From an uncultured Pontibacter sp. (lineage in GTDB: Bacteria > Bacteroidota > Bacteroidia > Cytophagales > Hymenobacteraceae), in contig NZ_CANLZM010000010.1 of assembly GCF_947495565.1 (NCBI RefSeq), positions 124,001 through 188,000 on the forward strand: a stretch of DNA of 64,000 nt, in the 5' to 3' direction. A model generated the notes under the pieces. It saw only the letters and a list, made by a program, of their open reading frames with translations. It did not search any database and was not told the DNA's origin. The stretch's first letter is position 1. Each line of letters opens with the position of its first letter. A program made the position numbers and the translations under genes. Shown piece by piece: positions 1-64,000 of this stretch.

Positions 1-2
1 AG

Positions 3-308
3 GAATACCAGAAAAACATGGAGGAGCCAGGTATAGCTGAATGGGAACGGGGACTGTTAGACCGATGGGCCGATTTTGCTACCATCAACGAGAATACCGT
101 ACGGGATGCTTACATTACTTTTATGGAAAACGTACGTGCCAAGAAAAGTAACTGGGATAACCAGGATTGGGAAATGGCAAAGCGGGTGTTAGAAGAACTT
201 AACGAGCGGAAGGATCAGATAGAAGGTAATATCCCAACCGAAACAGAGGTTAAAATTAAAGCGCTTCAGATGGAGTTTCGCACGTTAGAAACCGCTGCTG
301 ATATTTAG
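3..308 (+). CDS. Hypothetical protein, probably cut by the window edge
   Basis: The reading frame is open from base 3 and a methionine codon lies at 18, so the 96-residue product may be only the C-terminal part of a longer protein that begins upstream. It is very rich in Glu, Lys, Asn and Trp, has no signal peptide or membrane segment in the visible part, and looks like an all-helical soluble protein. I do not recognise the family. It ends 9 bp before the convergent end of the DUF429 gene. Confidence 0.6.
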   Translation, partial: EYQKNMEEPGIAEWERGLLDRWADFATINENTVRDAYITFMENVRAKKSNWDNQDWEMAKRVLEELNERKDQIEGNIPTETEVKIKALQMEFRTLETAADI

Positions 309-316
309 GCCAACCC

Positions 317-910
317 TTACACAATTATCCGGCCCTCACGAGCATCACCGTAAAGTATGGCTTTGCCTAAATTGTGCCTGTAGCCTGATAACCATGTCAA
401 TATAGCATCTACCTGATGCCAGTTTTGAGGCTCCTGTGCCAATTTATACTTAACCAGTCCCTTTAGCGCATCTGTGTATTCAGGTATCGCTATTGGGTAT
501 TTTTTATAACCCTGCAGGTGCGGCAGCAAGAGTCTGTTAGCCTGCGTTGGATAAGTTTCCAGCATGGCGATACCTTGAGCGGCTAGCTGCGTGCGTAGTT
601 TCATAGCCCGTGCCGTAAGCCCCCCGATAAACATCGGTGACATAGCATTTACTTCCCGGTCTGCCTGCCTGTAAAAGAAATCCGCTTCGGCGTGAGGAGC
701 CTCCGTGCTGTAAACTTTTGGCAGGGTAAGCGGAGCATCCATGTATAGGACTTTCGGGTTTAACTCAGCCACTAACTTTTGTAGCCACACGTCAGCATCC
801 AGATTTTTTCCGCACTGCATCAGGTGCAGCTCGTTGTCTACTACCATGGCTGCTGCTGTGGTGCCGGCTAGCTTCGCCCCATAATCCACTCCCAAATGAT
901 TGTCTTGCAT
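317..910 (-). CDS. DUF429-like protein, predicted RNase H-fold nuclease
   Basis: The 197-residue product begins with a GVDYGAKLAGTT motif typical of RNase H-fold proteins of the DUF429 type, with an early acidic residue (Asp9) on the first strand. A second acidic strand, YMDAPLTLP, lies near residues 56-64, and a conserved ETYP patch near residue 118. DUF429 members are predicted nucleases of unknown role. This copy is somewhat short but seems complete. The C-terminal half contains an HQVDAILTWLSGYR segment that fits the last helix of the fold, where another acidic residue would sit. It is monocistronic and convergent with the partial gene at the window start. The substrate is unknown; the family call rests on motif recognition only. 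Confidence 0.72.
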   Translation of the reverse strand: MQDNHLGVDYGAKLAGTTAAAMVVDNELHLMQCGKNLDADVWLQKLVAELNPKVLYMDAPLTLPKVYSTEAPHAEADFFYRQADREVNAMSPMFIGGLTARAMKLRTQLAAQGIAMLETYPTQANRLLLPHLQGYKKYPIAIPEYTDALKGLVKYKLAQEPQNWHQVDAILTWLSGYRHNLGKAILYGDAREGRIIV

Positions 911-1286
911 ACCTTACACGCTTAGTTTTTTCTGCCTCCGCATCTCATCTTATACTGCCTCCTATACTACAGAGGTTTTGCCTACTAATTTAAGGCTGAA
1001 GTACCTCAGAGCTTTACACCTGCTAACCGGATTCCAGGCATGACTGCTGTGTTAATAAAACGGGTGTGAAGGATAGTTTGAAGTATAGGTTTTAATTAAA
1101 GTTAGGAGTTTAAAGCCTTTGATTGATAGTTTGTTATGGGTTTTTATGAAGTTGATTCACATTATTGATTTTAAAAAGAATTGCAAAGGAGATGCAGCAC
1201 TAGGAAAGTGGGGATTTCAGGCTGAGGAACCTTAGAGAGGGTGATGCTAGGGGTAAGGCAGGTGCGCAAGAGCAGTAAGATAAAAA
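911..1286. other. Intergenic stretch, no gene seen
   Basis: The 376 bp lie between the start of the DUF429 gene and the end of the DinB-like gene, both on the minus strand. Stop codons are frequent in all frames and I see no tRNA, riboswitch-like fold or strong hairpin. One AAGTATA word lies at 1081. The promoter of the DUF429 gene must lie at its left end, but no clear -33/-7 pair could be assigned. Confidence 0.5.
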
Positions 1287-1868
1287 TTACCCCACAAGAG
1301 CTTCTTTTTGCGCCTGCACAATGCGTTTATGGTGGATAAAATGATCTTGTATAAAGGCGAGGGTTTGGCTAATGGTTAAGTAACCTGCCATAGGATGCTT
1401 AAAAACGCCCTTCTCCAGAAGTTGCTGCGGAAAACTTGTCAGCTCGTCTTCAAGCTCAAACCGCACCTGGTCCCACTGCTGCCTTAGCTCGGGCAGGTGG
1501 CATGATGCCGGTACGTCGGCCACCACAGCTGGGGCTTTATACTTGCGGCCCGACTGCAGAGCCAGCTTCATCAGGAATGCTCGAATAGCCTGCGCAAAAC
1601 CATTGTCCTTAAGTTCGTCCTGCTGCTGCAGCTTATAGCGGATATTAGCCAGTGCGGCATCTTCCACCAAAACCAGATGGGCTATATGCTGGTTTATACT
1701 CCATTTTCCGGCAGCGGGAGCTGTGTTTAGCTGATCATCGTCCAGGCCGGCTAGCTCATCTAACAGACGGTTTCGCGAGTCTTCCAGGCGCAGGTATCTA
1801 TCTTCCAGTTTAGGATCCATAAGCATGTTCAGGCTGTAAGCGTTAGTTGGCATAGGCTTATACTTCAA
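1287..1868 (-). CDS. DinB-like four-helix metal-binding protein
   Basis: The 193-residue protein has the DinB/YfiT layout: a helix carrying a His in WSINQHIAHLVLVED (about residues 57-71) and a C-terminal helix with paired His in DHFIHHKRIVQAQ. These would give the three-His divalent metal site of the superfamily. Members include bacillithiol S-transferases, mycothiol-dependent enzymes and damage-inducible proteins of unknown role. Nothing here fixes the substrate. No signal peptide. The start at MKYKPMPT is the only upstream methionine; MPTNAY, five codons later, is an alternative. It is divergent from the methyltransferase gene, with about 190 bp between them. Confidence 0.75.
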   Translation of the reverse strand: MKYKPMPTNAYSLNMLMDPKLEDRYLRLEDSRNRLLDELAGLDDDQLNTAPAAGKWSINQHIAHLVLVEDAALANIRYKLQQQDELKDNGFAQAIRAFLMKLALQSGRKYKAPAVVADVPASCHLPELRQQWDQVRFELEDELTSFPQQLLEKGVFKHPMAGYLTISQTLAFIQDHFIHHKRIVQAQKEALVG

Positions 1869-2056
1869 AAACAGATGCTAAAGCTACAGAAGTTTAGCAT
1901 ATATGCAATATCTAAAGACTACTATTTAATATATAAACGCTTGATGCTGTGCTGGATGTATGTGGCGTGGCTATGAATTATCGCTTGATTATTATAAATA
2001 ACTGTTTGCGTGTACGCCTTTTGTGCCGTAATTGCAGTTACAACCTATACGTACGC

Positions 2057-2764
2057 ATGAAGAATGACCCCATAGGCGTAGCCCTGCAGGATTACCTGGC
2101 AGGCACCGAAGACGCGGAAATAATTGTAGAGAGTAACCTGGCCGAAGATGATGTGATTCCGGTGCAGTATCTGTTCCGAAAAGAGGAGGAAATGCCAGAA
2201 ATGGAGCTGCTGGCGCTTGAAAACTGTCGGGGCCAGGTGCTGGATGTAGGTGCGGGGTCCGGGTGCCATGCGCTGGCGCTGCAGCGGCAAAAAATAAGCG
2301 TTACAGCCCTGGATAAGTCTGCCGGAGCTGTAGAAGCGATGCAACGGCAGGGGGTGGAGCATGTGCTGCACAAGGATTTATTTGATATCCAAGGCGCGAA
2401 ATACGATACCCTGCTGATGCTGATGAACGGTATCGGCATTGCAGGAACCTTGGCAGGCCTGGAGCGTTTTCTGGAGCATGCAAAACAACTGCTGAAGTCC
2501 GGAGGGCAGATTCTGCTTGAGTCGTCGGATATTTTATACATGTTTGAGGAAGAAGACGGGTCTGTAACGCTGGACCTGAATGCCGGTTATTACGGTGAGG
2601 TGAAGTATAATATGAAGTATAAAGACCAGGAAAGCGGCTGGTTTAACTGGCTGTTTATCGACCCAGCTATTTTAGAGGACTATGCTACTGAGCACGGCTA
2701 TACTTTTGTAATGCTGCAGCAGGGCGATGCAGGCAATTACCTGGCAAAGCTGTCACTGCCTTAG
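2057..2764 (+). CDS. Class I SAM-dependent methyltransferase
   Basis: A 235-residue Rossmann-fold methyltransferase. The SAM-binding motif I is VLDVGAGSGCHALALQ (about residues 62-77), followed by the acidic end of strand 2 in VTALDKSAGAVEAM and a later LLMLMNGIGIAGTL segment where motif IV sits. I chose the ATG at 2057 because the family homology begins right after it. The frame is open upstream to 1949, but that extension is Cys/Leu/Tyr-rich and looks like non-coding translation. No substrate can be named. The iodotyrosine-deiodinase-like gene follows 45 bp downstream, so the two could be cotranscribed. Confidence 0.78.
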   Translation: MKNDPIGVALQDYLAGTEDAEIIVESNLAEDDVIPVQYLFRKEEEMPEMELLALENCRGQVLDVGAGSGCHALALQRQKISVTALDKSAGAVEAMQRQGVEHVLHKDLFDIQGAKYDTLLMLMNGIGIAGTLAGLERFLEHAKQLLKSGGQILLESSDILYMFEEEDGSVTLDLNAGYYGEVKYNMKYKDQESGWFNWLFIDPAILEDYATEHGYTFVMLQQGDAGNYLAKLSLP

Positions 2765-2809
2765 GTTACCTAAATTTTCTTAGTTTTAAGTGAACCAACG
2801 CCTATCCCA

Positions 2810-3484
2810 ATGACCATCAAGAGCTACCCTTTTGTGCCTTATATGCCCGTTTCGTATTCAGAGGAAGAGATGGAGGAGCAGGCGCGGCAGTTCTATACTT
2901 TCATGGATCGCCGACGGTCTGTCCGGCAGTTTTCGCATAAACCTGTATCACGCGAGATAATCGAAAACGTCCTGCTAACGGCTTCAACTGCGCCATCCGG
3001 AGCTCATAAACAACCCTGGACATTCTGCGTGGTATCCAATCCTGCGTTGAAAAAACAAATACGTGAGGCTGCCGAGAAAGAGGAGTATGAGAGTTACCAG
3101 CACCGCATGAGCCAGGAATGGCTGGAAGATCTTGCTCCGCTGGGCACCGACTGGCAAAAACCGTTTCTAGAGGTGGCTCCCTGGCTGATTGTAGTATTTA
3201 AGAAAGCCTATGAGCGCAAGCCTGACGGAAGCAAGCGCAATAACTACTATGTAAGCGAGTCGGTGGGGCTGGCGTGCGGGTTTCTTATCTCGGCTATCCA
3301 TCAAGCCGGCCTTGTTACGCTAACCCACACACCCAGCCCCATGAACTTTCTGACAAAGCTGCTGGCGCGGCTTGAAAATGAAAGGCCTTTCCTGTTGCTT
3401 CCTGTGGGCTATGCTGCGGATGAAGTACAAGTGCCGGATCTTCAGCGCAAGCCGCTGGAGGAGGTCAGCGAGTGGTATACCTGA
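2810..3484 (+). CDS. Nitroreductase-fold flavoprotein, iodotyrosine deiodinase-like
   Basis: The 224-residue protein matches the iodotyrosine deiodinase (IYD) branch of the FMN nitroreductase superfamily along its length: RRRSVRQFSHKPV at residues 34-46, STAPSGAHKQPWTF at 59-72, and a C-terminal LLPVGYAADEVQVPDL. In animal IYD the substrate zwitterion is held by a Glu, a Tyr and a Lys in an active-site lid (human E157, Y161, K182). The same spacing is seen here as Glu92, Tyr96 and Lys117. The family reductively removes halogen from mono- and di-halotyrosines with FMN. Unlike the animal enzyme it has no membrane anchor, so it should be cytosolic. The natural substrate is not shown by the context; BluB-like or plain nitroreductase function is less likely given the lid triad. 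Confidence 0.82.
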   Translation: MTIKSYPFVPYMPVSYSEEEMEEQARQFYTFMDRRRSVRQFSHKPVSREIIENVLLTASTAPSGAHKQPWTFCVVSNPALKKQIREAAEKEEYESYQHRMSQEWLEDLAPLGTDWQKPFLEVAPWLIVVFKKAYERKPDGSKRNNYYVSESVGLACGFLISAIHQAGLVTLTHTPSPMNFLTKLLARLENERPFLLLPVGYAADEVQVPDLQRKPLEEVSEWYT

Positions 3485-3567
3485 TCCTAAAAAAGGTATC
3501 ATACTTGGTTTTGCACCGTACATAGGAGCTCTTTACCTGCCTTGTACAGGAAAAAGCATTTAAGCCT

Positions 3568-4476
3568 ATGAACAAGAAGTTAAAACTGACTTGGAGTCTA
3601 ACAAAACGCACCTTTTCTGAATTTAGCAGCGACAGGCCTCTGGACTGGGCGGCAATTATCGGGTTTTATACTATCTTCTCTTTGCCTGCCGTGCTCATCA
3701 TTACGCTCCGGATTGCAGGCGCTGTGTTTGGCGAGGAGGCTGTCCGGGGTGAGCTGGCGAATCAGATTGGCGGCATAATAGGCCGTAACGGAGCGCAGCA
3801 GATACAGAACATCATCGAAAACGCCGGCCAATCCGCGGCAACTACTATCGGAACTGTTATAGGCGTGGCAACCATGGTTTTCTCAGCCACCACGGTTTTT
3901 GTAGCGCTGCAGGATTCTTTAAATGCTATGTGGGAGGTGCGGGCAAAGCCTGAGCGGGGTTGGCTTAAGTTGGTCATAGACCGTGTTCTTTCGCTGGCTA
4001 TGGTGGTGAGCCTTGGGTTTCTGCTGCTGGTGTCGCTGTCCGTTGATGTGGTGATGGGGCTGATCAATGAGTTTCTGCGGGAGGAGTTCTCGGGTATAGC
4101 AGTATACTTGATTATGGCTGGCAATGTGGTGGTGTCTATATTTATCAGCATCATCATTTTTGCGACCATTTTTAAAGTGCTGCCCGATGCCAAAATCCGG
4201 TGGCCAAACGTTTGGGTAGGTGCCACAGTTACAGCCATACTTTTTGTGCTGGGCAAGTTTATCCTCAACATCTACTTCCAGCACGACCCACTGGCAGATA
4301 CGTATGGTGCAGCAGGGTCTTTAGTCCTGATTCTAGTGTGGGTTTATTATACATCGGTAATTTTCTTACTGGGGGCGGAGTTCACGCAAGTCTACTCACG
4401 TGAGCACGATCGCGGCATACGGCCCCAGGATAACGCCGTGAAGGTAGAGACGCAGAAGATAGAGAAAGAGGGATAA
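3568..4476 (+). CDS. YihY/BrkB-type integral membrane protein
   Basis: A 302-residue polytopic inner-membrane protein of the YihY/BrkB family, once misnamed ribonuclease BN. It has about six hydrophobic segments: FYTIFSLPAVLIITLRIAG near residues 32-50, a long one near 90-110, and the family's C-terminal YGAAGSLVLILVWVYYTSVIFLLGAEF. Helix 1 is preceded by the DRPLDWAAIIGFYTIFSLP motif. The role of the family is not settled; transport or envelope integrity has been suggested. The charged C-terminal tail (REHDRGIRPQDN onward) is cytoplasmic in style. A perfect 27-bp hairpin follows the stop codon. Confidence 0.88.
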   Translation: MNKKLKLTWSLTKRTFSEFSSDRPLDWAAIIGFYTIFSLPAVLIITLRIAGAVFGEEAVRGELANQIGGIIGRNGAQQIQNIIENAGQSAATTIGTVIGVATMVFSATTVFVALQDSLNAMWEVRAKPERGWLKLVIDRVLSLAMVVSLGFLLLVSLSVDVVMGLINEFLREEFSGIAVYLIMAGNVVVSIFISIIIFATIFKVLPDAKIRWPNVWVGATVTAILFVLGKFILNIYFQHDPLADTYGAAGSLVLILVWVYYTSVIFLLGAEFTQVYSREHDRGIRPQDNAVKVETQKIEKEG

Positions 4477-4480
4477 CAGC

Positions 4481-4537
4481 TTACTTAAAAGGGCGGCCCC
4501 GGTACTGTTACAGTACCGGGGCCGCCCTTTTAAGTAA
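4481..4537. terminator. Bidirectional terminator hairpin
   Basis: Perfect 27-bp inverted repeat (4481-4507 and 4511-4537) with a 3-nt TTA loop and a GC-rich core of GGGCGGCCCCGGTACTG. Flanking A/T tracts on both sides make it work in both directions. It sits between the ends of the converging YihY and lipoprotein genes. Confidence 0.93.
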
Positions 4538-4550
4538 AGTTTCTTGAAGC

Positions 4551-5057
4551 CTATCTTACAAATCTCATTTCAGCTTGTACATCGTTTCCACCGGTAAAAA
4601 CTGCGATTAACCTTGGGTCGATACCTAAAATTTCTCCAATCAGGTTGATGTTGCTAGGATTTATACTTGTGGTAAGGTCCAGGTTATCAGGAGTAAAGGT
4701 TTTAATATCCAACTCGCCTAAGGATTCCACTGTAATCGCTGACTCATCGCTGTTAAATTCCCAAGTGCCTTCAAAATTCTGCTCCTGCCCATTAGCCTCA
4801 AAAATAGCATTGTAGGTGTTGTCTTCCTTAAAAGTGAGGCGAAGCGTCTGAAAAGTATTGGCATTAGCACCAATTCCGGGTATGTTCGCTACATCAATGC
4901 TATTGAGCAGCACCTTATCGCCCTTCCATTCTCCAGAAGTGATTATCTCTGTGTTGGTAGGCTCTGGTGGCGTATCATCATCGTCATCATCACAAGAAAC
5001 CAAAAAGGTAAAGGAGAATAATAAGGCCAGGTAGAGTAAAAAGTTCTTTGAGTGCAT
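4551..5057 (-). CDS. Small lipoprotein, lipocalin-like fold suspected
   Basis: The 168-residue product has a lipoprotein signal (hydrophobic residues 6-20 ending in LVSC) followed directly by six Asp residues, so the mature protein is anchored by Cys22 and starts with an acidic patch. The rest alternates short beta-strand-like segments with motifs such as SGEWKGDKV and FEGTWEFNSDESAITV. These resemble the lipocalin-like domains common in Bacteroidota lipoproteins that build a small beta-barrel. No catalytic motif is visible. The acidic residues just after the lipid Cys resemble lipoprotein export signals described for surface lipoproteins in Bacteroidota, so display on the cell surface is possible. 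The function is unknown. Confidence 0.75.
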   Translation of the reverse strand: MHSKNFLLYLALLFSFTFLVSCDDDDDDTPPEPTNTEIITSGEWKGDKVLLNSIDVANIPGIGANANTFQTLRLTFKEDNTYNAIFEANGQEQNFEGTWEFNSDESAITVESLGELDIKTFTPDNLDLTTSINPSNINLIGEILGIDPRLIAVFTGGNDVQAEMRFVR

Positions 5058-5166
5058 AATATTAATTTATCTTAAGCCATATAGCGGTTTTAGTATACAA
5101 CATATAGCGTAGGAATTCCGAAATAGTTAGGCCAAACCAAGTATAAATTTCTTTAGCTGCGATGGG

Positions 5167-6183
5167 CTACATGATATTTACTTCAGGGTTTAACTTAATC
5201 CCGAATTTGTCCTCAACGGATGCGATCACTTCGAAGGCAAGCTTGCGGATATCGTCACCTTTGGCACCTCCATAATTTACCAGCACCAAGGCCTGGTTTT
5301 TATGTACGCCATAGTTATTGATTACTTTACCTTTCCAGCCGCATTGCTCTATAAGCCAGCCTGCTGGCACTTTAACGGTGGTTTCAGAAACAGGGTAGGA
5401 GGGCATGGCTGGATACTGTAGCTGTAACTCCTCAAACTGAGCTAAAGGGATTTCTGGATTCTTGAAAAAGCTACCGGCATTGCCTATTTGCCTTGGGTCT
5501 GGCAGCTTGCTTTGGCGTATGTGGCATACCGCGGCGCTTATGTGCTGAATACTCGGCTCCTGCACCTGCATTTCTTCCAGCGTGGTTTTTATAGCCCCGT
5601 ACGAGGTGTTAAAGCGGTGCTTTTTGTGCAATTTAAAAACTACATGCGTTACAATGTACTGCCCCTTGAGCTCATTCTTAAACACGCTCTCTCTGTAGCC
5701 AAAGCGGCAAGCCTCATTATCAAACACCCGCACCTGACCTGTCTCCATGTTTACCGCCTCCAGCTCCTGAAACACATCTTTCAACTCCACGCCGTACGCA
5801 CCGATATTCTGCAGTGGCGCGGCGCCCACTGTGCCAGGTATCAAAGACAGGTTTTCTACACCGCCCAGGTTCACGTCTAGAGTATGTAGCACAAACTCAT
5901 GCCATACTTCACCGCCGCCTGCTTTCAGGTATACATACTCTTCATCTTCAGCTACTTTCTCAATTCCTTTAATGCCGTTCTGCAGCACTACGCCATCAAA
6001 ATCCTTAGTGAAGAGCAGGTTGCTGCCGCCGCCAAGTATAAGTTTTGGCTTTTGCTGCAGCTCCGGCATCTGAAGTAGCTCCTGCAGCTCCTGCACAGAA
6101 TCGAACCGCGCGAAAAGCTTTGCTTTCACATCAATGCCGAAAGTGTTGAAAGGTTTTAAAGAAAAGTCGGTCTGAAGTTGCAT
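5167..6183 (-). CDS. murB: UDP-N-acetylenolpyruvoylglucosamine reductase
   Basis: MurB reduces UDP-GlcNAc-enolpyruvate to UDP-MurNAc with NADPH and FAD, the second committed step of peptidoglycan synthesis in the cytosol. The 338-residue length fits the E. coli-like type I family. Visible motifs are the FAD-binding LILGGGSNLLF (about residues 48-58), SLIPGTVGAAPLQNIGAYGVE (112-132), the GYRESVFK loop typical of type I, the proton-donor Ser in NAGSFFKNP, and the C-terminal catalytic Glu in LNPEVNIM. It is a single-gene unit divergent from the LVIVD lipoprotein cluster. The start MQLQTDFSLKPFNTFGI fits the family N-terminus. Confidence 0.96.
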   Translation of the reverse strand: MQLQTDFSLKPFNTFGIDVKAKLFARFDSVQELQELLQMPELQQKPKLILGGGSNLLFTKDFDGVVLQNGIKGIEKVAEDEEYVYLKAGGGEVWHEFVLHTLDVNLGGVENLSLIPGTVGAAPLQNIGAYGVELKDVFQELEAVNMETGQVRVFDNEACRFGYRESVFKNELKGQYIVTHVVFKLHKKHRFNTSYGAIKTTLEEMQVQEPSIQHISAAVCHIRQSKLPDPRQIGNAGSFFKNPEIPLAQFEELQLQYPAMPSYPVSETTVKVPAGWLIEQCGWKGKVINNYGVHKNQALVLVNYGGAKGDDIRKLAFEVIASVEDKFGIKLNPEVNIM

Positions 6184-6573
6184 AAGCGGTAAATTTTAAA
6201 GCAAAGATAAGGGTTTTGCATTAGTGGTCTCTACATTCTGATAAGCAGCATGTAGCCGTTGCGCCTAAATAAGCAACGAATGGTTAGGTAGTAGCCTGAA
6301 ATCTGATGAGCCTGTTTAAAGTTTATTAATACTACACTGCCTGCCCTTGCTGCGTGTTTTCACCAGCAAGATTAACAGCATCTGCATTTTAATTGTTAGT
6401 GAAAAGCACCAACAATGGCGGGTGTAGGCCTTACAACCAAAATCTCTAAAATAGCTTCGATTTATACTTCAAAAGAATATTTGGCATATAATTACGTAAA
6501 GTTATTGTTGTGTTTTGTAAAGTGTTTTATATATTTAATGGCTGATATTCATGAACTTAAAACTGCCTGAACT
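6184..6573. other. Divergent intergenic region, murB / lipoprotein cluster
   Basis: The 390 bp separate the divergent starts of murB and the lipoprotein genes and must hold both promoters. The right end (6480-6570) is AT-rich, with a TTTG at 6514 and a TATATTTA at 6530 that only partly resemble the Bacteroidota promoter, so I do not call them. One TATACTT word lies near 6463. No RNA gene or ORF of interest is visible. Confidence 0.5.
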
Positions 6574-7086
6574 ATGATAAAACGAGTTAAAACTTTTTTG
6601 CTGCTGCTTATGCTGCCGCTGCTCTGTTCCTGCCCCGGCAGCGTGGATCCTTTACCAGATTCGGCGTATTCGCCAATTTTGATGAGCCGCCAACAGTTGG
6701 AGGCATCAATACTTAAAACAGAGCCCCGTACCATTTCTAATGCTGGCAAAATCTACCTCTACGGCAACCATATACTTGTAAACGAACAGTACAAGGGTGT
6801 GCACATCATTGATAATCAAAACCCGAAAGCGCCAGTGAACGTGGCGTTTATACAAGTGCCGGGGTGCATAGATATGGCTGTGAAAGACAATATACTATAC
6901 GTTGACAATGCCGTTGACCTTGTGGCCATTAACTTGGGTGAGCTTAACGATATAAAAGTTGCCAAGCGGGTGCGTAATGCGCTGCCTGCCTTGTTGCCGC
7001 CAGATAATTTTACAGTCGGCTATAGTATGGCTGGCGCTCCTGAAGATGCCGTAATTGTGGGTTGGGAACTTAAAAAGCCGGAATAA
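6574..7086 (+). CDS. LVIVD-type repeat lipoprotein, first of a pair
   Basis: The 170-residue protein starts with a lipoprotein signal (residues 1-20, ending LLCSC). The mature part has segments such as YLYGNHILVNEQYKGVHIID and DMAVKDNILYVDNAVDLVAI. These have the alternating pattern of LVIVD repeats, the short beta-propeller blades found in many secreted Bacteroidota proteins. Only about two blades are present, too few for a full propeller, so it may pair with the next protein. Its stop codon is directly followed by the next start (7088). No enzyme motif is visible; an envelope-associated binding role is an inference only. Confidence 0.72.
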   Translation: MIKRVKTFLLLLMLPLLCSCPGSVDPLPDSAYSPILMSRQQLEASILKTEPRTISNAGKIYLYGNHILVNEQYKGVHIIDNQNPKAPVNVAFIQVPGCIDMAVKDNILYVDNAVDLVAINLGELNDIKVAKRVRNALPALLPPDNFTVGYSMAGAPEDAVIVGWELKKPE

Positions 7087-7087
7087 C

Positions 7088-7840
7088 ATGAAAAAAAGTA
7101 TACTTTCTGCCGCTCTGGCCATGCTGGGTTGCCTGGCTTTAATCTCCTGTTCCAGCGATAACGCTGCCTCTCCTTCAGTTGATGGCGTGTCCGGCAAGGG
7201 CGGTTCTATGGCTAGGTTCGCCATCAGTGGAGACTATCTTTATACCGTAGACCACTCCAACCTGAACTTATTTGATGTCAGCAAGCCGGAAGACCCGCAA
7301 CAAGGCCAGCAAATTTCAGTTGGGTTCGGCATCGAGACCATATTTCCTTTTGAGGACAAGCTGTTTATCGGCTCTCAGACAGGCATGCATATTTATAGCA
7401 TCCAAAATCCGGCTTTTCCCAAGTATATATCGCAGTATCAGCACGTCGTAAGCTGCGACCCTGTGGTGACGGACGGGCGATATGCCTATGTAACCTTAAG
7501 CACCGGCACCGCCTGCAGGTTTGCCATAAACGAGTTGCAGGTAATAGACCTGCAAAACATCATTGCGCCAGAACTCCTGAAACAGTACAGTATGACTAAC
7601 CCAAAAGGTTTAGGCATAGCCAACAACAAGCTTTTTGTCTGCGATGAAGGCTTAAAAGTATACGACGCCACAGATGTGACCAACCTGGAGTTGGAACAGC
7701 ACTTTCAGATTAACGCTTTTGATGTGATACCAGATGAAAACAGGTTGCTGGTTATTGGCAGCGACGGCCTGTATCAGTACCAGTTTGAGCAGGATAAACT
7801 GGAGCTGCTAAGCACTATTCTTATTAAACCGGCTATTTAA
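7088..7840 (+). CDS. LVIVD-type repeat lipoprotein, second of a pair
   Basis: I start this 250-residue protein at the ATG at 7088, because MKKSILSAALAMLGCLALISC is a textbook lipoprotein signal. The frame is open to 7055, but that would bury the signal and overlap the upstream gene. The mature part carries several LVIVD-like blades: YLYTVDHSNLNLFDVSKPE, KLFIGSQTGMHIYSIQNP, NELQVIDLQNI and KLFVCDEGLKVYDATDV. The result is probably a partial or full beta-propeller at the outer membrane. It is translationally close to the gene before it and 18 bp before the barrel-like protein, so the three form one operon. The function is unknown. Confidence 0.78.
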   Translation: MKKSILSAALAMLGCLALISCSSDNAASPSVDGVSGKGGSMARFAISGDYLYTVDHSNLNLFDVSKPEDPQQGQQISVGFGIETIFPFEDKLFIGSQTGMHIYSIQNPAFPKYISQYQHVVSCDPVVTDGRYAYVTLSTGTACRFAINELQVIDLQNIIAPELLKQYSMTNPKGLGIANNKLFVCDEGLKVYDATDVTNLELEQHFQINAFDVIPDENRLLVIGSDGLYQYQFEQDKLELLSTILIKPAI

Positions 7841-7858
7841 TTCTTTATCGCTTACTAT

Positions 7859-8542
7859 ATGATAATCAGAATTGTAGCTTGCTCTATGCTTTTATTGTTC
7901 CCGTGGCTGTCGCCGTGCCAGGCGCAGGTTGCAGAGCCTGCTCCTGAAAAGACTATCAGTATAAAGTTTAGTCCTCAGCATTTACTTATAAACGGTTTGC
8001 ATCTGTATATCGAGCGTATTCCGAAGCAGGGCAGCAGGCATGGGTTGGTATTATCACCACGGTTTTACTCGGGCAAAACCAACACGGTGGATATCTTGGC
8101 AGGGCGAGGTTGGGAAGATGAACATGCCAAAGTATTTGGGTACGGAGCCGAGGTGCAGCATAGAATTTACATAAACAACTCCGCTAGTTTGCACCACCGC
8201 AAAGTTTACCTCGCTTACGGAGTGAATTACCATCACTATAATGTCGAGTTTGAGAGAAATGGTTGGCTGCAGGAAAAGGATCAGGAGGGGCTTGAGGTGT
8301 ATAAATACCGCTTGCGCCCTTTTAACGAGAAAATCAACCAACTAGGAGGGGTAGCTATGCTTGGGCTTCAGACGTCTTCTTTAGACGGTCATCTGTTGTT
8401 TGATTTTTACTCAGGTGCAGGTATAAAAAACAGCTCCGTTGATACCAATTACCTGTATACCCGTTACGAGCGGAACGCCATGGATTTTGGCTATTCCGGG
8501 CTTTATTTTATAGGTGGTTTTGCACTTGGGGTAGCTTTCTAA
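7859..8542 (+). CDS. Predicted outer-membrane beta-barrel protein
   Basis: The 227-residue product has a Sec signal peptide (residues 1-22, ending SPCQAQ) and then a run of amphipathic strands with aromatic girdle residues. Examples are GLHLYIERIP, HGLVLSPRFYSG, VFGYGAEVQHRIYIN and VYLAYGVNYHHYNVEF. It ends in a strand closing with Phe (YFIGGFALGVAF), the usual signature recognised by the barrel-assembly machinery. Its size suggests an 8- or 10-stranded barrel. It is the last gene of the lipoprotein operon and may anchor or contact the two propeller-type lipoproteins, though this is inferred from neighbourhood only. No specific family is recognised. Confidence 0.72.
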   Translation: MIIRIVACSMLLLFPWLSPCQAQVAEPAPEKTISIKFSPQHLLINGLHLYIERIPKQGSRHGLVLSPRFYSGKTNTVDILAGRGWEDEHAKVFGYGAEVQHRIYINNSASLHHRKVYLAYGVNYHHYNVEFERNGWLQEKDQEGLEVYKYRLRPFNEKINQLGGVAMLGLQTSSLDGHLLFDFYSGAGIKNSSVDTNYLYTRYERNAMDFGYSGLYFIGGFALGVAF

Positions 8543-8595
8543 GCCATACTTGGTAGCCCAGCCACAAAGTATAAATTAAGCTTTGCCGCACCCTA

Positions 8596-8627
8596 TTCGG
8601 AAAGGGTTTCTCAATCTGCTATCTTTG
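8596..8627 (+). promoter_or_regulatory. Candidate Bacteroidota-type promoter of the RNA methyltransferase gene
   Basis: A perfect TAnnTTTG element (TATCTTTG, 8620-8627) lies 21 bp before the ATG at 8649, with a near-match TTCG to the TTTG -33 element 20 bp upstream of it. The implied 5' leader is about 15 nt. Confidence 0.5.
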
Positions 8628-8648
8628 CACTTTGATAAAGTATAAATT

Positions 8649-9830
8649 ATGGCGAAGAAGACTCAGAACGAGAATTTTAATATAGTGGCTACAACCCTGT
8701 TTGGCCTGGAGGAGGTGCTGGCAGAGGAGTTGCGCGAACTGGATATGGAGTTTGTAAAAGTAGGCAACCGTGTTGTAACCTGCTCAGGCAATCTGCGCCA
8801 ACTTTATGAGGCAAACCTGTGGTGCCGCACCGCCATCCGTATTCTTAAGCCTATCCGCCAGTTTAAGGCTCTCGATGAGAAAAGCCTTTATGAGCAGGTG
8901 CAGAAAACGAATTGGGCCGAAATCATGGACTTGGGAATGACTTTCGCCATTGATGCAGTGGTTAGCCATTCTACCTTTGAGCACTCACTTTATGTTTCTC
9001 AGTTAACAAAGGATGCCATTGTAGACCAGTTTCGGGCAAAGACCGGAGAAAGACCTTCTGTAGACCGTGTGAGGCCGGATATACGCCTAAACCTGCACAT
9101 GCACGACAATCTAGTGACGCTCTCGCTCGACTCTTCCGGCGACTCGCTGCACCGCCGTGGGTACCGCCTGCAGACAAACGTGGCCCCGCTTAACGAAGTT
9201 CTGGCTGCTGGTATCATCGGCCTGTCAGGCTGGGATAAAAAATCTCCTCTTGTAGACCCAATGTGCGGCTCAGGCACCTTTCTGATTGAGGCTGCGCTAA
9301 TGGCGCAGAACATGGCTCCAGGGCTATTCCGCCGCGACCCATACGGGTTTGAGAAATGGAAAGACTACAATGAGCAGATTTTTAAAATGGTTTGGGATGT
9401 AGCCGAGGCAAAAGGTAAAACTACTGCCCAGGCGCAGATAATCGGGTACGATCTGGATGCAGACTATGTGGAGGCAGCTCGCAATAACATAGAAAACGCT
9501 GGACTGGAGAATATCATAGAAGTACAGAAAGCAGACTTCTTTGAAACAAACGCACCGCAAGCTCCGGGTGTAGTGGTGATGAACCCGCCTTACAACGAGC
9601 GTATTCAGTCAGATGATATTTACGAGCTTTACAAGAAGATAGGGGATACCTTGAAGAATAATTACCAGGGCTATGATGCCTTTGTATTTACGGGTAACCT
9701 GGATGCGGCTAAAAATGTTGGCCTGCGCACTTCGCGCCGTGTGCCACTTTTTAACGGATCCATAGAATGCCGCCTGCTAAAGTATGAACTTTATCGTGGC
9801 TCTAGAAAAGGAGGGGGTGAGGCAGAATAA
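8649..9830 (+). CDS. THUMP-domain RNA guanine-N2 methyltransferase, RlmL/YpsC-like
   Basis: The 393-residue protein has a short N-terminal region and THUMP domain (about residues 10-160) for RNA binding and a C-terminal Rossmann methyltransferase domain. SAM motif I is seen as DPMCGSGTFLIEAALM (about residues 200-215). The N-methylating motif IV is VVMNPPYNERI (about 311-321), characteristic of enzymes that methylate exocyclic amino groups. The architecture matches the 23S rRNA m2G2445 methyltransferase family (RlmL N-terminal half, YpsC). The RlmK half of the E. coli fusion is absent, as is usual outside gammaproteobacteria. Single gene with its own promoter and a bidirectional hairpin after it. 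Confidence 0.9.
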   Translation: MAKKTQNENFNIVATTLFGLEEVLAEELRELDMEFVKVGNRVVTCSGNLRQLYEANLWCRTAIRILKPIRQFKALDEKSLYEQVQKTNWAEIMDLGMTFAIDAVVSHSTFEHSLYVSQLTKDAIVDQFRAKTGERPSVDRVRPDIRLNLHMHDNLVTLSLDSSGDSLHRRGYRLQTNVAPLNEVLAAGIIGLSGWDKKSPLVDPMCGSGTFLIEAALMAQNMAPGLFRRDPYGFEKWKDYNEQIFKMVWDVAEAKGKTTAQAQIIGYDLDADYVEAARNNIENAGLENIIEVQKADFFETNAPQAPGVVVMNPPYNERIQSDDIYELYKKIGDTLKNNYQGYDAFVFTGNLDAAKNVGLRTSRRVPLFNGSIECRLLKYELYRGSRKGGGEAE

Positions 9831-9844
9831 TCGTATTTAAATAA

Positions 9845-9883
9845 AAACAGAAAGAGCACCTTAACTAGGTGCTCTTTCTGTTT
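9845..9883. terminator. Bidirectional terminator hairpin
   Basis: Perfect 17-bp stem (9845-9861 and 9867-9883; arm AAACAGAAAGAGCACCT) with a 5-nt loop and A/T tracts on both sides, between the converging RNA methyltransferase and topA genes. Confidence 0.93.
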
Positions 9884-9897
9884 AAGTTATATTTTAA

Positions 9898-12351
9898 TTA
9901 AGCCTTCTTCTTTGGCGCAGCTTTTTTGGCTGCCGGTTTCTTGGCTGCCGATTTTTTAGTAGCAGCTTTAGCCTTTGTCTTAGATGCCGTTTTTTTCTCT
10001 GCGGCTGGCTTGTCGGCATCAGCTTTTTTCTTGAAACCTCCGCGTCCTTTTTTCTCCGGAGTTGCTTCTGCCAAGGCAATGCATTCCTCCAGCGTCAGCT
10101 CGCTTGGCTCCTTATCCTTCGGAATTTTCACGTTCTTTTTACCCGCTACTATGTAGGGGCCGTAGCGTCCGTTCAGCACCTGTATGTCAGGGTTCTCCGG
10201 AAATGATTTGATCAGCTTCTCTGCATCTGCTTTGCGCTTTGCCTGAATCAGATCTACGGCTTCTTCCGCTGTAACCTTCATCGGGTCCAATGTTTTGGGC
10301 AGAGAGTAAAACTTGCTGTCGTGGCGTATGTATGGGCCGAAACGGCCGATTGCCGCTGTCATATCCTTGTCTTCAAATGTGCCTACAATGCGCGGCAGCT
10401 TAAATAAATCGAGAGCATCCTCTAATGAAAGGTTCTCGATAAACTGACCTTTGCGCAGGCTGGCATATACAGGCTTTTCGCCAGTTTCTTCATTTTCCTC
10501 GCCAAGCTGCACATAAGGGCCAAACCGACCAAGCTTAGCCATGATGGTTTTGCCAGTTGCCGGGTCTGCGCCTAGTTCTCGTGCCCCAGACACATCGGCT
10601 CTGGAAATGCTCTCACTCGACTCAATGCGCTTATGGAATTTCTGATAGAACTCATCCAGCATGTTTTCCCACTCTTTGTGGCCCTGCGCAATTTCATCAA
10701 ACTCCGCCTCCACACGAGCCGTGAAAGAGTAGTCGATTACGTTCGGGAAGTGCTCTACCAGAAAGTCATTCACTACCATAGCCGTGTCTGTTGGGAACAG
10801 CTTGGCTTTTTCAGCACCAGTTATCTCCGTCTTGGTTTGAGTGGTTATTTCACTGCCTTTTAGCGTGAGAAGCTGGTAGTTGCGCTCTTTTCCCTCACGG
10901 GTATCTTTCTCTACGTACCCGCGCTTTTGGATGGTAGAAATGGTAGGAGCGTAGGTAGAAGGACGGCCAATACCCATTTCCTCCAGCTTTTTTACCAAGC
11001 TAGCTTCTGTGTAGCGGGCGGCAGGGCGGCTGTACCGCTGTGTGGCCAGCATTTGGCGCAAATCTATATTTTGGCCGATGCTAAGAGGCGGCAGCATGCC
11101 TTTAACGTCCTCATCCGCACCTTCCTCTTCATCGTCTTTCGATTCAATGTATACTTTCAGGAAGCCTTCAAACTTGATTACCTCGCCGGTGGCCTGCAGT
11201 TTCTGGTCAGGTTGGGAAGAGATACCAATGGTAACAGTTGTTTTTTCTATCTCGGCATCGGCCATTTGTGAGGCGATGGCACGTTTCCAGATCAGCTCGT
11301 ACAGGCGCTGCTCGTTTCGGTCAGAGCTGCCAACCATTTGCGAGAAATTAGTCGGTCTGATGGCTTCGTGGGCTTCCTGTGCAGAGGCGGACTTTGTTTT
11401 GAATCGACGCGTTTTAACAAACTTCTCCCCAAAAGAGCTTTGGATCTCATTAGTTGCACCTTGTATAGCTTCATCCGAAAGGTTAAGGGAATCAGTACGC
11501 ATGTAAGATATCTTACCTGATTCGTACAGACGCTGCGCAATCGTCATGGTCTGTGCCACCGAGAAGTATAACTTGCGGCTTGCTTCCTGCTGCAGGGTAG
11601 ATGTTGTGAAGGGCGGCGCTGGGCTACGCTTCAGAGGCTTCTTCTCGAGGTTCTCTATAGTATAGGTGGCCCCAATACAGTTTTGCAGAAATGCTTGCGC
11701 CTCTTCCTCGGTCTTAAATTTCTGAGGAAGCTCGGCCTCAAGTGTGCGTCCCTGTACGTCAAACGATGCTGTGATGCGGAAAGTAGCTTCAGCTTTAAAG
11801 CGGTCAATCTCCCGTTCACGCTCTACCACCAGGCGTACCGCCACCGACTGCACGCGCCCTGCCGATAGGCCGGTCTTGATCTTTTTCCAAAGCACCGGCG
11901 ATAATTCGAAGCCTACCAAACGGTCCAGTATTCTGCGTGCCTGCTGCGCATTTACAAGGTCCATGTCAATGCCGCGCGGAGTACTGATGGCGTTGAGAAT
12001 GGCATTTTTAGTGATTTCCCTGAAAACGATGCGCCGTGTTTTAGCGTCGTTTAAGTTCAGCGCTTCAGTCAGGTGCCACGATATAGCCTCTCCCTCGCGG
12101 TCGTCGTCCGATGCGAGCCATACTGTTTCGGCTTCCTTGGCCAGCTTCCGGAGCTGCGATACTACTTCTTTTTTATCACTGGATATGACGTAGGTAGGCT
12201 TAAAGCCGTGCGCTACATCAATGGCATTATTGTCTTTAGGCAAGTCGCGCACATGGCCGAAGCTGGACTTCACCACAAAATCCTTCCCAAGATATCCCTC
12301 TATAGTTTTTGCCTTTGCAGGCGACTCTACTATGACTAAGTTTTTTATCAT
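9898..12351 (-). CDS. topA: DNA topoisomerase I
   Basis: Type IA topoisomerase of 817 residues that relaxes negative supercoils. The N-terminal TOPRIM domain shows VESPAKAKTIEGYLG and the acidic DDDREGEAI motif. The catalytic tyrosine is Tyr283 in the KISYMRTDS motif. Instead of the four-Cys zinc fingers of the E. coli enzyme, the C-terminal part carries repeats of the type GRFGPYVQLG, GRFGPYIRHD and GRYGPYIVAG (about residues 590-740), as in many Bacteroidota and actinobacterial enzymes. The last 60 or so residues are a Lys/Ala/Pro tail like histone H1 (for example KKSAAKKPAAKKAAPKKK), expected to help DNA binding. Single gene, convergent with the methyltransferase gene. Confidence 0.97.
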   Translation of the reverse strand: MIKNLVIVESPAKAKTIEGYLGKDFVVKSSFGHVRDLPKDNNAIDVAHGFKPTYVISSDKKEVVSQLRKLAKEAETVWLASDDDREGEAISWHLTEALNLNDAKTRRIVFREITKNAILNAISTPRGIDMDLVNAQQARRILDRLVGFELSPVLWKKIKTGLSAGRVQSVAVRLVVEREREIDRFKAEATFRITASFDVQGRTLEAELPQKFKTEEEAQAFLQNCIGATYTIENLEKKPLKRSPAPPFTTSTLQQEASRKLYFSVAQTMTIAQRLYESGKISYMRTDSLNLSDEAIQGATNEIQSSFGEKFVKTRRFKTKSASAQEAHEAIRPTNFSQMVGSSDRNEQRLYELIWKRAIASQMADAEIEKTTVTIGISSQPDQKLQATGEVIKFEGFLKVYIESKDDEEEGADEDVKGMLPPLSIGQNIDLRQMLATQRYSRPAARYTEASLVKKLEEMGIGRPSTYAPTISTIQKRGYVEKDTREGKERNYQLLTLKGSEITTQTKTEITGAEKAKLFPTDTAMVVNDFLVEHFPNVIDYSFTARVEAEFDEIAQGHKEWENMLDEFYQKFHKRIESSESISRADVSGARELGADPATGKTIMAKLGRFGPYVQLGEENEETGEKPVYASLRKGQFIENLSLEDALDLFKLPRIVGTFEDKDMTAAIGRFGPYIRHDSKFYSLPKTLDPMKVTAEEAVDLIQAKRKADAEKLIKSFPENPDIQVLNGRYGPYIVAGKKNVKIPKDKEPSELTLEECIALAEATPEKKGRGGFKKKADADKPAAEKKTASKTKAKAATKKSAAKKPAAKKAAPKKKA

Positions 12352-12516
12352 CCTTTATATTTACAGGGCGAACAGGCTTAATTTTGCCCAAAGTTCAAAT
12401 ATTTTTTTTAACAATTACAACCCCATACGTATAAGTGGGGTTTAACTACGTTTTAAATACCCTTTAAGCTTTACCCTAACAGGTGCTATAAACTATACGG
12501 TCACTTTTATTTTTAT

Positions 12517-13005
12517 ATGCAAAGAATCGTACTCCTCTGCCGCCATGCCGATGCGTATGACCCTTTTCCGCTACAGCCCGACTTTGAGCGGGAGCTAACC
12601 CAGGAGGGCCAGCAGCAGGCCCGTAACACCGGAAAATGGCTACGTGAAAAATTTTCAAAATTAGATGCCATTCTGGCTAGCCCGGCTACCCGCGCTAATG
12701 CCACGGCCAGAATCGTTGCCAGCAAGGTATACTTTGAGGAGGAGCAAATCAGCTATAATCCTGACATATATATCGCCCGCGAAACGCAACTTATAAAAAG
12801 CCTGGGTGAGCTTCCTGATCAGGTAAAAGTGGTGCTGCTGGTGGCGCACAACCCTGGTATAACCCGCCTAGCCCGAGAACTGACCGGAGAGTATAGTTTG
12901 GGCTACATGGAGCCTGCTCAGGTAATGGCCGTGGCCTTGGAGCTTGAGCAGTGGCAGGACATACACGCAGCTTCAGGTTGTCTGCTGGATCAGTTTAAAA
13001 GGTGA
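12517..13005 (+). CDS. SixA-type histidine phosphatase
   Basis: The 162-residue protein belongs to the histidine phosphatase superfamily. It has the LCRHADAYD motif (Arg9, nucleophile His10), the second Arg in SPATRANATA (about residues 54-63), and the second catalytic His in VVLLVAHNPGI (about 107-117). The length and the RHA rather than RHG triad point to the SixA branch, which removes phosphate from phosphohistidine in histidine phosphotransfer domains. In Bacteroidota these proteins are widespread and their targets are mostly unknown. The chemosensory CheA downstream is a possible but unproven target. Divergent from topA. Confidence 0.87.
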   Translation: MQRIVLLCRHADAYDPFPLQPDFERELTQEGQQQARNTGKWLREKFSKLDAILASPATRANATARIVASKVYFEEEQISYNPDIYIARETQLIKSLGELPDQVKVVLLVAHNPGITRLARELTGEYSLGYMEPAQVMAVALELEQWQDIHAASGCLLDQFKR

Positions 13006-13115
13006 TTGTGCCCGCGCAAATACCGTGCTTGCATTTTCAAATTATACTTAAATTCTCTAGTTTAGTGGCATGGCCGGTGCTGTAACCGCCATGATGCACC
13101 CTTAACACCAACGTA

Positions 13116-13862
13116 ATGAGGACGAATGTGGTGGCCGTTATCAACCAGAAAGGCGGCACTGGTAAAACAACTACAACCATTAATCTTGGCAGTGCATTAA
13201 GCAAACTCGGGAAAAAAGTGCTGCTGCTTGACCTGGACCCGCAAAGTAACCTGTCTTACTCGCTGGCTGTCTCTAACACAGCTGCCACGCTGGCTGAAGT
13301 TTTTCAGGGCGAGAAAAGTATAACGGATGTGATGGTGGAGAAAAACGGGCTTTGGGTGGTGCCTGGTTCCAATGAGCTGGTCGATATCGAAATCTCGCTC
13401 GTAACGCAGCCTGATCGGGAGAAATTCCTGAAAAGTATACTTGCCCAAGTAAAAGATTTTGATTATATACTTATCGACTGCCCGCCATCTTTGTCTGTGC
13501 TGACGCTTAATGCACTAACCGCCGCCCAGGAGGTGCTTATTCCGTTGCAGATGGAAGTGCTAACCCTGCAGGGGCTGGATCAGATCATGAATACGGTGCA
13601 AAAAGTAAGAAAGGCATTCAACCCGAAACTTAAAATAAAAGGTATCGTAGTGGTGATGTTTGATGTGCGCCGCAAGCTAAGTATCGAGGTGCTGGAGTAT
13701 CTGCAGGAGAACGTGCGCGAGAAAATATTCCGAAGCCAGGTGAGGATGAACGTGAAACTGGCAGAAGCACCGTCTTTCGGAAAAAGTGTGCTCGATTACG
13801 ATGCATCGTCTAACGGAGCCCGTGATTATGCGGCTCTTGCTGAGGAATACCTTGAAGCATAG
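13116..13862 (+). CDS. ParA/Soj-type ATPase
   Basis: The 248-residue protein is a deviant-Walker ParA ATPase: NQKGGTGKTTTTINLG (residues 9-24, signature Lys in the P-loop), DLDPQSNLSYSL (39-50), and Walker B in DYILIDCPPSL. It lacks the N-terminal helix-turn-helix of plasmid ParA, like chromosomal Soj. No parB follows. Instead the next seven kilobases are chemosensory genes, so it is a candidate positioning ATPase for a chemosensory cluster, comparable in idea to ParC or PpfA of proteobacteria. Transcription with the receptor gene is uncertain, as 147 bp separate them. A generic orphan ParA role remains possible. Confidence 0.9.
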   Translation: MRTNVVAVINQKGGTGKTTTTINLGSALSKLGKKVLLLDLDPQSNLSYSLAVSNTAATLAEVFQGEKSITDVMVEKNGLWVVPGSNELVDIEISLVTQPDREKFLKSILAQVKDFDYILIDCPPSLSVLTLNALTAAQEVLIPLQMEVLTLQGLDQIMNTVQKVRKAFNPKLKIKGIVVVMFDVRRKLSIEVLEYLQENVREKIFRSQVRMNVKLAEAPSFGKSVLDYDASSNGARDYAALAEEYLEA

Positions 13863-14009
13863 AAGATATTGCTTCTCTAGATCAGATTATTTTATACTTT
13901 TATAGTAAATTGCACTACTTGTAAATCTACAGCAATTGTTGCCAGCGTTTATACTTGCTGGCCAGTGCTGCAAAAGGTTTAGAGATACCCTATTCCAACC
14001 AAACTAACT

Positions 14010-17000
14010 ATGGCCTTAGGTAAAAACTTGAAGTTGAGTAAAGAGAAGCTCATCAGTGATGTAGAAGCCAAAGAAGATAAGCAGAGCACTCTTAAAGCAA
14101 AAGCTGATAAAAGTGATGCCAGCACAGCCGTTGCTGAGGCTCCTGCTATGAAAGATACGTCTGCCGGACCTGCTAAACCCTCCCCTGATAAACCGGCAGG
14201 AGTAAAAAAATTACGCCAAGGCAAACTTCCCAGCAACCCGGATTACATCAGCGACCAACTGAACAGGGTGCTTTACGCTTTGGATGCCTTTAAGAAAGGT
14301 GACGTATCGGTGCGCCTGACAAAGCAGAACGATGATATTTTTGCCGATATAGCCGAGGCTTATAACTCGATGGTGGAAATGATCGGTGGTGTAGGTGGCG
14401 AGGTGTCGCGCATTTCGAAAGTAGCCGGCGTGGAAGGTAACCTGAAAGCTCGTGCCTCTGCCGAGAACGCTTCCGGTTTCTGGAAGGACATGATCAACAA
14501 TATCAACGGTCTGGTTGACTCTATTGCGGTTCCGGTTCTTGAGGTAGGCAAAGTACTTAAAAACATATCGCGCGGTAACCTCGGCGAAACGTTCCAGATT
14601 CCGGTATCAGGTGACTTTAAGGTGATGGCTGAAACCATCAACCGCACCATCGATAATCTTAACCTTTTTGCGGGTGAGGTAACGCGTGTTGCCCTGGAAG
14701 TGGGTACCGAGGGTCGCTTAGGTGGTCAGGCATCCGTGCCGAACGTGGCCGGTGTATGGAAAGACCTGACCGATAACGTAAATACCATGGCCTCCAACCT
14801 TACCTCTCAGGTGCGAGACATTGCTAACGTGGCTACCGCAGTGGCAAAAGGTGACCTGACGCAGAAAGTATCGGTGGATGTTAAAGGCGAACTGGGTGAA
14901 CTGAAGGAGAACATCAATCGCATGGTGGACTCTTTGAACATCTTTGCCGGTGAGGTAACCCGCGTGGCTAGAGAAGTTGGAACTGAAGGCAAATTGGGCG
15001 GACAGGCCAAAGTGCCAAACGTAGGCGGTGTTTGGAAGGACCTGACGGACAACGTGAACACGATGGCTAGCAACCTGACTTCCCAAATGCGTGACATCGC
15101 CAATGTTTCTACTGCGGTGGCGAAAGGCGACCTGACGCAGAAGATTACCGTGAACGTGCGTGGTGAAATGGCCGAACTGAAGGAGAACATCAATCAAATG
15201 GTGGACTCTTTGAACATCTTTGCCGGTGAGGTAACCCGCGTGGCTAGAGAAGTTGGAACTGAAGGTAAATTGGGCGGACAGGCCAATGTGCCAAGAGTAG
15301 AGGGTACCTGGAAAGAGTTGACGGACAACGTGAACCTGATGGCAGGTAACCTGACTTCTCAGGTACGAGACATCGCCAATGTGGCTACCGCGGTGGCGAA
15401 AGGCGACCTGACCCAGAAGGTGTCCGTGGATGTAAAAGGCGAGCTAGGCGAGCTGAAAGATATCTTGAATGAAATGGTGGACCGACTGAACGTGTTTGGC
15501 GCGGAAGTAACGCGTGTGGCTCGTGAAGTGGGTACAGAGGGTGTGCTGGGCGGTCAGGCCAACGTGCCTAACGTAGCTGGCATCTGGAAAGAGCTGACAG
15601 ATAATGTGAACTCAATGGCCTCTAACCTGACACTGCAGGTGCGGGATATCGCAAACGTAGCAACTGCGGTGGCGAAAGGCGATTTGAGCCAGAAGATTAC
15701 TGTAAATGTAAAAGGAGAGCTAGCCGACCTGAAGGAGAACCTGAACCAGATGGTGGACTCGCTCAACATCTTTGCTGACGAGGTAACGCGCGTTGCCCGT
15801 GAAGTGGGTACGGAGGGTAAGCTGGGCGGTCAGGCCAATGTGCCGAACGTAGGCGGAACTTGGAAAAACCTTACGGACAACGTGAACACGATGGCTAGTA
15901 ACCTGACTTCTCAGGTTCGCGACATCGCCAACGTATCTACCGCTGTTGCGAAAGGCGATCTGACCCAGAAAGTATCGGTAGATGTGAAAGGGGAGATGGC
16001 TGAGCTGAAGGAGAACATCAATCGCATGGTGGACTCGCTTAATATCTTCGCCGGTGAAGTAACCCGTGTGGCCCTGGAAGTGGGTACAGAGGGTCGTCTG
16101 GGCGGCCAGGCGAATGTGCCGAACGTGGCCGGTGTTTGGAAAGACCTGACTGATAATGTAAATATAATGGCCTCTAACCTGACAACGCAGGTGCGAGGTA
16201 TTGCTAAAGTAGCCACAGCGGTGGCAAAAGGCGACTTGAGCCAGAAAATCACGGTGGAGGCCCGCGGCGAGCTTCTCGACCTGAAGGAAAACCTGAACCA
16301 GATGGTGGACTCGCTCAACATCTTCGGTGACGAGGTAACGCGCGTGGCCCGTGAAGTGGGTACGGAGGGTAAGCTGGGCGGTCAGGCCAACGTGCCGAAC
16401 GTAGGCGGAACCTGGAAAGACCTGACAGACAATGTGAACTACATGGCCAGCAACCTGACTTCTCAGGTGCGCGATATCGCTAAAGTAGCTACAGCGGTGG
16501 CGAAAGGCGACTTGAGCCAGAAAATCACGGTGGAGGCCCGCGGCGAGCTTCTCGACCTGAAGGAAAACCTGAACCAGATGGTGGACTCGCTTAACATCTT
16601 TGCTGACGAAGTAACCCGTGTGGCTAGAGAAGTTGGAACGGAAGGACGTTTAGGTGGTCAGGCCAATGTGCCAAAAGTACGTGGCACCTGGAAAGAGCTG
16701 ACGGACAATGTGAACACCATGGCCAGCAACCTGACGCTGCAAGTACGGGATATTGCCAAAGTAGCCACAGCAGTAGCGAAAGGTGATCTGACCCAAAAAG
16801 TATCGGTGGACGTGAAAGGCGAGCTGAACGAGCTGAAGGAGAACATGAACCGCATGGTGGACTCCCTCAACATCTTCGCCGGCGAGGTAACCCGTGTGGC
16901 CCTGGAAGTGGGTACAGAGGGGCGTCTGGGCGGCCAGGCGAATGTTCCGAATGTGGCCGGCGTATGGAAAGATTTGACAGACAATGTAAATACAATGGCC

Positions 17001-18515
17001 TCTAACCTGACAACGCAGGTGAGAGGTATCGTAAAAGTTGTAACTGCAGTATCAAAAGGTGACCTGACGCAAAAGTTGATGCTGGAGGCGAAAGGAGAAA
17101 TGGCTGATCTGGCTGATACAATTAATACCATGGTGGTTGACCTGAACCGCTTGGCCGGTGAGGTATCTCGTGTGGCCAGAGTGGCCGGTGTGGAAGGAAA
17201 ACTGACAGAGCGCGCGACACTGCAAGGTGTGGGCGGTAGCTGGAAAGAATTGGTTGATACGCTTAACGACCTGCTCGAATCCATTGTAACGCCAGTGTTA
17301 GATGTATCTCGTGTGGTACGTGCCATCTCTGAGGGTGATTTAACTCAGAAAGTGGAGGCGCAAACAGCCGGTGATATTTTGGACATGGCAAACGCGCTGA
17401 ACCTTGCCGTTGATAATCTGAATGCTCTTCTTGGCGAAATCAATGATTCTTCTTTGGTAGTAGGTTCTTCTTCTGAAGAAATGGCAGCCAAAGGGTTAGA
17501 GATGAACAAGGTGACACTGGATGTGGCCTTGGCTATGCAGCAAATGGCAGAGGGCGCTCAGAACCAGGCACTAAAAACAGATCAGGCCTTCAAGCTGATT
17601 GAAGAAATCATGAAAGCGACAAAGGAAACCGCTAACCGAGCTGAGGTAGTGAATAAATCAGCCTTACTAGGTGAGGAAAGCTCTCAGATTGGCCTGAAGA
17701 CTGTGGCGGAAGTGGTTAAGAACATGGAAGAAATCTCTAGCTCAGCCGCCCTAACTTCCAAAACGATTGAAGTACTTAGCACGCGCTCTCAGGAGATCTC
17801 CAAATCACTTGGCGTAATCACGGATATTGCTGCACAGACGAACCTTCTGGCGCTGAATGCTGCCATTGAGGCGGCTCGTGCCGGTGAAGCAGGACGCGGT
17901 TTTGCGGTGGTTGCCGAGGAAATTAGAAAACTTGCAGAAGGATCCCGTAAATCAGCCAGTGAGATTGCGACGCTTGTAGACGATGTGAAAAAAGATACAG
18001 CCTCTGCCGCAACTGCGATCTCAACCATGGAGGGCCGAGTATTGAAAGGTAAGAATGCCACATTTGAGGCATCTGGGGCTTTCAAAAACATTGCTGCTTC
18101 CAGTGGCGAAACGCTTCGTACAGCGCAGGACATATTAACAGCCACGGAAGTGCAGAAAACCACTATTGGAGATGTTGTAAAGTATGTGGAAGAAGTGGTT
18201 GCCATTGCCGAGCAAACTGCATCCGGTACGCAGCAGGTGGCAAGTACTGCCAAGCAACTGTCAGGCTCGATGCAGGAATTGACGTCTTCATCTCAGAACC
18301 TGAACGACATTGCCGCAGACCTGCAGGTAAGTATATCTGCCTTCAAGCTAATTGACGGCAACCTTGTTTTCAATGAGAAAAAAGGACTGATGACTACTAT
18401 CCCGTCTAATCAGCGCAAGCAACGCAGCCAGACTGGCAATAAAAGAGTGGCAACAGACTCTCCACGGAAAATGAATGGTGCAGCAGCTAGGCTAGGAGAG
18501 GGAAAGAATAAATAA
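14010..18515 (+). CDS. Soluble methyl-accepting chemotaxis protein with a long HAMP-repeat array
   Basis: A 1501-residue chemoreceptor-type signal transducer. Residues 1-75 are a disordered Lys/Ala/Ser tail. Then comes a long array of HAMP-type modules: nine near-identical 92-residue units (about residues 231-1058), flanked by more diverged copies on both sides. Each unit contains VGTEGxLGGQA, WKxLTDNVNxMASNLT and AVAKGDLxQK. The signalling domain follows (about 1130-1450), with the conserved hairpin tip [20 protein letters not shown] near residue 1275 and [14 protein letters not shown] after it. There is no membrane segment or periplasmic sensor domain, so it is cytoplasmic. There is no C-terminal NWETF-type CheR tether. 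The repeat sequence strongly recalls the HAMP array of fungal group III hybrid kinases (Nik1/Os-1). It overlaps cheW by one base (TAATG). Confidence 0.95.
14700..17183 (+). repeat. Nine tandem 276-bp coding repeats (HAMP units)
   Basis: Nine head-to-tail copies of a 276-bp unit, in phase with the reading frame (92 codons), counted from the GTG of the VGTEG motif at 14700, 14976, 15252 and so on to 16908. Neighbouring copies can be almost identical at the DNA level: an 89-bp run at 16227-16315 recurs exactly at 16503-16591. This points to recent duplication or gene conversion and makes copy number likely to vary between strains. More diverged units flank the block on both sides. Confidence 0.95.
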
Positions 18516-19105
18516 TGGTGACCGAAAGTAAAAACTCAAAGCAAGCTGCCACTGCCGAGGGGCAACCTGCAGCGGCTAAGGCACAAGCTGCATCTGATAA
18601 AAGGAAAAGCTCTGCCGCAGAAGCAGCAAGCGAGCAGGTAAATTCGGAAATGGTACACCTTATTGTGTTCAGATTAGGCACTGAAGAGTATGCCATCAGA
18701 ATCGATCAGGTAAAAGAGGTTACCGTTACGCCAAATGTAACCCGTATGCCCCGAACGCCAGATTTTGTGAAAGGCGTGGCAAATATCCGCGGTGATATTA
18801 TTGCCATTATAGACCTGGAGAAGCGCTTTAACATCAGGCCAAACCCAGAGGTTGAAGGTGCGGCTACAAGTTATACGCTAGTGGTGGAAGCTGAGGAATA
18901 CAGCATTGGTGTAGATGTGAAGGAGGTGCCGCAGTCACTGAATCTTGCTTTAACTAAAATCGACAAAACTCCTTCTTTTCTGCAGGATGTGAGTGTCAAC
19001 GAGAATTTCATTGAAGGGATTGCCAAGACAGACAAAAGGCTTATTATCGTGCTGGACATGCACAAAATCCTGACGCAGGATGAGATAAACCAATTGCCAA
19101 ACTAA
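18515..19105 (+). CDS. cheW: CheW coupling protein
   Basis: The 196-residue adaptor links receptor tips to CheA. The CheW SH3-like fold begins near residue 45, with HLIVFRLGTEEYAIRIDQVKEV and VTRMPRTPDFVKGVANIRGDIIAIIDLEKRF, the standard CheW signature. It ends with NFIEGIAKTDKRLIIVLDMHKIL. The first 45 residues are an Ala/Gln/Lys-rich tail not found in most CheW proteins. The tail is similar in style to the disordered N-terminus of the receptor encoded just upstream. The start codon overlaps the receptor stop codon, so translation is coupled. Not a CheV, as no receiver domain is present. Confidence 0.95.
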   Translation: MVTESKNSKQAATAEGQPAAAKAQAASDKRKSSAAEAASEQVNSEMVHLIVFRLGTEEYAIRIDQVKEVTVTPNVTRMPRTPDFVKGVANIRGDIIAIIDLEKRFNIRPNPEVEGAATSYTLVVEAEEYSIGVDVKEVPQSLNLALTKIDKTPSFLQDVSVNENFIEGIAKTDKRLIIVLDMHKILTQDEINQLPN

Positions 19106-19133
19106 TCAAACTAGAAACTATACTTTATAAAGT

Positions 19134-19499
19134 ATGAAAAGAATATTAATTGTAGATGACTCTTTCTACATGCGCACGATGCTGAAAAATATGCTTTCGG
19201 ATGCCGGCTACGAAATTGTAGGGGAGGCTCCGAACGGGCAGACAGCATTGGAACTCGCTAAGGAAACCAAGCCTGACCTGATCACATTAGATGTTATACT
19301 TCCCGATAACACGGGGTTAGAAGTTTTAAAAGGAATCAGAGCGGAGCAGCCTGACCAGAAGGTGATTATTGTAAGTGCCGTTGGCCAGGAGGTGATCGTG
19401 AATGAGGCAATGGAAAATGGTGCCAAATCATACATTGTGAAGCCTTTTTCAGAGGAGAATGTGCTGGAGGTGGTAAGCAAAGTTCTGGCAGAAGAGTAA
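19134..19499 (+). CDS. cheY: CheY-like single-domain response regulator
   Basis: A 121-residue stand-alone receiver domain. The acidic pair is Asp8-Asp9 in ILIVDDSFYMR, the phospho-acceptor is Asp53 in LITLDVILPDN, the switch Ser lies in VIIVSAVGQ, and the invariant Lys is in YIVKPFSEE. All five functional residues are kept, so it should be phosphorylated by the CheA encoded downstream. No output domain and no flagellar switch genes are nearby, so its target could be gliding, type IV pilus or another machinery. It sits 28 bp after cheW in the operon. Confidence 0.94.
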   Translation: MKRILIVDDSFYMRTMLKNMLSDAGYEIVGEAPNGQTALELAKETKPDLITLDVILPDNTGLEVLKGIRAEQPDQKVIIVSAVGQEVIVNEAMENGAKSYIVKPFSEENVLEVVSKVLAEE

Positions 19500-19565
19500 A
19501 TCAGGTAAAAACTAAGTTGGGCGAGGAGTGCTTCAAAGTTTATAGAAGTGGAGGAGAACGGTAAA

Positions 19566-20687
19566 ATGTTGCGTGTGCTGATTGCTGACGGCTCCAGTTA
19601 CTCAAGAATAGTTTTACAAGACATTATTGGTACAGCGGCTGGTGTGCATATTACTGGGCTGGCCAGTGATGTTAATGAACTACTCGAAAAGCTGAAGATA
19701 GCAAAGGCGGACCTTGTTGTGCTGGACCATGATTTGCCAGAGAACAAGGATCTGCTGGCTCTGAAAAGGATTTTTAGCGAAGCGCCTGTACCTGTTTTAT
19801 TGCTCTTGCAGCAGCAGGAGCTAAACCTGGAGTTACTGAAACAGGCTGTTGAGCTGGGAGTTTACGGTGTTGTGCTGAAGCCCGGCAGAAGCCGGTTTTA
19901 TACCAGCTACCGAAGTATAGCCCAGGATGTACTGCAGAAAGTAATGGCTGTGCGCAGCTCAAATTTAAATGATCCGCAGTTACGCTATGATGCCATGCAT
20001 CAGGAGGTGGCGCTTCTGCGGGATACTCCTGATCCAGATACAAGTATGGATAGTGCCAATACTGTTGTAATTATTGGCGCATCAACAGGGGGGACAAAGG
20101 CTGTCGAAAGTATCATTAGGCAACTATCCCCTAACCTGAATGCAACTGTGTTGGTAGCGCTGCACCTGCCCCACAATTTTACCAGGGCATATGCTGAAAG
20201 ATTACAAACGCAGACATCGCTAAGAGTTGTAGAAGGCCGGAAAGGACTTAAGCTGAAGCCGAGAAAGGTGATTGTAGCACCAGGAGGCAAAAACATGGTG
20301 GTGCAGTCTGTGATGGGCAATAAGAAAAACTTGACAATTGATTTTACAGAAGAAGTACCTGTTTTATTTGATCAACCATCCATAGACTTGCTGATGAAGT
20401 CTGTGGCGCAAAGCGCTGTAAAGCAGGTGGTGGGCGTAATATTAACGGGTATGGGAAAGGATGGCACTGCTGGTGCCGCCTTTATTAAAGCGCGTGGAGG
20501 CATTGTGGTAGCACAGGATGAGGAAACCTCAGCCATTTTCGGAATGGCAAAATCCGCCATTGACAGCGGGTATATAAACAAGGTGCTCCCTTTGCATGAA
20601 ATTGCAGACTTCCTGAACAAGTATGTTGCAGGGCAGCAGGTCAGTACAACTGACAGTAACTATGAAATCGAGAGAACAGGAGTATAA
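19566..20687 (+). CDS. cheB: CheB-type protein-glutamate methylesterase with a degenerate receiver
   Basis: The 373-residue protein has an N-terminal receiver domain (1-125) and a C-terminal CheB methylesterase domain (about 165-355). The esterase triad is complete: Ser173 in IIGASTGGTK, His200 in ALHLPHNF, and Asp299 in GMGKDGTAG. It would remove methyl groups from receptor glutamates or deamidate glutamines. The receiver keeps the acceptor Asp54 and a Lys in VVLKP. However, one of the two metal-binding acids is Gly (ADGSS at residues 7-11), and the switch Ser/Thr after strand 4 is replaced in VLLLLQQQ. I prefer the ATG at 19566; a GTG at 19548 is in frame. It overlaps cheA by 26 bp. No cheR is present in the window. 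Confidence 0.92.
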   Translation: MLRVLIADGSSYSRIVLQDIIGTAAGVHITGLASDVNELLEKLKIAKADLVVLDHDLPENKDLLALKRIFSEAPVPVLLLLQQQELNLELLKQAVELGVYGVVLKPGRSRFYTSYRSIAQDVLQKVMAVRSSNLNDPQLRYDAMHQEVALLRDTPDPDTSMDSANTVVIIGASTGGTKAVESIIRQLSPNLNATVLVALHLPHNFTRAYAERLQTQTSLRVVEGRKGLKLKPRKVIVAPGGKNMVVQSVMGNKKNLTIDFTEEVPVLFDQPSIDLLMKSVAQSAVKQVVGVILTGMGKDGTAGAAFIKARGGIVVAQDEETSAIFGMAKSAIDSGYINKVLPLHEIADFLNKYVAGQQVSTTDSNYEIERTGV

Positions 20688-22302
20688 AGAAATATTTATA
20701 GCCGAGGCCCTAGAGTATTTTGACGCTCTAAACAGGCATATCAGCACCCTAGAAAAAGAGCCGGACAGCGACAAAACGCTTGCCGAGATCTTTCGTTTGC
20801 TGCATAACCTGAAAGCTAACTCAAAGGCTATAGGTTACTTACAGATCTCGGACGTTTCGCACAAGTTGGAGACTGCTTTCAGCCTTATCCGCAACAAAGA
20901 GCTTGTGTTTAGTGATGAGGTAGTGAAGGTGCTTTTTGATGGCATCGACCTATTAGGCGAGTTGATTCACAACATTGACAATGCAAACTACGGGGAGCCT
21001 GATCCGGTGCTGCTGCGCAACCTCGATATTATAGTGGAGAACCTCTCCGATAGCACTATTGAACTAACGAAGGTTCAGAAGTATAACACTTCTAAAAAAC
21101 TGTCGCTATCGGAGCTCATCTATATCCAGATCAAAAAGCTGGACCACATGATGAACCTGGTTGGTGAGTTGATGATTGACCGCGACCGCATTCTGTCTAT
21201 CAGCCGCGAACTCAATAACGATGAACTTAAGAGCGTAAGCTCTCACCTGTACCGCATAACCGAAGACTTGCAGTACAGTGTTATGGATGCCCGGCTTGTA
21301 AACATTGGGTCTTTGTTTAACAAGTTTCCACGCATCGTGCGTGACATTGCCTCTGCCGAAGGCAAAGAAGTAAACCTGAAACTAGATGGGCACGACATCC
21401 AGATAGACAGAAATATACTTCAGATTATGGCAGACTCGCTGCTGCACCTGGTGCGAAATGCTATTACGCATGGCCTGGAGCAGCCGGAGGAGCGGGAATC
21501 TAATGGGAAAAATACAGCCGGCATTCTGAGGCTGGTCGCCCAAAGTGATCGCGACAACGTGCTGATAAAGCTTGAGGATGACGGAAGAGGCATAGACCTG
21601 AGACAGGTAAAGCGCACCGCTGTAGAAAAACAGCTTATTTCTGCGGAAGCTGCAAATGGGATGGGCGACGATGAAGCTCTGTCTTTATTGTTTGAGCCCG
21701 GTTTTTCTACTGCAAAGGAAATAACGGAGTTCTCTGGCCGTGGCGTTGGGCTGGATGTGGTGAAAAATGCTATAGACTCGATAGGCGGCCGTATAAACAT
21801 AAGCTCCGAAAAAGGAAAAGGAACGACTTTCTCGCTGCAGCTGCCATCTTCTATTGCTGTTAAAGGCGCTTTGTTATTTGAGGTAGACAGCATCTATTTT
21901 GCTATACCGCTCATACACACAGATCAGGTGGTGTCGCTGGATAAGGACGAACTGCATGAGGTAGGTGGCGTGCTGATTGCGAATTTAAAAGGAGAGACCG
22001 TAACGGTAGTATACCTGAACGAGCTCTTGAACGCCCCAGAGGCAAGTATGAATCTCGGAGACAAAAGCCGGCTGAACGGTGCGGTACAGAATATAATAAT
22101 TGTATCTTACAACAACAGGAAGCTCGGTCTTATTGTAGACAAACTGTACAGGCAGCAGGATATTGTAGTGAAGGCACTCAGTAAACCGCTGGATAAAATT
22201 GATATTTATGGAGGCGTTACGCTTTTAGGCACCGGAAAAGTATGTTTGGTATTGGATGTGCCGGCGATCACACGCTACTTTATAACCAAAAAGCAGGCTT
22301 GA
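20662..22302 (+). CDS. cheA: CheA histidine kinase without a P2 domain
   Basis: The 546-residue kinase has a P1 phosphotransfer domain with phospho-accepting His48 (FRLLHNLKAN). It is followed by a short linker, the P3 dimerisation helices (SELIYIQIKKLDHMMNLVGE), the P4 ATPase (N box HLVRNAITHGLEQP, G1 DDGRGIDL, G2 FSGRGVGLDVVKNAI) and the P5 CheW-like domain at the C-terminus. The region between P1 and P3 is only about 60 residues, so the CheY/CheB-docking P2 domain is missing; transfer to CheY must be direct from P1. I use the ATG at 20662, where P1 homology begins, rather than the upstream TTG at 20623. The gene overlaps cheB by 26 bp and precedes cheC by 4 bp. Confidence 0.95.
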   Translation: MKSREQEYKEIFIAEALEYFDALNRHISTLEKEPDSDKTLAEIFRLLHNLKANSKAIGYLQISDVSHKLETAFSLIRNKELVFSDEVVKVLFDGIDLLGELIHNIDNANYGEPDPVLLRNLDIIVENLSDSTIELTKVQKYNTSKKLSLSELIYIQIKKLDHMMNLVGELMIDRDRILSISRELNNDELKSVSSHLYRITEDLQYSVMDARLVNIGSLFNKFPRIVRDIASAEGKEVNLKLDGHDIQIDRNILQIMADSLLHLVRNAITHGLEQPEERESNGKNTAGILRLVAQSDRDNVLIKLEDDGRGIDLRQVKRTAVEKQLISAEAANGMGDDEALSLLFEPGFSTAKEITEFSGRGVGLDVVKNAIDSIGGRINISSEKGKGTTFSLQLPSSIAVKGALLFEVDSIYFAIPLIHTDQVVSLDKDELHEVGGVLIANLKGETVTVVYLNELLNAPEASMNLGDKSRLNGAVQNIIIVSYNNRKLGLIVDKLYRQQDIVVKALSKPLDKIDIYGGVTLLGTGKVCLVLDVPAITRYFITKKQA

Positions 22303-22306
22303 AGCG

Positions 22307-22984
22307 ATGGGTAAGTCAACTATAAATGAGACAACTATGATGATGGAGGCTGAAATATCAGAGTTAGAAAGAGATATTATAAAAGAGATACTCAACATCG
22401 GCTTAGCAAGGGCCGCTGACTCTTTTGCTGCCATTGCCAAGGACAGGGTGCTCTTGAAAGTGCCAGATATTAAACTGATAGAGGTGAAGGAACTCCTGAA
22501 CCTAGTATCAAAGTATGAGGATACGCATGTCATCATCCAATCAGACATTAAAGGCGACTTCAACGGAGCCACCCTTATGCTCTTCTCTGATGATCATATC
22601 GTTCGGCTGTCAGAAGTATGCCTTGCCTTGCTGGATGTGCAGAAGGGGGAGCTGTCGGTTATGCAGGAGTCGCTGCTTCTGGAGATCAGCAACATCATTA
22701 CTGGAGCATTAGTAACCCAGATGGCAAACATCCTTAAAGCCAATATCTACGGGTCGCCTCCTAAAGCGCCTAAAGGCCACATCGCCGATTCTCTGAAAGA
22801 TATCCTGGTGCAGCACCCTTTGTTTCAGCCGCTTGTGTTTACCGTAATTACCCAGTTTACGCACAACTCCAGGAGCGTAGAGCTGCCTCTGCTGCTTTTC
22901 TTCGATTCTAAAACTTTTATTCGCATCATCGAGATTATCCGTACGTTTGACCTCGGTAAAAACAACTTTCGGAATATCGACTGA
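22307..22984 (+). CDS. cheC: CheC-type CheY-P phosphatase
   Basis: The 225-residue protein carries both copies of the CheC active-site signature, (D/S)-x3-E-x2-N-x22-P. The first is Asp23, Glu27, Asn30 and Pro53; the second is Ser122, Glu126, Asn129 and Pro152. Both are intact, so it should hydrolyse the phosphate on CheY at two sites. CheC usually works with CheD, which is not seen here. It is the last gene of the che operon, 4 bp after cheA. The C-terminal 60 residues (HPLFQPLVFTVITQF onward) go beyond the two CheC repeats. It could act as the main phosphate sink of this pathway, since neither CheZ nor a second CheY is encoded nearby. Confidence 0.9.
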   Translation: MGKSTINETTMMMEAEISELERDIIKEILNIGLARAADSFAAIAKDRVLLKVPDIKLIEVKELLNLVSKYEDTHVIIQSDIKGDFNGATLMLFSDDHIVRLSEVCLALLDVQKGELSVMQESLLLEISNIITGALVTQMANILKANIYGSPPKAPKGHIADSLKDILVQHPLFQPLVFTVITQFTHNSRSVELPLLLFFDSKTFIRIIEIIRTFDLGKNNFRNID

Positions 22985-23085
22985 GTTAGCTGGCAGTAGT
23001 ATAGCTTAATTAAGAACTAGGGTTTATTTGCTAAATAACCCATAAAGCGCAGCCGCTACATACATTATATAGATATACTGCATAC

Positions 23086-23892
23086 ATGCCTAAGCTAAAA
23101 CTCAGTAAGTATGAAATTTTTGGGTATATACTGATCATAACCGGAGCGGTTGTGCTGGTGTGGGGCACGATAAAGTTCAACCTTACCGAGGAGCTGTACC
23201 TGGACCCAGCCGATAGAGAAGGTGTTTTCGGGCAATACGGAGAGTTTATTGGCGGTATTGTCGGTTCTCTTTGGGCATTAGCGGGCGTTTTCCTTTTCTT
23301 CGCCACACTTACCTATCAAAAGCGGGAGTTTGAGTTGCAGCGTTTTGAACTGCACAAAACGCAGAAGATCTTTCAGCAGCAGAACTTCTCGACGTTATAC
23401 ATCAGCTTCATTCAAAAGCACAACGATATCATAGACTCGCTTGTGGCTTATGACATAAACCAGAGCGACTGGCGGGGAACCAACTTCTTCGTCTTCTTTC
23501 AGGAAAAAGTACTCACCTCATTTGTACAGAAGGTAAGGAGCCTGGAGCCGGCAGACAAATCCGAAAGTGCGCTGCAGCATATCTTCAAAGACTATTTCAC
23601 CTACCATTTCACCTTCTATCAAAACTCCCTTAACCCATACCTTAAAAACCTGAGCGTGCTCTTTAAGCTGATACAGCGGTACAGGGCAGAAACACAGGAC
23701 CAGGGCGAATATTACAGCTTTATAACCAAAGCCAACTTTACGCAGTCCGAGCTATTTCTGATTTACCACGTTGCCCAATTTAACCTTCTCAAAGAGTTTA
23801 ACGCCTTTGATAATGTCTTTGATGTATTTGAAGACATGAACGAGTCGTATAAAGCAGAATTTATAATAGGGCAGGAGCTGCAGGGGAAATAA
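23086..23892 (+). CDS. putAbiC-like membrane protein, possible phage abortive infection protein
   Basis: The 268-residue protein has two N-terminal membrane helices (about residues 10-30 and 52-74), then a coiled-coil-like helix rich in Glu, Gln and Phe (TYQKREFELQRFELHKTQKIFQQQ) and a helical cytoplasmic part with FSTLYISFIQKHNDII and YFTYHFTFYQNSLNPYLKNL. This layout and motif order match the putative phage abortive infection family (putAbiC). Proteins of this kind are single-gene phage-resistance candidates whose mechanism is poorly known. It lies 100 bp after cheC on the same strand but looks unrelated to chemosensing. The family call is from memory of the pattern and needs a profile search. 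Confidence 0.65.
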   Translation: MPKLKLSKYEIFGYILIITGAVVLVWGTIKFNLTEELYLDPADREGVFGQYGEFIGGIVGSLWALAGVFLFFATLTYQKREFELQRFELHKTQKIFQQQNFSTLYISFIQKHNDIIDSLVAYDINQSDWRGTNFFVFFQEKVLTSFVQKVRSLEPADKSESALQHIFKDYFTYHFTFYQNSLNPYLKNLSVLFKLIQRYRAETQDQGEYYSFITKANFTQSELFLIYHVAQFNLLKEFNAFDNVFDVFEDMNESYKAEFIIGQELQGK

Positions 23893-24055
23893 GCTGAATA
23901 AGCATTTTAAGAGGAATAAAGGCAAATACCTTGAAATTATTAACCCATTGAAGCACAATGAAGTATAACATGGAGGCCTTGTTATACTTTTGATAATAAA
24001 GGTAGATTTCGTTTTTTTGCTTTCATATTGAATTTTTAACTTTCTATACCCATTG

Positions 24056-25387
24056 ATGAACGCTTTAGGCAGACACATTTTAGTTGAATTTTACGATTGC
24101 TCTCCAGAGCTGATGAACGATGTAGTTCATATCGAAAACAGCATGGTAGCCGCTGCCGAAACAGCCGGTGCCACAGTCATCAACAGTACATTTCACCACT
24201 TCTCGCCATACGGTGTTTCCGGCGTGGTAGTAATTCAGGAAAGTCACCTGGCTATTCATACTTGGCCTGAATACGGTTATGCCGCTGTGGACCTTTTTAC
24301 CTGTGGCGATTCTGTTGATCCGTGGGTATCTTACAATTACCTGAAAGAAGCTTTCGAGGCAGGCCATGGTTCTTCTATGGAGCTGCGCCGCGGCCAGCTG
24401 AGCTTGCTGAAGCGCAACGATTTCAACCTGGAGTCGCTACGCGATGTTTCAGCAAAACCACAGGAGGAGGTAGGCACCATCACCCGCGATGTGTGGTTTA
24501 CGGAGCGCGATGAGAACATTGCACTATCCCTAAAGCACTCTGGCAATCAGCTTTACAAAAAGGAATCCGACTATCAGCGCGTGGAAGTGTTTGAAACACT
24601 GGCTTACGGCAACATGCTGACACTGGACGGAATGGTAATGTGCACACAGAAAGATGAGTATGTGTACCACGAAATGATTACGCATGTGCCAATGTTCAGC
24701 CATACCAAAGCGAAGCGCGCGCTGGTAATTGGTGGAGGCGACGGAGGTACTGTGCGTGAGTTATTGCGCCATGAGCAACTGGAGGAGGTAACGCTGGTTG
24801 AAATAGATGAGCTGGTGATTGAGGCTTGTAAACTGCACTTGCCGGAAACTGCGGTAGCGTTTGATAACCCTCGCCTAAACCTGCTGGTGGAAGATGGCAT
24901 CAAGTACATTAACGAGTGCGAAGACGGCCGTTACGATCTGATCATCGTGGATTCGGCAGATCCGGTTGGACCGGGTGAAGGCTTGTTCACGGCTGAGTTC
25001 TACAGCCAGGTGCATCGTTGCCTGACACCGGACGGTGTGATGATCACGCAGTCTGAGTCGCCGCGCTTTAACAGTGCCGTTTTCGTAGAAATTTACGATA
25101 CGTACAAGCAGATCTTTGGCGAGAACAAAGTGCATTGCTACTTGGCTGCTATCCCTACTTACCCTACTGGCACCTGGAGCTTCTCGTACTCATCCAAAGG
25201 CAACTCAACACCGCTTCAGTTCGATCGCGAGGCTGCTGCAAGATTCTCTAAAGAGCAGGGGCTTAAGTATTACAACGAAGAAATTCATACGGCTGCTTTT
25301 GCTTTGCCTAATTTTGTGAAGGAGCTGCTAAGCAGTGGATCTCAGAAAGCAATTGAAGCATACTCAGCTGAACCAACAGATGAATAG
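24056..25387 (+). CDS. Fused S-adenosylmethionine decarboxylase - spermidine synthase
   Basis: A 443-residue two-domain enzyme. Residues 1 to about 120 are a pyruvoyl-dependent AdoMet decarboxylase of the SpeH class. The self-cleavage site is Glu62-Ser63 in [18 protein letters not shown], with the processing residues Ser and His in [10 protein letters not shown] and the active-site Cys in LFTCGD. Residues from about 145 on are an aminopropyltransferase: [25 protein letters not shown], the catalytic-loop [12 protein letters not shown] and [11 protein letters not shown]. Decarboxylated SAM made by the first half can be used by the second to turn putrescine into spermidine. I start at the ATG at 24056, since the TTG at 24053 adds only one residue and the ATG puts the pyruvoyl Ser at position 63. 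Overlaps the agmatinase gene by 8 bp. Confidence 0.95.
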
Positions 25388-26450
25388 TAAAGAACAGAAA
25401 ATCCAGAACTTCGATCCGAACGGTGTTGGTGATATCAGTGGTGGCCTGTTTGGTCTGCCTTTCACCGTAGAGGAATCGGAAGTGGTTATTATACCAATGC
25501 CTTGGGAGGTAACAGTGTCTTACAGCGCTGGTACGGCCAATGGCCCGCAATCCATAAAAGATGCTTCTCCTCAGCTCGATTTGTTTGAGCCAAGTATAAA
25601 AGATGCCTGGAAATTAGGTATCGCGATGGAGGAAATTTCTGAAGAGTGGGTAGCCACCAGCAATGCACTTCGAGATAAAGCAGAGGCTTATATTAATTGG
25701 CTGGAGGCCGGAAGCCCTGAGGTTGGTAAAACTGAGTTTGAAAACCTGCCTGCCGAGGTAACAGCCAAAGGCGAGGAGCTACTGCAGTGGTTGAAGCAAA
25801 GAGCACTAAAGCACCTGGAGCAGGGTAAACTGGTTGGCGTATTAGGCGGCGACCACAGTACGCCGCTCGGGCTGATGCATGCGCTGGCAGAAAAGCATGA
25901 GGAGTATGGCATACTTCAAGTTGATGCACACGCAGATTTGCGCGATGCTTACGAAGGATTTGAGTATTCTCATGCCTCCATTATGTTTAACGCCTTAAAG
26001 CTGCCGCAGGTAAAAAAGCTGGTGCAGGTAGGTATCCGCGATATTTGCCAGGCAGAAGCCGAGTTGGCTGAGCAATCTAACGGGCGTGTTACTATTTTCT
26101 ACGATGCCATACTGAAGGAAAATATGTATGGTGGCGACAGTTGGAAAAAAGAGTGCAAGAAGATTATCGCTCAGTTGCCTCAAAAAGTCTATATCAGCTT
26201 TGATATAGACGGCCTGGACCCAAAACTTTGCCCAGCCACCGGTACACCGGTACCAGGCGGGTTAGAGTTTGAACAGGCTGTATACCTGATTAAGCAACTG
26301 GTAAAGTCAGGCCGAGAAATCATTGGCTTTGATCTGTGCGAAGTGGCCCCGGGCGATAGCGAGTGGAACGGCAACGTTGGTGCCCGCATGCTGATGAAGC
26401 TGTGTAACTGGATGGCTGTATCTCAAAAAAGGTTAGAGGCTCAGTTTTAA
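25380..26450 (+). CDS. speB: Agmatinase-type ureohydrolase
   Basis: The 356-residue protein belongs to the arginase/agmatinase family. All metal-ligand motifs are present: [18 protein letters not shown] and SFDIDGLDP. It hydrolyses agmatine to putrescine and urea with two Mn ions. Between residues about 75 and 130 it has an insertion, including [20 protein letters not shown], as in other Bacteroidota copies. The ATG at 25380 lies inside the last codons of the spermidine synthase fusion (8-bp overlap), so translation is coupled. The putrescine it makes is the substrate of the fused enzyme. Agmatine itself must come from an arginine decarboxylase outside the window. Guanidinobutyrase or another guanidino substrate is possible, but the partner gene favours agmatine. 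Confidence 0.92.
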
Positions 26451-26473
26451 CAAGCCTCATCTCCTATACTTTT

Positions 26474-26508
26474 AAAAAGCCTGCGGCACCTGCCGCAGGC
26501 TTTTTTTA
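26474..26508 (+). terminator. Terminator of the polyamine operon
   Basis: Stem AAAAAGCCTGCGGCA / TGCCGCAGGCTTTTT with a CC loop, followed by a T tract. It lies just after the agmatinase stop codon. Confidence 0.92.
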
Positions 26509-26741
26509 TACTTGGCTGTTGTGCCAATTTCATACGAGAAGTGGGCATAGCTTCTTTTTCTAATCAAGCATTAACTCTTCTAATTGGAGCGGGGCCGTTT
26601 CATGCAACATCTTTGATGATAACATACTCAGATATACAGAAGCTACTTGCTATCGGTGTTATGGCTAACCTATCTTTATACTATAGGTGCCGTATACATA
26701 GCCACGTTTAAATAATTTGTAAAAGCTATATTTAGTATATC

Positions 26742-27074
26742 ATGGGATTTGTTGTAAGATTGTTAATAGTTGGAGCCGCAGCGCTTCTTTCATCATACTT
26801 GCTGCCGGGGGTGCACATTTCCGGTTTCGTGGCCGCAATCATACTTGCATTAGTATTAGCACTATTAAATGCTGTTGTAAAACCGCTTCTGATACTGCTG
26901 ACTATACCTGTCACTATCCTGACGCTAGGTCTGTTTTTGCTCGTCATTAACGCCGTGATCATACTTTTGGCAGGCGCCATTGTCCCCGGTTTTGCGGTAG
27001 ATGGCTTTATATGGGCGCTGCTTTTCAGTTTGCTGCTGTCCATTATCACAGCCATACTTGATATGATTTTCTAA
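26742..27074 (+). CDS. Small membrane protein of the YvlD / phage-holin-4-superfamily type
   Basis: The 110-residue product is almost wholly hydrophobic, with four predicted membrane helices (about residues 5-22, 27-52, 54-82 and 88-110). It has the conserved ALLNAVVKPLLILLTIPVTILTLGLF pattern of the family annotated as phage holin family 4 / YvlD; the core PVTILTLGLF is diagnostic. Despite the holin name these are ordinary chromosomal membrane proteins, and no lysis genes or phage genes are nearby. The function is unknown. It is a single gene, ending before a hairpin shared with the convergent copper-protein gene. Confidence 0.85.
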   Translation: MGFVVRLLIVGAAALLSSYLLPGVHISGFVAAIILALVLALLNAVVKPLLILLTIPVTILTLGLFLLVINAVIILLAGAIVPGFAVDGFIWALLFSLLLSIITAILDMIF

Positions 27075-27095
27075 AAGTATAAAGTATAGATAAAC

Positions 27096-27132
27096 GCAAA
27101 GAGGCGGACCTAAAACTGGCCCGCCTCTTCGC
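27096..27132. terminator. Hairpin between converging genes
   Basis: Inverted repeat GCAAAGAGGCGG (27096-27107) with CCGCCTCTTCGC (27121-27132), one mismatch, 13-nt loop. It lies between the ends of the YvlD-like gene and the Cys-rich gene and can serve both. Confidence 0.7.
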
Positions 27133-27150
27133 ATTGAAAGCAATGTATTG

Positions 27151-27486
27151 TTATTTATTCTGCATCCAGTTTTCGCAAGCTTCTGCGCATTCGCGGCAGG
27201 CATCTGCACATTTCTGACAGTGGTCCATTTCATGTTTACGGCACTCCTCCTCACATATGCGGCAAATCTCAATACATTCTTTCATCACGTGCTTGGCATG
27301 CGGAGAGTTACGCGCCACAAATTGTGCCGTAAGCAGGCAAATGTCGGCACAGTCGCGGTCTATCATGATGCATCTGACCATCTTTTTTACGTCATCCTCC
27401 TGCAAACATAAAGTAGCGCAAGTCTCACAGGCTGTCATGCACTTTATCAGTACATGCTCCAGGTTGTTTGTTATCTCTGATTTCAT
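27151..27486 (-). CDS. Cys-rich four-helix copper-binding protein (Csp/DUF326-like)
   Basis: The 110-residue protein has 16 cysteines spaced along helices: Cys16, 20, 23, 27, 39, 46 and 50, then four in KECIEICRICEEEC and five in HCQKCADACRECAEAC. This is the pattern of the four-helix-bundle copper storage proteins (Csp), which line the core of the bundle with Cys and store many Cu(I) ions. There is no Tat or Sec signal, so it should be a cytosolic Csp3-like form. Conserved His and Met residues near the bundle mouth (HAKHVM, HEMDHC) fit. An older label for this family is ferredoxin-like DUF326, but no iron-sulfur spacing is seen. Single gene. Confidence 0.88.
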   Translation of the reverse strand: MKSEITNNLEHVLIKCMTACETCATLCLQEDDVKKMVRCIMIDRDCADICLLTAQFVARNSPHAKHVMKECIEICRICEEECRKHEMDHCQKCADACRECAEACENWMQNK

Positions 27487-27655
27487 AGCTTTAATTTTTT
27501 TGTTGTATGACTAAAGGTACGGTAGCAGGCACCTATGGTTTTCAAAGAGCTAAAAGCAAGCGGTGCCCTCGTAATTGAAATCCATAATGGTTATCTTTGA
27601 AAAGTAAAAAGATGCAGTAGAAGCAGGTACAAAACCGTGCGGGAGATTGAATACT

Positions 27656-29788
27656 ATGGCAACGATACGAGAGGCAAGAGAGGCATTAAAATTATACTTC
27701 GGCTACGAGCAGTTCCGGCCGATGCAGGAGCAGATAATAGACGGTGTGCTGCAGGGCAAGGATGTTGTGGTGCTGATGCCGACTGGAGGAGGGAAGTCCG
27801 TGTGTTTCCAGGTGCCTGCCATTGTGCAGCCCGGCATGTGCGTGGTGGTATCCCCGCTGATAGCTTTGATGAAGGATCAGGTGGAGGCGCTTCTGGCAAA
27901 CGGTATTCCGGCTGCCTACATTAACAGCTCCCAGAGCGCTGAGCAGCAGTACCAGATCGAGAATAAGTGCTTGGAGGGAAAGCTAAAGCTATTATATGTT
28001 TCGCCGGAGAAGTTACTGTCATCCGGTTTTCTTGCGTTTCTGCGCCGCATTACAATTTCTCTTTTTGCTGTGGATGAGGCACACTGTATTTCATCCTGGG
28101 GCCATGATTTTCGCCCTGAGTATACCCAACTGAAGGCACTGAAACAGCAGTTTCCTGATAAGCCCGTTATAGCGCTTACCGCCACCGCCGACAGGCTCAC
28201 ACAGAAAGACATACAGGAACAGCTGCATCTGCGCAATCCGGAGGTATACGTAGCCTCTTTCGATAGGCCCAACATCAACCTGATGGTGAAGCCCGGCCGT
28301 GACCGTTTTAATAAGATCACTGATTTTCTGATGCGTCGGCAAAACCAGCCGGGTATTATCTACTGCCTTAGCCGGAAAGCGACAGAAAGCCTGGCGGATA
28401 AACTGAAGCGGAGCGGCTACAACGCAACATATTACCACGCAGGCATGTCGGCCAATTTGCGGGCAAAGGCCCAGGAGGAGTTCCTAAATGATGACGTGCA
28501 GATAGTTTGCGCTACCATCGCCTTCGGTATGGGCATCGATAAGTCTAACGTCCGCTGGGTGATTCACTATAACCTGCCAAAAAACATTGAAGGCTATTAC
28601 CAGGAGATAGGTCGTGCTGGCAGGGATGGTGCCAACTCGGACGCGCTCCTGTTTTATAGTTATGCCGATGTCATGAACATGCGGAGCATGCTGCAGGATG
28701 GCCAGAACGCCAACCAGACAGAACTGCAGCTGGTTAAGCTGGAGCGTATGCAGCAATTTGCCGAGGCTGCAGCTTGTAGGCGGCGTATCCTGTTGCAGTA
28801 TTTCGGCGAAACCATGCCTCATGACTGCGGAAACTGCGATATCTGCCGAAACCCACCCACTCGATTTGATGGAACAGTTATCGTGCAAAAAGCTCTTTCT
28901 GCTATTGCACGTACCCAGGAACGGGCTAATATGAGTTTACTGGTAGACGTATTGCGTGGAGCCCGTAATGCGCAGGTGCTGCAGGCAGGCTTTGATCGGG
29001 TAAAAACCTATGGCGCAGGCCGTGAAGTAAGCACCTTGGACTGGAACCGCTACCTGCATCAGATGCTAAACGAAGGACTTATCGAAATGGCCTACGACCA
29101 AGGCTATACTTTAAAGTTGACGGATCAAAGCAAGCAAGTGCTGTTTGAAGGCCGTAAGGTGCAGCTCGTGAAGTTTGAGGAGGTGAAGCAGGAGGAAGCC
29201 GCTGTAAAAGCCCGTCCGAAACGCGAATTGATTAAGGATGCCCTCTTTGAGAAACTACGCACATTGCGCAAGAGCCTTGCCGATGAGTATGGAGTGCCGC
29301 CCTATGTTATTTTCACTGATACTACCTTGCAGGAAATGGCTGCTGAGCGCCCAACCAATAAAGTCTCGATGCTGGCGATTTCGGGAGTTGGTGCACAGAA
29401 GTTTGAACGTTACGGCGATGCCTTTATCACAGAGATTATTGATTTCATAAATGAGGAGCAGAATAAAGGCAATAAAATAAAAGGAGCCACACATCTGGCT
29501 ACGCTTGAGTTGCTCCAGAAAGGTTATAGTATAGAGCTGATCGCCAAAGAGCGTAACTTGAATCCAGTGACGGTTTTCTCTCATTTGGCAACGCTCTATG
29601 AGCAGGGTTACAAAGTAGACCTGAACCGCTATGTGAGTAAAGAAGAATATAAGGCTATCTCAAAAGCTATAGCTAAGCTGGGAGTTGATGCAAAGCTGAA
29701 GGATATTTTCGAGTTGTTGGGCGAAGAGTTTGCTTACTATAAGATCAGGCTTTCTGTGTCTATCTTTAAGAAAGAAAATGCTTGGTAA
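27656..29788 (+). CDS. recQ: ATP-dependent DNA helicase RecQ
   Basis: A 710-residue superfamily 2 helicase that unwinds DNA 3' to 5' in recombination and repair. Walker A is MPTGGGKSVCFQ (about residues 40-51) and Walker B is AVDEAHCISSWGHDFRPEY (about 138-156). Motif VI lies in YYQEIGRAGRDG. The zinc site follows as CRRRI plus CGNCDIC near residues 374-397, and then the RQC winged helix. The HRDC domain spans about 528-592. A further C-terminal part (about 600-710) contains a helix-turn-helix segment, SIELIAKERNLNPVTVFSHL, seen in many Bacteroidota RecQ proteins. I use the ATG at 27656; a TTG at 27647 is in frame. A TATCTTTG -7 element lies at 27592-27599. Confidence 0.97.
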   Translation: MATIREAREALKLYFGYEQFRPMQEQIIDGVLQGKDVVVLMPTGGGKSVCFQVPAIVQPGMCVVVSPLIALMKDQVEALLANGIPAAYINSSQSAEQQYQIENKCLEGKLKLLYVSPEKLLSSGFLAFLRRITISLFAVDEAHCISSWGHDFRPEYTQLKALKQQFPDKPVIALTATADRLTQKDIQEQLHLRNPEVYVASFDRPNINLMVKPGRDRFNKITDFLMRRQNQPGIIYCLSRKATESLADKLKRSGYNATYYHAGMSANLRAKAQEEFLNDDVQIVCATIAFGMGIDKSNVRWVIHYNLPKNIEGYYQEIGRAGRDGANSDALLFYSYADVMNMRSMLQDGQNANQTELQLVKLERMQQFAEAAACRRRILLQYFGETMPHDCGNCDICRNPPTRFDGTVIVQKALSAIARTQERANMSLLVDVLRGARNAQVLQAGFDRVKTYGAGREVSTLDWNRYLHQMLNEGLIEMAYDQGYTLKLTDQSKQVLFEGRKVQLVKFEEVKQEEAAVKARPKRELIKDALFEKLRTLRKSLADEYGVPPYVIFTDTTLQEMAAERPTNKVSMLAISGVGAQKFERYGDAFITEIIDFINEEQNKGNKIKGATHLATLELLQKGYSIELIAKERNLNPVTVFSHLATLYEQGYKVDLNRYVSKEEYKAISKAIAKLGVDAKLKDIFELLGEEFAYYKIRLSVSIFKKENAW

Positions 29789-29800
29789 GCTTAAGGCTTT

Positions 29801-29860
29801 CGTTTCACGGCATAAAAAAAGGCGCTCGTTACTGAGCGCCTTTTTTTATGCCGTGAAACG
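29801..29860. terminator. Bidirectional terminator hairpin
   Basis: Perfect 27-bp stem (29801-29827 and 29834-29860) with a 6-nt loop. Inside the stem an A7/T7 tract flanks a GGCGCTC core, so either strand has a GC core followed by a T tract. It separates the convergent recQ and peptidase genes. Confidence 0.95.
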
Positions 29861-29864
29861 AAAC

Positions 29865-31343
29865 TTATTTTAAAGAAGCAATTGGGTCTGGAGTTGAGTC
29901 CTTATCGCCAGTTATGTAGCCTTGGCTTAGCACTTCGCCACGCAGCGCAAGTATACCTGCTACGTGCGGAGACGCCAGAGAAGTACCATAGTGGCCACCT
30001 GAAAAGCTTCCGTTTTTAGTTGTTGCTGTGACGCTTACACCTGGGGCAGCGAAATCAACACCGGCACCAAAGTTTGAAGAAGACCACATTCTGTTATAGT
30101 TGTCCATCGCTGAGATAGTATAAACACCCGGAGCATTAACTCGAGCCGGAGATGTGCCAGAGCAGTCTACGGAGCTGTTACCAGCCGCAATAGCGAAAAG
30201 GATGCCTTTTGCTGCTGCAGTCTGTACGGCATTATCAAGGGTAGAAGAAATACCGCTTCCAAGGCTCATGTTTACAACATCACCTGGTTTACCGTTAAGG
30301 CTTACATGGTTTACAGCAGATATCGCTCTGGATACTGTACCGGCACCGGCATCATCGAATACGCGAAGAGCTACTATAGTAGCGTTAGCTGCTACACCTA
30401 TCATACCTGAACCGTTGTTTTTAGCGGCAATAACACCGGCAACTGATGTGCCATGGCCATAGCCGTCTTCAACAGATGCGTTGCCATAAATAAACGAGAC
30501 ACTTCTATTAAAGTCTATGTTAAGGTCTGCATGATCTGTATCAACACCAGAATCGATTACCCAAACTGTTTTGCCTGTGCCATCGCCATAACCAACAAGT
30601 TCGATGTTCCAAGGAACAGTCTCACCGGCAAGGGGAGTAATAGTAGCATAAGCAGGAGCAGGCTCAGTAGGTTGAGTTGGCACCGGTTCAGCAGGAGTTG
30701 GCTCAGTTGGGGTAGGCTCTGTTGGAGCTGGTTCCGTTGGCTCTGTAGGTGTAGGCTCTGTAGGTGTAGGCTCCGTTGGGGTAGGTTCAGTAGGAGTAGG
30801 TTCGGTTGGGGTCGGCTTGGTTTTAACTTTGCCGTTTCCTTTGACAGCGTTAGTTTTAGCAGAGTCATCTTCTGAGCTATTTTTGCTATTACCTTTAGAG
30901 GACGTGTAAGTGTCTTTCCATTTCGGAGCCAGCGCAATAATACGGTCCTGCTCAATATAAGCTACATCCGGGTTATTTTTTAATGCTTTAATCTGCTCAG
31001 GATTAAGTTTAGCAGCAAAACCATTAACGATACCCTCATAAACCTGCGACACCTCACGAGCGTCTACGTTAGAAGTGTTTAGAACACGTTCACGTATTAC
31101 AGCTGCTTCTACTTTAGAAGCTTTTAAGCTTTGGCTGTCAGAACCAGATAAACTGGAGCCGTTCTTCTTAAATACAACAATGTACTGGCCTTCGATTGCC
31201 TCTCCGTTTTGAGAAGAGAAGCTAGCCTGGGGCTCGGAAAATTGATTTTCCAGCATCTCTTCTTTCTGGCAACCTGTAAGTGACATGGCAGCTACAAAAG
31301 TGGCTAGCGCAACTGAACGTCGGAGTGTATACTTTCTAATCAT
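29865..31343 (-). CDS. Subtilisin-like serine protease lipoprotein (S8)
   Basis: The 492-residue exported protease has a lipoprotein signal (residues 1-25, ending LTGC). An inhibitor I9 propeptide follows (about 50-140: YIVVFKKNG to VAYIEQDRII), then a 60-residue linker of TPTEP repeats, and then the S8 catalytic domain. The triad is Asp in WVIDSGVDTDH, His in GYGHGTSVAGV and Ser in YGTSLASPHVAG, with the oxyanion Asn in IAAGNSSVD. The domain resembles proteinase K-type subtilisins. It has no type IX secretion C-terminal domain, so it is probably tethered by lipid with the linker acting as a spacer. The I9 domain keeps it inactive until export. Single gene with a long AT-rich upstream region. 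Confidence 0.94.
   Translation of the reverse strand: MIRKYTLRRSVALATFVAAMSLTGCQKEEMLENQFSEPQASFSSQNGEAIEGQYIVVFKKNGSSLSGSDSQSLKASKVEAAVIRERVLNTSNVDAREVSQVYEGIVNGFAAKLNPEQIKALKNNPDVAYIEQDRIIALAPKWKDTYTSSKGNSKNSSEDDSAKTNAVKGNGKVKTKPTPTEPTPTEPTPTEPTPTEPTPTEPTEPAPTEPTPTEPTPAEPVPTQPTEPAPAYATITPLAGETVPWNIELVGYGDGTGKTVWVIDSGVDTDHADLNIDFNRSVSFIYGNASVEDGYGHGTSVAGVIAAKNNGSGMIGVAANATIVALRVFDDAGAGTVSRAISAVNHVSLNGKPGDVVNMSLGSGISSTLDNAVQTAAAKGILFAIAAGNSSVDCSGTSPARVNAPGVYTISAMDNYNRMWSSSNFGAGVDFAAPGVSVTATTKNGSFSGGHYGTSLASPHVAGILALRGEVLSQGYITGDKDSTPDPIASLK
30655..30822 (-). repeat. Coding tandem repeat for the TPTEP linker of the protease
   Basis: About eleven imperfect copies of a 15-bp unit encoding Thr-Pro-Thr-Glu-Pro, with some variants (TEPAP, AEPVP, TQPTEP). 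It codes for the Pro-rich spacer between propeptide and catalytic domain. Such short in-frame repeats can change copy number by slippage and so change spacer length. Confidence 0.85.
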
Positions 31344-31895
31344 AGCAGGAGAAATTAAGTAATAGGGTTTGGGTTATTAGTTAAATGTGCAACTTTAATT
31401 ATTAGATCTCGTAACGCGATACTTTGTTTGAAAAGTTCACAATTTTCCACTGCTTTTAGAAGATTTTACTATTTAGTGCCTTTAATAATTATATTTCAGA
31501 CGCAAATAATACTTTCAGTATAAAAAATATACCTAATATCGGAATAGTACCTGTTGTATTAGGACTATTTTGTATGACTCTAAATATTTAGGAGTGGTAA
31601 AGTTGTTACAAATTAAATATCCTCGTTGTTTAATATTTTGTTCGATGGCCTAAAAGTCTGCTTTAAAAAGGTAATATCAAAATATTAATGATGTGAGTAT
31701 ATTATATAAAATTGCATATTTCTAATAAATTGCAATTTTGTTAGAAATATCAAATTCTATCAAGAAATTAGATTAATATCAGGTAGGTTATATTTTGCTA
31801 ATATTGCTAAATTAATTAGCTTTTTTGCTAAAGAATAAGTAATTTTACATTTGAGGCGATAGTTTTTTAAGCCATGATCATTTAAAACAGCTACT
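31344..31895. other. Long AT-rich divergent intergenic region
   Basis: The 552 bp lie between the divergent protease and XRE/S24 genes and are much more AT-rich than the rest of the window. The right part holds a good promoter for the regulator (see 31824-31853). The left part should hold the protease promoter, but no clear element was found. There is no ORF of note and no AAGTATA word apart from one at the protease start. An imperfect dyad-like TTCTAATAAATTGCAATTTTG stretch near 31720-31740 could bind a regulator such as the adjacent one, but this is weak. Confidence 0.45.
31824..31853 (+). promoter_or_regulatory. Bacteroidota-type promoter of the XRE/S24 gene
   Basis: TTTG (31824-31827) and TACATTTG (31846-31853) are separated by 18 bp, matching the TTTG / TAnnTTTG promoter of Bacteroidota. 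The predicted transcript starts near 31860, about 36 nt before the ATG at 31896. Confidence 0.65.
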
Positions 31896-32678
31896 ATGCA
31901 GTTAGTCACATCAAATCTAAGACATTTGCGCAGGCATGCCGGCTTTACGCAGGCACAGCTAGCTGAGAAACTGGATATCAAGCGCTCACTTGTGGGGGCT
32001 TATGAAGAGGGTAGGGCAGAGCCTAAGCTAAGCACGCTGGTTAACATTGCTAAATTGTTCCATGTGTCGCTTGATGACCTGATTACCCGCAACTTAATAC
32101 ATGAAGCTCCGGCAGGTGCTGCAGATGGCAACCGTTTAAGCGGTGGTAATTTGCGCGTACTTGCCATTACTGTAGATGAGCAGGAAAATGAGAATATAGA
32201 GCTAGTGCCTTATAAAGCCAGCGCAGGTTACCTGAACGGGTATGCCGATTCTGAATTTATTGAGGAGCTGCCACGTTTCCGTCTGCCCATGCTGGGTGCC
32301 GGAGGTACTTACCGTGCTTTTGAGATCAGCGGAGACTCTATGCTTCCTATTGCTTCAGGTACGGTTATAGTAGGGCGGTTTATTGAGGACTGGAGCCTGA
32401 TCAAAGATGGCACCCCGTGTGTCATTGTCAGCCAGAAAGAAGGAATTGTGTTCAAGCGCATTTTCAATAAGCTTAAAGACGCGTCTATGCTGCGGTTGCA
32501 TTCTGATAACCCGGTTTATTCTCCTTACGAGGTGCATGTGGAGGATGTAGTGGAAATATGGGAAGCGAAATCCTACATTAGCTCTACTTTTCCTATTGCT
32601 GACCTGTCGCTCGATAAACTATCAAGTATAGTGCTTGATCTGCAGAAAGAGATGCTTAAGCTGAAGAAGGCAGAATAA
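31896..32678 (+). CDS. XRE-family repressor with LexA-like S24 domain
   Basis: The 260-residue regulator has an N-terminal helix-turn-helix (residues 5-62, FTQAQLAEKLDIKRSLVGAY) and a C-terminal S24 peptidase-like domain. The catalytic Ser is in FEISGDSMLP (about residue 150) and the general-base Lys is in GIVFKRIFN (about 189). An Ala-Gly candidate cleavage site sits upstream in YKASAGYLN. With the dyad intact it may self-cleave, like LexA or phage CI repressors, when DNA is damaged. A helical C-terminal tail (DLSLDKLSSIVLDLQKEMLKLKK) may aid oligomerisation. No phage genes surround it, so it is a chromosomal stress regulator. Its targets are unknown. Confidence 0.9.
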   Translation: MQLVTSNLRHLRRHAGFTQAQLAEKLDIKRSLVGAYEEGRAEPKLSTLVNIAKLFHVSLDDLITRNLIHEAPAGAADGNRLSGGNLRVLAITVDEQENENIELVPYKASAGYLNGYADSEFIEELPRFRLPMLGAGGTYRAFEISGDSMLPIASGTVIVGRFIEDWSLIKDGTPCVIVSQKEGIVFKRIFNKLKDASMLRLHSDNPVYSPYEVHVEDVVEIWEAKSYISSTFPIADLSLDKLSSIVLDLQKEMLKLKKAE

Positions 32679-32698
32679 TCAATTTCAAATCAGAATTT

Positions 32699-32740
32699 AA
32701 AGCCTGATGCTGTTCATATTAAACAGTATCAGGCTTTTTT
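32699..32740 (+). terminator. Terminator of the XRE/S24 gene
   Basis: Stem AAAGCCTGATGCTGTT (32699-32714) with AACAGTATCAGGCTTT (32722-32737), one G-T pair, 7-nt loop, followed by a T tract. Confidence 0.9.
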
Positions 32741-32860
32741 GTGCCTGAAACAACTGATAAGCGGCATTTGCTAACAAGAAATTAGCCGCTTCCGTAAAGC
32801 CATAGCAGATACTATACTTTTGTGCTCGAATTAATCAATGCACCTTATCTAAATAGAACT

Positions 32861-33580
32861 ATGATAAAACTAATACCTGCCTCAGAGCATCATCATGCTA
32901 AAGTAGGGGACTGGCTGGAGTCTTACTACCTTTTCTCATTTGCTGATTATTATGACCCGGCTAATGTACAGTTCGGCCCGCTTCGGGTTTTGAACCATGA
33001 CCGTATAAAAGGGCAAAACGGCTTTCCGCTGCACCCACATGCAGAAATGGAGGTCGTGTCTGTGGTGCTGGATGGAGAAGTGATGCACAAAGACAGCCTT
33101 GGCAATGAGGTGACGCTAAAAGCCGGTGATGTGCAGCGAATGACCTCGGGCACTGGTTTTACGCATTCAGAGACAAACGAAACAGATAATGATGCTGAGC
33201 TGCTGCAGCTATGGTTTCTGCCGAACAAACGCGGATTGGCACCATCTTACGAGCACATGAACATTGATTTTCTGGATACGAAAAACAAGTTGGTGCCTTT
33301 AGTGACCGGACAGAAGGTGCTGGAGAACGTCGCATACATTAACTCTAACTCTACTGTTTATTACGGTCAAGTGGGGCAAGGCGAGGAGATTGACTTTAAG
33401 ACTTTTAAGATCCGGAAGACACTGGTGTATGTGCTGACCGGAAGTATGCTTATCAATAATGTAGAGACTGACGCAAACGACCAGGTACGTTTAGAAAGCC
33501 AGGATGTGGTTAGCCTGCACGGAAGCGCCGAAGCCACTTTTATACTTGTGGACGTGCCTGCTACAGAAGTTAATTATTAA
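32861..33580 (+). CDS. Pirin-family bicupin protein
   Basis: The 239-residue protein is a two-cupin pirin/YhhW-type protein. The first cupin has the metal-binding set HPHAEMEVVSVVLDGEVMHKDS (about residues 58-79), with His58, His60 and Glu62 and a further His in GFTHSETN. The second cupin (about 140-239) lacks the His set. Related bacterial proteins have quercetin 2,3-dioxygenase activity in vitro; the natural role is unclear. I use the ATG at 32861. An in-frame GTG at 32822 overlaps a perfect TACTTTTG -7 promoter element (32815-32822), so it cannot be the start if that promoter is real. Single gene. Confidence 0.9.
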   Translation: MIKLIPASEHHHAKVGDWLESYYLFSFADYYDPANVQFGPLRVLNHDRIKGQNGFPLHPHAEMEVVSVVLDGEVMHKDSLGNEVTLKAGDVQRMTSGTGFTHSETNETDNDAELLQLWFLPNKRGLAPSYEHMNIDFLDTKNKLVPLVTGQKVLENVAYINSNSTVYYGQVGQGEEIDFKTFKIRKTLVYVLTGSMLINNVETDANDQVRLESQDVVSLHGSAEATFILVDVPATEVNY

Positions 33581-33595
33581 ACTATACTTTGTATT

Positions 33596-33650
33596 GCCCC
33601 TAACAGCACAAGAGCCGCTTATATAAAGTGGCTCTTGTGCTGTTAGGGGC
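33596..33650. terminator. Bidirectional terminator hairpin
   Basis: A 25-bp stem with one wobble pair (33596-33620 and 33626-33650; core CCCCTAACAGCACAAGAGCC) between the converging pirin and ABC permease genes. Confidence 0.92.
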
Positions 33651-33658
33651 AAAATGAA

Positions 33659-36061
33659 CTATTCACTTTTGAGTGAGATAACCGGATTTGCAAGTGCAGC
33701 CTGAATAGCTTTAGTGCTCATGGTTATTAGAGCTATAAAGAGTGTCGCTAAGCCGGCCAGTACAAAAGGCCAGATGCTGATGGTGATCCTGTAAGTATAA
33801 TCGCGCAGCCAAAGTTCAATTAAATAGTAGGCAATGGGCGCAGCTAATAAGAAAGCTATAGCCACAAGCTTCACAAACTCCTTAGAAAACAGGGCTGTAA
33901 TGTGCAGCGTAGAAGCTCCCATCACTTTGCGGATGCCAACTTCTTTGGTACGCTGTGCAGCCATAAAGGCAATCAGGCCATACAAGCCGAGGCAACCAAT
34001 AAATATCGCAATGATTGAGAACACTTTAAACAATGTATTCTGCCGCGCCTCATCCTCATAAAATTGGGCGATGTTTTCATCCAGGAACTGATAACTGAAG
34101 ACATCATTCGGGTAAACCTGCTCCCATAATTGCTCCAGGTGCCGCAGTGCCTCCTGCTTCTGGCTCATGCTGATCTTTGCTGAAAGTATTACATACTCCG
34201 CCGGGTTTTTAGTCATAACCAGCGGCTCTATGGGCGATGCAAGCGAAGACTGATGAAAATCTTCCACCACTCCTACTATAGGGCCAGAATACTCTTTTCC
34301 TCCGAAGGTAAGAGTTTGCCCCAAAGCTTCTTCCGGAGATTGCAGACCAAGCTTTCTACGCAAGGCATCGTTAATAACCATGTACTGCAGCGAGTCCGCG
34401 TTGGCGTAAGCTGTACCCGCCAGAAAGTTCATGCCGTACAGCTGGAAATAGTGCTTGTCAACAAACTTCTTGTGGATCTGGAATCCTTCATCCTGCGAGG
34501 CATGGTTAAAGTAAAAGTTGCCATAGCTGATATTGCCGGAGGAGGGGGCATCAGACCCGAAACTGACGTTGCGCACAGCGGGGTTCTTCAACAACTCTTG
34601 GCGTAACGCCTGCATTTTGCTGCTTATCTCGCGTGGCAGCGTAACCAGCACCACCGCCTCTTTGTCAAAACCCAGTGACTTGTTATTGAAAAAGATCATT
34701 TGCTCGTTTACTAAAAAGGTACAGATGATCAGTGCTTGGCAAATGGTGAACTGCAGCACCACCAGCACCTGGCGTAAGGATATCCCGCCGAAGCGTTGTA
34801 CACTCATGCGGCTTTTAAGCGCTGTAGTGGGCTCAAAGGCAGACAAAACAAAAGCTGGGTAAAACCCTGCAAACAAAGTTACAAGTAAGGTTTGGGCAAT
34901 CAGGAAAAACAGCAGTGTTTGATTGTTTAACAAGCTGAAGGTCATCTTCAGGCCCAGAAGCTCGTTGAGGTGCGGCAGCGTTAGCTCTACAAGTATAACA
35001 GACATCAAGGATGCGAAAACCACTATCAGCAGAGTCTCGCTCATGAACTGTAGCACCAGTTGCCAACGGTTACTGCCCAGCACCTTGCGTATGCCCACCT
35101 CTTTAGCGCGTTTAATGGCTTGTGCAGTGGCAAGGTTGATAAAGTTGATGCAGGCTGTCAGTAGGAGCACAATGCCCACCGCCCCCATTGCCAGTAACAT
35201 TTCTCGGCTGACGGGTGTTTGGGCGAAGCCACCGTAATACTGCGGGTTGTGGTGAAGGTCACTTAGAGGCTGGAGCATGTACACAAAGTTGTTTTTCATG
35301 TTTTTTTGGCCGTTGTGCTGCGCCACAAATTTGTTTACAGTTGACTTGGCCGTTTTAACTGCCATTTGCTCGGGCAAAAGCACAAAGGTTTGGTGGGCGC
35401 TGGAAAGATTTCCCCAATCATCGGCCAGCTCATTTTTAATTGTTTGGTAAGAAATAAGCATAACAAACGGGAATTCCGTGTTTCCTGGCATATCAGGCAT
35501 CACCGACACCACTTTTAGGTTATAGCGGTTATTGTAGCGGAGTACCTGCCCAATAGCTTCTTTGTCGGGGAAATATTTATCTGCAAGTGTTTGGGTAAGC
35601 ATAACCACGTTGGGCTCTGAGAAGTATGGGGCAGGGTTTGCGGGGCCTATATCAAAATCAAACATGCTGAAAAACGACGGCTCCACAAATCCAATGTTTT
35701 CTTCCTCCAGAAACTTGCGCGGAGGCTCATTATCTGACCCGGCTATATTGATTTGAGCACCAAGAGCACCTTCAATCTGCGTCACCTCCTCAAAGCCGAG
35801 CTTGCCGTTGCTGCGCATGTTGTCAGTTAACGGGTAATGAGAGGCAGGGGTATGGAAATCACGCTCCGGGAAATCAACGTTGAGGCGGTAAATCCTGTCT
35901 GCTTTGGCGTGGAAGCTGTCATAGCTTAGTTGGTACTGTATCACCAGAAACAGCAGTATGCTGCAGGTAATGCCCAGGGCAAGTCCCCCAACATTAAGCA
36001 AAGTATAGCTCTTATTACGCAGCAGCGAACGGAAGGCGGTGAGGAAGTACATTTTTAACAT
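33659..36061 (-). CDS. MacB/FtsX-type ABC transporter permease
   Basis: An 800-residue permease with the duplicated layout common in Bacteroidota. It has an N-terminal membrane helix (about 20-40), a MacB-like periplasmic domain, three helices of the first FtsX domain (about 285-430, with NLATAQAIKRAKEVGIRKVLGS), a second periplasmic domain, and the second FtsX domain (about 675-790, with MAAQRTKEVGIRKVMGAS). The two GIRKV(L/M)G motifs are the coupling segments that touch the ATPase. No ATPase gene is next to it. Such permeases work as mechanotransmission complexes or exporters of peptides, drugs or lipoproteins rather than as importers. The sigma-54-like promoter and tandem activator sites upstream point to control by the divergent two-component system. 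Confidence 0.93.
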   Translation of the reverse strand: MLKMYFLTAFRSLLRNKSYTLLNVGGLALGITCSILLFLVIQYQLSYDSFHAKADRIYRLNVDFPERDFHTPASHYPLTDNMRSNGKLGFEEVTQIEGALGAQINIAGSDNEPPRKFLEEENIGFVEPSFFSMFDFDIGPANPAPYFSEPNVVMLTQTLADKYFPDKEAIGQVLRYNNRYNLKVVSVMPDMPGNTEFPFVMLISYQTIKNELADDWGNLSSAHQTFVLLPEQMAVKTAKSTVNKFVAQHNGQKNMKNNFVYMLQPLSDLHHNPQYYGGFAQTPVSREMLLAMGAVGIVLLLTACINFINLATAQAIKRAKEVGIRKVLGSNRWQLVLQFMSETLLIVVFASLMSVILVELTLPHLNELLGLKMTFSLLNNQTLLFFLIAQTLLVTLFAGFYPAFVLSAFEPTTALKSRMSVQRFGGISLRQVLVVLQFTICQALIICTFLVNEQMIFFNNKSLGFDKEAVVLVTLPREISSKMQALRQELLKNPAVRNVSFGSDAPSSGNISYGNFYFNHASQDEGFQIHKKFVDKHYFQLYGMNFLAGTAYANADSLQYMVINDALRRKLGLQSPEEALGQTLTFGGKEYSGPIVGVVEDFHQSSLASPIEPLVMTKNPAEYVILSAKISMSQKQEALRHLEQLWEQVYPNDVFSYQFLDENIAQFYEDEARQNTLFKVFSIIAIFIGCLGLYGLIAFMAAQRTKEVGIRKVMGASTLHITALFSKEFVKLVAIAFLLAAPIAYYLIELWLRDYTYRITISIWPFVLAGLATLFIALITMSTKAIQAALANPVISLKSE

Positions 36062-36063
36062 AG

Positions 36064-36196
36064 TTCTGTAAGTATAGTAGTAGCAAAGTATGATTTTTAC
36101 ATCCTGAATTTGGGCAAGTATACTTTGCTTAAGCCAACTGCTGTGCCAAAGCGCAGAAACTACACTTGCTTAAAGTATGCGCAAGTATATACTTTT
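36064..36196. repeat. Dense cluster of the dispersed AAGTATA word
   Basis: Representative site of the window-wide word. Within 130 bp there are AAGTATA at the left end, the full palindrome AAGTATACTT (36116-36125), an AAGTATG, and the overlapping AAGTATATACTT near 36183-36194. See the findings for the window-wide count. Confidence 0.7.
36133..36148 (-). promoter_or_regulatory. Candidate sigma-54 promoter of the ABC permease gene
   Basis: Read on the minus strand, TGGCACAGCAGTTGGC matches the sigma-54 consensus TGGCAC-N5-TTGC at every base but one. The -24 GG is present and the -12 GC is GG. Predicted transcription begins near 36122, about 60 nt before the permease start. Confidence 0.55.
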
Positions 36197-36201
36197 AGCT
36201 A

Positions 36202-36238
36202 TGTCCATTGCCGGACACTTTATGTCCAGTGGCGGACA
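36202..36238. promoter_or_regulatory. Tandem TGTCC-N6-GGACA operators, likely NtrC-type enhancer
   Basis: Two copies of the same dyad, TGTCC-N6-GGACA, at 36202-36217 and 36223-36238. Their centres are 21 bp apart, two helical turns, so two dimers would bind on one face. They lie midway between the divergent permease and regulator genes, at about -87 and -108 from both predicted sigma-54 starts, which is the usual enhancer distance. Confidence 0.8.
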
Positions 36239-36290
36239 CACCATACTACACAATACTGTTTAATTTCGCTATATTAGTAGTGTTGAAGGC

Positions 36291-36306
36291 TGGCACAGTA
36301 TTCTTA
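36291..36306 (+). promoter_or_regulatory. Weak sigma-54-like promoter of the regulator operon
   Basis: TGGCACAGTATTCTTA keeps the full -24 TGGCAC but has a poor -12 element (CTTA instead of TTGC). It is placed as a mirror image of the permease promoter about the tandem operators, which suggests autoregulation. The predicted start near 36316 lies upstream of the ATG at 36362. Confidence 0.4.
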
Positions 36307-36361
36307 TAGTATGAGCCAGGCACATGGTGGTTTCTGTGGAATCATAAAGCACAACAAATCT

Positions 36362-37747
36362 ATGGAAGAGCAAAATCTGGGGCGCATACTTGTTATTGAC
36401 GACAACGAAGATGTGCTGTTCTCAGCAAAAATGCTGTTAAAGAAGCACGCCCGGGAAGTGGTGATGGAGAAGAATCCGAAGAAGATTCCGTTTCTGATGA
36501 ACAACGAGGATTTTGACCTTATCCTGCTCGATATGAATTTTAGCCAGGATATTACAAGCGGGCAGGAAGGTTTTTACTGGCTCAACGAGATTTTAAAGTA
36601 TGATCCATCGGCTGTAGTGGTGATGATTACAGCATTTGGGGATGTAGAGATGGCAGTTAAAGCACTGAAAGAAGGAGCAACTGATTTCGTGCTGAAACCC
36701 TGGCAAAATGAAAAACTGGTTGCAACGCTGTCTGCAGCCGCTAAGCTGCGCAATTCTTATAAAGAAGTCAGCCAACTGAAAGAAGCAAACCGCACACTCA
36801 ATACGCAACTCAATACAGGCAAAGATATTATCCAGGGTGAGAGCAAAGCCATGCGCCAGCTGTTCTCCATTATAGATAAGGTTGCTGTTACTGATGCTGA
36901 CATACTTTTGTTGGGTGAGAACGGGACTGGCAAAGAAGTAATTGCGCGCACCATTCATGGGCGCTCCTCCCGCGCCGATAAAGTTTTTGTAACCGTAGAT
37001 ATGGGAGCCATCACAGAATCCCTGTTTGAAAGCGAGCTTTTCGGGCATAAGAAAGGCGCTTTTACTGATGCCAAAGAAGACCGGGTTGGCAGAATTGAAG
37101 CAGCTAACGGCGGAACACTATTCCTGGATGAAATCGGTAACCTATCACCAGCCATGCAGGCCAAATTACTTACAGTTTTGCAGCGGCGCGAGATTATACG
37201 GGTAGGCACCAACAAACCGGTGCCGGTAAATGTGCGGTTGATCTGCGCCACTAACATGCCTTTAAAAGAGATGGTGCAGCGAGGAGAGTTTCGCCAGGAT
37301 TTGCTGTACCGCATCAATACGGTTGAGCTGCAACTGCCGCCCCTGCGGCTTCGCCTTGATGATATCCCGCTGTTTACCGAACACTTCCTGCAGGTTTATG
37401 CCCAGAAGTATAAGCAGCCTGTAAAACGTTTGGGAGATACTGGTTTGGCACGGCTGAGGCGCTACAGCTGGCCCGGTAACGTACGCGAATTGCAACATGC
37501 CCTGGAGCGTGCGTCTATCATGAGCGACAACCGTGAGCTGCAGGAAGAGGACTTTTTCTTTTTGGCCGAAGAGGAATCTGCGCCTTTCCCGGCTGTTAAG
37601 GCACAAACCCTGGATCTGGACGATCTGGAGCGCGAGGCGGTGCAGCAGGCGCTGCAGAAACATGAAGGGAACATATCTAAAGCAGCCAAAGAGCTTGGCC
37701 TGAGCCGGGGCGCACTCTACAGAAGACTGGAAAAGTATGAGCTTTAG
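36362..37747 (+). CDS. NtrC-family sigma-54-dependent response regulator
   Basis: The 461-residue protein has a receiver domain (residues 8-125; acidic pair Asp13-Asp14, phospho-acceptor Asp57 in LILLDMNFS), an AAA+ sigma-54-activating domain (about 145-385; Walker A GENGTGKEVIAR, Walker B GGTLFLDEIGN) and a Fis-type helix-turn-helix (GNISKAAKELGLSRGALYRRL). The sigma-54 contact loop reads GAFTDA instead of GAFTGA, a variant seen in related regulators. I choose the ATG at 36362: receiver homology starts there, and the upstream ATG at 36311 would add a Gly/His/Lys segment and lie before the predicted transcript start. The histidine kinase gene overlaps its 3' end by 11 bp. Confidence 0.93.
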   Translation: MEEQNLGRILVIDDNEDVLFSAKMLLKKHAREVVMEKNPKKIPFLMNNEDFDLILLDMNFSQDITSGQEGFYWLNEILKYDPSAVVVMITAFGDVEMAVKALKEGATDFVLKPWQNEKLVATLSAAAKLRNSYKEVSQLKEANRTLNTQLNTGKDIIQGESKAMRQLFSIIDKVAVTDADILLLGENGTGKEVIARTIHGRSSRADKVFVTVDMGAITESLFESELFGHKKGAFTDAKEDRVGRIEAANGGTLFLDEIGNLSPAMQAKLLTVLQRREIIRVGTNKPVPVNVRLICATNMPLKEMVQRGEFRQDLLYRINTVELQLPPLRLRLDDIPLFTEHFLQVYAQKYKQPVKRLGDTGLARLRRYSWPGNVRELQHALERASIMSDNRELQEEDFFFLAEEESAPFPAVKAQTLDLDDLEREAVQQALQKHEGNISKAAKELGLSRGALYRRLEKYEL

Positions 37748-39092
37748 GCATCATAAACTTCAGCTTTTGCTGCGCTTGCTGGTGCTGGCGGCTTCTGTCT
37801 TTGCGTTTGCTAAGATTGAGTTCAGCCAGGAGTACCGTGGCACCTTGCTAGGGTTGGGCATTTTTATACTGGTACAAGTATGGCTGCTGGTGCGCTATCT
37901 GGAGCACACGTCCAGGCTTTTTCTCCGTTTCCTGAACTCCATCAAGTATGATGATTTTACAGAGCAGTTTCTCTCGAAGGGTGAGGGTAAAACACAAATT
38001 GAGCTGGCGCAGCGGCTAAACGATGTAATGTCGAAATTTCGGCAGGTGCGAGCAGAGAAAGAGGCGCATCTGCAGTATTTTGAGGTGATCGTGCAGCACA
38101 TTGGCATCGGCATCATCACTTTTAAGCCTGATGGAAGTATACTTTTAATGAACAACGCCGCCAAAAAACTGCTACAGGTAGGCCATATCCAAAAAGTGCA
38201 GCAGCTGCAGCAGGTTAGTCCCGAGCTGGCCTTGGGGCTGCAGCAACTGCAGAGTGGCGACAAGCAGTTAGTGCCAGTAAGGCAGGGGGGCGAGCAGGCT
38301 AACTTAGCGGTGCATGTAATTGAGCTTTCGCTGCTGGGGGATAGAGTGCGCCTGGCTTCGCTGCAAAACATTCAGCGGGAGCTGGAGGAGCAGGAGATGG
38401 AGGCCTGGGGGAAACTGATCCGGGTGCTGACGCACGAAATCATGAACTCGGTTACGCCTATTTCCTCGCTTTCGGCCAGTGCTTCTGAAGAGATTCATAC
38501 TTACACGGATACAGAGGCAGAGGAAATCACCCTGCTGCGCGAGGAGCTACAGGATGTGGGGCAGTGCCTACAAACTATCAGCCGGCGCTCCCAAGGACTC
38601 ATACGCTTCGTAAATGAATTCCGCAGCCTGGCCGCCGTATCAGTGCCTAAAATTAGCCGCTTTGAGGTTGGCGAGCTGCTGCAGGAGATACAGTTGCTCA
38701 TGCGCGAACAGCTGGCTAAACAGCATGTGCAGCTGGTGGTGCAGTCTCCCCGTGATAACATGCTGCTCTCAGCGGATAGGAGTATGATAGAGCAGGTGCT
38801 GATAAACCTGGTGAAAAATGCCGCAGAGGCTGCCCACGATCAGCAGGACGGGCAGGTAGTTCTAAAGGCGTCTTTGGATGAGCGTAGCCGCGTCTGCATT
38901 TCTATTTCAGATAACGGACCGGGTATGACCGAAGAAGCTATGTCTAAAATATTCATCCCTTTTTACTCCACTAAAAGCACCGGTTCGGGTATTGGGCTGA
39001 GCCTCTCCCGCCAAATGATGCGGTTGCACAAAGGCACCATTTCAGTTAACTCAGCCGTAGACCAAGGCACCACTTTTGCCCTGCGGTTTTAA
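37737..39092 (+). CDS. Sensor histidine kinase, NtrB/NtrY-like
   Basis: The 451-residue inner-membrane kinase has two N-terminal membrane helices close together (about residues 7-24 and 35-52), so there is almost no periplasmic sensor. Next come a PAS-like domain (about 110-205, VIVQHIGIGIITFKPDGSILLMN), the phospho-accepting His233 in VLTHEIMNSVTPISSL, and an HATPase domain with NLVKNAAEAA, DNGPGMTEEAMSKIF and GSGIGLSLSRQMM. It is translationally coupled to the NtrC-type regulator (11-bp overlap), which is its obvious partner. With little outside the membrane, it may sense membrane or cytosolic signals, for example a state of the divergent ABC permease. Confidence 0.93.
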   Translation: MSFRHHKLQLLLRLLVLAASVFAFAKIEFSQEYRGTLLGLGIFILVQVWLLVRYLEHTSRLFLRFLNSIKYDDFTEQFLSKGEGKTQIELAQRLNDVMSKFRQVRAEKEAHLQYFEVIVQHIGIGIITFKPDGSILLMNNAAKKLLQVGHIQKVQQLQQVSPELALGLQQLQSGDKQLVPVRQGGEQANLAVHVIELSLLGDRVRLASLQNIQRELEEQEMEAWGKLIRVLTHEIMNSVTPISSLSASASEEIHTYTDTEAEEITLLREELQDVGQCLQTISRRSQGLIRFVNEFRSLAAVSVPKISRFEVGELLQEIQLLMREQLAKQHVQLVVQSPRDNMLLSADRSMIEQVLINLVKNAAEAAHDQQDGQVVLKASLDERSRVCISISDNGPGMTEEAMSKIFIPFYSTKSTGSGIGLSLSRQMMRLHKGTISVNSAVDQGTTFALRF

Positions 39093-39167
39093 CCTGGAGG
39101 CCTGGCGGACTTTCGTAACCTTTCTGCGGCCGCCCCATATACTATAGCATCCATTTAAACCCACCTC

Positions 39168-39611
39168 ATGAGCTTACAAGAAAAAGAAGGATTTGTAACA
39201 GTAAGTGCCGATAGCAATGCCCCAATGGTAGCCAACATTAGCGCAGGCATAGACACCATGACCATCGATGAATCTGGCATAGCGGAGGGCGTTAAGTCCG
39301 GCGCTGACCCTTACGACTATATTTTGGCGGCCCTCGGCTCCTGCACTGTCATTACACTGCATATGTATGCGCAACGCAAAGGCTGGCCATTGGAGCGTGC
39401 GGAAGTAAGCCTGCGGCATGAGCGTATACATGCTAATGACTGCCAGCAATGCGAGGAAAAGGAAGCCAAACTTACCCATGTTACCAAACACCTGCGCCTT
39501 ACCGGCGATCTTACAGAAGAACAACGCAAGCGCCTTAAGCTGATTTCAGGAAAATGCCCGGTGCAGAAAACTTTAATGTCAGGCATTTCCGTTGAGACAA
39601 AACTTCTCTAA
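39168..39611 (+). CDS. OsmC/Ohr-family peroxiredoxin-like protein
   Basis: The 147-residue protein has the two conserved redox cysteines of the OsmC family: one in ALGSCTVITLHMYAQRKGW (about Cys64) and one in SGKCPVQKTL (about Cys133). Family members reduce organic hydroperoxides. The DPYDYILAALGSC start of the central helix is typical of the YhfA-like branch, which often lacks a proven activity. Two extra cysteines in ANDCQQCEEKEAK are unusual and might form a metal site. Single gene, about 75 bp after the kinase gene. Confidence 0.88.
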   Translation: MSLQEKEGFVTVSADSNAPMVANISAGIDTMTIDESGIAEGVKSGADPYDYILAALGSCTVITLHMYAQRKGWPLERAEVSLRHERIHANDCQQCEEKEAKLTHVTKHLRLTGDLTEEQRKRLKLISGKCPVQKTLMSGISVETKLL

Positions 39612-39736
39612 AGTATAATCCCGAAAGTATAAAACGCGGAGAAGTAAACGCCAATAAATACTTCTTATACTTTTTACCTATATTCGTTCTGATAACCATA
39701 AGGCCTTGCCTGCAGGTAAAGCCAGAATGAACCATC

Positions 39737-41050
39737 ATGCATAAAAGATCAATTAGAACATACTTGTTAGCGGCTGTATTGGCAGTTGGTGCGGTAGCCT
39801 GCGTGCCGATAGAGCAGCAGGTGCAGAGCAGTAACACCGCGCAGGCGCAGCTGCTGTACGAGGATTATGTGTATGACGAAAGTGTACAGTCGGTGCAGGC
39901 TTATGTAGCCACGGGTTTTGAGGAGGAGGTGCTGGAGCCGCCTGTTGTGCCAATCAGCCAAGCGCAGCCTATGGTGCTGGAGTTTGACCGCTTAAATGCC
40001 ACGCCAAACCGGTTAGTTGCTAAATTAATTCACTGCGATGCACACTGGAGACCCTCCACACTCAACGATTCCCAATTCTTAAGTGGCTTTAATGAATTTT
40101 TCATCACGGATGCGCAGAATTCTGTAAACACCCGCGTGCCTTATGTGCATTACCAGTTTCAGGTGCCACGTGTAAAGCTCAGCGGAAATTACCTGCTGGT
40201 AGTGCAGGAGGAGGGCGGCAGCCTGCTTCTGACGCAGCGCTTCATGGTGTACCAGGAGTTAGTGACGGTGGCAGCCAAACTAGGGGCACCGCTTGGTCCG
40301 CAGGGCCGTGAGACAAGGCAGCCAGTTGAGTTCAATGTGTTTTATGCGGATTATGAGCTCGTAAACCCCGCTGCCGAAGTAAAAGCGGTTATGCGGCAAA
40401 ACTTCAGGTGGGATAATGCAAAAAGACTGACTCGCCCCACTTATGTACAGGATGCACAGCGACGCCTGGAGTATGTTTTTTTTGAACCTAATGAGATTTT
40501 TAAAGGGCTCAGTGAATTCCGCGCTTTCGATACCCGCAGCTTAAACTACAAAGGGATCGGGGTTGATGAAATAGACCTACAGCAAAACCCGGCAGTAGTA
40601 TACCTGCATACCGACAAAAGCCGCAGTGGCCTGGCCTACAGTCAGGATCCGGATGTGAACGGCAAGCGTATTTTCGGTAACAGACAGTACGGCAACGGCG
40701 ACGTGAACGGAGATTATACCTGGGTTGATTTTGAGCTGCAGGTGTCGGAGAAAGTGCCGGGGGAAGTATACCTGCAAGGTGAGCTTACCAACTGGCGACC
40801 GACTGCAGATGCTAAACTTACCTTTGATCCGGAGCGACAGGCTTATACAGGGCGAATGTTGCTGAAGCAGGGCTACTATAATTACTATTATACTTTAAAG
40901 TCAGGATCTGCCACGCCAGATGACAGCTATTTTGAAGGCAGCCATTTCGAAACCGGAAACACCTACGATATACTTATCTACTACCGCCCACCAGGTTCCC
41001 GCGCCGATCTCCTGATTGGATATGATCAGCTATTCTTTAACAGGAAATAA
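39737..41050 (+). CDS. DUF5103 lipoprotein, type IX secretion plug-like
   Basis: The 437-residue protein has a lipoprotein-type signal (residues 1-22, ending GAVAC). Its sequence matches DUF5103, the family that includes the Plug protein which closes the periplasmic side of the SprA translocon in the type IX secretion system. Motifs seen are LIHCDAHWRPSTLNDSQFLSGFNE, the central VKAVMRQNFRWDNAKR, and the C-terminal GEVYLQGELTNWRP domain (an immunoglobulin/CBM-like fold). Most family members begin with a Sec signal; the Cys here suggests lipid anchoring. Its presence implies the organism has a type IX secretion system, though no other component is in the window. It ends in a strong bidirectional hairpin. 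Confidence 0.87.
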   Translation: MHKRSIRTYLLAAVLAVGAVACVPIEQQVQSSNTAQAQLLYEDYVYDESVQSVQAYVATGFEEEVLEPPVVPISQAQPMVLEFDRLNATPNRLVAKLIHCDAHWRPSTLNDSQFLSGFNEFFITDAQNSVNTRVPYVHYQFQVPRVKLSGNYLLVVQEEGGSLLLTQRFMVYQELVTVAAKLGAPLGPQGRETRQPVEFNVFYADYELVNPAAEVKAVMRQNFRWDNAKRLTRPTYVQDAQRRLEYVFFEPNEIFKGLSEFRAFDTRSLNYKGIGVDEIDLQQNPAVVYLHTDKSRSGLAYSQDPDVNGKRIFGNRQYGNGDVNGDYTWVDFELQVSEKVPGEVYLQGELTNWRPTADAKLTFDPERQAYTGRMLLKQGYYNYYYTLKSGSATPDDSYFEGSHFETGNTYDILIYYRPPGSRADLLIGYDQLFFNRK

Positions 41051-41166
41051 CCGATTTAACTTAGATTATTGGTTGTGAAGTGCTCAAACTTCCTGTTTCT
41101 AATCAAACAGAAATTCTTTTCCACGGAATGGTTAAAGTGGAAGGTTTCTGATAAATCATTATTATA

Positions 41167-41223
41167 CATACTAAAAAGCCAAAGCCCCTGCTCACTAAGC
41201 AGGGGCTTTGGCTTTTTAGTATG
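41167..41223. terminator. Bidirectional terminator hairpin
   Basis: Perfect 26-bp stem (41167-41192 and 41198-41223, arm beginning CATACTAAAAAGCC) with a 5-nt loop between the convergent DUF5103 and esterase genes. Confidence 0.94.
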
Positions 41224-41235
41224 TGCAGAGATTAA

Positions 41236-42420
41236 TTACTTGTTAAACGATTTCTTCAGCTCATCAACGGCCATTTGCTGTGCCTCTTTGGCCTGAGGCA
41301 GTACGGTTGCCATCCCAAAGAACTCATGCGTAACGCCATCATATACTTTTGTCTCAACGGGTATGCCTGCATCTTTAAGCTTATCTGCTAACATCTGGCC
41401 TTCCGTCATCAGAGGGTCTAGCTGCGCATTAATGATAGTGGCCGGAGGCAGGTTCTTGAGGTTAGGGGCAGACACCAGAGAGATCATTGGGTTTTGCGCA
41501 TCCGCAGGCTTAGCTAAGTATTTATCAAAAAACCATTGCATGCCAGCCTTGCTTAATGGTTTAGCCTCCGCATACTTGTTATAAGATTCTGTGTTAAAGT
41601 CATGCCCTGCAATAGGATAAACCAGAAGTTGGTGCACAGGCATCTTCGTGTTGTTATCACGGGCCATCATACTTACAGCAGCTGCCAGGTTTCCGCCGGC
41701 ACTTTCGCCTGCTACGGCAACTTTATCCGGGTTAATTTTAAGGGACTGTGCATTATCTATAACCCATTTATAAGCGGCAAAAGAATCGTTGTGCGCTGTC
41801 GGGAACTTATGCTCAGGAGCTTGGCGGTACGCTACCGAGACAACTACAGCCCCTGTTTTCTCTGCCAATGCGCGCGCTGAGGCGTGATAGGTATCTATGC
41901 CGGCAATCACCCAACCGCCACCGTGGTAGTAAACGATTCCCGGATTGGAGCTGCCGCTGTTTTGAGGTGTATAAACTCGTACATGAATGTTGCCTCCGTC
42001 TACAGGCACAGATTGGCCAGTGGTATCCACCTGCATTGGGGGTTGCGGTATATTATTTTTTTTGACTACAGCCATTGCTGCATCTGCTGGCGTAGGGGCT
42101 TTACGTGCCTGCTCAGCCGATAATTCCGATAGTGGCGGTCCGCTTTGCAGGCTATCCAAGGCCTCTAAAACAACCTGCATCTGGTTCGTGATTTCAGGTG
42201 CCCAGGCTGGTTTTGGTTTTGCAGGTGTAAGATTGGCTACTATAGCGTCTGTGTCCTGAGTTTCCATACTTGCCTCAGCAGCTGTTGCTTCTGTTGCCTG
42301 CTCATTCGTAGTATCTGATGCACATGCTACTGCTCCAAGCAATAATCCTGTTGCTAACGGAATTTTTAACCACCGTGCATCCAAGACCTGTCTTAGATTT
42401 CTGTTCCAGTTTGTTTTCAT
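41236..42420 (-). CDS. Family IV (HSL-like) esterase lipoprotein
   Basis: The 394-residue alpha/beta hydrolase belongs to the hormone-sensitive-lipase group. The oxyanion motif is YYHGGGWVIAG, the nucleophile Ser is in VAGESAGGNLAAA, the acid is Asp in NAQLDPLMTEG, and the His is in DGVTHEFFGM. The first 35 residues look like a lipoprotein signal (LATGLLLGAVAC), so it should act outside the cytoplasm on short-chain esters. Between the signal and the catalytic domain is a 90-residue Ala/Thr-rich linker. I use the ATG at 42420; a TTG two codons earlier is in frame. The true substrate is unknown. Confidence 0.9.
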   Translation of the reverse strand: MKTNWNRNLRQVLDARWLKIPLATGLLLGAVACASDTTNEQATEATAAEASMETQDTDAIVANLTPAKPKPAWAPEITNQMQVVLEALDSLQSGPPLSELSAEQARKAPTPADAAMAVVKKNNIPQPPMQVDTTGQSVPVDGGNIHVRVYTPQNSGSSNPGIVYYHGGGWVIAGIDTYHASARALAEKTGAVVVSVAYRQAPEHKFPTAHNDSFAAYKWVIDNAQSLKINPDKVAVAGESAGGNLAAAVSMMARDNNTKMPVHQLLVYPIAGHDFNTESYNKYAEAKPLSKAGMQWFFDKYLAKPADAQNPMISLVSAPNLKNLPPATIINAQLDPLMTEGQMLADKLKDAGIPVETKVYDGVTHEFFGMATVLPQAKEAQQMAVDELKKSFNK

Positions 42421-42906
42421 AGTCAAATTGTTTAGTTACATGTCTGTACATACGAACTAAATCACAAACTGTATTTTGAAGTTAAGGCAGAACTTTAAAA
42501 TGATTGAGTTTAATTAACTATCAAGCGGCAATTTAATATGCTTTAATAACCTCAGAAAAGTATGAGCAGAGCGGAAATTTGGCAGGCAAAGAAATTCCCA
42601 TGCAAAGCTGACTGTGTCTACACTACGGGCAAGAAGTGTGCTTTCTGATTTAGGGTTGCCCCTCCGCTATGATGCCGACTTGTCTGCTATAATTTCATAA
42701 ACGAAATAAAGCACTGAGCCTATTAGCATGATAGAAGCCATTGATTTTGGTGTCATACTTTTAAAAGATTAGAGGTTAAAACAGATTCTGGAAAGATTTC
42801 ACAAACCTATATATCTTTGAACATCGCTAAGTGCGCTAATGTTTGATTATTGAGGCGTTAACCCTTTAGCTGGGGTGAAGGGCTGGTTTTGCATAGTTTA
42901 TAAAAA
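42421..42906. other. Intergenic region with one possible small ORF
   Basis: The region upstream of the esterase gene holds its promoter and no conserved long ORF. It contains an AAGTATG near 42557 and the 29-residue minus-strand ORF at 42667-42756 described separately. The hairpin at 42907-42937 belongs to the end of ychF. Confidence 0.5.
42667..42756 (-). CDS. Possible 29-residue single-helix membrane peptide
   Basis: ATG at 42756 to TAG at 42667 encodes a peptide starting MTPKSMASIMLIGSVLYFVY and ending DKSAS. It has one hydrophobic helix (about residues 6-22) after a Lys and before acidic and basic residues, which is the layout of small stress-related membrane peptides. There is no Shine-Dalgarno, as for most genes here, and no homology is known to me. 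It lies in a 541-bp gap. It may be a chance ORF. Confidence 0.3.
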   Translation of the reverse strand: MTPKSMASIMLIGSVLYFVYEIIADKSAS

Positions 42907-42937
42907 AAGCCGCCTTAGCTAAGTGCTAAGGCGGCTT
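42907..42937. terminator. Terminator hairpin after ychF
   Basis: Stem AAGCCGCCTTAGC (42907-42919) with GCTAAGGCGGCTT (42925-42937), 5-nt loop, with an A tract on the left (a T tract on the minus strand), just past the ychF stop codon. Confidence 0.92.
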
Positions 42938-42961
42938 CTATAGTAGTAGATAAGCTTTTGG

Positions 42962-44059
42962 TTACACGTTAAAGCGGAAGTGCATAATGTCTCCGTCCTG
43001 CACCACATATTCTTTACCTTCTACAGCCATTTTACCGGCTTCCTTAATCTTTGCTTCTGTCTTGTACTCCTTGTAATCCTGTAGTTTGATTACCTCGGCA
43101 CGAATAAAGCCTTTCTCAAAATCCGTGTGAATAACGCCGGCAGCCTGAGGTGCTTTCCAACCTTTCTCAATTGTCCAGGCGCGTACTTCTTTCACGCCGG
43201 CAGTAAAGTATGTAATTAAGTTTAACAGGTCATAAGAGGCACGGATCAGTTTGTTCAGGCCAGACTCTTTCAAGCCATACTCTGACAGGAACATTTCTTT
43301 TTCTTCCGGGTCAGTCAGCTCGGCAATCTGCGCTTCGATAGAGGCGGAGATAAGCACAACCTGGGCATTTTCATCTTTCACGTGCTCACGCAGTGTTTCA
43401 GAAAACTGATTGCCGTCAATCATAGAATTCTCGTCTACGTTGGCAGCATATATTACTGGCTTGGCGGTCAGCAGTTTCAGGTCTTCTACGGCTTCCAGGT
43501 CATCTTCCGTCACATCAAGGCTGCGGGCGTTTAAGCCGGCCTCCAGATGCGCTTTATACTTCTCCAGGCTTGCCATTTCTTTCTTGGCTTTCGCATCCCC
43601 TGACTTGGCAGAGCGAACAACCTTCAGAATCTTCTTGTCAATAGACTCCAGGTCTTTCAGCTGCAGCTCCGTGTCTATGATTTCCTTGTCGGCAATAGGG
43701 TTTACTTTTCCATCCACGTGCACGATGTTCTCATCTTCAAAGCAACGCACCACATGTATAATGGCATCTACCTCACGGATGTTAGCCAGGAATTTATTGC
43801 CGAGTCCTTCGCCCTTGCTGGCGCCTTTCACTAAACCTGCAATGTCTACAAATTCAATTACTGTTGGCAGCACACGCTCCGGGTGCACCAGATCTTCCAG
43901 CACCTGCAGGCGCTCATCAGGCACTGTAATAACACCCACGTTTGGCTCGATGGTGCAGAAAGGATAGTTGGCAGACTCTGCCTTGGCATTAGAAATAGCG
44001 TTGAACAGGGTAGACTTGCCAACATTTGGCAGGCCCACAATACCGCATCGTAGTCCCAT
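42962..44059 (-). CDS. ychF: Redox-regulated ATPase YchF (Obg-like)
   Basis: The 365-residue P-loop NTPase has G1 GLPNVGKSTLFNAIS (residues 9-23), G3 DIAGLVKGASKGEGLGNKFL, and a G4 region YAANVDE instead of NKxD, which gives YchF its preference for ATP. The C-terminal TGS domain ends in EYVVQDGDIMHFRFNV, the family's conserved tail. It binds the 50S subunit or 70S ribosome and is linked to oxidative-stress control and leaderless translation. Single gene with its own terminator. Confidence 0.97.
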   Translation of the reverse strand: MGLRCGIVGLPNVGKSTLFNAISNAKAESANYPFCTIEPNVGVITVPDERLQVLEDLVHPERVLPTVIEFVDIAGLVKGASKGEGLGNKFLANIREVDAIIHVVRCFEDENIVHVDGKVNPIADKEIIDTELQLKDLESIDKKILKVVRSAKSGDAKAKKEMASLEKYKAHLEAGLNARSLDVTEDDLEAVEDLKLLTAKPVIYAANVDENSMIDGNQFSETLREHVKDENAQVVLISASIEAQIAELTDPEEKEMFLSEYGLKESGLNKLIRASYDLLNLITYFTAGVKEVRAWTIEKGWKAPQAAGVIHTDFEKGFIRAEVIKLQDYKEYKTEAKIKEAGKMAVEGKEYVVQDGDIMHFRFNV

Positions 44060-44161
44060 TTATACTTTAGTTATTATTTTCAGGGCGCAAATATACAATA
44101 TTTTAGCCAGCTATGCGCGCCTTTGTCCCTGAATTAAAGGAAGTAGGGCAGGAGGTAACGC

Positions 44162-44204
44162 TAAACGATAAAGCCCACAGCGGTGCCGTGGGCTTTATCG
44201 TTTA
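44162..44204. terminator. Terminator hairpin after the DUF3276 gene
   Basis: Perfect 17-bp stem (44162-44178 and 44188-44204; TAAACGATAAAGCCCAC) with a 9-nt loop. It ends the minus-strand DUF3276 transcript. Confidence 0.88.
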
Positions 44205-44226
44205 ACTTATATGAAAAAGTGGTGCG

Positions 44227-44559
44227 TTATTCCCACTTCAGTTCTTCATCAAAAGGGGCTTCTTCTCCTTGTATCACTGGGTTCTCCAGTGCAGCGAGTG
44301 CCTCTTCTGTCAAGAGTTCGGATTTAACGTGGTCAATTGTTCCCTGAAGCGCATCCAAGAATTTCACGAAGTCCTCTTTGTAAAGGAAGATCTTATGTTT
44401 CTCGTACGAGAAGCTGTCGTCTTTAAATTTGCGCTTACTCTCCGTGATAGTCACGTAAAAGTCGTTAGACCGAGTTGACTTTACATCAAAGAAATACGTT
44501 CTCTTCCCGGCTCTTACTCTCTGGGAATAAATTTCTGCTTTTTCGTTGTTCTCTTCCAC
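44227..44559 (-). CDS. DUF3276 / PurA-like nucleic-acid-binding protein
   Basis: The 110-residue protein is a single PUR-domain protein: IYSQRVRAGKRTYFFDVKS (residues 9-27), FYVTITESKRKF and KIFLYKEDFVKFLDAL. PUR proteins bind single-stranded DNA and RNA; the Borrelia homologue BpuR is the best-studied bacterial one. The family is nearly universal in Bacteroidota. The start is a GTG at 44559: an in-frame stop lies three codons upstream and no early ATG exists. The tail is acidic (GEEAPFDEELKWE). It is divergent from the RlpA gene. Confidence 0.92.
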   Translation of the reverse strand: MEENNEKAEIYSQRVRAGKRTYFFDVKSTRSNDFYVTITESKRKFKDDSFSYEKHKIFLYKEDFVKFLDALQGTIDHVKSELLTEEALAALENPVIQGEEAPFDEELKWE

Positions 44560-44640
44560 CGTTATTTAGACGTTAAATTCAACCTTGAGAACCTAAAAGT
44601 AATATATACTTCTGATATATAAAAGTTTTGTAATTTAAAA

Positions 44641-44670
44641 TTCGCCTAAATAATTTTAATTCTATATTTG
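44641..44670 (+). promoter_or_regulatory. Bacteroidota-type promoter of the RlpA-DUF58 operon
   Basis: A perfect TATATTTG (-7, 44663-44670) with TTCG, one mismatch from TTTG, 18 bp upstream (44641-44644). The implied transcript starts near 44677, 18 nt before the ATG. Confidence 0.55.
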
Positions 44671-44694
44671 TAGCCGGACCAACCATGTAATACT

Positions 44695-45105
44695 ATGAAT
44701 ATGTGTTCAGTAGTATTGATTTCTCTGCTTTCGTTCTTTTCGGTAACCGCCGAATACACTGCAACTGGCAAAGCCTCTTTTTACGCAGACCGCTTGCAGG
44801 GCCACAGAACAGCCAGCGGAGAGAAGTATGATAAATTACAGTTTACGGCCGCTCACGCTTCGCTTCCCTTCAACACCAAAGTACAGGTTACCAACCTGAA
44901 AAACGGAAAAACAGTAATAGTGCGCATCAACGACCGCATGGCCTCCAGCCGCCACCGCGTTATAGATGTTTCCAGAGCTGCTGCCAAAGAACTGGATATG
45001 GTGCGCGACGGAACAGCCACAGTGAGCCTCGCGCTAGTATCAGAGGAGGAGGCACAACAAGAAGCCCCATTTGCCGTTTCAAACTCAGAAGCCACACCAA
45101 AGTAG
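44695..45105 (+). CDS. RlpA-like double-psi beta-barrel protein
   Basis: The 136-residue secreted protein has a Sec signal (residues 1-18) and a double-psi beta-barrel domain of the RlpA type (about 22-115): [43 protein letters not shown] and [23 protein letters not shown]. The catalytic Asp of lytic transglycosylase RlpA (IND) is kept; in Pseudomonas RlpA it cuts glycan strands without stem peptides. The SPOR domain of larger RlpA proteins is missing, so it would not be drawn to septa by denuded glycan. It is 6 bp before the DUF58 gene. Confidence 0.88.
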
Positions 45106-45111
45106 TAACCT

Positions 45112-46023
45112 ATGAAAAAGCCCCTTACACTAGCCGATGTGCAGAAATTCGAGAACATGGAGTTTCTGGCCAAGCAGCTGGTAGAGGGTTTTATCACGGG
45201 GCTGCATCAGTCGCCTTACCATGGCTTTTCGGTGGAGTTTTCGGAGCACCGCCTCTACAACAACGGGGAAAGCACCCGCCATATAGACTGGAAAGTATTT
45301 GCCCGCACCGATAAGCTTTTTGTTAAGCGTTACGAAGAGGAAACCAACCTGCGCTGCCATATCCTGCTGGATGTTTCGCCGTCTATGTACTACCCTGTGG
45401 AGAATAACGGCAAGCTTCGTTTCTCTGCCTTGTGTGCGGCCGCGCTGGCAACCCTTTTGCGCCGACAGCGTGATGCCGTTGGTATGGTTACCTTCTCCGA
45501 TATCATTGAGCAGCAAACGCCTGTGCGCTCCACGGCCTCACACCTGCACACGTTGCTATTGCTTTTGCAGCAGCAGCTGGAGCAGCAGCCAACCGCTAAA
45601 GACACGCGTGTGGCGGATGTGGTGCACCAGATCGCGCAGCAGATTTCAAAGCGCTCTTTGGTTATTATCTTCAGTGATATGCTGAGCCGCGTAGATGATA
45701 TGGAAAGCGTTTTTGCAGCTTTGCAGCACCTCAAGCACCAGAAGCATGAAGTCCTTTTATTCCATGTGATGGATCGCAAGACCGAGGAGGAGTTCGAGTT
45801 TGCCGAGCGGCCCTACGTGTTTGTGGATGTGGAAACAGGGCAGGAGCTGAAGCTGCAACCCTCTCAGGTGCGGGAGCATTACCGCGCTGCAGTTGAAAAG
45901 TATAAAAAGGAGCTGGCGCTTAAATGCGGGCAGTATAAAATTGATTTTGTGCCTGTAGATATCAGCGCACCGTTTGATAAGGTGCTGTATTCTTACCTGA
46001 TTAAACGCGCAAAAGGCAGATGA
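45112..46023 (+). CDS. DUF58 domain protein
   Basis: The 303-residue protein belongs to the DUF58 family, a VWA-like fold usually partnered with MoxR-type AAA+ ATPases. Visible motifs are the family's SEHRLYNNGESTRHIDWKVFARTDKLFVKRYEEE (about residues 44-77) and the MIDAS-like DVSPSMYYP, followed by SDIIEQQTPVR and IIFSDMLSRVDDME. It lacks membrane helices, so it is cytosolic. MoxR/DUF58 pairs act as metal- or protein-chaperone modules in stress response; no MoxR is next to it here. It shares an operon with the RlpA-like gene. Confidence 0.9.
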   Translation: MKKPLTLADVQKFENMEFLAKQLVEGFITGLHQSPYHGFSVEFSEHRLYNNGESTRHIDWKVFARTDKLFVKRYEEETNLRCHILLDVSPSMYYPVENNGKLRFSALCAAALATLLRRQRDAVGMVTFSDIIEQQTPVRSTASHLHTLLLLLQQQLEQQPTAKDTRVADVVHQIAQQISKRSLVIIFSDMLSRVDDMESVFAALQHLKHQKHEVLLFHVMDRKTEEEFEFAERPYVFVDVETGQELKLQPSQVREHYRAAVEKYKKELALKCGQYKIDFVPVDISAPFDKVLYSYLIKRAKGR

Positions 46024-46073
46024 ATTGCTGTACGCAAGTATAAATCAGCTGAATACCTTCTCTAAAATCACCA

Positions 46074-47666
46074 TCAGTTACCTTCGCGGTCATAAGCGTG
46101 GACGCGCACATCATCCGTGGTCATGTCTTTTGTCTCTTTGCCGAAGATAATTTCATTGCCCCGCTCGGTGTCGTAAACCTGCGTATACTTTTTCCAGCCG
46201 CTGACACTGGATTTGTCTGTAATTTCATCCTCGCCCAGGCCGCCGTAAATCTTTACAAGTATACTTTCCTGAACATTGCCTGTAAGTATGAATGTGTCAT
46301 CTCCTGCCAACCCGTGAAGTATGATTTCTTCTGTTTCGCCTCTTTTAAAAGTTCGCTGGTAGATTGTTTTTGCAGGCAAGGCTCCTGAGGCGGGGCGAGT
46401 AACAATTACCTGCACTTGCTCGTCGTCTACTCTAGCAACAGAGAAAACCTCTTCAGCATCAGAGCCCGGAACAGTAACTCTCTTAGCCAGTATATTATAC
46501 ATTTTTGCGGCAGCTTCTGGCAGTAAATTACGCCGGCTTTTTAGGTTACCTGTCATTTCCTGGCCTATCAAAGAATAAATCGGGGTTGGCAGTTGCTGAA
46601 CCGCCTGCTCAATTACCTTATCCGATAGTTGCTGTTGCATTTGGGTGGCTATACCTTGCCAGTCTTCTAAGCTTAGCTCATGCAGCAGCCTTTTATCCAG
46701 GAATTCAGCATTAATCATGTAAGCTTTCACGTCACTGAAGTCGTGGTCGAAAGTATGGAATTTGCGGGCAAGCAGCTTACTGGTGGCAATAAACGGAATA
46801 AAGCCATCCTTCATTTTCAGGAAAACCTGATCCCGGTCTTTTGGTATTGGCTGATAAATAGTGTCTGTGCCCTGTGTTGTCACAGCCCAATCCCACTGGC
46901 CTTTGTGTCGGTCCCAGTCCCCTAAAAGCAGGTCCAGCAGGCGGGCGCGGGCAAAAGCTTTCTGGTTAAAATGGTTTGTGTTGCGGCTAAACCGCTTCCG
47001 CAGGGCATCTTCTGATTCTTCGAAATTAATTACATCGCTGGCAAAAGCAGGAGTAATGTCGGCAGGGGTTTCATACTTTTCTTCCAGCATAAATACCTTG
47101 CCCTGTACATCTGGGCTATACTCTCCGAAAGTTGCATCATTGGCAGCTACGTAGTATAGTTTAGGGTTGGTGTGGTAGATGCCCACGGCTTCAGCCAGAA
47201 CAGGCACAACCAATGCGCCAAAAGGATTGGAGGCGGTAGTCTGGTCGCGAAGGATATTGGTTACAAAAGTGCCCTGCCAGAATTTGCTGACTACATGCCG
47301 AGGGTCTTTGTCGATGGAGCGCAGGGCGTACAAACGGCCGGCTTCGTCTTTTAGCTCAAAACTAGTTGTCTGGTAGCCACCGCCTTTCTTTACTACCGTT
47401 AAACCTCCATAAAGTGAGTCGAGCTGAAGAACGGGAAGATGGACAGGCGCTACCCAGAGCTTACGGTTGTGGTCTCCCCAGAAAAAACGGTGAAAGCCGC
47501 TGCGGTCGTAGTGGCGCCCGGCAATTACCCAGGCGCTGTCCGGGCCGGCAGCGGCTTTTCCGTCTAACTCTGCTTCTGTTGCAAGGGCGTCGTGCTGAAA
47601 AAAATCCTCGTCTGCGCAGCCGCTTAATAAAAGGCTGCTAATAAGCACCAACACCGCTTGCTTCAT
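46074..47666 (-). CDS. Surface lipoprotein with kinase-like GDWDRH core, function unknown
   Basis: The 530-residue protein has a lipoprotein signal (residues 1-17, LLLSGC). Its centre contains LLDLLLGDWDRHKGQWDW (about residues 251-268) and, 12 residues on, YQPIPKDRDQVFLKM. These recall the catalytic and metal-binding loops of the Fam20/CotH/HipA-type atypical kinase fold, and the same pair is found in Bacteroidota outer-membrane proteins that carry a metallophosphatase domain and a barrel. Here neither the phosphatase nor the barrel is present. The last 100 residues hold two RTX-like turns, LAGDDTFILTG and YGGLGEDEI. I cannot name the function. Single gene, convergent with the DUF58 gene. 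Confidence 0.6.
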   Translation of the reverse strand: MKQAVLVLISSLLLSGCADEDFFQHDALATEAELDGKAAAGPDSAWVIAGRHYDRSGFHRFFWGDHNRKLWVAPVHLPVLQLDSLYGGLTVVKKGGGYQTTSFELKDEAGRLYALRSIDKDPRHVVSKFWQGTFVTNILRDQTTASNPFGALVVPVLAEAVGIYHTNPKLYYVAANDATFGEYSPDVQGKVFMLEEKYETPADITPAFASDVINFEESEDALRKRFSRNTNHFNQKAFARARLLDLLLGDWDRHKGQWDWAVTTQGTDTIYQPIPKDRDQVFLKMKDGFIPFIATSKLLARKFHTFDHDFSDVKAYMINAEFLDKRLLHELSLEDWQGIATQMQQQLSDKVIEQAVQQLPTPIYSLIGQEMTGNLKSRRNLLPEAAAKMYNILAKRVTVPGSDAEEVFSVARVDDEQVQVIVTRPASGALPAKTIYQRTFKRGETEEIILHGLAGDDTFILTGNVQESILVKIYGGLGEDEITDKSSVSGWKKYTQVYDTERGNEIIFGKETKDMTTDDVRVHAYDREGN

Positions 47667-47742
47667 AATTTATGTAGTTGTTTGTTAAGAGCTAAAAGTA
47701 TAGTTTTTGATTTTCTGCTATAAATACTCTTAACCTAAGCGG

Positions 47743-49389
47743 TTATTTATTTCCGGTATAATACTCTATCAGGCCGCTGGTGGAGCCGTCGTGGTTGGAG
47801 GCCTTGCCGTGCAGCAGTTCACCTTCAATTGTGCCTGCCAGCTGCTTGCCTAACTCCACGCCCCATTGGTCAAAGCTATAGATATTCCAGATTACTCCCT
47901 GCACAAAAGTCTTATGCTCATACATGGCTACCAGGCTGCCAAGCTCAAAAGGCGTTAATTTTTTCATCATGATAGATGTGGTTGGCTTGTTGCCTTCAAA
48001 AAGCTTGTGGGGCAGCAGCTGCTCCAGTTCGTCGCCGGCCATACCTTTCTGAGCCAGTTCCTCACGCACCTCGTCTGCATTTTTGCCTTTCATCAAAGCC
48101 TCAGTCTGTGCAAAGAAGTTAGACAAGAGCAGCGGGTGATGGTTGCCTATCGGGTTGTGGCTCTCAGCAGGCGCTATAAAATCACACGGTATAAGTATGG
48201 TGCCCTGGTGTATAAGCTGGAAGAACGAGTGCTGACTGTTGGTGCCTGCCGCTCCCCAAACCACTGGCTGGGTCTGGTAATCTACGCGGTTGCCGTTGCG
48301 GTCTGTGCTTTTGCCGTTGCTCTCCATCAGCAGCTGCTGCAGGTATTCTGGCAACAGGCGCAGGTATTGGTCGTATGGAAGTATGGCATGGGTCTGGCAT
48401 CCGAAAAAGTTGGTGTACCAGATGCTTAGCAGCGCCATCAGCACAGGGATGTTCTGCTCCATAGGCTCCTCACGGAAATGCTTATCCATGGATTCGGCTC
48501 CGCGCAGCAGCTCCTCAAACTTATCGTAGCCTAAAGCACAGGCCACCGACAATCCTATGGCTGACCAAAGCGAGAAACGGCCGCCAACCCAATCCCAGAA
48601 ACGGAAGGCGTTTTCCTCTGCAATCCCGAACTTTGTTACTGCCTCAATATTGGTAGATAGCGCCACAAAGTGCTTTTTGATATGCTCGCGGTCCACAGCT
48701 TTGTTCAGGAACCAGCCACGCGCGGTTTCTGCGTTGGTAATGGTTTCTTTGGTGGTGAAAGTTTTGGAGGCGATGATGAACAGCGTCGTCTCAGGATCCA
48801 GCTTACGCAGCACTTCAGCAGCGTCGGTACCGTCTACATTGGAGATAAAGTATACTTCGAGATCCGGTTTCTGATACTTTTTCAGGGACTCAATCACCAT
48901 TTTAGGCCCAAGGTCGGAGCCGCCAATGCCAATGTTCACCACACTTTGGATGCGCTTACCGGTATAGCCGGTCCACTCGCCGGAGTGCAGTTTATGGCAG
49001 AAACTACGCATCTGCTCCTGTACCTGGCGCACTTCCTGCAATACATCCTCTCCATCCACCTGCAGCTGCTCATCCGAGAAATTTCTTAAAGCCGTATGCA
49101 GCACCGCGCGGTTTTCGGTGGCGTTTATTTTCTCTCCGCCAAACATACTTTCAATGGCGCTTGGCACCTCCATTTCGTTGGCTAACTGCGTCAGAAGCTG
49201 CAGCGTCTCCTCTGTAATGCGGTTCTTGGAGAGGTCATAAATTGAATCGTTCAGCCGGAAAGTGAACTTGTTAAAGCGCTCAGCATCGTGGGCAAACAGG
49301 TCGCGCAGGTGCTGTGGCTGTACTGTCTTAAAGTGATCTTCAAGTTTTTTCCAGGCTTCGGTTTTAGCAGGAGAGGAGTTCTTTAGCAT
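47743..49389 (-). CDS. pgi: Glucose-6-phosphate isomerase
   Basis: Interconverts glucose-6-phosphate and fructose-6-phosphate. The 548-residue length and sequence fit the E. coli-like long class. Motifs are [20 protein letters not shown] (about residues 150-169), the [17 protein letters not shown] loop, [18 protein letters not shown] with the catalytic region, and [17 protein letters not shown] near the C-terminus, which holds the catalytic Lys. His of [11 protein letters not shown] is the ring-opening base. It stands alone, but with the HAD, GH65, PfkB and Fba genes downstream it completes the route from glucose-6-phosphate to triose phosphates. Confidence 0.98.
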
Positions 49390-49696
49390 AGTTGAATTTT
49401 ATAAATGATGTTTCGGCACCCGGACTCAACTACTGCGATTAAGTACGGCGGGTTTCGGGTAGTTCTGTTTTTACGTATAAAGTATGGCAGAAACTTCCTG
49501 CCGTTCCAAAGTTAAAAAATCCTGCAAATAAAGCAGATTTACTTCAGGGTTTAAAGACGTGCCACAGCGGGACATCAATTATACTTCTGATGCGTAGGTA
49601 AATAGTTGTAAATGAGTTGTTGCGGAAGATGAAACGCAGATTGAAGTATTGTTTCTCCAACACTTAATTCAGAATTATCACTAAAAATAAATAAGT
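49390..49696. other. Divergent intergenic region, pgi / small protein
   Basis: The 307 bp hold the promoters of pgi and the small 65-residue gene. It is AT-rich to the right, with a TATACTT at about 49580. No RNA gene or strong hairpin was seen. Confidence 0.5.
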
Positions 49697-49894
49697 ATGA
49701 AAGAGCAGGATAAAAAGCAAAATAAAGAGCAAAAGCCGGGACATGCAGACGGAAAAGGAATTTTAAGAGAAGATGACGGAAAGCGCACACCACCGGGGCC
49801 TACGGGTTATGTAACAGGCGGGAATAACCCTGCCACCAGACCTGAGCAGGGGCCGGACGTGCCACCGCAAGAGCGAACAGAGGGTATTCCGTAG
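49697..49894 (+). CDS. Small hydrophilic protein, disordered
   Basis: The 65-residue ORF is Lys/Glu-rich at the start (MKEQDKKQNKEQKPGHADGK) and Gly/Pro-rich at the end (RPEQGPDVPPQERTEG), with no Cys and almost no hydrophobic residue. This fits an intrinsically disordered protein rather than chance translation. It is 43 bp before the P-type ATPase, on the same strand, so both may be cotranscribed. No function is recognised. The composition recalls small stress-induced hydrophilic proteins, but this is only an impression. Confidence 0.6.
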   Translation: MKEQDKKQNKEQKPGHADGKGILREDDGKRTPPGPTGYVTGGNNPATRPEQGPDVPPQERTEGIP

Positions 49895-49937
49895 CCCTCA
49901 CACTAAGTTGCATTGACACCAGAAAGCGGCTATAAAA

Positions 49938-52658
49938 ATGGCTATAGATCAGAAGTTTCCATACCACTGCATCACTACAGAACAGGCGCTGGAGAAGCTG
50001 CAGTCTGGTAGAGATGGGCTGACTGATAAAGAGGCCAAAACCAGGCAGCAGCAGTATGGGCCAAACGAACTGACCGGCAGAGAGGGCATCAACCCCGTCG
50101 TTCTGTTCCTGCGGCAGTTCAAGGATTTTCTGATATTGGTGCTGGTGCTTGCAGCCGGGGTTGCCTGGTATGCAGGCCATATGGTGGATGTGTATGTGAT
50201 TTTTGGCGTCATTTTGTTTAACGCCCTCCTTGGTTTTTTTCAGGAGTACCGGGCCGAAAAAGCAATTCAGGCGTTGAAAAACATGCTGAAGCAGGAGGCC
50301 AAGGTACTCCGAAACCGCCAGCAGAAAACGGTGGAGGCTAGGGAGCTGGTGCCTGGCGATGTTATAGTTTTAGAAGAGGGCGACGGTATTCCGGCTGATG
50401 CACGCCTGTTGCGCTGCAAAAATCTACAAACCATAGAGGCCTCCCTCACCGGCGAATCTCTGCCGATAGATAAGCAAACTGATCCTCTTGAAGAGAATGT
50501 AAGTTTAGGCGACAGGTTGAACATGCTTTGGAAAGGCACGCATGTAGCCAGAGGATCTGCCCAAGCCGTCGTAACTGCTATCAGCGGAGATACAGAATTA
50601 GGCAAAATATCCCAATCGCTTGGTTCCATCAAGGCCACGGCCACCAACTTCAGGAAAAAGACAGAGCGGCTGGCCAAGCAGATGGCCCTTATCTCTATTA
50701 TCACCTCTGCCATCGTTTTTATACTTGGCTACTTCATCCGGAATTATGCTTTCGAGGAGGTGCTGCTGATTACGGTAGCTACCCTTGTATCTTCAATTCC
50801 GGAGGGCTTGCCGGCTGTTATCACCATTGTGCTGGCTATAGGTGCCAACCGAATGGCCAAGCAGCACGCTATCACGCGCGAGTTCGCAGCCACCGAAATG
50901 CTAGGCTCTGTATCGGTTATACTTACAGATAAGACCGGCACCCTCACAAAAAGTATACTTACCGTCGGGAAACTGTACCTGGGCGATGGTCTTGAGCTGG
51001 AAGTGTCCGGTACAGGTTACATGCCTGAAGGAGATCTATCGCGCAACGGAGAAAGTATAAACCTCTCAGAAAGCAAGGTGCTGCAAAAGCTGCTGCTGAT
51101 CTCTAAATTCTGTAACAACGCACATATAGGCGAGGCTAAAATAGATGAAAGTGAAAGGGCAAATGAGCCAGAAGTAACTGGAGACCCAACAGAGGTAGCC
51201 TTGCTTGTGTTATCTAAAAAAGCGGAGGCGAAACAAAAAAATGCGCTGCCTAATGCACAGGTGATTGACGACCTGCCGTTTAATTCGGAGCAGAAATTTA
51301 GGGCAACATTGGCTGAGGTAGAAGGAGAGCGAGAGCTGCTAACTGTCGGGGCACCAGAGAAAATACTAAGTTTAAGCACTCATATTCTTACCCAGGATGG
51401 GCCGCAGGAGCTGAGCGATGGGGTGCGGCAGCGCATACAGGAGAAAAACGATGCATGGGCCGACAACGCCATGCGTGTGTTAGCCCTTGCCTACCGCCAA
51501 GCCGATGCACTGGGCGATGAAGCAAAAAGCGATGATGTGAATGATTTAGTTTGGGTAGGCATAACCGGTATCATCGACCCGCCCAGAAGTGGGGTGCAAA
51601 AGGCCGTGGCCGACTGCAAGACTGCCGGGATACGCGTCCTAATGGTAACCGGCGACCACAAAAAAACAGGCGCAGCCATAGCCCGTGAGGTTGGTATACT
51701 TTCCCCGGAGAAATCAGAGGCTGAGTTTCCGCTGGCTTTGCAGGAAGACGAGCTGGAGTCTTCGGCGTACAGCTTTGGAGAGCTTGTAGATAATGTATCC
51801 GTTTTTACACGGGTGAGTCCCCAAACAAAACTCCGTATTGCCGAGCAACTCCAGGAGAAAGGGCACCTGATAGCCATGACCGGCGACGGGGTGAATGATG
51901 CACCGGCACTTAAGAGGGCTGATGTAGGGATTGCCATGGGGATTCGGGGTACGGATGTGGCTAAAGATGCGTCCCAAATCGTGCTTTCTGATGACAATTT
52001 TACTACCATAGTGCGGGCGGTGCGTGAAGGGCGTATTGTGTTCCAGAATGTGCAGCAGACAAGCTTTTTCCTGCTGACAACTAACTTTGCTTTCGTAGCG
52101 GTCTTTATCATAACGATCTCAATCGGATGGCCTTTTCCGCTTACAGCTACACAAATACTTTGGGTAAATCTGGTAACAGATGGCGTTATGGAGCTTGGTT
52201 TGGCAACGGAGCGGGGGCATGGCGATATTATGAAAAGAGAACCCGTGCCACGCGATGCCAACATTTTAGATAAAAGCGTGGTGCCTTACATACTGCTGAT
52301 GAGTGTCGTGATGCTGGGCCTAACACTCGCCGTTTTCTCCTATTACCTGCCCCAGGGGGAGGAGTTAGCTCACACCGGCGTCTTCATCGTAATCGCCATG
52401 ACTCAGGTCTACAATACCTTTAATATGCGCTCACTGGAGCATTCGGTTTTTCAAATTGGGGTGTTCAGCAACAAGTATGTTAATATAGCCTTTGTCGCCT
52501 CCGTTGCACTGCAGCTACTGGTAATTTACACCCCATTTCTGAGTGGAGTCTTTAATTTTAAGGAGCTGCCTATCGTTGATCTGTTGATTATCATCTTGCT
52601 ATCCAGCACAGTAATTTGGGCGGCGGAAGCTTATAAATGGTTTAAGAGAAAAAAATAA
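49938..52658 (+). CDS. P-type Ca2+/Mn2+-transporting ATPase (P2A type)
   Basis: The 906-residue pump has an N-terminal cation-ATPase domain, the actuator TGES motif (SLTGESLPID), TM4 with PEGLPAVITIVLAIG, the phosphorylation motif with Asp331 in DKTGTLT, and hinge MTGDGVNDAPALKRADVG. TM6 reads QILWVNLVTDG, keeping the Asn and Asp of calcium site II. In TM5 the Asn-x-x-Glu of SERCA site I is Asn-x-x-Phe (TTNFAFVAVF), so probably only one ion site remains, as in PMR1/SPCA-type pumps. It exports divalent cations from the cytosol. The long C-terminal four-helix part is typical of P2A ATPases. Confidence 0.93.
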   Translation: MAIDQKFPYHCITTEQALEKLQSGRDGLTDKEAKTRQQQYGPNELTGREGINPVVLFLRQFKDFLILVLVLAAGVAWYAGHMVDVYVIFGVILFNALLGFFQEYRAEKAIQALKNMLKQEAKVLRNRQQKTVEARELVPGDVIVLEEGDGIPADARLLRCKNLQTIEASLTGESLPIDKQTDPLEENVSLGDRLNMLWKGTHVARGSAQAVVTAISGDTELGKISQSLGSIKATATNFRKKTERLAKQMALISIITSAIVFILGYFIRNYAFEEVLLITVATLVSSIPEGLPAVITIVLAIGANRMAKQHAITREFAATEMLGSVSVILTDKTGTLTKSILTVGKLYLGDGLELEVSGTGYMPEGDLSRNGESINLSESKVLQKLLLISKFCNNAHIGEAKIDESERANEPEVTGDPTEVALLVLSKKAEAKQKNALPNAQVIDDLPFNSEQKFRATLAEVEGERELLTVGAPEKILSLSTHILTQDGPQELSDGVRQRIQEKNDAWADNAMRVLALAYRQADALGDEAKSDDVNDLVWVGITGIIDPPRSGVQKAVADCKTAGIRVLMVTGDHKKTGAAIAREVGILSPEKSEAEFPLALQEDELESSAYSFGELVDNVSVFTRVSPQTKLRIAEQLQEKGHLIAMTGDGVNDAPALKRADVGIAMGIRGTDVAKDASQIVLSDDNFTTIVRAVREGRIVFQNVQQTSFFLLTTNFAFVAVFIITISIGWPFPLTATQILWVNLVTDGVMELGLATERGHGDIMKREPVPRDANILDKSVVPYILLMSVVMLGLTLAVFSYYLPQGEELAHTGVFIVIAMTQVYNTFNMRSLEHSVFQIGVFSNKYVNIAFVASVALQLLVIYTPFLSGVFNFKELPIVDLLIIILLSSTVIWAAEAYKWFKRKK

Positions 52659-52949
52659 GCTGCTCTCGGATTAGTATCGTATAAAAATATAGGCTAAAGC
52701 GTATTTTATACCTGATTTACTAAAATTAATGCGCTTAAGCTTAAGTAAAACACAGTGAACATATACAATTTAATAGCCGTAGATGCTGTAACTATGGGGG
52801 CATGTGCCTATATTTGAAGAGCCAGATAAAGGAGGTGTCAAATCAACTTCTTCGGCATAAACTTTAGAAGTGGCTGCGTCTGCCAAGGTAGCCAGCCGGC
52901 AGGGTTTGCCGTTTAAACCAGTGAAAACCTATCAAGCAAAGTTATACTT
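52659..52949. other. Intergenic region before the sugar-phosphate block
   Basis: The 291 bp carry no ORF or RNA signal that I recognise. A TATACTT lies close to the start of the first HAD gene. Confidence 0.45.
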
Positions 52950-53729
52950 ATGAGTAATCTGAGTAATCTTATACAAGAAAAAAATATTAAGGCCCTTATT
53001 TTCGATATGGATGGCGTGATCACAAACACAGCCGGGCTGCATGCTGAAGCATGGAAAAAACTGTGCGATTCCTTTTTACGCCAGCGAAGCGAGCAGGACG
53101 GCAAAAGCTACGCGCCTTTCGATCTGAAAGAGGATTACCAGACGTATGTGCACGATGTTCCCAGAATTGATGCTATGCGTAACTTCATGGCCTCACGAGG
53201 TATTACATTGCCAGAAGGCGAGCCTAACGAAGGCGCAGGCAGCAATACACTGGTAGGCTTGGGCGAGCGCAAAGACTTTTATTTCCATGAGTTGCTGAAG
53301 CAGAACGGTGTGGTTGTGTTTGAAGATGCCATTAAGTGGGTGAAGGAGCAGCAGCAGGCCGGCATGAAAACAGCCATTGTATCAGGAAGCCGCAACTGCC
53401 TGAACATACTTCGCCGCGCAGGCTTAGAAAAACTTTTTGAAGTGCGTGTTGATAAAGTAGTAGCCAACGAACTGAAAATGAACAGCAAGCCTGCGCCGGA
53501 CATTTACCTGGAAGCCGCCAAAAAGCTTGGTGTGCAGCCGCAGGAAACAGCTGTTTTCGAGGATACTGTAGGAGGTATAGAAGGTGCAAAAGCCGGAAAC
53601 TTCGGGCTGATTGTAGGCGTGGACCGTGGCTTTATGAAAGAAACCCTCGAAACAAAAGGTGCTCATACAGTTATCAAGAATTTCACCTCAGAACTTCACG
53701 AGAGAGCAGCTTCCTCTTTAAGTTCTTAA
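52950..53729 (+). CDS. Beta-phosphoglucomutase-type HAD hydrolase, copy 1
   Basis: The 259-residue HAD-superfamily protein has the aspartyl nucleophile pair in LIFDMDGVITNTAGLHAEAW (about residues 17-36), the Ser/Thr motif in AIVSGSRNC, the Lys in KPAPDIYLEAA and the acidic motif FEDTVGGIEGAKAG. The DMDG pair and the cap domain match the beta-phosphoglucomutase branch, which turns beta-glucose-1-phosphate into glucose-6-phosphate. The block YRRYVDG-like region and LPEGE match the subfamily found beside GH65 phosphorylases in actinobacteria. It precedes a paralog (53901), OtsB and GH65 on the same strand. Confidence 0.88.
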   Translation: MSNLSNLIQEKNIKALIFDMDGVITNTAGLHAEAWKKLCDSFLRQRSEQDGKSYAPFDLKEDYQTYVHDVPRIDAMRNFMASRGITLPEGEPNEGAGSNTLVGLGERKDFYFHELLKQNGVVVFEDAIKWVKEQQQAGMKTAIVSGSRNCLNILRRAGLEKLFEVRVDKVVANELKMNSKPAPDIYLEAAKKLGVQPQETAVFEDTVGGIEGAKAGNFGLIVGVDRGFMKETLETKGAHTVIKNFTSELHERAASSLSS

Positions 53730-53743
53730 TTTCAGCACATTGC

Positions 53744-53793
53744 TAAAAGTATAAAAGGCGCCCTTTCTTAAAAGGGCGCCTTTTATACTTTTA
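53744..53793. terminator. Hairpin between the two HAD genes with the word in both arms
   Basis: Perfect 23-bp stem (53744-53766 and 53771-53793) with a 4-nt loop. The outer arms are TAAAAGTATA and its complement, so the stem contains AAGTATA in one arm and TATACTT in the other. It ends with a T tract. Confidence 0.94.
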
Positions 53794-53900
53794 ATACAGC
53801 CATGCTTCTGAGGCATTGGCAAAAAACCAAATGTGGTAAAACCAAGTATGATTTTTAGGGATGCCTACCAAAGCTTTATACTTCAAAATTACACCACTAC

Positions 53901-54650
53901 ATGCCTCATAACGACTTTTTTCAACTAATCAAAGAGAAGCACATTAAGGCGCTAATTTTTGACCTGGATGGCGTGGTTACGCAAACTGCCAAAGTGCACG
54001 CCAAAGCCTGGAAGCGAATGTTTGATGCTTACTTGGAGCAACGGGGGCAGCGTGAGGGTAAAGTTTACAAGCCATTGGAAATTGCTACTGATTACCGCCG
54101 TTACATAGATGGTATTCCTCGCTATGATGGTGTTCGTAATTTCCTGGCTTCCAGAGAAATAACCTTGCCTGAAGGCACTCCCACCGATATGCCCGGAAAA
54201 GAAACTGTGGCTGGCCTGGGCAACAGAAAAAATGCTTATTTTCAGGAGCTGCTGCAAGAGGGTGGCATTGCGGTTTATCCGGATACGGTAGCATTTATAG
54301 AGCAAATGCAGGGGCAGGGGCTGCAAACTGCTATTATTTCAGCAAGTAAAAATTGCCAAGCTATACTTGCAGCGGCAGGCCTTGATAAGCTGTTTGAGGT
54401 GAGGGTGGACGGGGTGCTGTCAGCGGAACTGGGGCTTAAGGGCAAGCCTGCCCCGGATATTTTTTTGGAGGCATCACGTAGGTTAGGAGTAAAGCCAGCG
54501 CATGCAGCCGTTTTCGAGGATGCCTTAGCCGGAGTGGAGGCAGGCAAAGCGGGCGGTTTCGCACTGGTGGTAGGCATAGCCCGAACTGATGAATCTGATG
54601 AATTAAAACTACATGGCGCCGATTTGGTGCTTCAAAAATTTCCAAGTTAA
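53901..54650 (+). CDS. Beta-phosphoglucomutase-type HAD hydrolase, copy 2
   Basis: A 249-residue paralog of the preceding HAD gene with the same plan: LIFDLDGVVTQTAKVHAKAW, YRRYIDGIPRYDGVRNFLASR, AIISASKNC, KGKPAPDIFLEASRRLGV and FEDALAGVEAGKAG. The YRRYIDG-PRYDGVRNFLASR stretch is more typical of the trehalose/GH65-linked HAD subfamily than copy 1, so this may be the dedicated beta-phosphoglucomutase. It is 9 bp before otsB. One copy could act on another sugar phosphate or as a phosphatase. Both keep every catalytic residue I can see. Confidence 0.88.
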   Translation: MPHNDFFQLIKEKHIKALIFDLDGVVTQTAKVHAKAWKRMFDAYLEQRGQREGKVYKPLEIATDYRRYIDGIPRYDGVRNFLASREITLPEGTPTDMPGKETVAGLGNRKNAYFQELLQEGGIAVYPDTVAFIEQMQGQGLQTAIISASKNCQAILAAAGLDKLFEVRVDGVLSAELGLKGKPAPDIFLEASRRLGVKPAHAAVFEDALAGVEAGKAGGFALVVGIARTDESDELKLHGADLVLQKFPS

Positions 54651-54659
54651 AACCATACT

Positions 54660-55481
54660 ATGATGAACTCTAGCTCCAGCCAAGTACAGAAGCAGGACGG
54701 TAAAAACCTCCCTTCAGCTCTTAAAAAGGTAAAAGAGTTGCTGCAAGGCAAAACGCCTGCTGTGTTTCTGGACTATGACGGCTGCCTGACGCATATAGTC
54801 AAAGATCCTGACAAAGCTATACTGACAGATGGTATGCGAAACACACTGCAGCAGTTGGCAGCAGAATGCCCTGTGGCGGTAGTAAGTGGCCGCGACCGAG
54901 CGAATGTAGAGCAACTGGTGCAATTAAATAACCTGTATTACGCTGGTTCTCATGGGTTTGATATTTCAGGACCTAATAACATGCACACAGAACCTGGTGG
55001 AGCAGCCGCAGCCATACCTGCCCTAGATAAAGCGCAGGCTGACCTTAACGAGCGGCTGAACAAGATAGACGGCGCCCTGGTAGAGCGGAAGCGCTACGCC
55101 ATAGCGGTGCATTACCGTAATGTAGCAGAAGAACAGGTAAGCGAAGTGCTGGAAGCGACGCAGGACGTACTCAGCAAGTATAAGGAGCTGAAGCCAGGCC
55201 CCGGAAAAAAGATCATGGAGTTGAAGCCTAATTTAGACTGGCATAAGGGTAAGGCGGTGCATTGGCTCCTGGAGGAGTTAAATCTAAAAAAGTCTGATAT
55301 TATTCCGTTATACATCGGGGATGACTTGACAGATGAGGATGCTTTTGCCGCTTTGCAAGGCAAGGGGGTAAGTATACTGGTTGGCGAACATGATGAGGAG
55401 ACCGCTGCAGATTACAGATTGGAAAGCGTGGAGGAGGTGCAGGAGTTTTTAATTGAACTGACGCAATATCTTAAAGAATAA
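54660..55481 (+). CDS. otsB: Trehalose-6-phosphate phosphatase
   Basis: The 273-residue HAD phosphatase has the DxD-type nucleophile in VFLDYDGCLTHIVKDP (about residues 35-50), VAVVSGRDR, the Lys of KPNLDWHKGKAV, and YIGDDLTDEDAF with metal-binding acids. The family hydrolyses trehalose-6-phosphate to trehalose. No OtsA synthase is in the window, so the substrate supplier lies elsewhere. It is 3 bp before the GH65 gene. A role in glucosylglycerate- or sucrose-phosphate dephosphorylation is possible but the DYDG/IGDDLTDED pair favours trehalose. Start at the doublet ATG at 54660. Confidence 0.93.
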   Translation: MMNSSSSQVQKQDGKNLPSALKKVKELLQGKTPAVFLDYDGCLTHIVKDPDKAILTDGMRNTLQQLAAECPVAVVSGRDRANVEQLVQLNNLYYAGSHGFDISGPNNMHTEPGGAAAAIPALDKAQADLNERLNKIDGALVERKRYAIAVHYRNVAEEQVSEVLEATQDVLSKYKELKPGPGKKIMELKPNLDWHKGKAVHWLLEELNLKKSDIIPLYIGDDLTDEDAFAALQGKGVSILVGEHDEETAADYRLESVEEVQEFLIELTQYLKE

Positions 55482-55484
55482 GCC

Positions 55485-57887
55485 ATGTCTGACTGGAAAG
55501 TAGTTTACGAAGATTATCTGCCAGGGCAGCAACAGCTAAGGGAAGCGCTTTGTACGCTTGGTAACGGCTACTTTGCCACCCGCGGAGCGTTTGAGGAGTC
55601 TAGCGCAGATGATAGCGTAAACTACCCTGGCACCTACCTGGCTGGTGGCTATAACCGCCTTTTTACCGAACTGGCCGGTAAGCAAATTGAAAATGAGGAC
55701 CTGGTAAACTGGCCTAACTGGCTGCCCCTTACTTTTCGGCATCCGGGCGAGGAGTGGTTTAGCCTCAGAAAGGTAAAGCTGATCAGCTTTCGGCAGGAGC
55801 TGGACATGCACCAGGGGCTGCTGGAGCGGCAAATGCACTTCCGGGACGAGAAGGACCGGGAGACTATGCTGGTCAGCAGACGGCTGGTAAGTATGGCCAA
55901 CAAGCATGTAGGCGCAGTCAATTGGGAGCTTACGCCACTGAACTGGTCTGGTGTACTTGAAATTTCGTCTGCGCTGGATGGGAAAGTGACCAACAGCTGC
56001 GTTTCCCGCTACCGCGACCTCAACAGTAAACATCTCCGCTCACTCTTTCAGGGCCAGCATAACGATGAAACTATTTATCTGGAAGTAGAGACGGTGCAGT
56101 CGGGGCTGTCTATGGCGCAGGCAGCCCGAACACGTATATACTTAGAGCCTTCTAATGATAAAATAGAACGTGAGCTGCTGATGGAGGAAGGGTACATTGA
56201 GCAGCGTATAAAATTTAAATGCCAGGAGGGACACCCAGTCATCATTGAGAAAGTGGTGCAAATTCATACTTCCCGCGATCAGGCAATCACGGAGCCGCTG
56301 CAGGAAGCACGCAAGAACATTGACCGGCAGGGCAGCTTTCCTCACCTGCTGGATAAGCACAAGAGTGCCTGGCAGCGCCTCTGGAACCGCTGCGACCTTA
56401 TACTTGCCTGCAACATGCAGGCACAATCTATCCTGCGGCTGCACATTTTCCATCTGCTTCAGACTGTCTCTGCCAACACAGTAGGTATGGATGTAGGCGT
56501 GCCAGCGCGGGGTTTGCACGGCGAAGCTTACCGTGGGCATATCTTTTGGGATGAGCTTTTCATTTTTCCTTTCCTGAACCTGCGCCTTCCGGAGTTAACG
56601 CGGGAATTGCTTCTTTACCGGTACCGCCGCTTACCCGAGTCACGGTATGCAGCCTCGCAGGCAGGTTACCGGGGAGCTATGTTTCCGTGGCAGAGCGGCA
56701 GCAACGGCCGCGAAGAAACCCAGGAAATACACTTAAACCCCAAGTCAGGCCGCTGGCTACCTGATAATACGCACCTGCAACGCCACATTAGCGCGGCCAT
56801 CGCTTACAACGTTTGGCAGTATTTTCAAGCTAATGAAGACATGGCGTTTATGACCTTTGTGGGCGGTGAAATGATTTTTGATATCGCGCTGTTTTGGTCT
56901 ACCGTAGCCGTTTTTAACGCAGATCGGGGCCGTTACGAGATACATAATGTAGTTGGCCCTGATGAGTACCATACCGACTACCCAGACTCAGAACAGCCCG
57001 GGCTAAATAACAATGCCTATACAAACGTGATGGCCGTGTGGGTTATTCAGGCTGCCTTAAAGCTGCTCGATATTTTAGACGACTCACGTGTGGAGGAGCT
57101 TTTTCAGAAGCTAGCTATAACCGAACAGGATGTGAAGCGCTGGAAAGCCATCACCGAAACCATGTATGTGCCCTTTATTGGTGATACCAACATCATCGCC
57201 CAGTTTGAAGGCTACGAGCAGTTGGAGGAGTTTCCGTGGGAGGAGTATAAAACTAAGTATGGAGAAGCCATGCGGCTAGACCGAATCCTGGAAAGCGAAG
57301 GTAAAGATGTTAATAAGTATAAAGCCAGCAAACAGGCAGATGTTCTGATGCTTTTTTACCTTTTTTCCTCAGAAGAACTGGTAGAGCTATTTCAGCGACT
57401 TCAGTATGACTTTAAGCCGGAAAGTATACCTGAAAATATTGCTTACTACGAACAACGGACTTCGCATGGGTCAACGCTGAGCAAAATTGTGCACTCCTGG
57501 GTATTGGCCCGCTCTGACAGAAAGCGCGCCTGGAGCAATTTTAAAACAGCCTTGGTGAGCGATGTGGAAGATGTGCAGGGAGGAACAACAGCCGAAGGAA
57601 TACATTTAGGCGCAATGGCTGGCACCGTAGACCTAGTGCAACGTAGTTTTACCGGTTTAGAGATAAGAGATAATGTGCTCTGGTTAAACCCAGTATTGCC
57701 GGAGGAGATTGGCTGTCTCAAGTTTCAGATCCGTTACCGGGGCCACTGGGTCTCGCTGGAAGTCACGCACGATACACTGCGCATTACCTTCGACAGAGGC
57801 TGGTCAAACGAAGTGCTGATCGGGGTTTTGGGCGAAGTTTATACTTTCCAAACAGGAGAGGAGCGTGAGTTTGATATTGCCCAATAA
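55485..57887 (+). CDS. Glycoside hydrolase family 65 phosphorylase
   Basis: The 800-residue protein has the GH65 layout: an N-terminal beta-sandwich (residues 1-270), a linker, an (alpha/alpha)6 barrel (about 300-690) and a C-terminal beta-domain (LKFQIRYRGHWVSLEVTHD). The general-acid Glu lies in NVVGPDEYHTD (about residue 490), and the phosphate-binding KQADVLMLFYL and GSTLSKIVHSW motifs are present. GH65 enzymes are inverting phosphorylases that split maltose, trehalose, kojibiose, nigerose or related alpha-glucosides into beta-glucose-1-phosphate and a sugar. The neighbour otsB favours trehalose as substrate, but specificity cannot be read from the sequence alone. Confidence 0.94.
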   Translation: MSDWKVVYEDYLPGQQQLREALCTLGNGYFATRGAFEESSADDSVNYPGTYLAGGYNRLFTELAGKQIENEDLVNWPNWLPLTFRHPGEEWFSLRKVKLISFRQELDMHQGLLERQMHFRDEKDRETMLVSRRLVSMANKHVGAVNWELTPLNWSGVLEISSALDGKVTNSCVSRYRDLNSKHLRSLFQGQHNDETIYLEVETVQSGLSMAQAARTRIYLEPSNDKIERELLMEEGYIEQRIKFKCQEGHPVIIEKVVQIHTSRDQAITEPLQEARKNIDRQGSFPHLLDKHKSAWQRLWNRCDLILACNMQAQSILRLHIFHLLQTVSANTVGMDVGVPARGLHGEAYRGHIFWDELFIFPFLNLRLPELTRELLLYRYRRLPESRYAASQAGYRGAMFPWQSGSNGREETQEIHLNPKSGRWLPDNTHLQRHISAAIAYNVWQYFQANEDMAFMTFVGGEMIFDIALFWSTVAVFNADRGRYEIHNVVGPDEYHTDYPDSEQPGLNNNAYTNVMAVWVIQAALKLLDILDDSRVEELFQKLAITEQDVKRWKAITETMYVPFIGDTNIIAQFEGYEQLEEFPWEEYKTKYGEAMRLDRILESEGKDVNKYKASKQADVLMLFYLFSSEELVELFQRLQYDFKPESIPENIAYYEQRTSHGSTLSKIVHSWVLARSDRKRAWSNFKTALVSDVEDVQGGTTAEGIHLGAMAGTVDLVQRSFTGLEIRDNVLWLNPVLPEEIGCLKFQIRYRGHWVSLEVTHDTLRITFDRGWSNEVLIGVLGEVYTFQTGEEREFDIAQ

Positions 57888-57917
57888 ACTATTTTCACTT
57901 AAACATTTACCAATCGC

Positions 57918-58868
57918 ATGAGCGATGTAATCACAATTACCTTAAACCCAGCCTTAGACAAAAGCACACACGTGCCGCTGGTGCTGCCCGAAAAAAAACT
58001 ACGGTGCGATGAGCCAACCTATGAGCCGGGTGGAGGCGGTATCAACGTATCCAGGGCCTTAAAGAAGCTTGGCAGTAACTCTTCCGCCTGGGTGCTGGTT
58101 GGCGGCCCGTCCGGTGAGCGCATCTGTAAGTTGCTGGAAGACGAAGGTGTAGAGTATAAGGCGATCAAAACTAAAAACTGGACCCGCGAAAACCTGATGG
58201 TGATGGAGAGCAACTCCGGCAACCAGTACCGGTTTGGTATGCCGGGCCCGGAAGTGCAGGAGCAGGAGTGGCGGCAGTGTTTGGAGGAACTGGAGCAACT
58301 ATCACCTGAAAAAACACCCAAGTATGTTGTTGCTAGCGGTAGCCTTCCGCCGGGAGTGCCGGACAATTTTTACGAGCAACTCGCTACTATCGCGCACCGA
58401 AAAAATTTTCGTCTGATAGTGGATACTTCCGGGGATGCCCTGCTGAATGCAGCAGGAGAGGGAGTATACCTGCTTAAGCCTAACTTAGGTGAGTTGGCAG
58501 CGCTGGCAGGCAAGGAGAAAATATCGGCTATGGAGCAGGAAGAAATTGCCAAGCAGGTGCTGGAACAGGGGAAATGCAAGGTGCTGGTGGTATCGTTAGG
58601 GCCGCGCGGCGCTATGCTGGCCTCCCAAGAAGGTATAACCTATGTGGTGCCGCCAACCATGCCACAGCAGAGTGCCGTTGGTGCCGGCGATAGTATGGTG
58701 GCTGGTATGGTGCTTTGTCTGCTTGAAGGCGGCAGCTTAAGCGATATGGTGCGGTATGGTGTGGCAGCTGGTACTGCCGCTACCATGACTCCCGGTTCTG
58801 AGCTTTGCCGTAAAGAAGACACAGATAAAATTTACCAATGGCTTCTGGAGCACAAGGAGCAGGTATAA
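57918..58868 (+). CDS. pfkB: 6-phosphofructokinase II (PfkB type)
   Basis: The 316-residue sugar kinase is close to E. coli PfkB: TLNPALDKSTHVPL, EPGGGGINVSRALKKLG (about residues 36-52), the WTRENLMV segment, SGSLPPGVP, and the catalytic-base motif SAVGAGDSMVAGMV with Asp in GAGD (about 257). It phosphorylates fructose-6-phosphate to fructose-1,6-bisphosphate with ATP. It is the last gene of the sugar block and is convergent with fbaA, whose product uses its product. 1-phosphofructokinase or tagatose-phosphate kinase activity is possible within the family, but the PfkB likeness is stronger. Confidence 0.9.
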   Translation: MSDVITITLNPALDKSTHVPLVLPEKKLRCDEPTYEPGGGGINVSRALKKLGSNSSAWVLVGGPSGERICKLLEDEGVEYKAIKTKNWTRENLMVMESNSGNQYRFGMPGPEVQEQEWRQCLEELEQLSPEKTPKYVVASGSLPPGVPDNFYEQLATIAHRKNFRLIVDTSGDALLNAAGEGVYLLKPNLGELAALAGKEKISAMEQEEIAKQVLEQGKCKVLVVSLGPRGAMLASQEGITYVVPPTMPQQSAVGAGDSMVAGMVLCLLEGGSLSDMVRYGVAAGTAATMTPGSELCRKEDTDKIYQWLLEHKEQV

Positions 58869-58869
58869 A

Positions 58870-58903
58870 AAAGTATGGCGAGGTTTTCGACTCGCCATAC
58901 TTT
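58870..58903. terminator. Terminator between pfkB and fbaA with AAGTATG in both arms
   Basis: Stem AAAGTATGGCGAG (58870-58882, last base approximate) with CTCGCCATACTTT (58891-58903), 8-nt loop, bidirectional. AAGTATG, a close relative of the dispersed word, forms the base of the stem. Confidence 0.92.
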
Positions 58904-58913
58904 ACATATTGTA

Positions 58914-59990
58914 TTAGTTGCGGTTATTCGCGTTAAGGTCAGTGAACGCCTCTTTCAAACGGGCGATAAAATTCTTCTCGCCTTCACGAAGCCATACGCG
59001 TGGGTCGTAGTACTTCTTGTTGGGAGAGTCCTCACCGTCCGGGTTGCCGATCTGGCTCTGCAGGTAACCTTTTTTATCCTCGTAATAATTACGGATACCT
59101 TCCCAGAATGCCCACTGCATGTCGGTGTCAATGTTCATTTTGATGGCGCCATACTCAATAGCTTCCTTAATCTGGTGCTTCTCAGAGCCTGAGCCACCAT
59201 GGAACACGAAATGAACAGGGTTAGGGCCTGTGCCGAACTTCTGCTGGATGAAGTCCTGAGAGTTTTTCAGGATATCAGGTCGTAGCTCTACGTTACCCGG
59301 CTTATATACACCGTGTACATTTCCGAAGGCCGCCGCAATGGTAAAGCGCGTGCTTATTTTGTTCAGCTCTTCGTAGGCATAAGCTACCTCTTCCGGTTGC
59401 GTATACAGTCTGGAGCTATCAACGCCTGTGTTGTCCACGCCGTCTTCCTCTCCGCCGGTTACACCCAACTCAATTTCTACGGTCATGCCCATACGGTCCA
59501 TACGCTTCAAGTAGCTGGCGCAGGTTTCGATGTTCTCTTTGATTTCCTCCTCAGAAAGGTCCAGCATGTGAGAGCTGTATAGCGGCTTGCCGTGCTGCTC
59601 AAAGTATTTTTCACCTGCATCCAGCAGGCCGTCAATCCAAGGGAGCAGTTTTTTTGCAGCGTGGTCTGTGTGCAGTACTACAGGCACACCGTAAGCTTCA
59701 GCCATCAGGTGCACGTGCTGGGCTCCTGAAATAGCGCCGGCGATAGCAGCTTTCTGCTCGTCGTTTGCTAAGCCTTTACCGGCAAAAAACTGTGCTCCGC
59801 CATGGGAGAACTGGATAATTACTGGTGAGTTTACTGCTTTTGCCGTTTCAAGAACAGCGTTTACAGAGTCAGTGCCAATTACGTTTACGGCAGGAAGCGC
59901 GAAGTTATTCTCATTCGCATACTTGAAAAGCTCTGTTACTTCATCACCGAAAAGTACACCCGGTCTGAATCTTGTTTTAGTTTCGTTCAC
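58914..59990 (-). CDS. fbaA: Class II fructose-bisphosphate aldolase
   Basis: The 358-residue zinc enzyme cleaves fructose-1,6-bisphosphate to DHAP and glyceraldehyde-3-phosphate. Visible motifs are FALPAVNVIGTDS, the zinc His in PVVLHTDHAAKK (about residues 103-114), LDLSEEEIKENI, the GGEEDGVDN loop typical of the class IIA (E. coli-like) enzyme, and FVFHGGSGSEKHQIKEAI with a further zinc His. The start is a GTG at 59990, as an in-frame stop precedes it and no early ATG exists. It is convergent with pfkB. Confidence 0.96.
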   Translation of the reverse strand: MNETKTRFRPGVLFGDEVTELFKYANENNFALPAVNVIGTDSVNAVLETAKAVNSPVIIQFSHGGAQFFAGKGLANDEQKAAIAGAISGAQHVHLMAEAYGVPVVLHTDHAAKKLLPWIDGLLDAGEKYFEQHGKPLYSSHMLDLSEEEIKENIETCASYLKRMDRMGMTVEIELGVTGGEEDGVDNTGVDSSRLYTQPEEVAYAYEELNKISTRFTIAAAFGNVHGVYKPGNVELRPDILKNSQDFIQQKFGTGPNPVHFVFHGGSGSEKHQIKEAIEYGAIKMNIDTDMQWAFWEGIRNYYEDKKGYLQSQIGNPDGEDSPNKKYYDPRVWLREGEKNFIARLKEAFTDLNANNRN

Positions 59991-60101
59991 AGATTTATTT
60001 TATTAATGGTTGATTTAAAAGAATCCGTTTTAAATATTTTAAGACCTGAATTTAGGAGCCTTTTACTGTAAAAGCAAACGCAGCTCTCATACAAGCATAA
60101 G

Positions 60102-61607
60102 CTAATCAAATACGAGTACTTTATCTTTGTGTTTGCCACGCATATAGTTGCGGATAATCTGCTGCACGTCCTTGTTATCGTTGTAGCGTTGTATGGCAGA
60201 TTTAAAGTCCTCCAGGTTATTGGCAGAGAATGTTTCATCTACAAAACCAAACCCAAGATAAGTGCCGTGCTCTACTACAACCACGGAGCGCTCGCCCGGC
60301 TCACGGCCTTTGCCGATAATGACGAAGCTGGTGTGCTCATAAGTAAACGAGTCAATCGCCTCCTCCACACGTTTGTTATACTCCTCCGGACTTTCCTTGC
60401 CAATACAAGCCCCCTGGCACTGGTGGACCTGATGATCAAAGCATGCACCGTTTGTCTTGTACAAATCGCACAGTTTCTGGCAGAGGTTATACTTGGCTAC
60501 TTTATGGAAGAGGAAACCTTTGGCTTTAAAATGATTTGAAAGCGCGATAATTGGAGTCATGCTGATGTTGTCAGCTTTGTTCACGCTGCCGTAGCTAAGG
60601 CGTTTGTAGCCGTTTTCATCTTCGTAAACAAAGATACCGGTGTTAAACACACTGCGGCGCTGAGCGCGGTTGTACTGCGGTTTCATGCGCTTTATCTCAG
60701 CCGACTCGAACAGTAGCGATACCAGTTCATTGCCCATCAACTCATAGGATATATCCGTAATGTTGTTTTTAAAGTCAAGCGATTTGCGGCTTTTATAGTC
60801 TATGTTGAAATGCTGAATGATGCGTTTCTTTATGTTGATGCTTTTACCAACATAGATAACCTCGCCCTCCTCGTTATAAAAGTAATACACACCTGGCACC
60901 ATAGGGAGCGCATCTACCTGCTCTTTACTAATGGCTGGGGGCAGCAACGATGTTTTAATCTCCTGCTTCAGCACCTGCGAGGTATGCTCGGCGGCCATGT
61001 TCATGTTGCCGTCCACCACCGGGCGGTTGATCTTGATGAGCCTGTCGAAAAGTATGGCAGTGGCTTCGGCGTCGCCGATGGCGCGGTGCCTTTGGGTTAA
61101 GGGGATGTCTATACTTTTGCAGAGCTTGCCCAGGCTGTAAGATGGCAAACCGGGCATCAAAGAGCGGCTGAGGCGTACGGTGCAAAGCGTTTTGCGCTGA
61201 AAGGTGAAGCCAAGGTCGGCAAACTCCTTCTTCATAAACGAGTAGTCAAACCGTACGTTATGCGCTACAAATACCTTCCCCTCCGTAAACTCTACAATCT
61301 CTTTTGCCACCTCATAAAACTTAGGCGCGTCCTGCACCATGTCGTCTTTTATTCCTGTAAGTTGGGTGATAAAGTAGGGAATGGTGCGCTCAGGGTTTAT
61401 AAGCGTATGGTATTTGTCTACGATCTTCTCCCCATCGTGTATGAAAATAGCAATTTCGGTGATCTTGTCCTGGTGCGGCTGACCTCCGGTAGTCTCAATA
61501 TCTACTATCGCGTACAAGTTGCTTTGGTTTAGGTGGTGTTCATCGGGGCCGGAGGCATCTGCTGCGGGCCCTTCTTCTAAACCAAAATTCTTAGTAATCC
61601 GTTTCAA
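60102..61607 (-). CDS. DnaQ-like exonuclease fused to a GIY-YIG nuclease domain
   Basis: The 501-residue protein has an N-terminal DEDDh 3'-5' exonuclease (about residues 30-195: YAIVDIETTGG, AHNVRFDYSFM, HRAIGDAEATAIL) and a GIY-YIG domain (about 226-310: VPGVYYFYNEEGEVIYVGKS, with the Tyr, Arg and Glu of UvrC/Cho in place). A conserved Cys-rich region follows (NLCQKLCDLYKTNGACFDHQVHQCQGAC), as in UvrC and Cho. It resembles Cho/UvrC-type repair nucleases joined to a proofreading-type exonuclease, a fusion known in Bacteroidota and actinobacteria. The start is a TTG at 61607, the only start-like codon between an in-frame stop and the first domain. 42 bp separate it from the AI-2E-type permease gene. 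Confidence 0.9.
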   Translation of the reverse strand: MKRITKNFGLEEGPAADASGPDEHHLNQSNLYAIVDIETTGGQPHQDKITEIAIFIHDGEKIVDKYHTLINPERTIPYFITQLTGIKDDMVQDAPKFYEVAKEIVEFTEGKVFVAHNVRFDYSFMKKEFADLGFTFQRKTLCTVRLSRSLMPGLPSYSLGKLCKSIDIPLTQRHRAIGDAEATAILFDRLIKINRPVVDGNMNMAAEHTSQVLKQEIKTSLLPPAISKEQVDALPMVPGVYYFYNEEGEVIYVGKSINIKKRIIQHFNIDYKSRKSLDFKNNITDISYELMGNELVSLLFESAEIKRMKPQYNRAQRRSVFNTGIFVYEDENGYKRLSYGSVNKADNISMTPIIALSNHFKAKGFLFHKVAKYNLCQKLCDLYKTNGACFDHQVHQCQGACIGKESPEEYNKRVEEAIDSFTYEHTSFVIIGKGREPGERSVVVVEHGTYLGFGFVDETFSANNLEDFKSAIQRYNDNKDVQQIIRNYMRGKHKDKVLVFD

Positions 61608-61649
61608 ATCGCTCTGGTTGCTTTAATGCTGCAAATGCTGTTAGCAAAA

Positions 61650-62789
61650 TTACTCGTTCGGGTTCTTTTTGCCGCGCAAAATGCCATTTACTATTTCATC
61701 AAACCAATTCCGGACGCGCCCTTTCCTTTTTGGTTTCAACTCGTCCATATCTGCCATCAGAAAACCAATTGGTTGCAGCGGCTCATACACATCAAAAATC
61801 ACTTTCATCATGGCAATCATCGGGATAGAGAGAATCATACCTGCCGCTCCCCAAACCTCACCGCCGATCAAGAGGGCAAGTATGGCCGCAAACGGGTTCA
61901 GGCTTACTTTAGAGCCCACCACAAACGGAGTGATAAAGTTACCTTCCAGAAACTGCACAAACATAAAAACTATTACCACCAGCACCGCATCCAGCAGGTT
62001 GCCGGTAGTGGCTAGGGTAAAAAGGGCTGGCAGCGATGCGCCAATAAGTATACCGATGTAAGGAATAATGGTAAGTATGGAGGCAAACACCCCAAAGAAG
62101 ATGGCGTACTTTACGCCAAGTATAAGCAGCCCGGCAGTATTCAGCAGCGCCACCACCACAATTACAATCATCAGCCCAGAAATGTAGCTCTGCACCACAT
62201 GTTGTATGTCCGTTATGGTCTTGATGACACCTCCGCGCCGGTCTTTGGTCACAAACTTGAATAGAAACTGCTCCAGGTGATCGCGGTAGTATAGCAGCAG
62301 GAATACAAAAATAGGCACCAAAGTAAGAACTGTAATAGCGCCTGTGGTGATAGAAATAGTACTGCCCAGAAACGTGGTGGTAAACTCCTGCAGCCCGCCA
62401 ATAGCATTCTGAAACAACTCTGACTTATTAGGTGGCGCAATGCCGAAATTGCTAAGCATGAACTCCTGCATCCTGGTTATCAGCTTTTGCATGTTTTTAC
62501 CTATCGTCTCCAGCTCAGAAGCAAGGCTAACCAGCTGCATGGATAACAGCCAAACCACCAGGCCAAGTATAACAATTACCAGCGTGATGCTGGCAAGTAT
62601 GGCCAAAGGCCTTGGGAAGCGCAGCTTTTTCTCCAGGTCACGAGTAAGTGGAAGCAGCAGCAAGGCAAAGAGAAGTCCAAAAGCCAAAGGCATTAAAATC
62701 GCCTTGAATGCCTGTAGTGTGTATATAAGCAGGGCGAAGCCCAGAAGTATAACAGTGTATTTAAAATAAGCGGGTAGTTTTATTTCCAT
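61650..62789 (-). CDS. AI-2E family transporter
   Basis: The 379-residue integral membrane protein has about eight helices. They include FKYTVILLGFALLIYTLQAF at the start, the paired LAILASITLVIVILGLVVWLL, and the conserved C-terminal run VGSKVSLNPFAAILALLIGGEVWGAAGMILSIPMIAMMKVIFD. This is the AI-2 exporter-like family (PerM/TqsA/YdiK). Despite the name, members transport varied substrates, including Na+/H+ exchange in some; the substrate here is unknown. It is upstream of the exonuclease fusion on the same strand. Confidence 0.9.
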   Translation of the reverse strand: MEIKLPAYFKYTVILLGFALLIYTLQAFKAILMPLAFGLLFALLLLPLTRDLEKKLRFPRPLAILASITLVIVILGLVVWLLSMQLVSLASELETIGKNMQKLITRMQEFMLSNFGIAPPNKSELFQNAIGGLQEFTTTFLGSTISITTGAITVLTLVPIFVFLLLYYRDHLEQFLFKFVTKDRRGGVIKTITDIQHVVQSYISGLMIVIVVVALLNTAGLLILGVKYAIFFGVFASILTIIPYIGILIGASLPALFTLATTGNLLDAVLVVIVFMFVQFLEGNFITPFVVGSKVSLNPFAAILALLIGGEVWGAAGMILSIPMIAMMKVIFDVYEPLQPIGFLMADMDELKPKRKGRVRNWFDEIVNGILRGKKNPNE

Positions 62790-63135
62790 TTAACAATTTG
62801 TTGACATTTGTCGGATTTGCCAAGGTCTGTGTCTGCCTCTCAAAATAAGCGAATGTTAAGCGTTAAAGCATCTATTTATTAATATATAAAGTTGCTAAAT
62901 AATTTAGTTAAAACACCTTTAAAATGCTGGAGGTTTGCTGAACTAGCTTCATGATTATACTGTTAATAGACAGATGCAGCTTTTTGAGTAAGGAGAATAA
63001 CTAAAATAATTAGTAAATCATTTAGGTTCTTCTTAATTTAGCCTTGGATAGGAACTATTCAGTTGCGTCTTGTTTTCTATATTTTCCTATCTTTCGCATT
63101 GATATTACCTAATCAACTACACTTACGCTTACAGA
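62790..63135. other. Divergent intergenic region, AI-2E / parE
   Basis: The 346-bp AT-rich region carries the promoters of both neighbours. Before parE, TATCTTTC near 63109-63116 differs by one base from the TAnnTTTG -7 element, with a TTG about 18 bp upstream. I see no ORF or RNA gene. Confidence 0.45.
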
Positions 63136-64000
63136 ATGGCAGAGTTAGAGCACAATTACAATGAAGACAGCATCCGCTCCCTGGAGCCCCGCGAACACAT
63201 CAGGCTGCGCCCGGGTATGTATATCGGTAAACTGGGCGATGGTTCTTCGGCAGACGACGGTATTTACATTTTAGTAAAAGAGGTAATCGATAACTCCATC
63301 GACGAACACGTGATGGGTTACGGTAAGACTATCGAGGTCAAAATATCCGACCACAAAGTGCAGGTGCGCGACTACGGCCGTGGTATTCCGTTGGGTAAGG
63401 TAATTGACTGTGTGAGCAAGATCAACACCGGCGGCAAGTATGACAGCAAGGCCTTCCAGAAGTCTGTGGGTTTGAATGGTGTGGGTACTAAAGCGGTAAA
63501 TGCGCTTTCCAGCCATTTCCGGATTCAGTCTGTGCGTGATGGTAAAATGAAAGCCGCCGAATTTGAGAAAGGCTTGCTGACAGACGACCAGGAGGTGCAG
63601 GACTCTAGCCAGCGTAACGGTACCCTCACAATCTTTACTCCGGACGATTCCATCTTTAAGAATTATCAGTTTAACCCGGACTACCTGGAAAACCAGATAT
63701 GGAACTATGTGTATCTGAATGCTGGTCTGACTATAAATTTCAACGGTAAAAAATTCTACTCTGAAAACGGCCTGCTGGACCTGCTCCGCAACAAAGCCGA
63801 CGAGGAGAGCATGCGTTACCCGATCATCCACCTGAGAGGAGAGGATATAGAATTAGCCCTGACGCATGGCAATGACTACGGTGAGGAGTATTACTCGTTT
63901 GTGAACGGCCAGTACACAACTATGGGCGGTACGCACCTGGCGGCTTTCCGCGAAGCAGTAGTGAAGACCGTGCGCGACTTCTACAAAAAAGACTATGATG
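63136..64000 (+). CDS. parE: DNA topoisomerase IV subunit B (partial, runs off the window)
   Basis: The ATG at 63136 opens a frame that continues to the end of the window. It encodes the GHKL ATPase domain of a type II topoisomerase: [19 protein letters not shown] (residues 19-37), the ATP-binding [23 protein letters not shown] and [16 protein letters not shown]. The [20 protein letters not shown] form and the DNSIDEH variant (not DNSVDE) fit the Bacteroidota ParE rather than GyrB. ParE provides ATP-driven strand passage with ParC to separate daughter chromosomes. Confidence 0.93.

Follow-up and report, generated by a model that had tools for sequence, protein, structure and literature searches.

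Our analysis strongly supports the view that the short word AAGTATA is maintained throughout the genome of an uncultured Pontibacter (Hymenobacteraceae). A preliminary description had read it as a selected word and not as background composition, and this part of its claim is strongly supported by the genome-wide excess, the existence of dialects and their dialect-specific conservation. Judged from these sequence patterns, it is somewhat probable that the word works like a DNA uptake-sequence watermark. In the 4.52-Mb source genome, AAGTATA occurs 8,095 times (3,975 forward and 4,120 reverse, or about one copy per 560 bases), against 436 copies of the reversed control. The window, i.e., the whole 64,000-base stretch analysed here (1..64000), holds 105 AAGTATA and 64 AAGTATG on its two strands. 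Shuffled sequences gave 7.5 for AAGTATA, and 16.3 for AAGTATR against the 169 observed. Every one of 20 sampled 20-kb stretches carries 24 to 48 copies of AAGTATA.

Within 464 kb of the source genome, 625 of 898 AAGTATA copies lie in genes, 263 are intergenic and 10 fall at edges; the word is 2.7 times denser in intergenic DNA than in genes. Because the gene calls came from a home-made hexamer finder, these limits are approximate. The genic copies are oriented with the gene in 300 cases and against it in 325, and all six reading frames are used. Therefore, neither codons nor peptides explain the word, and such an origin was rejected. A single long gene of the HAMP-repeat, chemotaxis-receptor-like type (14010-18515) occupies the longest word-free gap in the 464 kb. 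Furthermore, the excess of AAGTATAA fell with rising mismatches from 29.5x to 2.71x, 1.16x and 1.00x, and the gradient of four permuted AAGTATAA controls was flat. Uptake sequences are likewise reported to lose over-representation with mismatch load (excerpted text of PMC1939737).

Across the order (291 genomes), a strong word excess is confined to Pontibacter. With a word called present at a 5x cut-off, the 50 Pontibacter genomes comprise 19 with AAGTATA only, 12 with AGGTATAG, 4 with AACTATAG, 4 with at least two words and 11 with none. The three dialects (AAGTATR, AGGTATAG and AACTATAG) thus cover 39 of the 50 genomes; they differ by one-base changes, and TATA is constant. The excess in word-bearing genomes ranges from 9- to 79-fold, and the highest AAGTATA ratio was 38.5x; 37 relatives were sampled. 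In a 35-genome tree, 10 AGGTATAG genomes form a single clade nested in AAGTATA genomes, and 7 wordless genomes are placed in at least three separate spots. Wordless genomes are also larger (mean 5.71 versus 4.59 Mb, 11 versus 39 genomes; Mann-Whitney p 3.5e-6, without phylogenetic correction), as expected if the word filters foreign DNA. As a separate observation, a further word, ACCTAGG, with the palindromic core CCTAGG, has a patchy occurrence in one neighbouring genus and is also used by two genomes from the largest of the sister genera.

Gene alignments show that every word is retained solely between genomes sharing its dialect. Compared with same-composition controls, own-dialect conservation was 3.63x (95% 2.44-4.84), 3.41x (2.19-4.19) and 2.25x (1.65-2.82), with a thin AACTATA set; the bootstrap was taken over 11 genes because the cells are genome pairs, which are not independent events. 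Conservation towards other dialects or wordless genomes was 0 to 1.13x. In the tree and conservation tests, three genomes were labelled by hand: the bilingual P. fetidus as AACTATA, and the bilingual uncultured Pontibacter 903 and genome G334 as AAGTATA. These controlled tests supersede a comparison of in-place dialect switching, which was discarded as confounded by plain homology.

Dialect-specific conservation would look alike under any co-evolving sequence-reading protein. The word could thus be a site bound by some abundant protein, chromosome-organising or otherwise, and be selected per se, with no link to uptake or recombination. The even spacing of the copies (variance/mean 1.19 in 5-kb bins) fits such a site as well. 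However, the word is absent from 11 of the 50 genomes of the genus and its function is therefore dispensable, which would be unusual for a nucleoid protein; we consider this explanation quite improbable.

Close parallels to the uptake-sequence reading come from the Proteobacteria. The uptake sequences of Pasteurellaceae differ from the Pontibacter word in being longer motifs, in gammaproteobacteria with type IV pilus machinery. They share with it the general anatomy and the mismatch gradient (excerpted text of PMC1939737). The likeness to the DNA uptake sequences of Neisseriaceae, as far as described in the excerpted text of PMC3630211, includes thousands of short copies on both strands of genic and intergenic DNA, single-base dialects along the phylogeny, two dialects in one genome, overlapping dyads and terminator-like hairpins made of inverted pairs. 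In contrast, the Pontibacter word belongs to Bacteroidota, is A+T-rich, has inverted pairs in one dialect only and comes without a detected type IV pilus ATPase; a receptor and uptake itself would be assigned to it by analogy. Its words of 7-8 bases are short for uptake sequences. In the cited literature, as excerpted, uptake sequences are described for Pasteurellaceae and Neisseriaceae only (PMC3630211, PMC1939737), and for Bacteroidota our literature search returned nothing of the kind other than the k-mer table in PMC7965970.

No convincing PF00437 (PilB/PilT-type) ATPase was found in the 50 Pontibacter genomes, where matches were short and weak and barely above the cut-off in 3. Therefore, the machinery that in Neisseria carries the ComP-type receptor is missing here. 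ComEC, on the other hand, is present in 50 of 50 genomes; as these include the wordless ones, it does not track the word. Riemerella, also of the Bacteroidota, has ComEC-based transformation whose essential genes include no pilus proteins, and R. columbina favours its own DNA (excerpted texts of PMC7965970 and PMC8459023). As a difference, the Riemerella k-mer table contains only words of low complexity that are rich in A/T, and an uptake sequence is not identified there (excerpted text of PMC7965970). The Riemerella DUF5689 transformation protein likewise has no Pontibacter counterpart that tracks the word. Matches to PF18942 (DUF5689) occur in 22 of 50 Pontibacter genomes in two size classes, and in genome G000 the gene order, with neighbours named by eye, is SusD-like, DUF5689 and calcineurin-like phosphatase-type. 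Since relatives of this G000 protein are absent from most AAGTATA genomes, it was rejected as a general receptor. The ComEC neighbourhoods of four genomes, out of 13 retrieved, were read by eye and contained no obvious receptor.

We infer uptake, a receptor and recombination as the driving force. A putative surface or periplasmic receptor would favour word-bearing DNA, so that fragments carrying the word would be taken up and recombined more often, and copies born by mutation would spread and be kept. Where the taste of the receptor shifted, the word of the genome would follow, giving dialects; where the system was lost, the words would decay. Copies at gene ends could join terminator hairpins, as intergenic DNA would be most tolerant and AAGTATR...YATACTT would supply the A-rich and T-rich flanks. 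More tentatively, Pontibacter may carry a pilus-free Bacteroidota uptake watermark whose evolution was separate from that of the proteobacterial systems and which has three or more dialects as well as bilingual species; with ACCTAGG added, the whole Hymenobacteraceae would have shifting uptake words. We regard this wider picture as possible rather than probable. If true, a system that arose separately in a different phylum and lacks type IV pili would allow the causes of word accumulation to be probed anew, be they preferred uptake, selection for exchange with kin or mere molecular drive. The 50 species, with their three dialects, their bilingual genomes and the repeated loss of the word, would constitute a natural experiment for this purpose. 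Should the word instead resemble the HIP or Chi words considered below, it would still be a very strong, unexplained genome-wide signal.

The cyanobacterial HIP1 and alternate HIP words resemble the Pontibacter word in their extreme but patchy over-representation and in their replacement by other words in some genomes, and they are tied to methyltransferases (excerpted text of PMC4390886). As has been proposed for HIP1, a HIP-like word would be made and kept by DNA methylation or by a repair system favouring it, and genomes with a different enzyme would have a different word. The full palindrome around 33% of AACTATAG copies, the palindromic core of the other Hymenobacteraceae word and the excess of close convergent AAGTATR pairs (overlapping dyads) within genes (23 versus 6.9 expected) are compatible with this. 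However, HIPs are palindromes rich in G+C that come with matching methyltransferases, whereas the main Pontibacter words are A+T-rich and asymmetric, only 6% of AAGTATA and 3% of AGGTATA copies lying in a full palindrome. The PF01555 methyltransferases, the single large family searched, occur in 31 of 50 Pontibacter genomes independently of the word: 13 word-bearing genomes lack them, and 5 of the 11 wordless genomes have them. This family was therefore rejected as partner of the word, as its distribution does not follow it. A HIP-like origin appears rather unlikely.

The word might also be a Chi-like or chromosome-polarity signal, recognised by a DNA translocase or by an enzyme of the RecBCD/AddAB type, as it is short, asymmetric and lineage-specific. 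In E. coli, about three quarters of Chi sites lie on the leading strand. We observed only a slight strand bias in relation to GC skew on one chromosome (G308; 20 stretches, 400 kb), with ratios of 288:233 at high skew and 239:272 at low skew (rho 0.46, p 0.043). This is far below the polarity expected of such signals, and Chi-like polarity was rejected as weak at best in these strand counts. Moreover, the 9- to 79-fold excess of the word is beyond that of Chi in E. coli (1,008 versus 151 expected; excerpted text of PMC1939737). Such a role is therefore very unlikely.

The two hairpins that drew attention to the word, listed with their flanking genes in Table 1, carry it as an inverted pair exactly as the preliminary description had claimed, and strong folds were computed for both. 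Hairpin 1 folds as RNA at -34.9 kcal/mol (z -9.75), and hairpin 2 at -21.7 kcal/mol on the + strand and -20.2 on the - strand (z -6.4 and -6.6). Both have the intrinsic-terminator feature of a stable, G+C-containing stem just 3' of a stop codon: 14 bases separate the HAD-hydrolase stop at 53729 from hairpin 1, and hairpin 2 sits between convergent genes for a pfkB-type kinase and a class-II aldolase. Neither was reported by a strict intrinsic-terminator scan and no T-run follows the stem directly; the T runs lie mainly within the 3' arms. Hairpin 1 is likely an intrinsic terminator for the upstream HAD-hydrolase gene, and hairpin 2 likely a two-way terminator.

Table 1. Hairpins, word copies and neighbouring genes in the window
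Feature	Position	Strand	Family
Hairpin 1, 23-bp perfect stem and 4-base loop, word as inverted pair	53744..53793	+	
AAGTATA, 5' arm of hairpin 1	53747..53753	+	
AAGTATA (TATACTT when read on +), 3' arm of hairpin 1	53784..53790	-	
Hairpin 2, 13-bp perfect stem and 8-base loop, convergent genes either side	58870..58903	.	
AAGTATG, 5' arm of hairpin 2	58871..58877	+	
AAGTATG (CATACTT when read on +), 3' arm of hairpin 2	58896..58902	-	
HAD-family hydrolase gene, upstream of hairpin 1	52950..53729	+	PF00702, PF13419
Second HAD-family hydrolase gene, downstream of hairpin 1	53901..54650	+	
pfkB-family sugar kinase gene, ending 1 base ahead of hairpin 2	57918..58868	+	PF00294
Class-II fructose-bisphosphate aldolase gene, ending 10 bases past hairpin 2, convergent	58914..59990	-	PF01116
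Longest word-free gap in 464 kb of the source genome	13950..18179	.	

As evidence for a selected word, these hairpins are weak. In samples of AAGTATR-dialect genomes, to which the bilingual G302 and G334 samples were assigned, the word forms an inverted pair in 20 of 213 intergenic hairpins. With each paired stem scored twice, its density there is 1.4x that of other intergenic DNA (71/7958 versus 1027/159509 positions). In samples from the genomes of the two sister dialects, no hairpin held its own dialect's word as a pair (0 of 41 and 0 of 35). The excess of the word in stems that had been predicted from its placement was thus only narrowly borne out, given the 1.4x density and the absence of pairs in the sister dialects, and this in samples of hairpins, not over the whole genome. 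The word has no special tie to terminators; the hairpins are a side effect of a genome-wide word.

Ordinary terminator composition, by which A-rich and T-rich stem sides alone would give both hairpins their AAGTAT, is highly improbable as the source of the word. It leaves unexplained the 18-fold genome-wide excess, the genic majority of copies and the lack of any such pair in 69 hairpins sampled from wordless genomes, and a terminator-only cause of the word was rejected on these counts. The modest enrichment over other intergenic DNA and the order of the pairs accord with it, and composition may well explain the geometry of the hairpins: AAGTATR...YATACTT outnumbers the opposite order by 18:2, because an A then precedes and a T follows the stem, as intrinsic terminators need, and the 3' side becomes T-rich.

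AAGTATA (taken with its form AAGTATR as the word) stands out as a striking signal throughout the genome, and it comes in dialects. It ranks first among the 7-mers of the window under a second-order Markov model (105 copies versus 7.5 in shuffles), and the whole genome of the window (G000; 4.52 Mb, 44 contigs) holds 8,095 copies versus 436 of the reversed control, i.e., the word read backwards. In 464 kb of samples from this genome, the consensus was approximately MAAGTATRA, and 24 to 48 copies were present in each of the 20 sampled 20-kb stretches. A simple gene finder placed 625 of 898 copies within genes, 263 between genes, and 10 at gene edges, corresponding to 1.56 per kb within genes and 4.20 per kb intergenic. 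The intragenic copies ran both along (300) and against (325) the gene, with all six frames represented. Any Chi-like polarity of the word is weak. Word-free gaps longer than 2 kb numbered 12 versus 4.6 expected, and each of the longest is taken up by one long gene. The longest gap, in the window, is filled by a gene for a HAMP-repeat receptor-like protein (Pfam; see the table), and another by an IF-2-like gene, named by eye. An IS3-type transposase, also identified by eye, lies within one of the gaps longer than 2 kb.

A strong AAGTATA excess over the reversed control was confined, among 291 genomes drawn from the order, to the genus of the window, i.e., Pontibacter in the wide sense (nearest named relatives by the aldolase protein: Pontibacter species and Botryobacter ruber). 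Four of the six genus members drawn exceeded 12-fold, one showed 2.1-fold and one 0.8-fold; the highest ratio outside the genus was about 2.5-fold. In samples of 37 relatives, many AAGTATA-poor genomes were rich in a one-base variant instead. Whole-genome counts for all 50 genus genomes, with a cut-off of 5-fold over the reversed control, assigned 19 to AAGTATA only (8.8- to 38.5-fold), 12 to a AGGTATAG dialect (23- to 79-fold), 4 to a AACTATAG dialect (32- to 51-fold), and 4 to two or more words (G202, G330, G334, and G302); 11 had no word at 5-fold, with G327 (4.8-fold) and G305 (4.0-fold) borderline. In a tree of 35 genomes, the 10 AGGTATAG genomes that it included grouped as a single clade (support 1.000) within the AAGTATA genomes; the wordless genomes that it covered, 7 in number, fell in at least three separate positions. 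The nested clade and the scattered wordless genomes suggest, on a midpoint-rooted tree of few genes (six from the window), an old AAGTATA state followed by a switch and several losses.

Several further observations concern the dialects. G202 holds 5,110 AAGTATA and 6,288 AACTATAG copies, and P. fetidus (L138) likewise has two dialect words together; two-word genomes look as if caught mid-switch. G327 (samples L071 and L132) is enriched in GGTATA, with 24 strand counts of GGTATACC palindromes versus 2.0 in 40 kb, and is perhaps a fourth, weaker dialect. Wordless genomes are larger (mean 5.71 Mb, n = 11, versus 4.59 Mb, n = 39; p = 3.5e-6 without phylogenetic correction). At G291:C1:1944098-1946633, in another genome, copies of AGGTATAG follow one another at intervals of about 66 bases (some 39 among the matches listed), a pattern resembling a tandem array, whether CRISPR-type or of another kind.

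Codon alignments of 11 window genes, in which the word of one genome was compared with another genome, revealed dialect-specific maintenance. Between genomes of the same dialect, the word was identical in 35.3% (1688/4777), 65.7% (626/953), and 51.4% (90/175) of cases for the three dialects; the corresponding figures for 7-mers of identical composition from those genes were 9.7%, 19.2%, and 22.8%. The resulting ratios were 3.63, 3.41, and 2.25, and none of their gene-bootstrap intervals reached down to 1, whereas ratios towards other dialects or wordless genomes were 0 to 1.13. Therefore, each word is retained only where it belongs to the local dialect. For the 37 words of G000 within these genes, the mean share of relatives that have AAGTATR at the corresponding position was 0.465 in its own dialect versus 0.067 to 0.107 elsewhere.

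The preliminary description had pointed to two window hairpins carrying AAGTATR inverted pairs, and both exist as claimed, with perfect stems and the word near the stem base. Their folding energies (−34.9 kcal/mol for hairpin 1 and −21.7 kcal/mol for hairpin 2) are well under those of shuffled sequences. Hairpin 1 lies between two HAD-hydrolase genes, downstream of one and upstream of the other, and hairpin 2 is flanked by convergent pfkB-kinase and aldolase genes. Neither was listed by a strict terminator scan, and the T runs of both fall mostly within the 3′ arms; judged by position and structure, they are likely terminators.

Features of the window discussed in the text
Feature	Position	Structure	Detail
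Hairpin 1	53744-53793	perfect 23-bp stem, 4-base loop	AAGTATA begins 3 bases from stem base
Hairpin 2	58870-58903	perfect 13-bp stem, 8-base loop	AAGTATG begins 1 base from stem base
HAMP-repeat gene product	14010-18515	1,501 residues	roughly ten HAMP domains plus an MCP signalling domain

The placement of the word at the base of terminator stems, the further point made there, is real but minor. In G000, the AAGTAT inverted pair occurs in 13 of 105 intergenic hairpins (stems of at least 10). Pooled over all AAGTATR samples, 20 of 213 hairpins (stems of at least 10 with at least 4 G-C pairs) carry the word as an inverted pair, 18 of these 20 in the order AAGTATR...YATACTT, and its rate per position is 0.0089 inside hairpins versus 0.0064 outside. 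However, none of the three words was paired in the hairpins of the sister-dialect samples (0/41 for AGGTATA, 0/35 for AACTATA), nor in those of wordless samples (0/69). The minor placement is accounted for by the high intergenic density of the word and the A/T geometry of terminators, and the terminator argument for the word is weak. Overlapping dyads are a stronger pair signal: close convergent word pairs in genes numbered 23 versus 6.9 under shuffled orientation, and close divergent pairs 0 versus 7.3. In the window and G000 samples (464 kb), overlapping AAGTATACTT dyads reached 52 strand counts versus 1.7 expected, which may hint at a dimeric reader.

In its anatomy the word matches an uptake-sequence watermark, and the balance tips slightly towards its working like a DNA uptake sequence. 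The word is not classed as a DNA uptake sequence, since one feature of known systems was tested and did not hold. Its excess declines with mismatch load (29.5, 2.7, 1.2, 1.0), as does that of published uptake sequences; since HIP1 declines similarly in the same table of PMC1939737, the gradient alone cannot separate the two. The main rival is an origin like that of the highly iterated palindromes (HIPs) of cyanobacteria, which also show alternate words and losses and are accompanied by methyltransferases (PMC4390886). Here the main words lack symmetry and are A+T-rich, and the one methyltransferase family searched, PF01555, does not track them, but 33% of the AACTATAG copies lie within a full palindrome. 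Against the uptake-sequence reading count the missing type IV pilus ATPase (50 genus genomes) and the failure to find a gene tracking the word: ComEC is universal, and the DUF5689 candidate has a patchy distribution. The ComEC matches of two word-rich genomes are interrupted by a stop codon (G326:C76:160505-161305, TAG; G309:C1:2771217-2771876, TAA), which may reflect defective competence genes or errors of sequencing. Riemerella belongs to the same phylum; its transformation requires ComEC, DprA, ComF, and RecA together with four proteins that have no assigned role, and an outer-membrane route has been proposed in place of pili (PMC8459023). R. columbina favours its own DNA, without an uptake word having been found (PMC7965970). 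Pilus-free uptake with a sequence preference would therefore not be far-fetched.

Another word, ACCTAGG, was equally extreme in 5 of 150 family genomes searched, all outside the genus of the window: three of one genus (G246, G288, and G346; counts of 5,096 versus 28, 5,341 versus 37, and 5,823 versus 72) and two of another (G255 and G383; counts of 8,746 versus 124 and 6,326 versus 5). Among the 150 genomes, no congener of these five showed the excess. ACCTAGG was dispersed across one 20-kb sample (L118). A weaker candidate for a further over-represented word is ATTGAAG, which is dispersed over a metagenome-assembled Bacteroidia contig (L208; 43 versus 7.8 within 21 kb).
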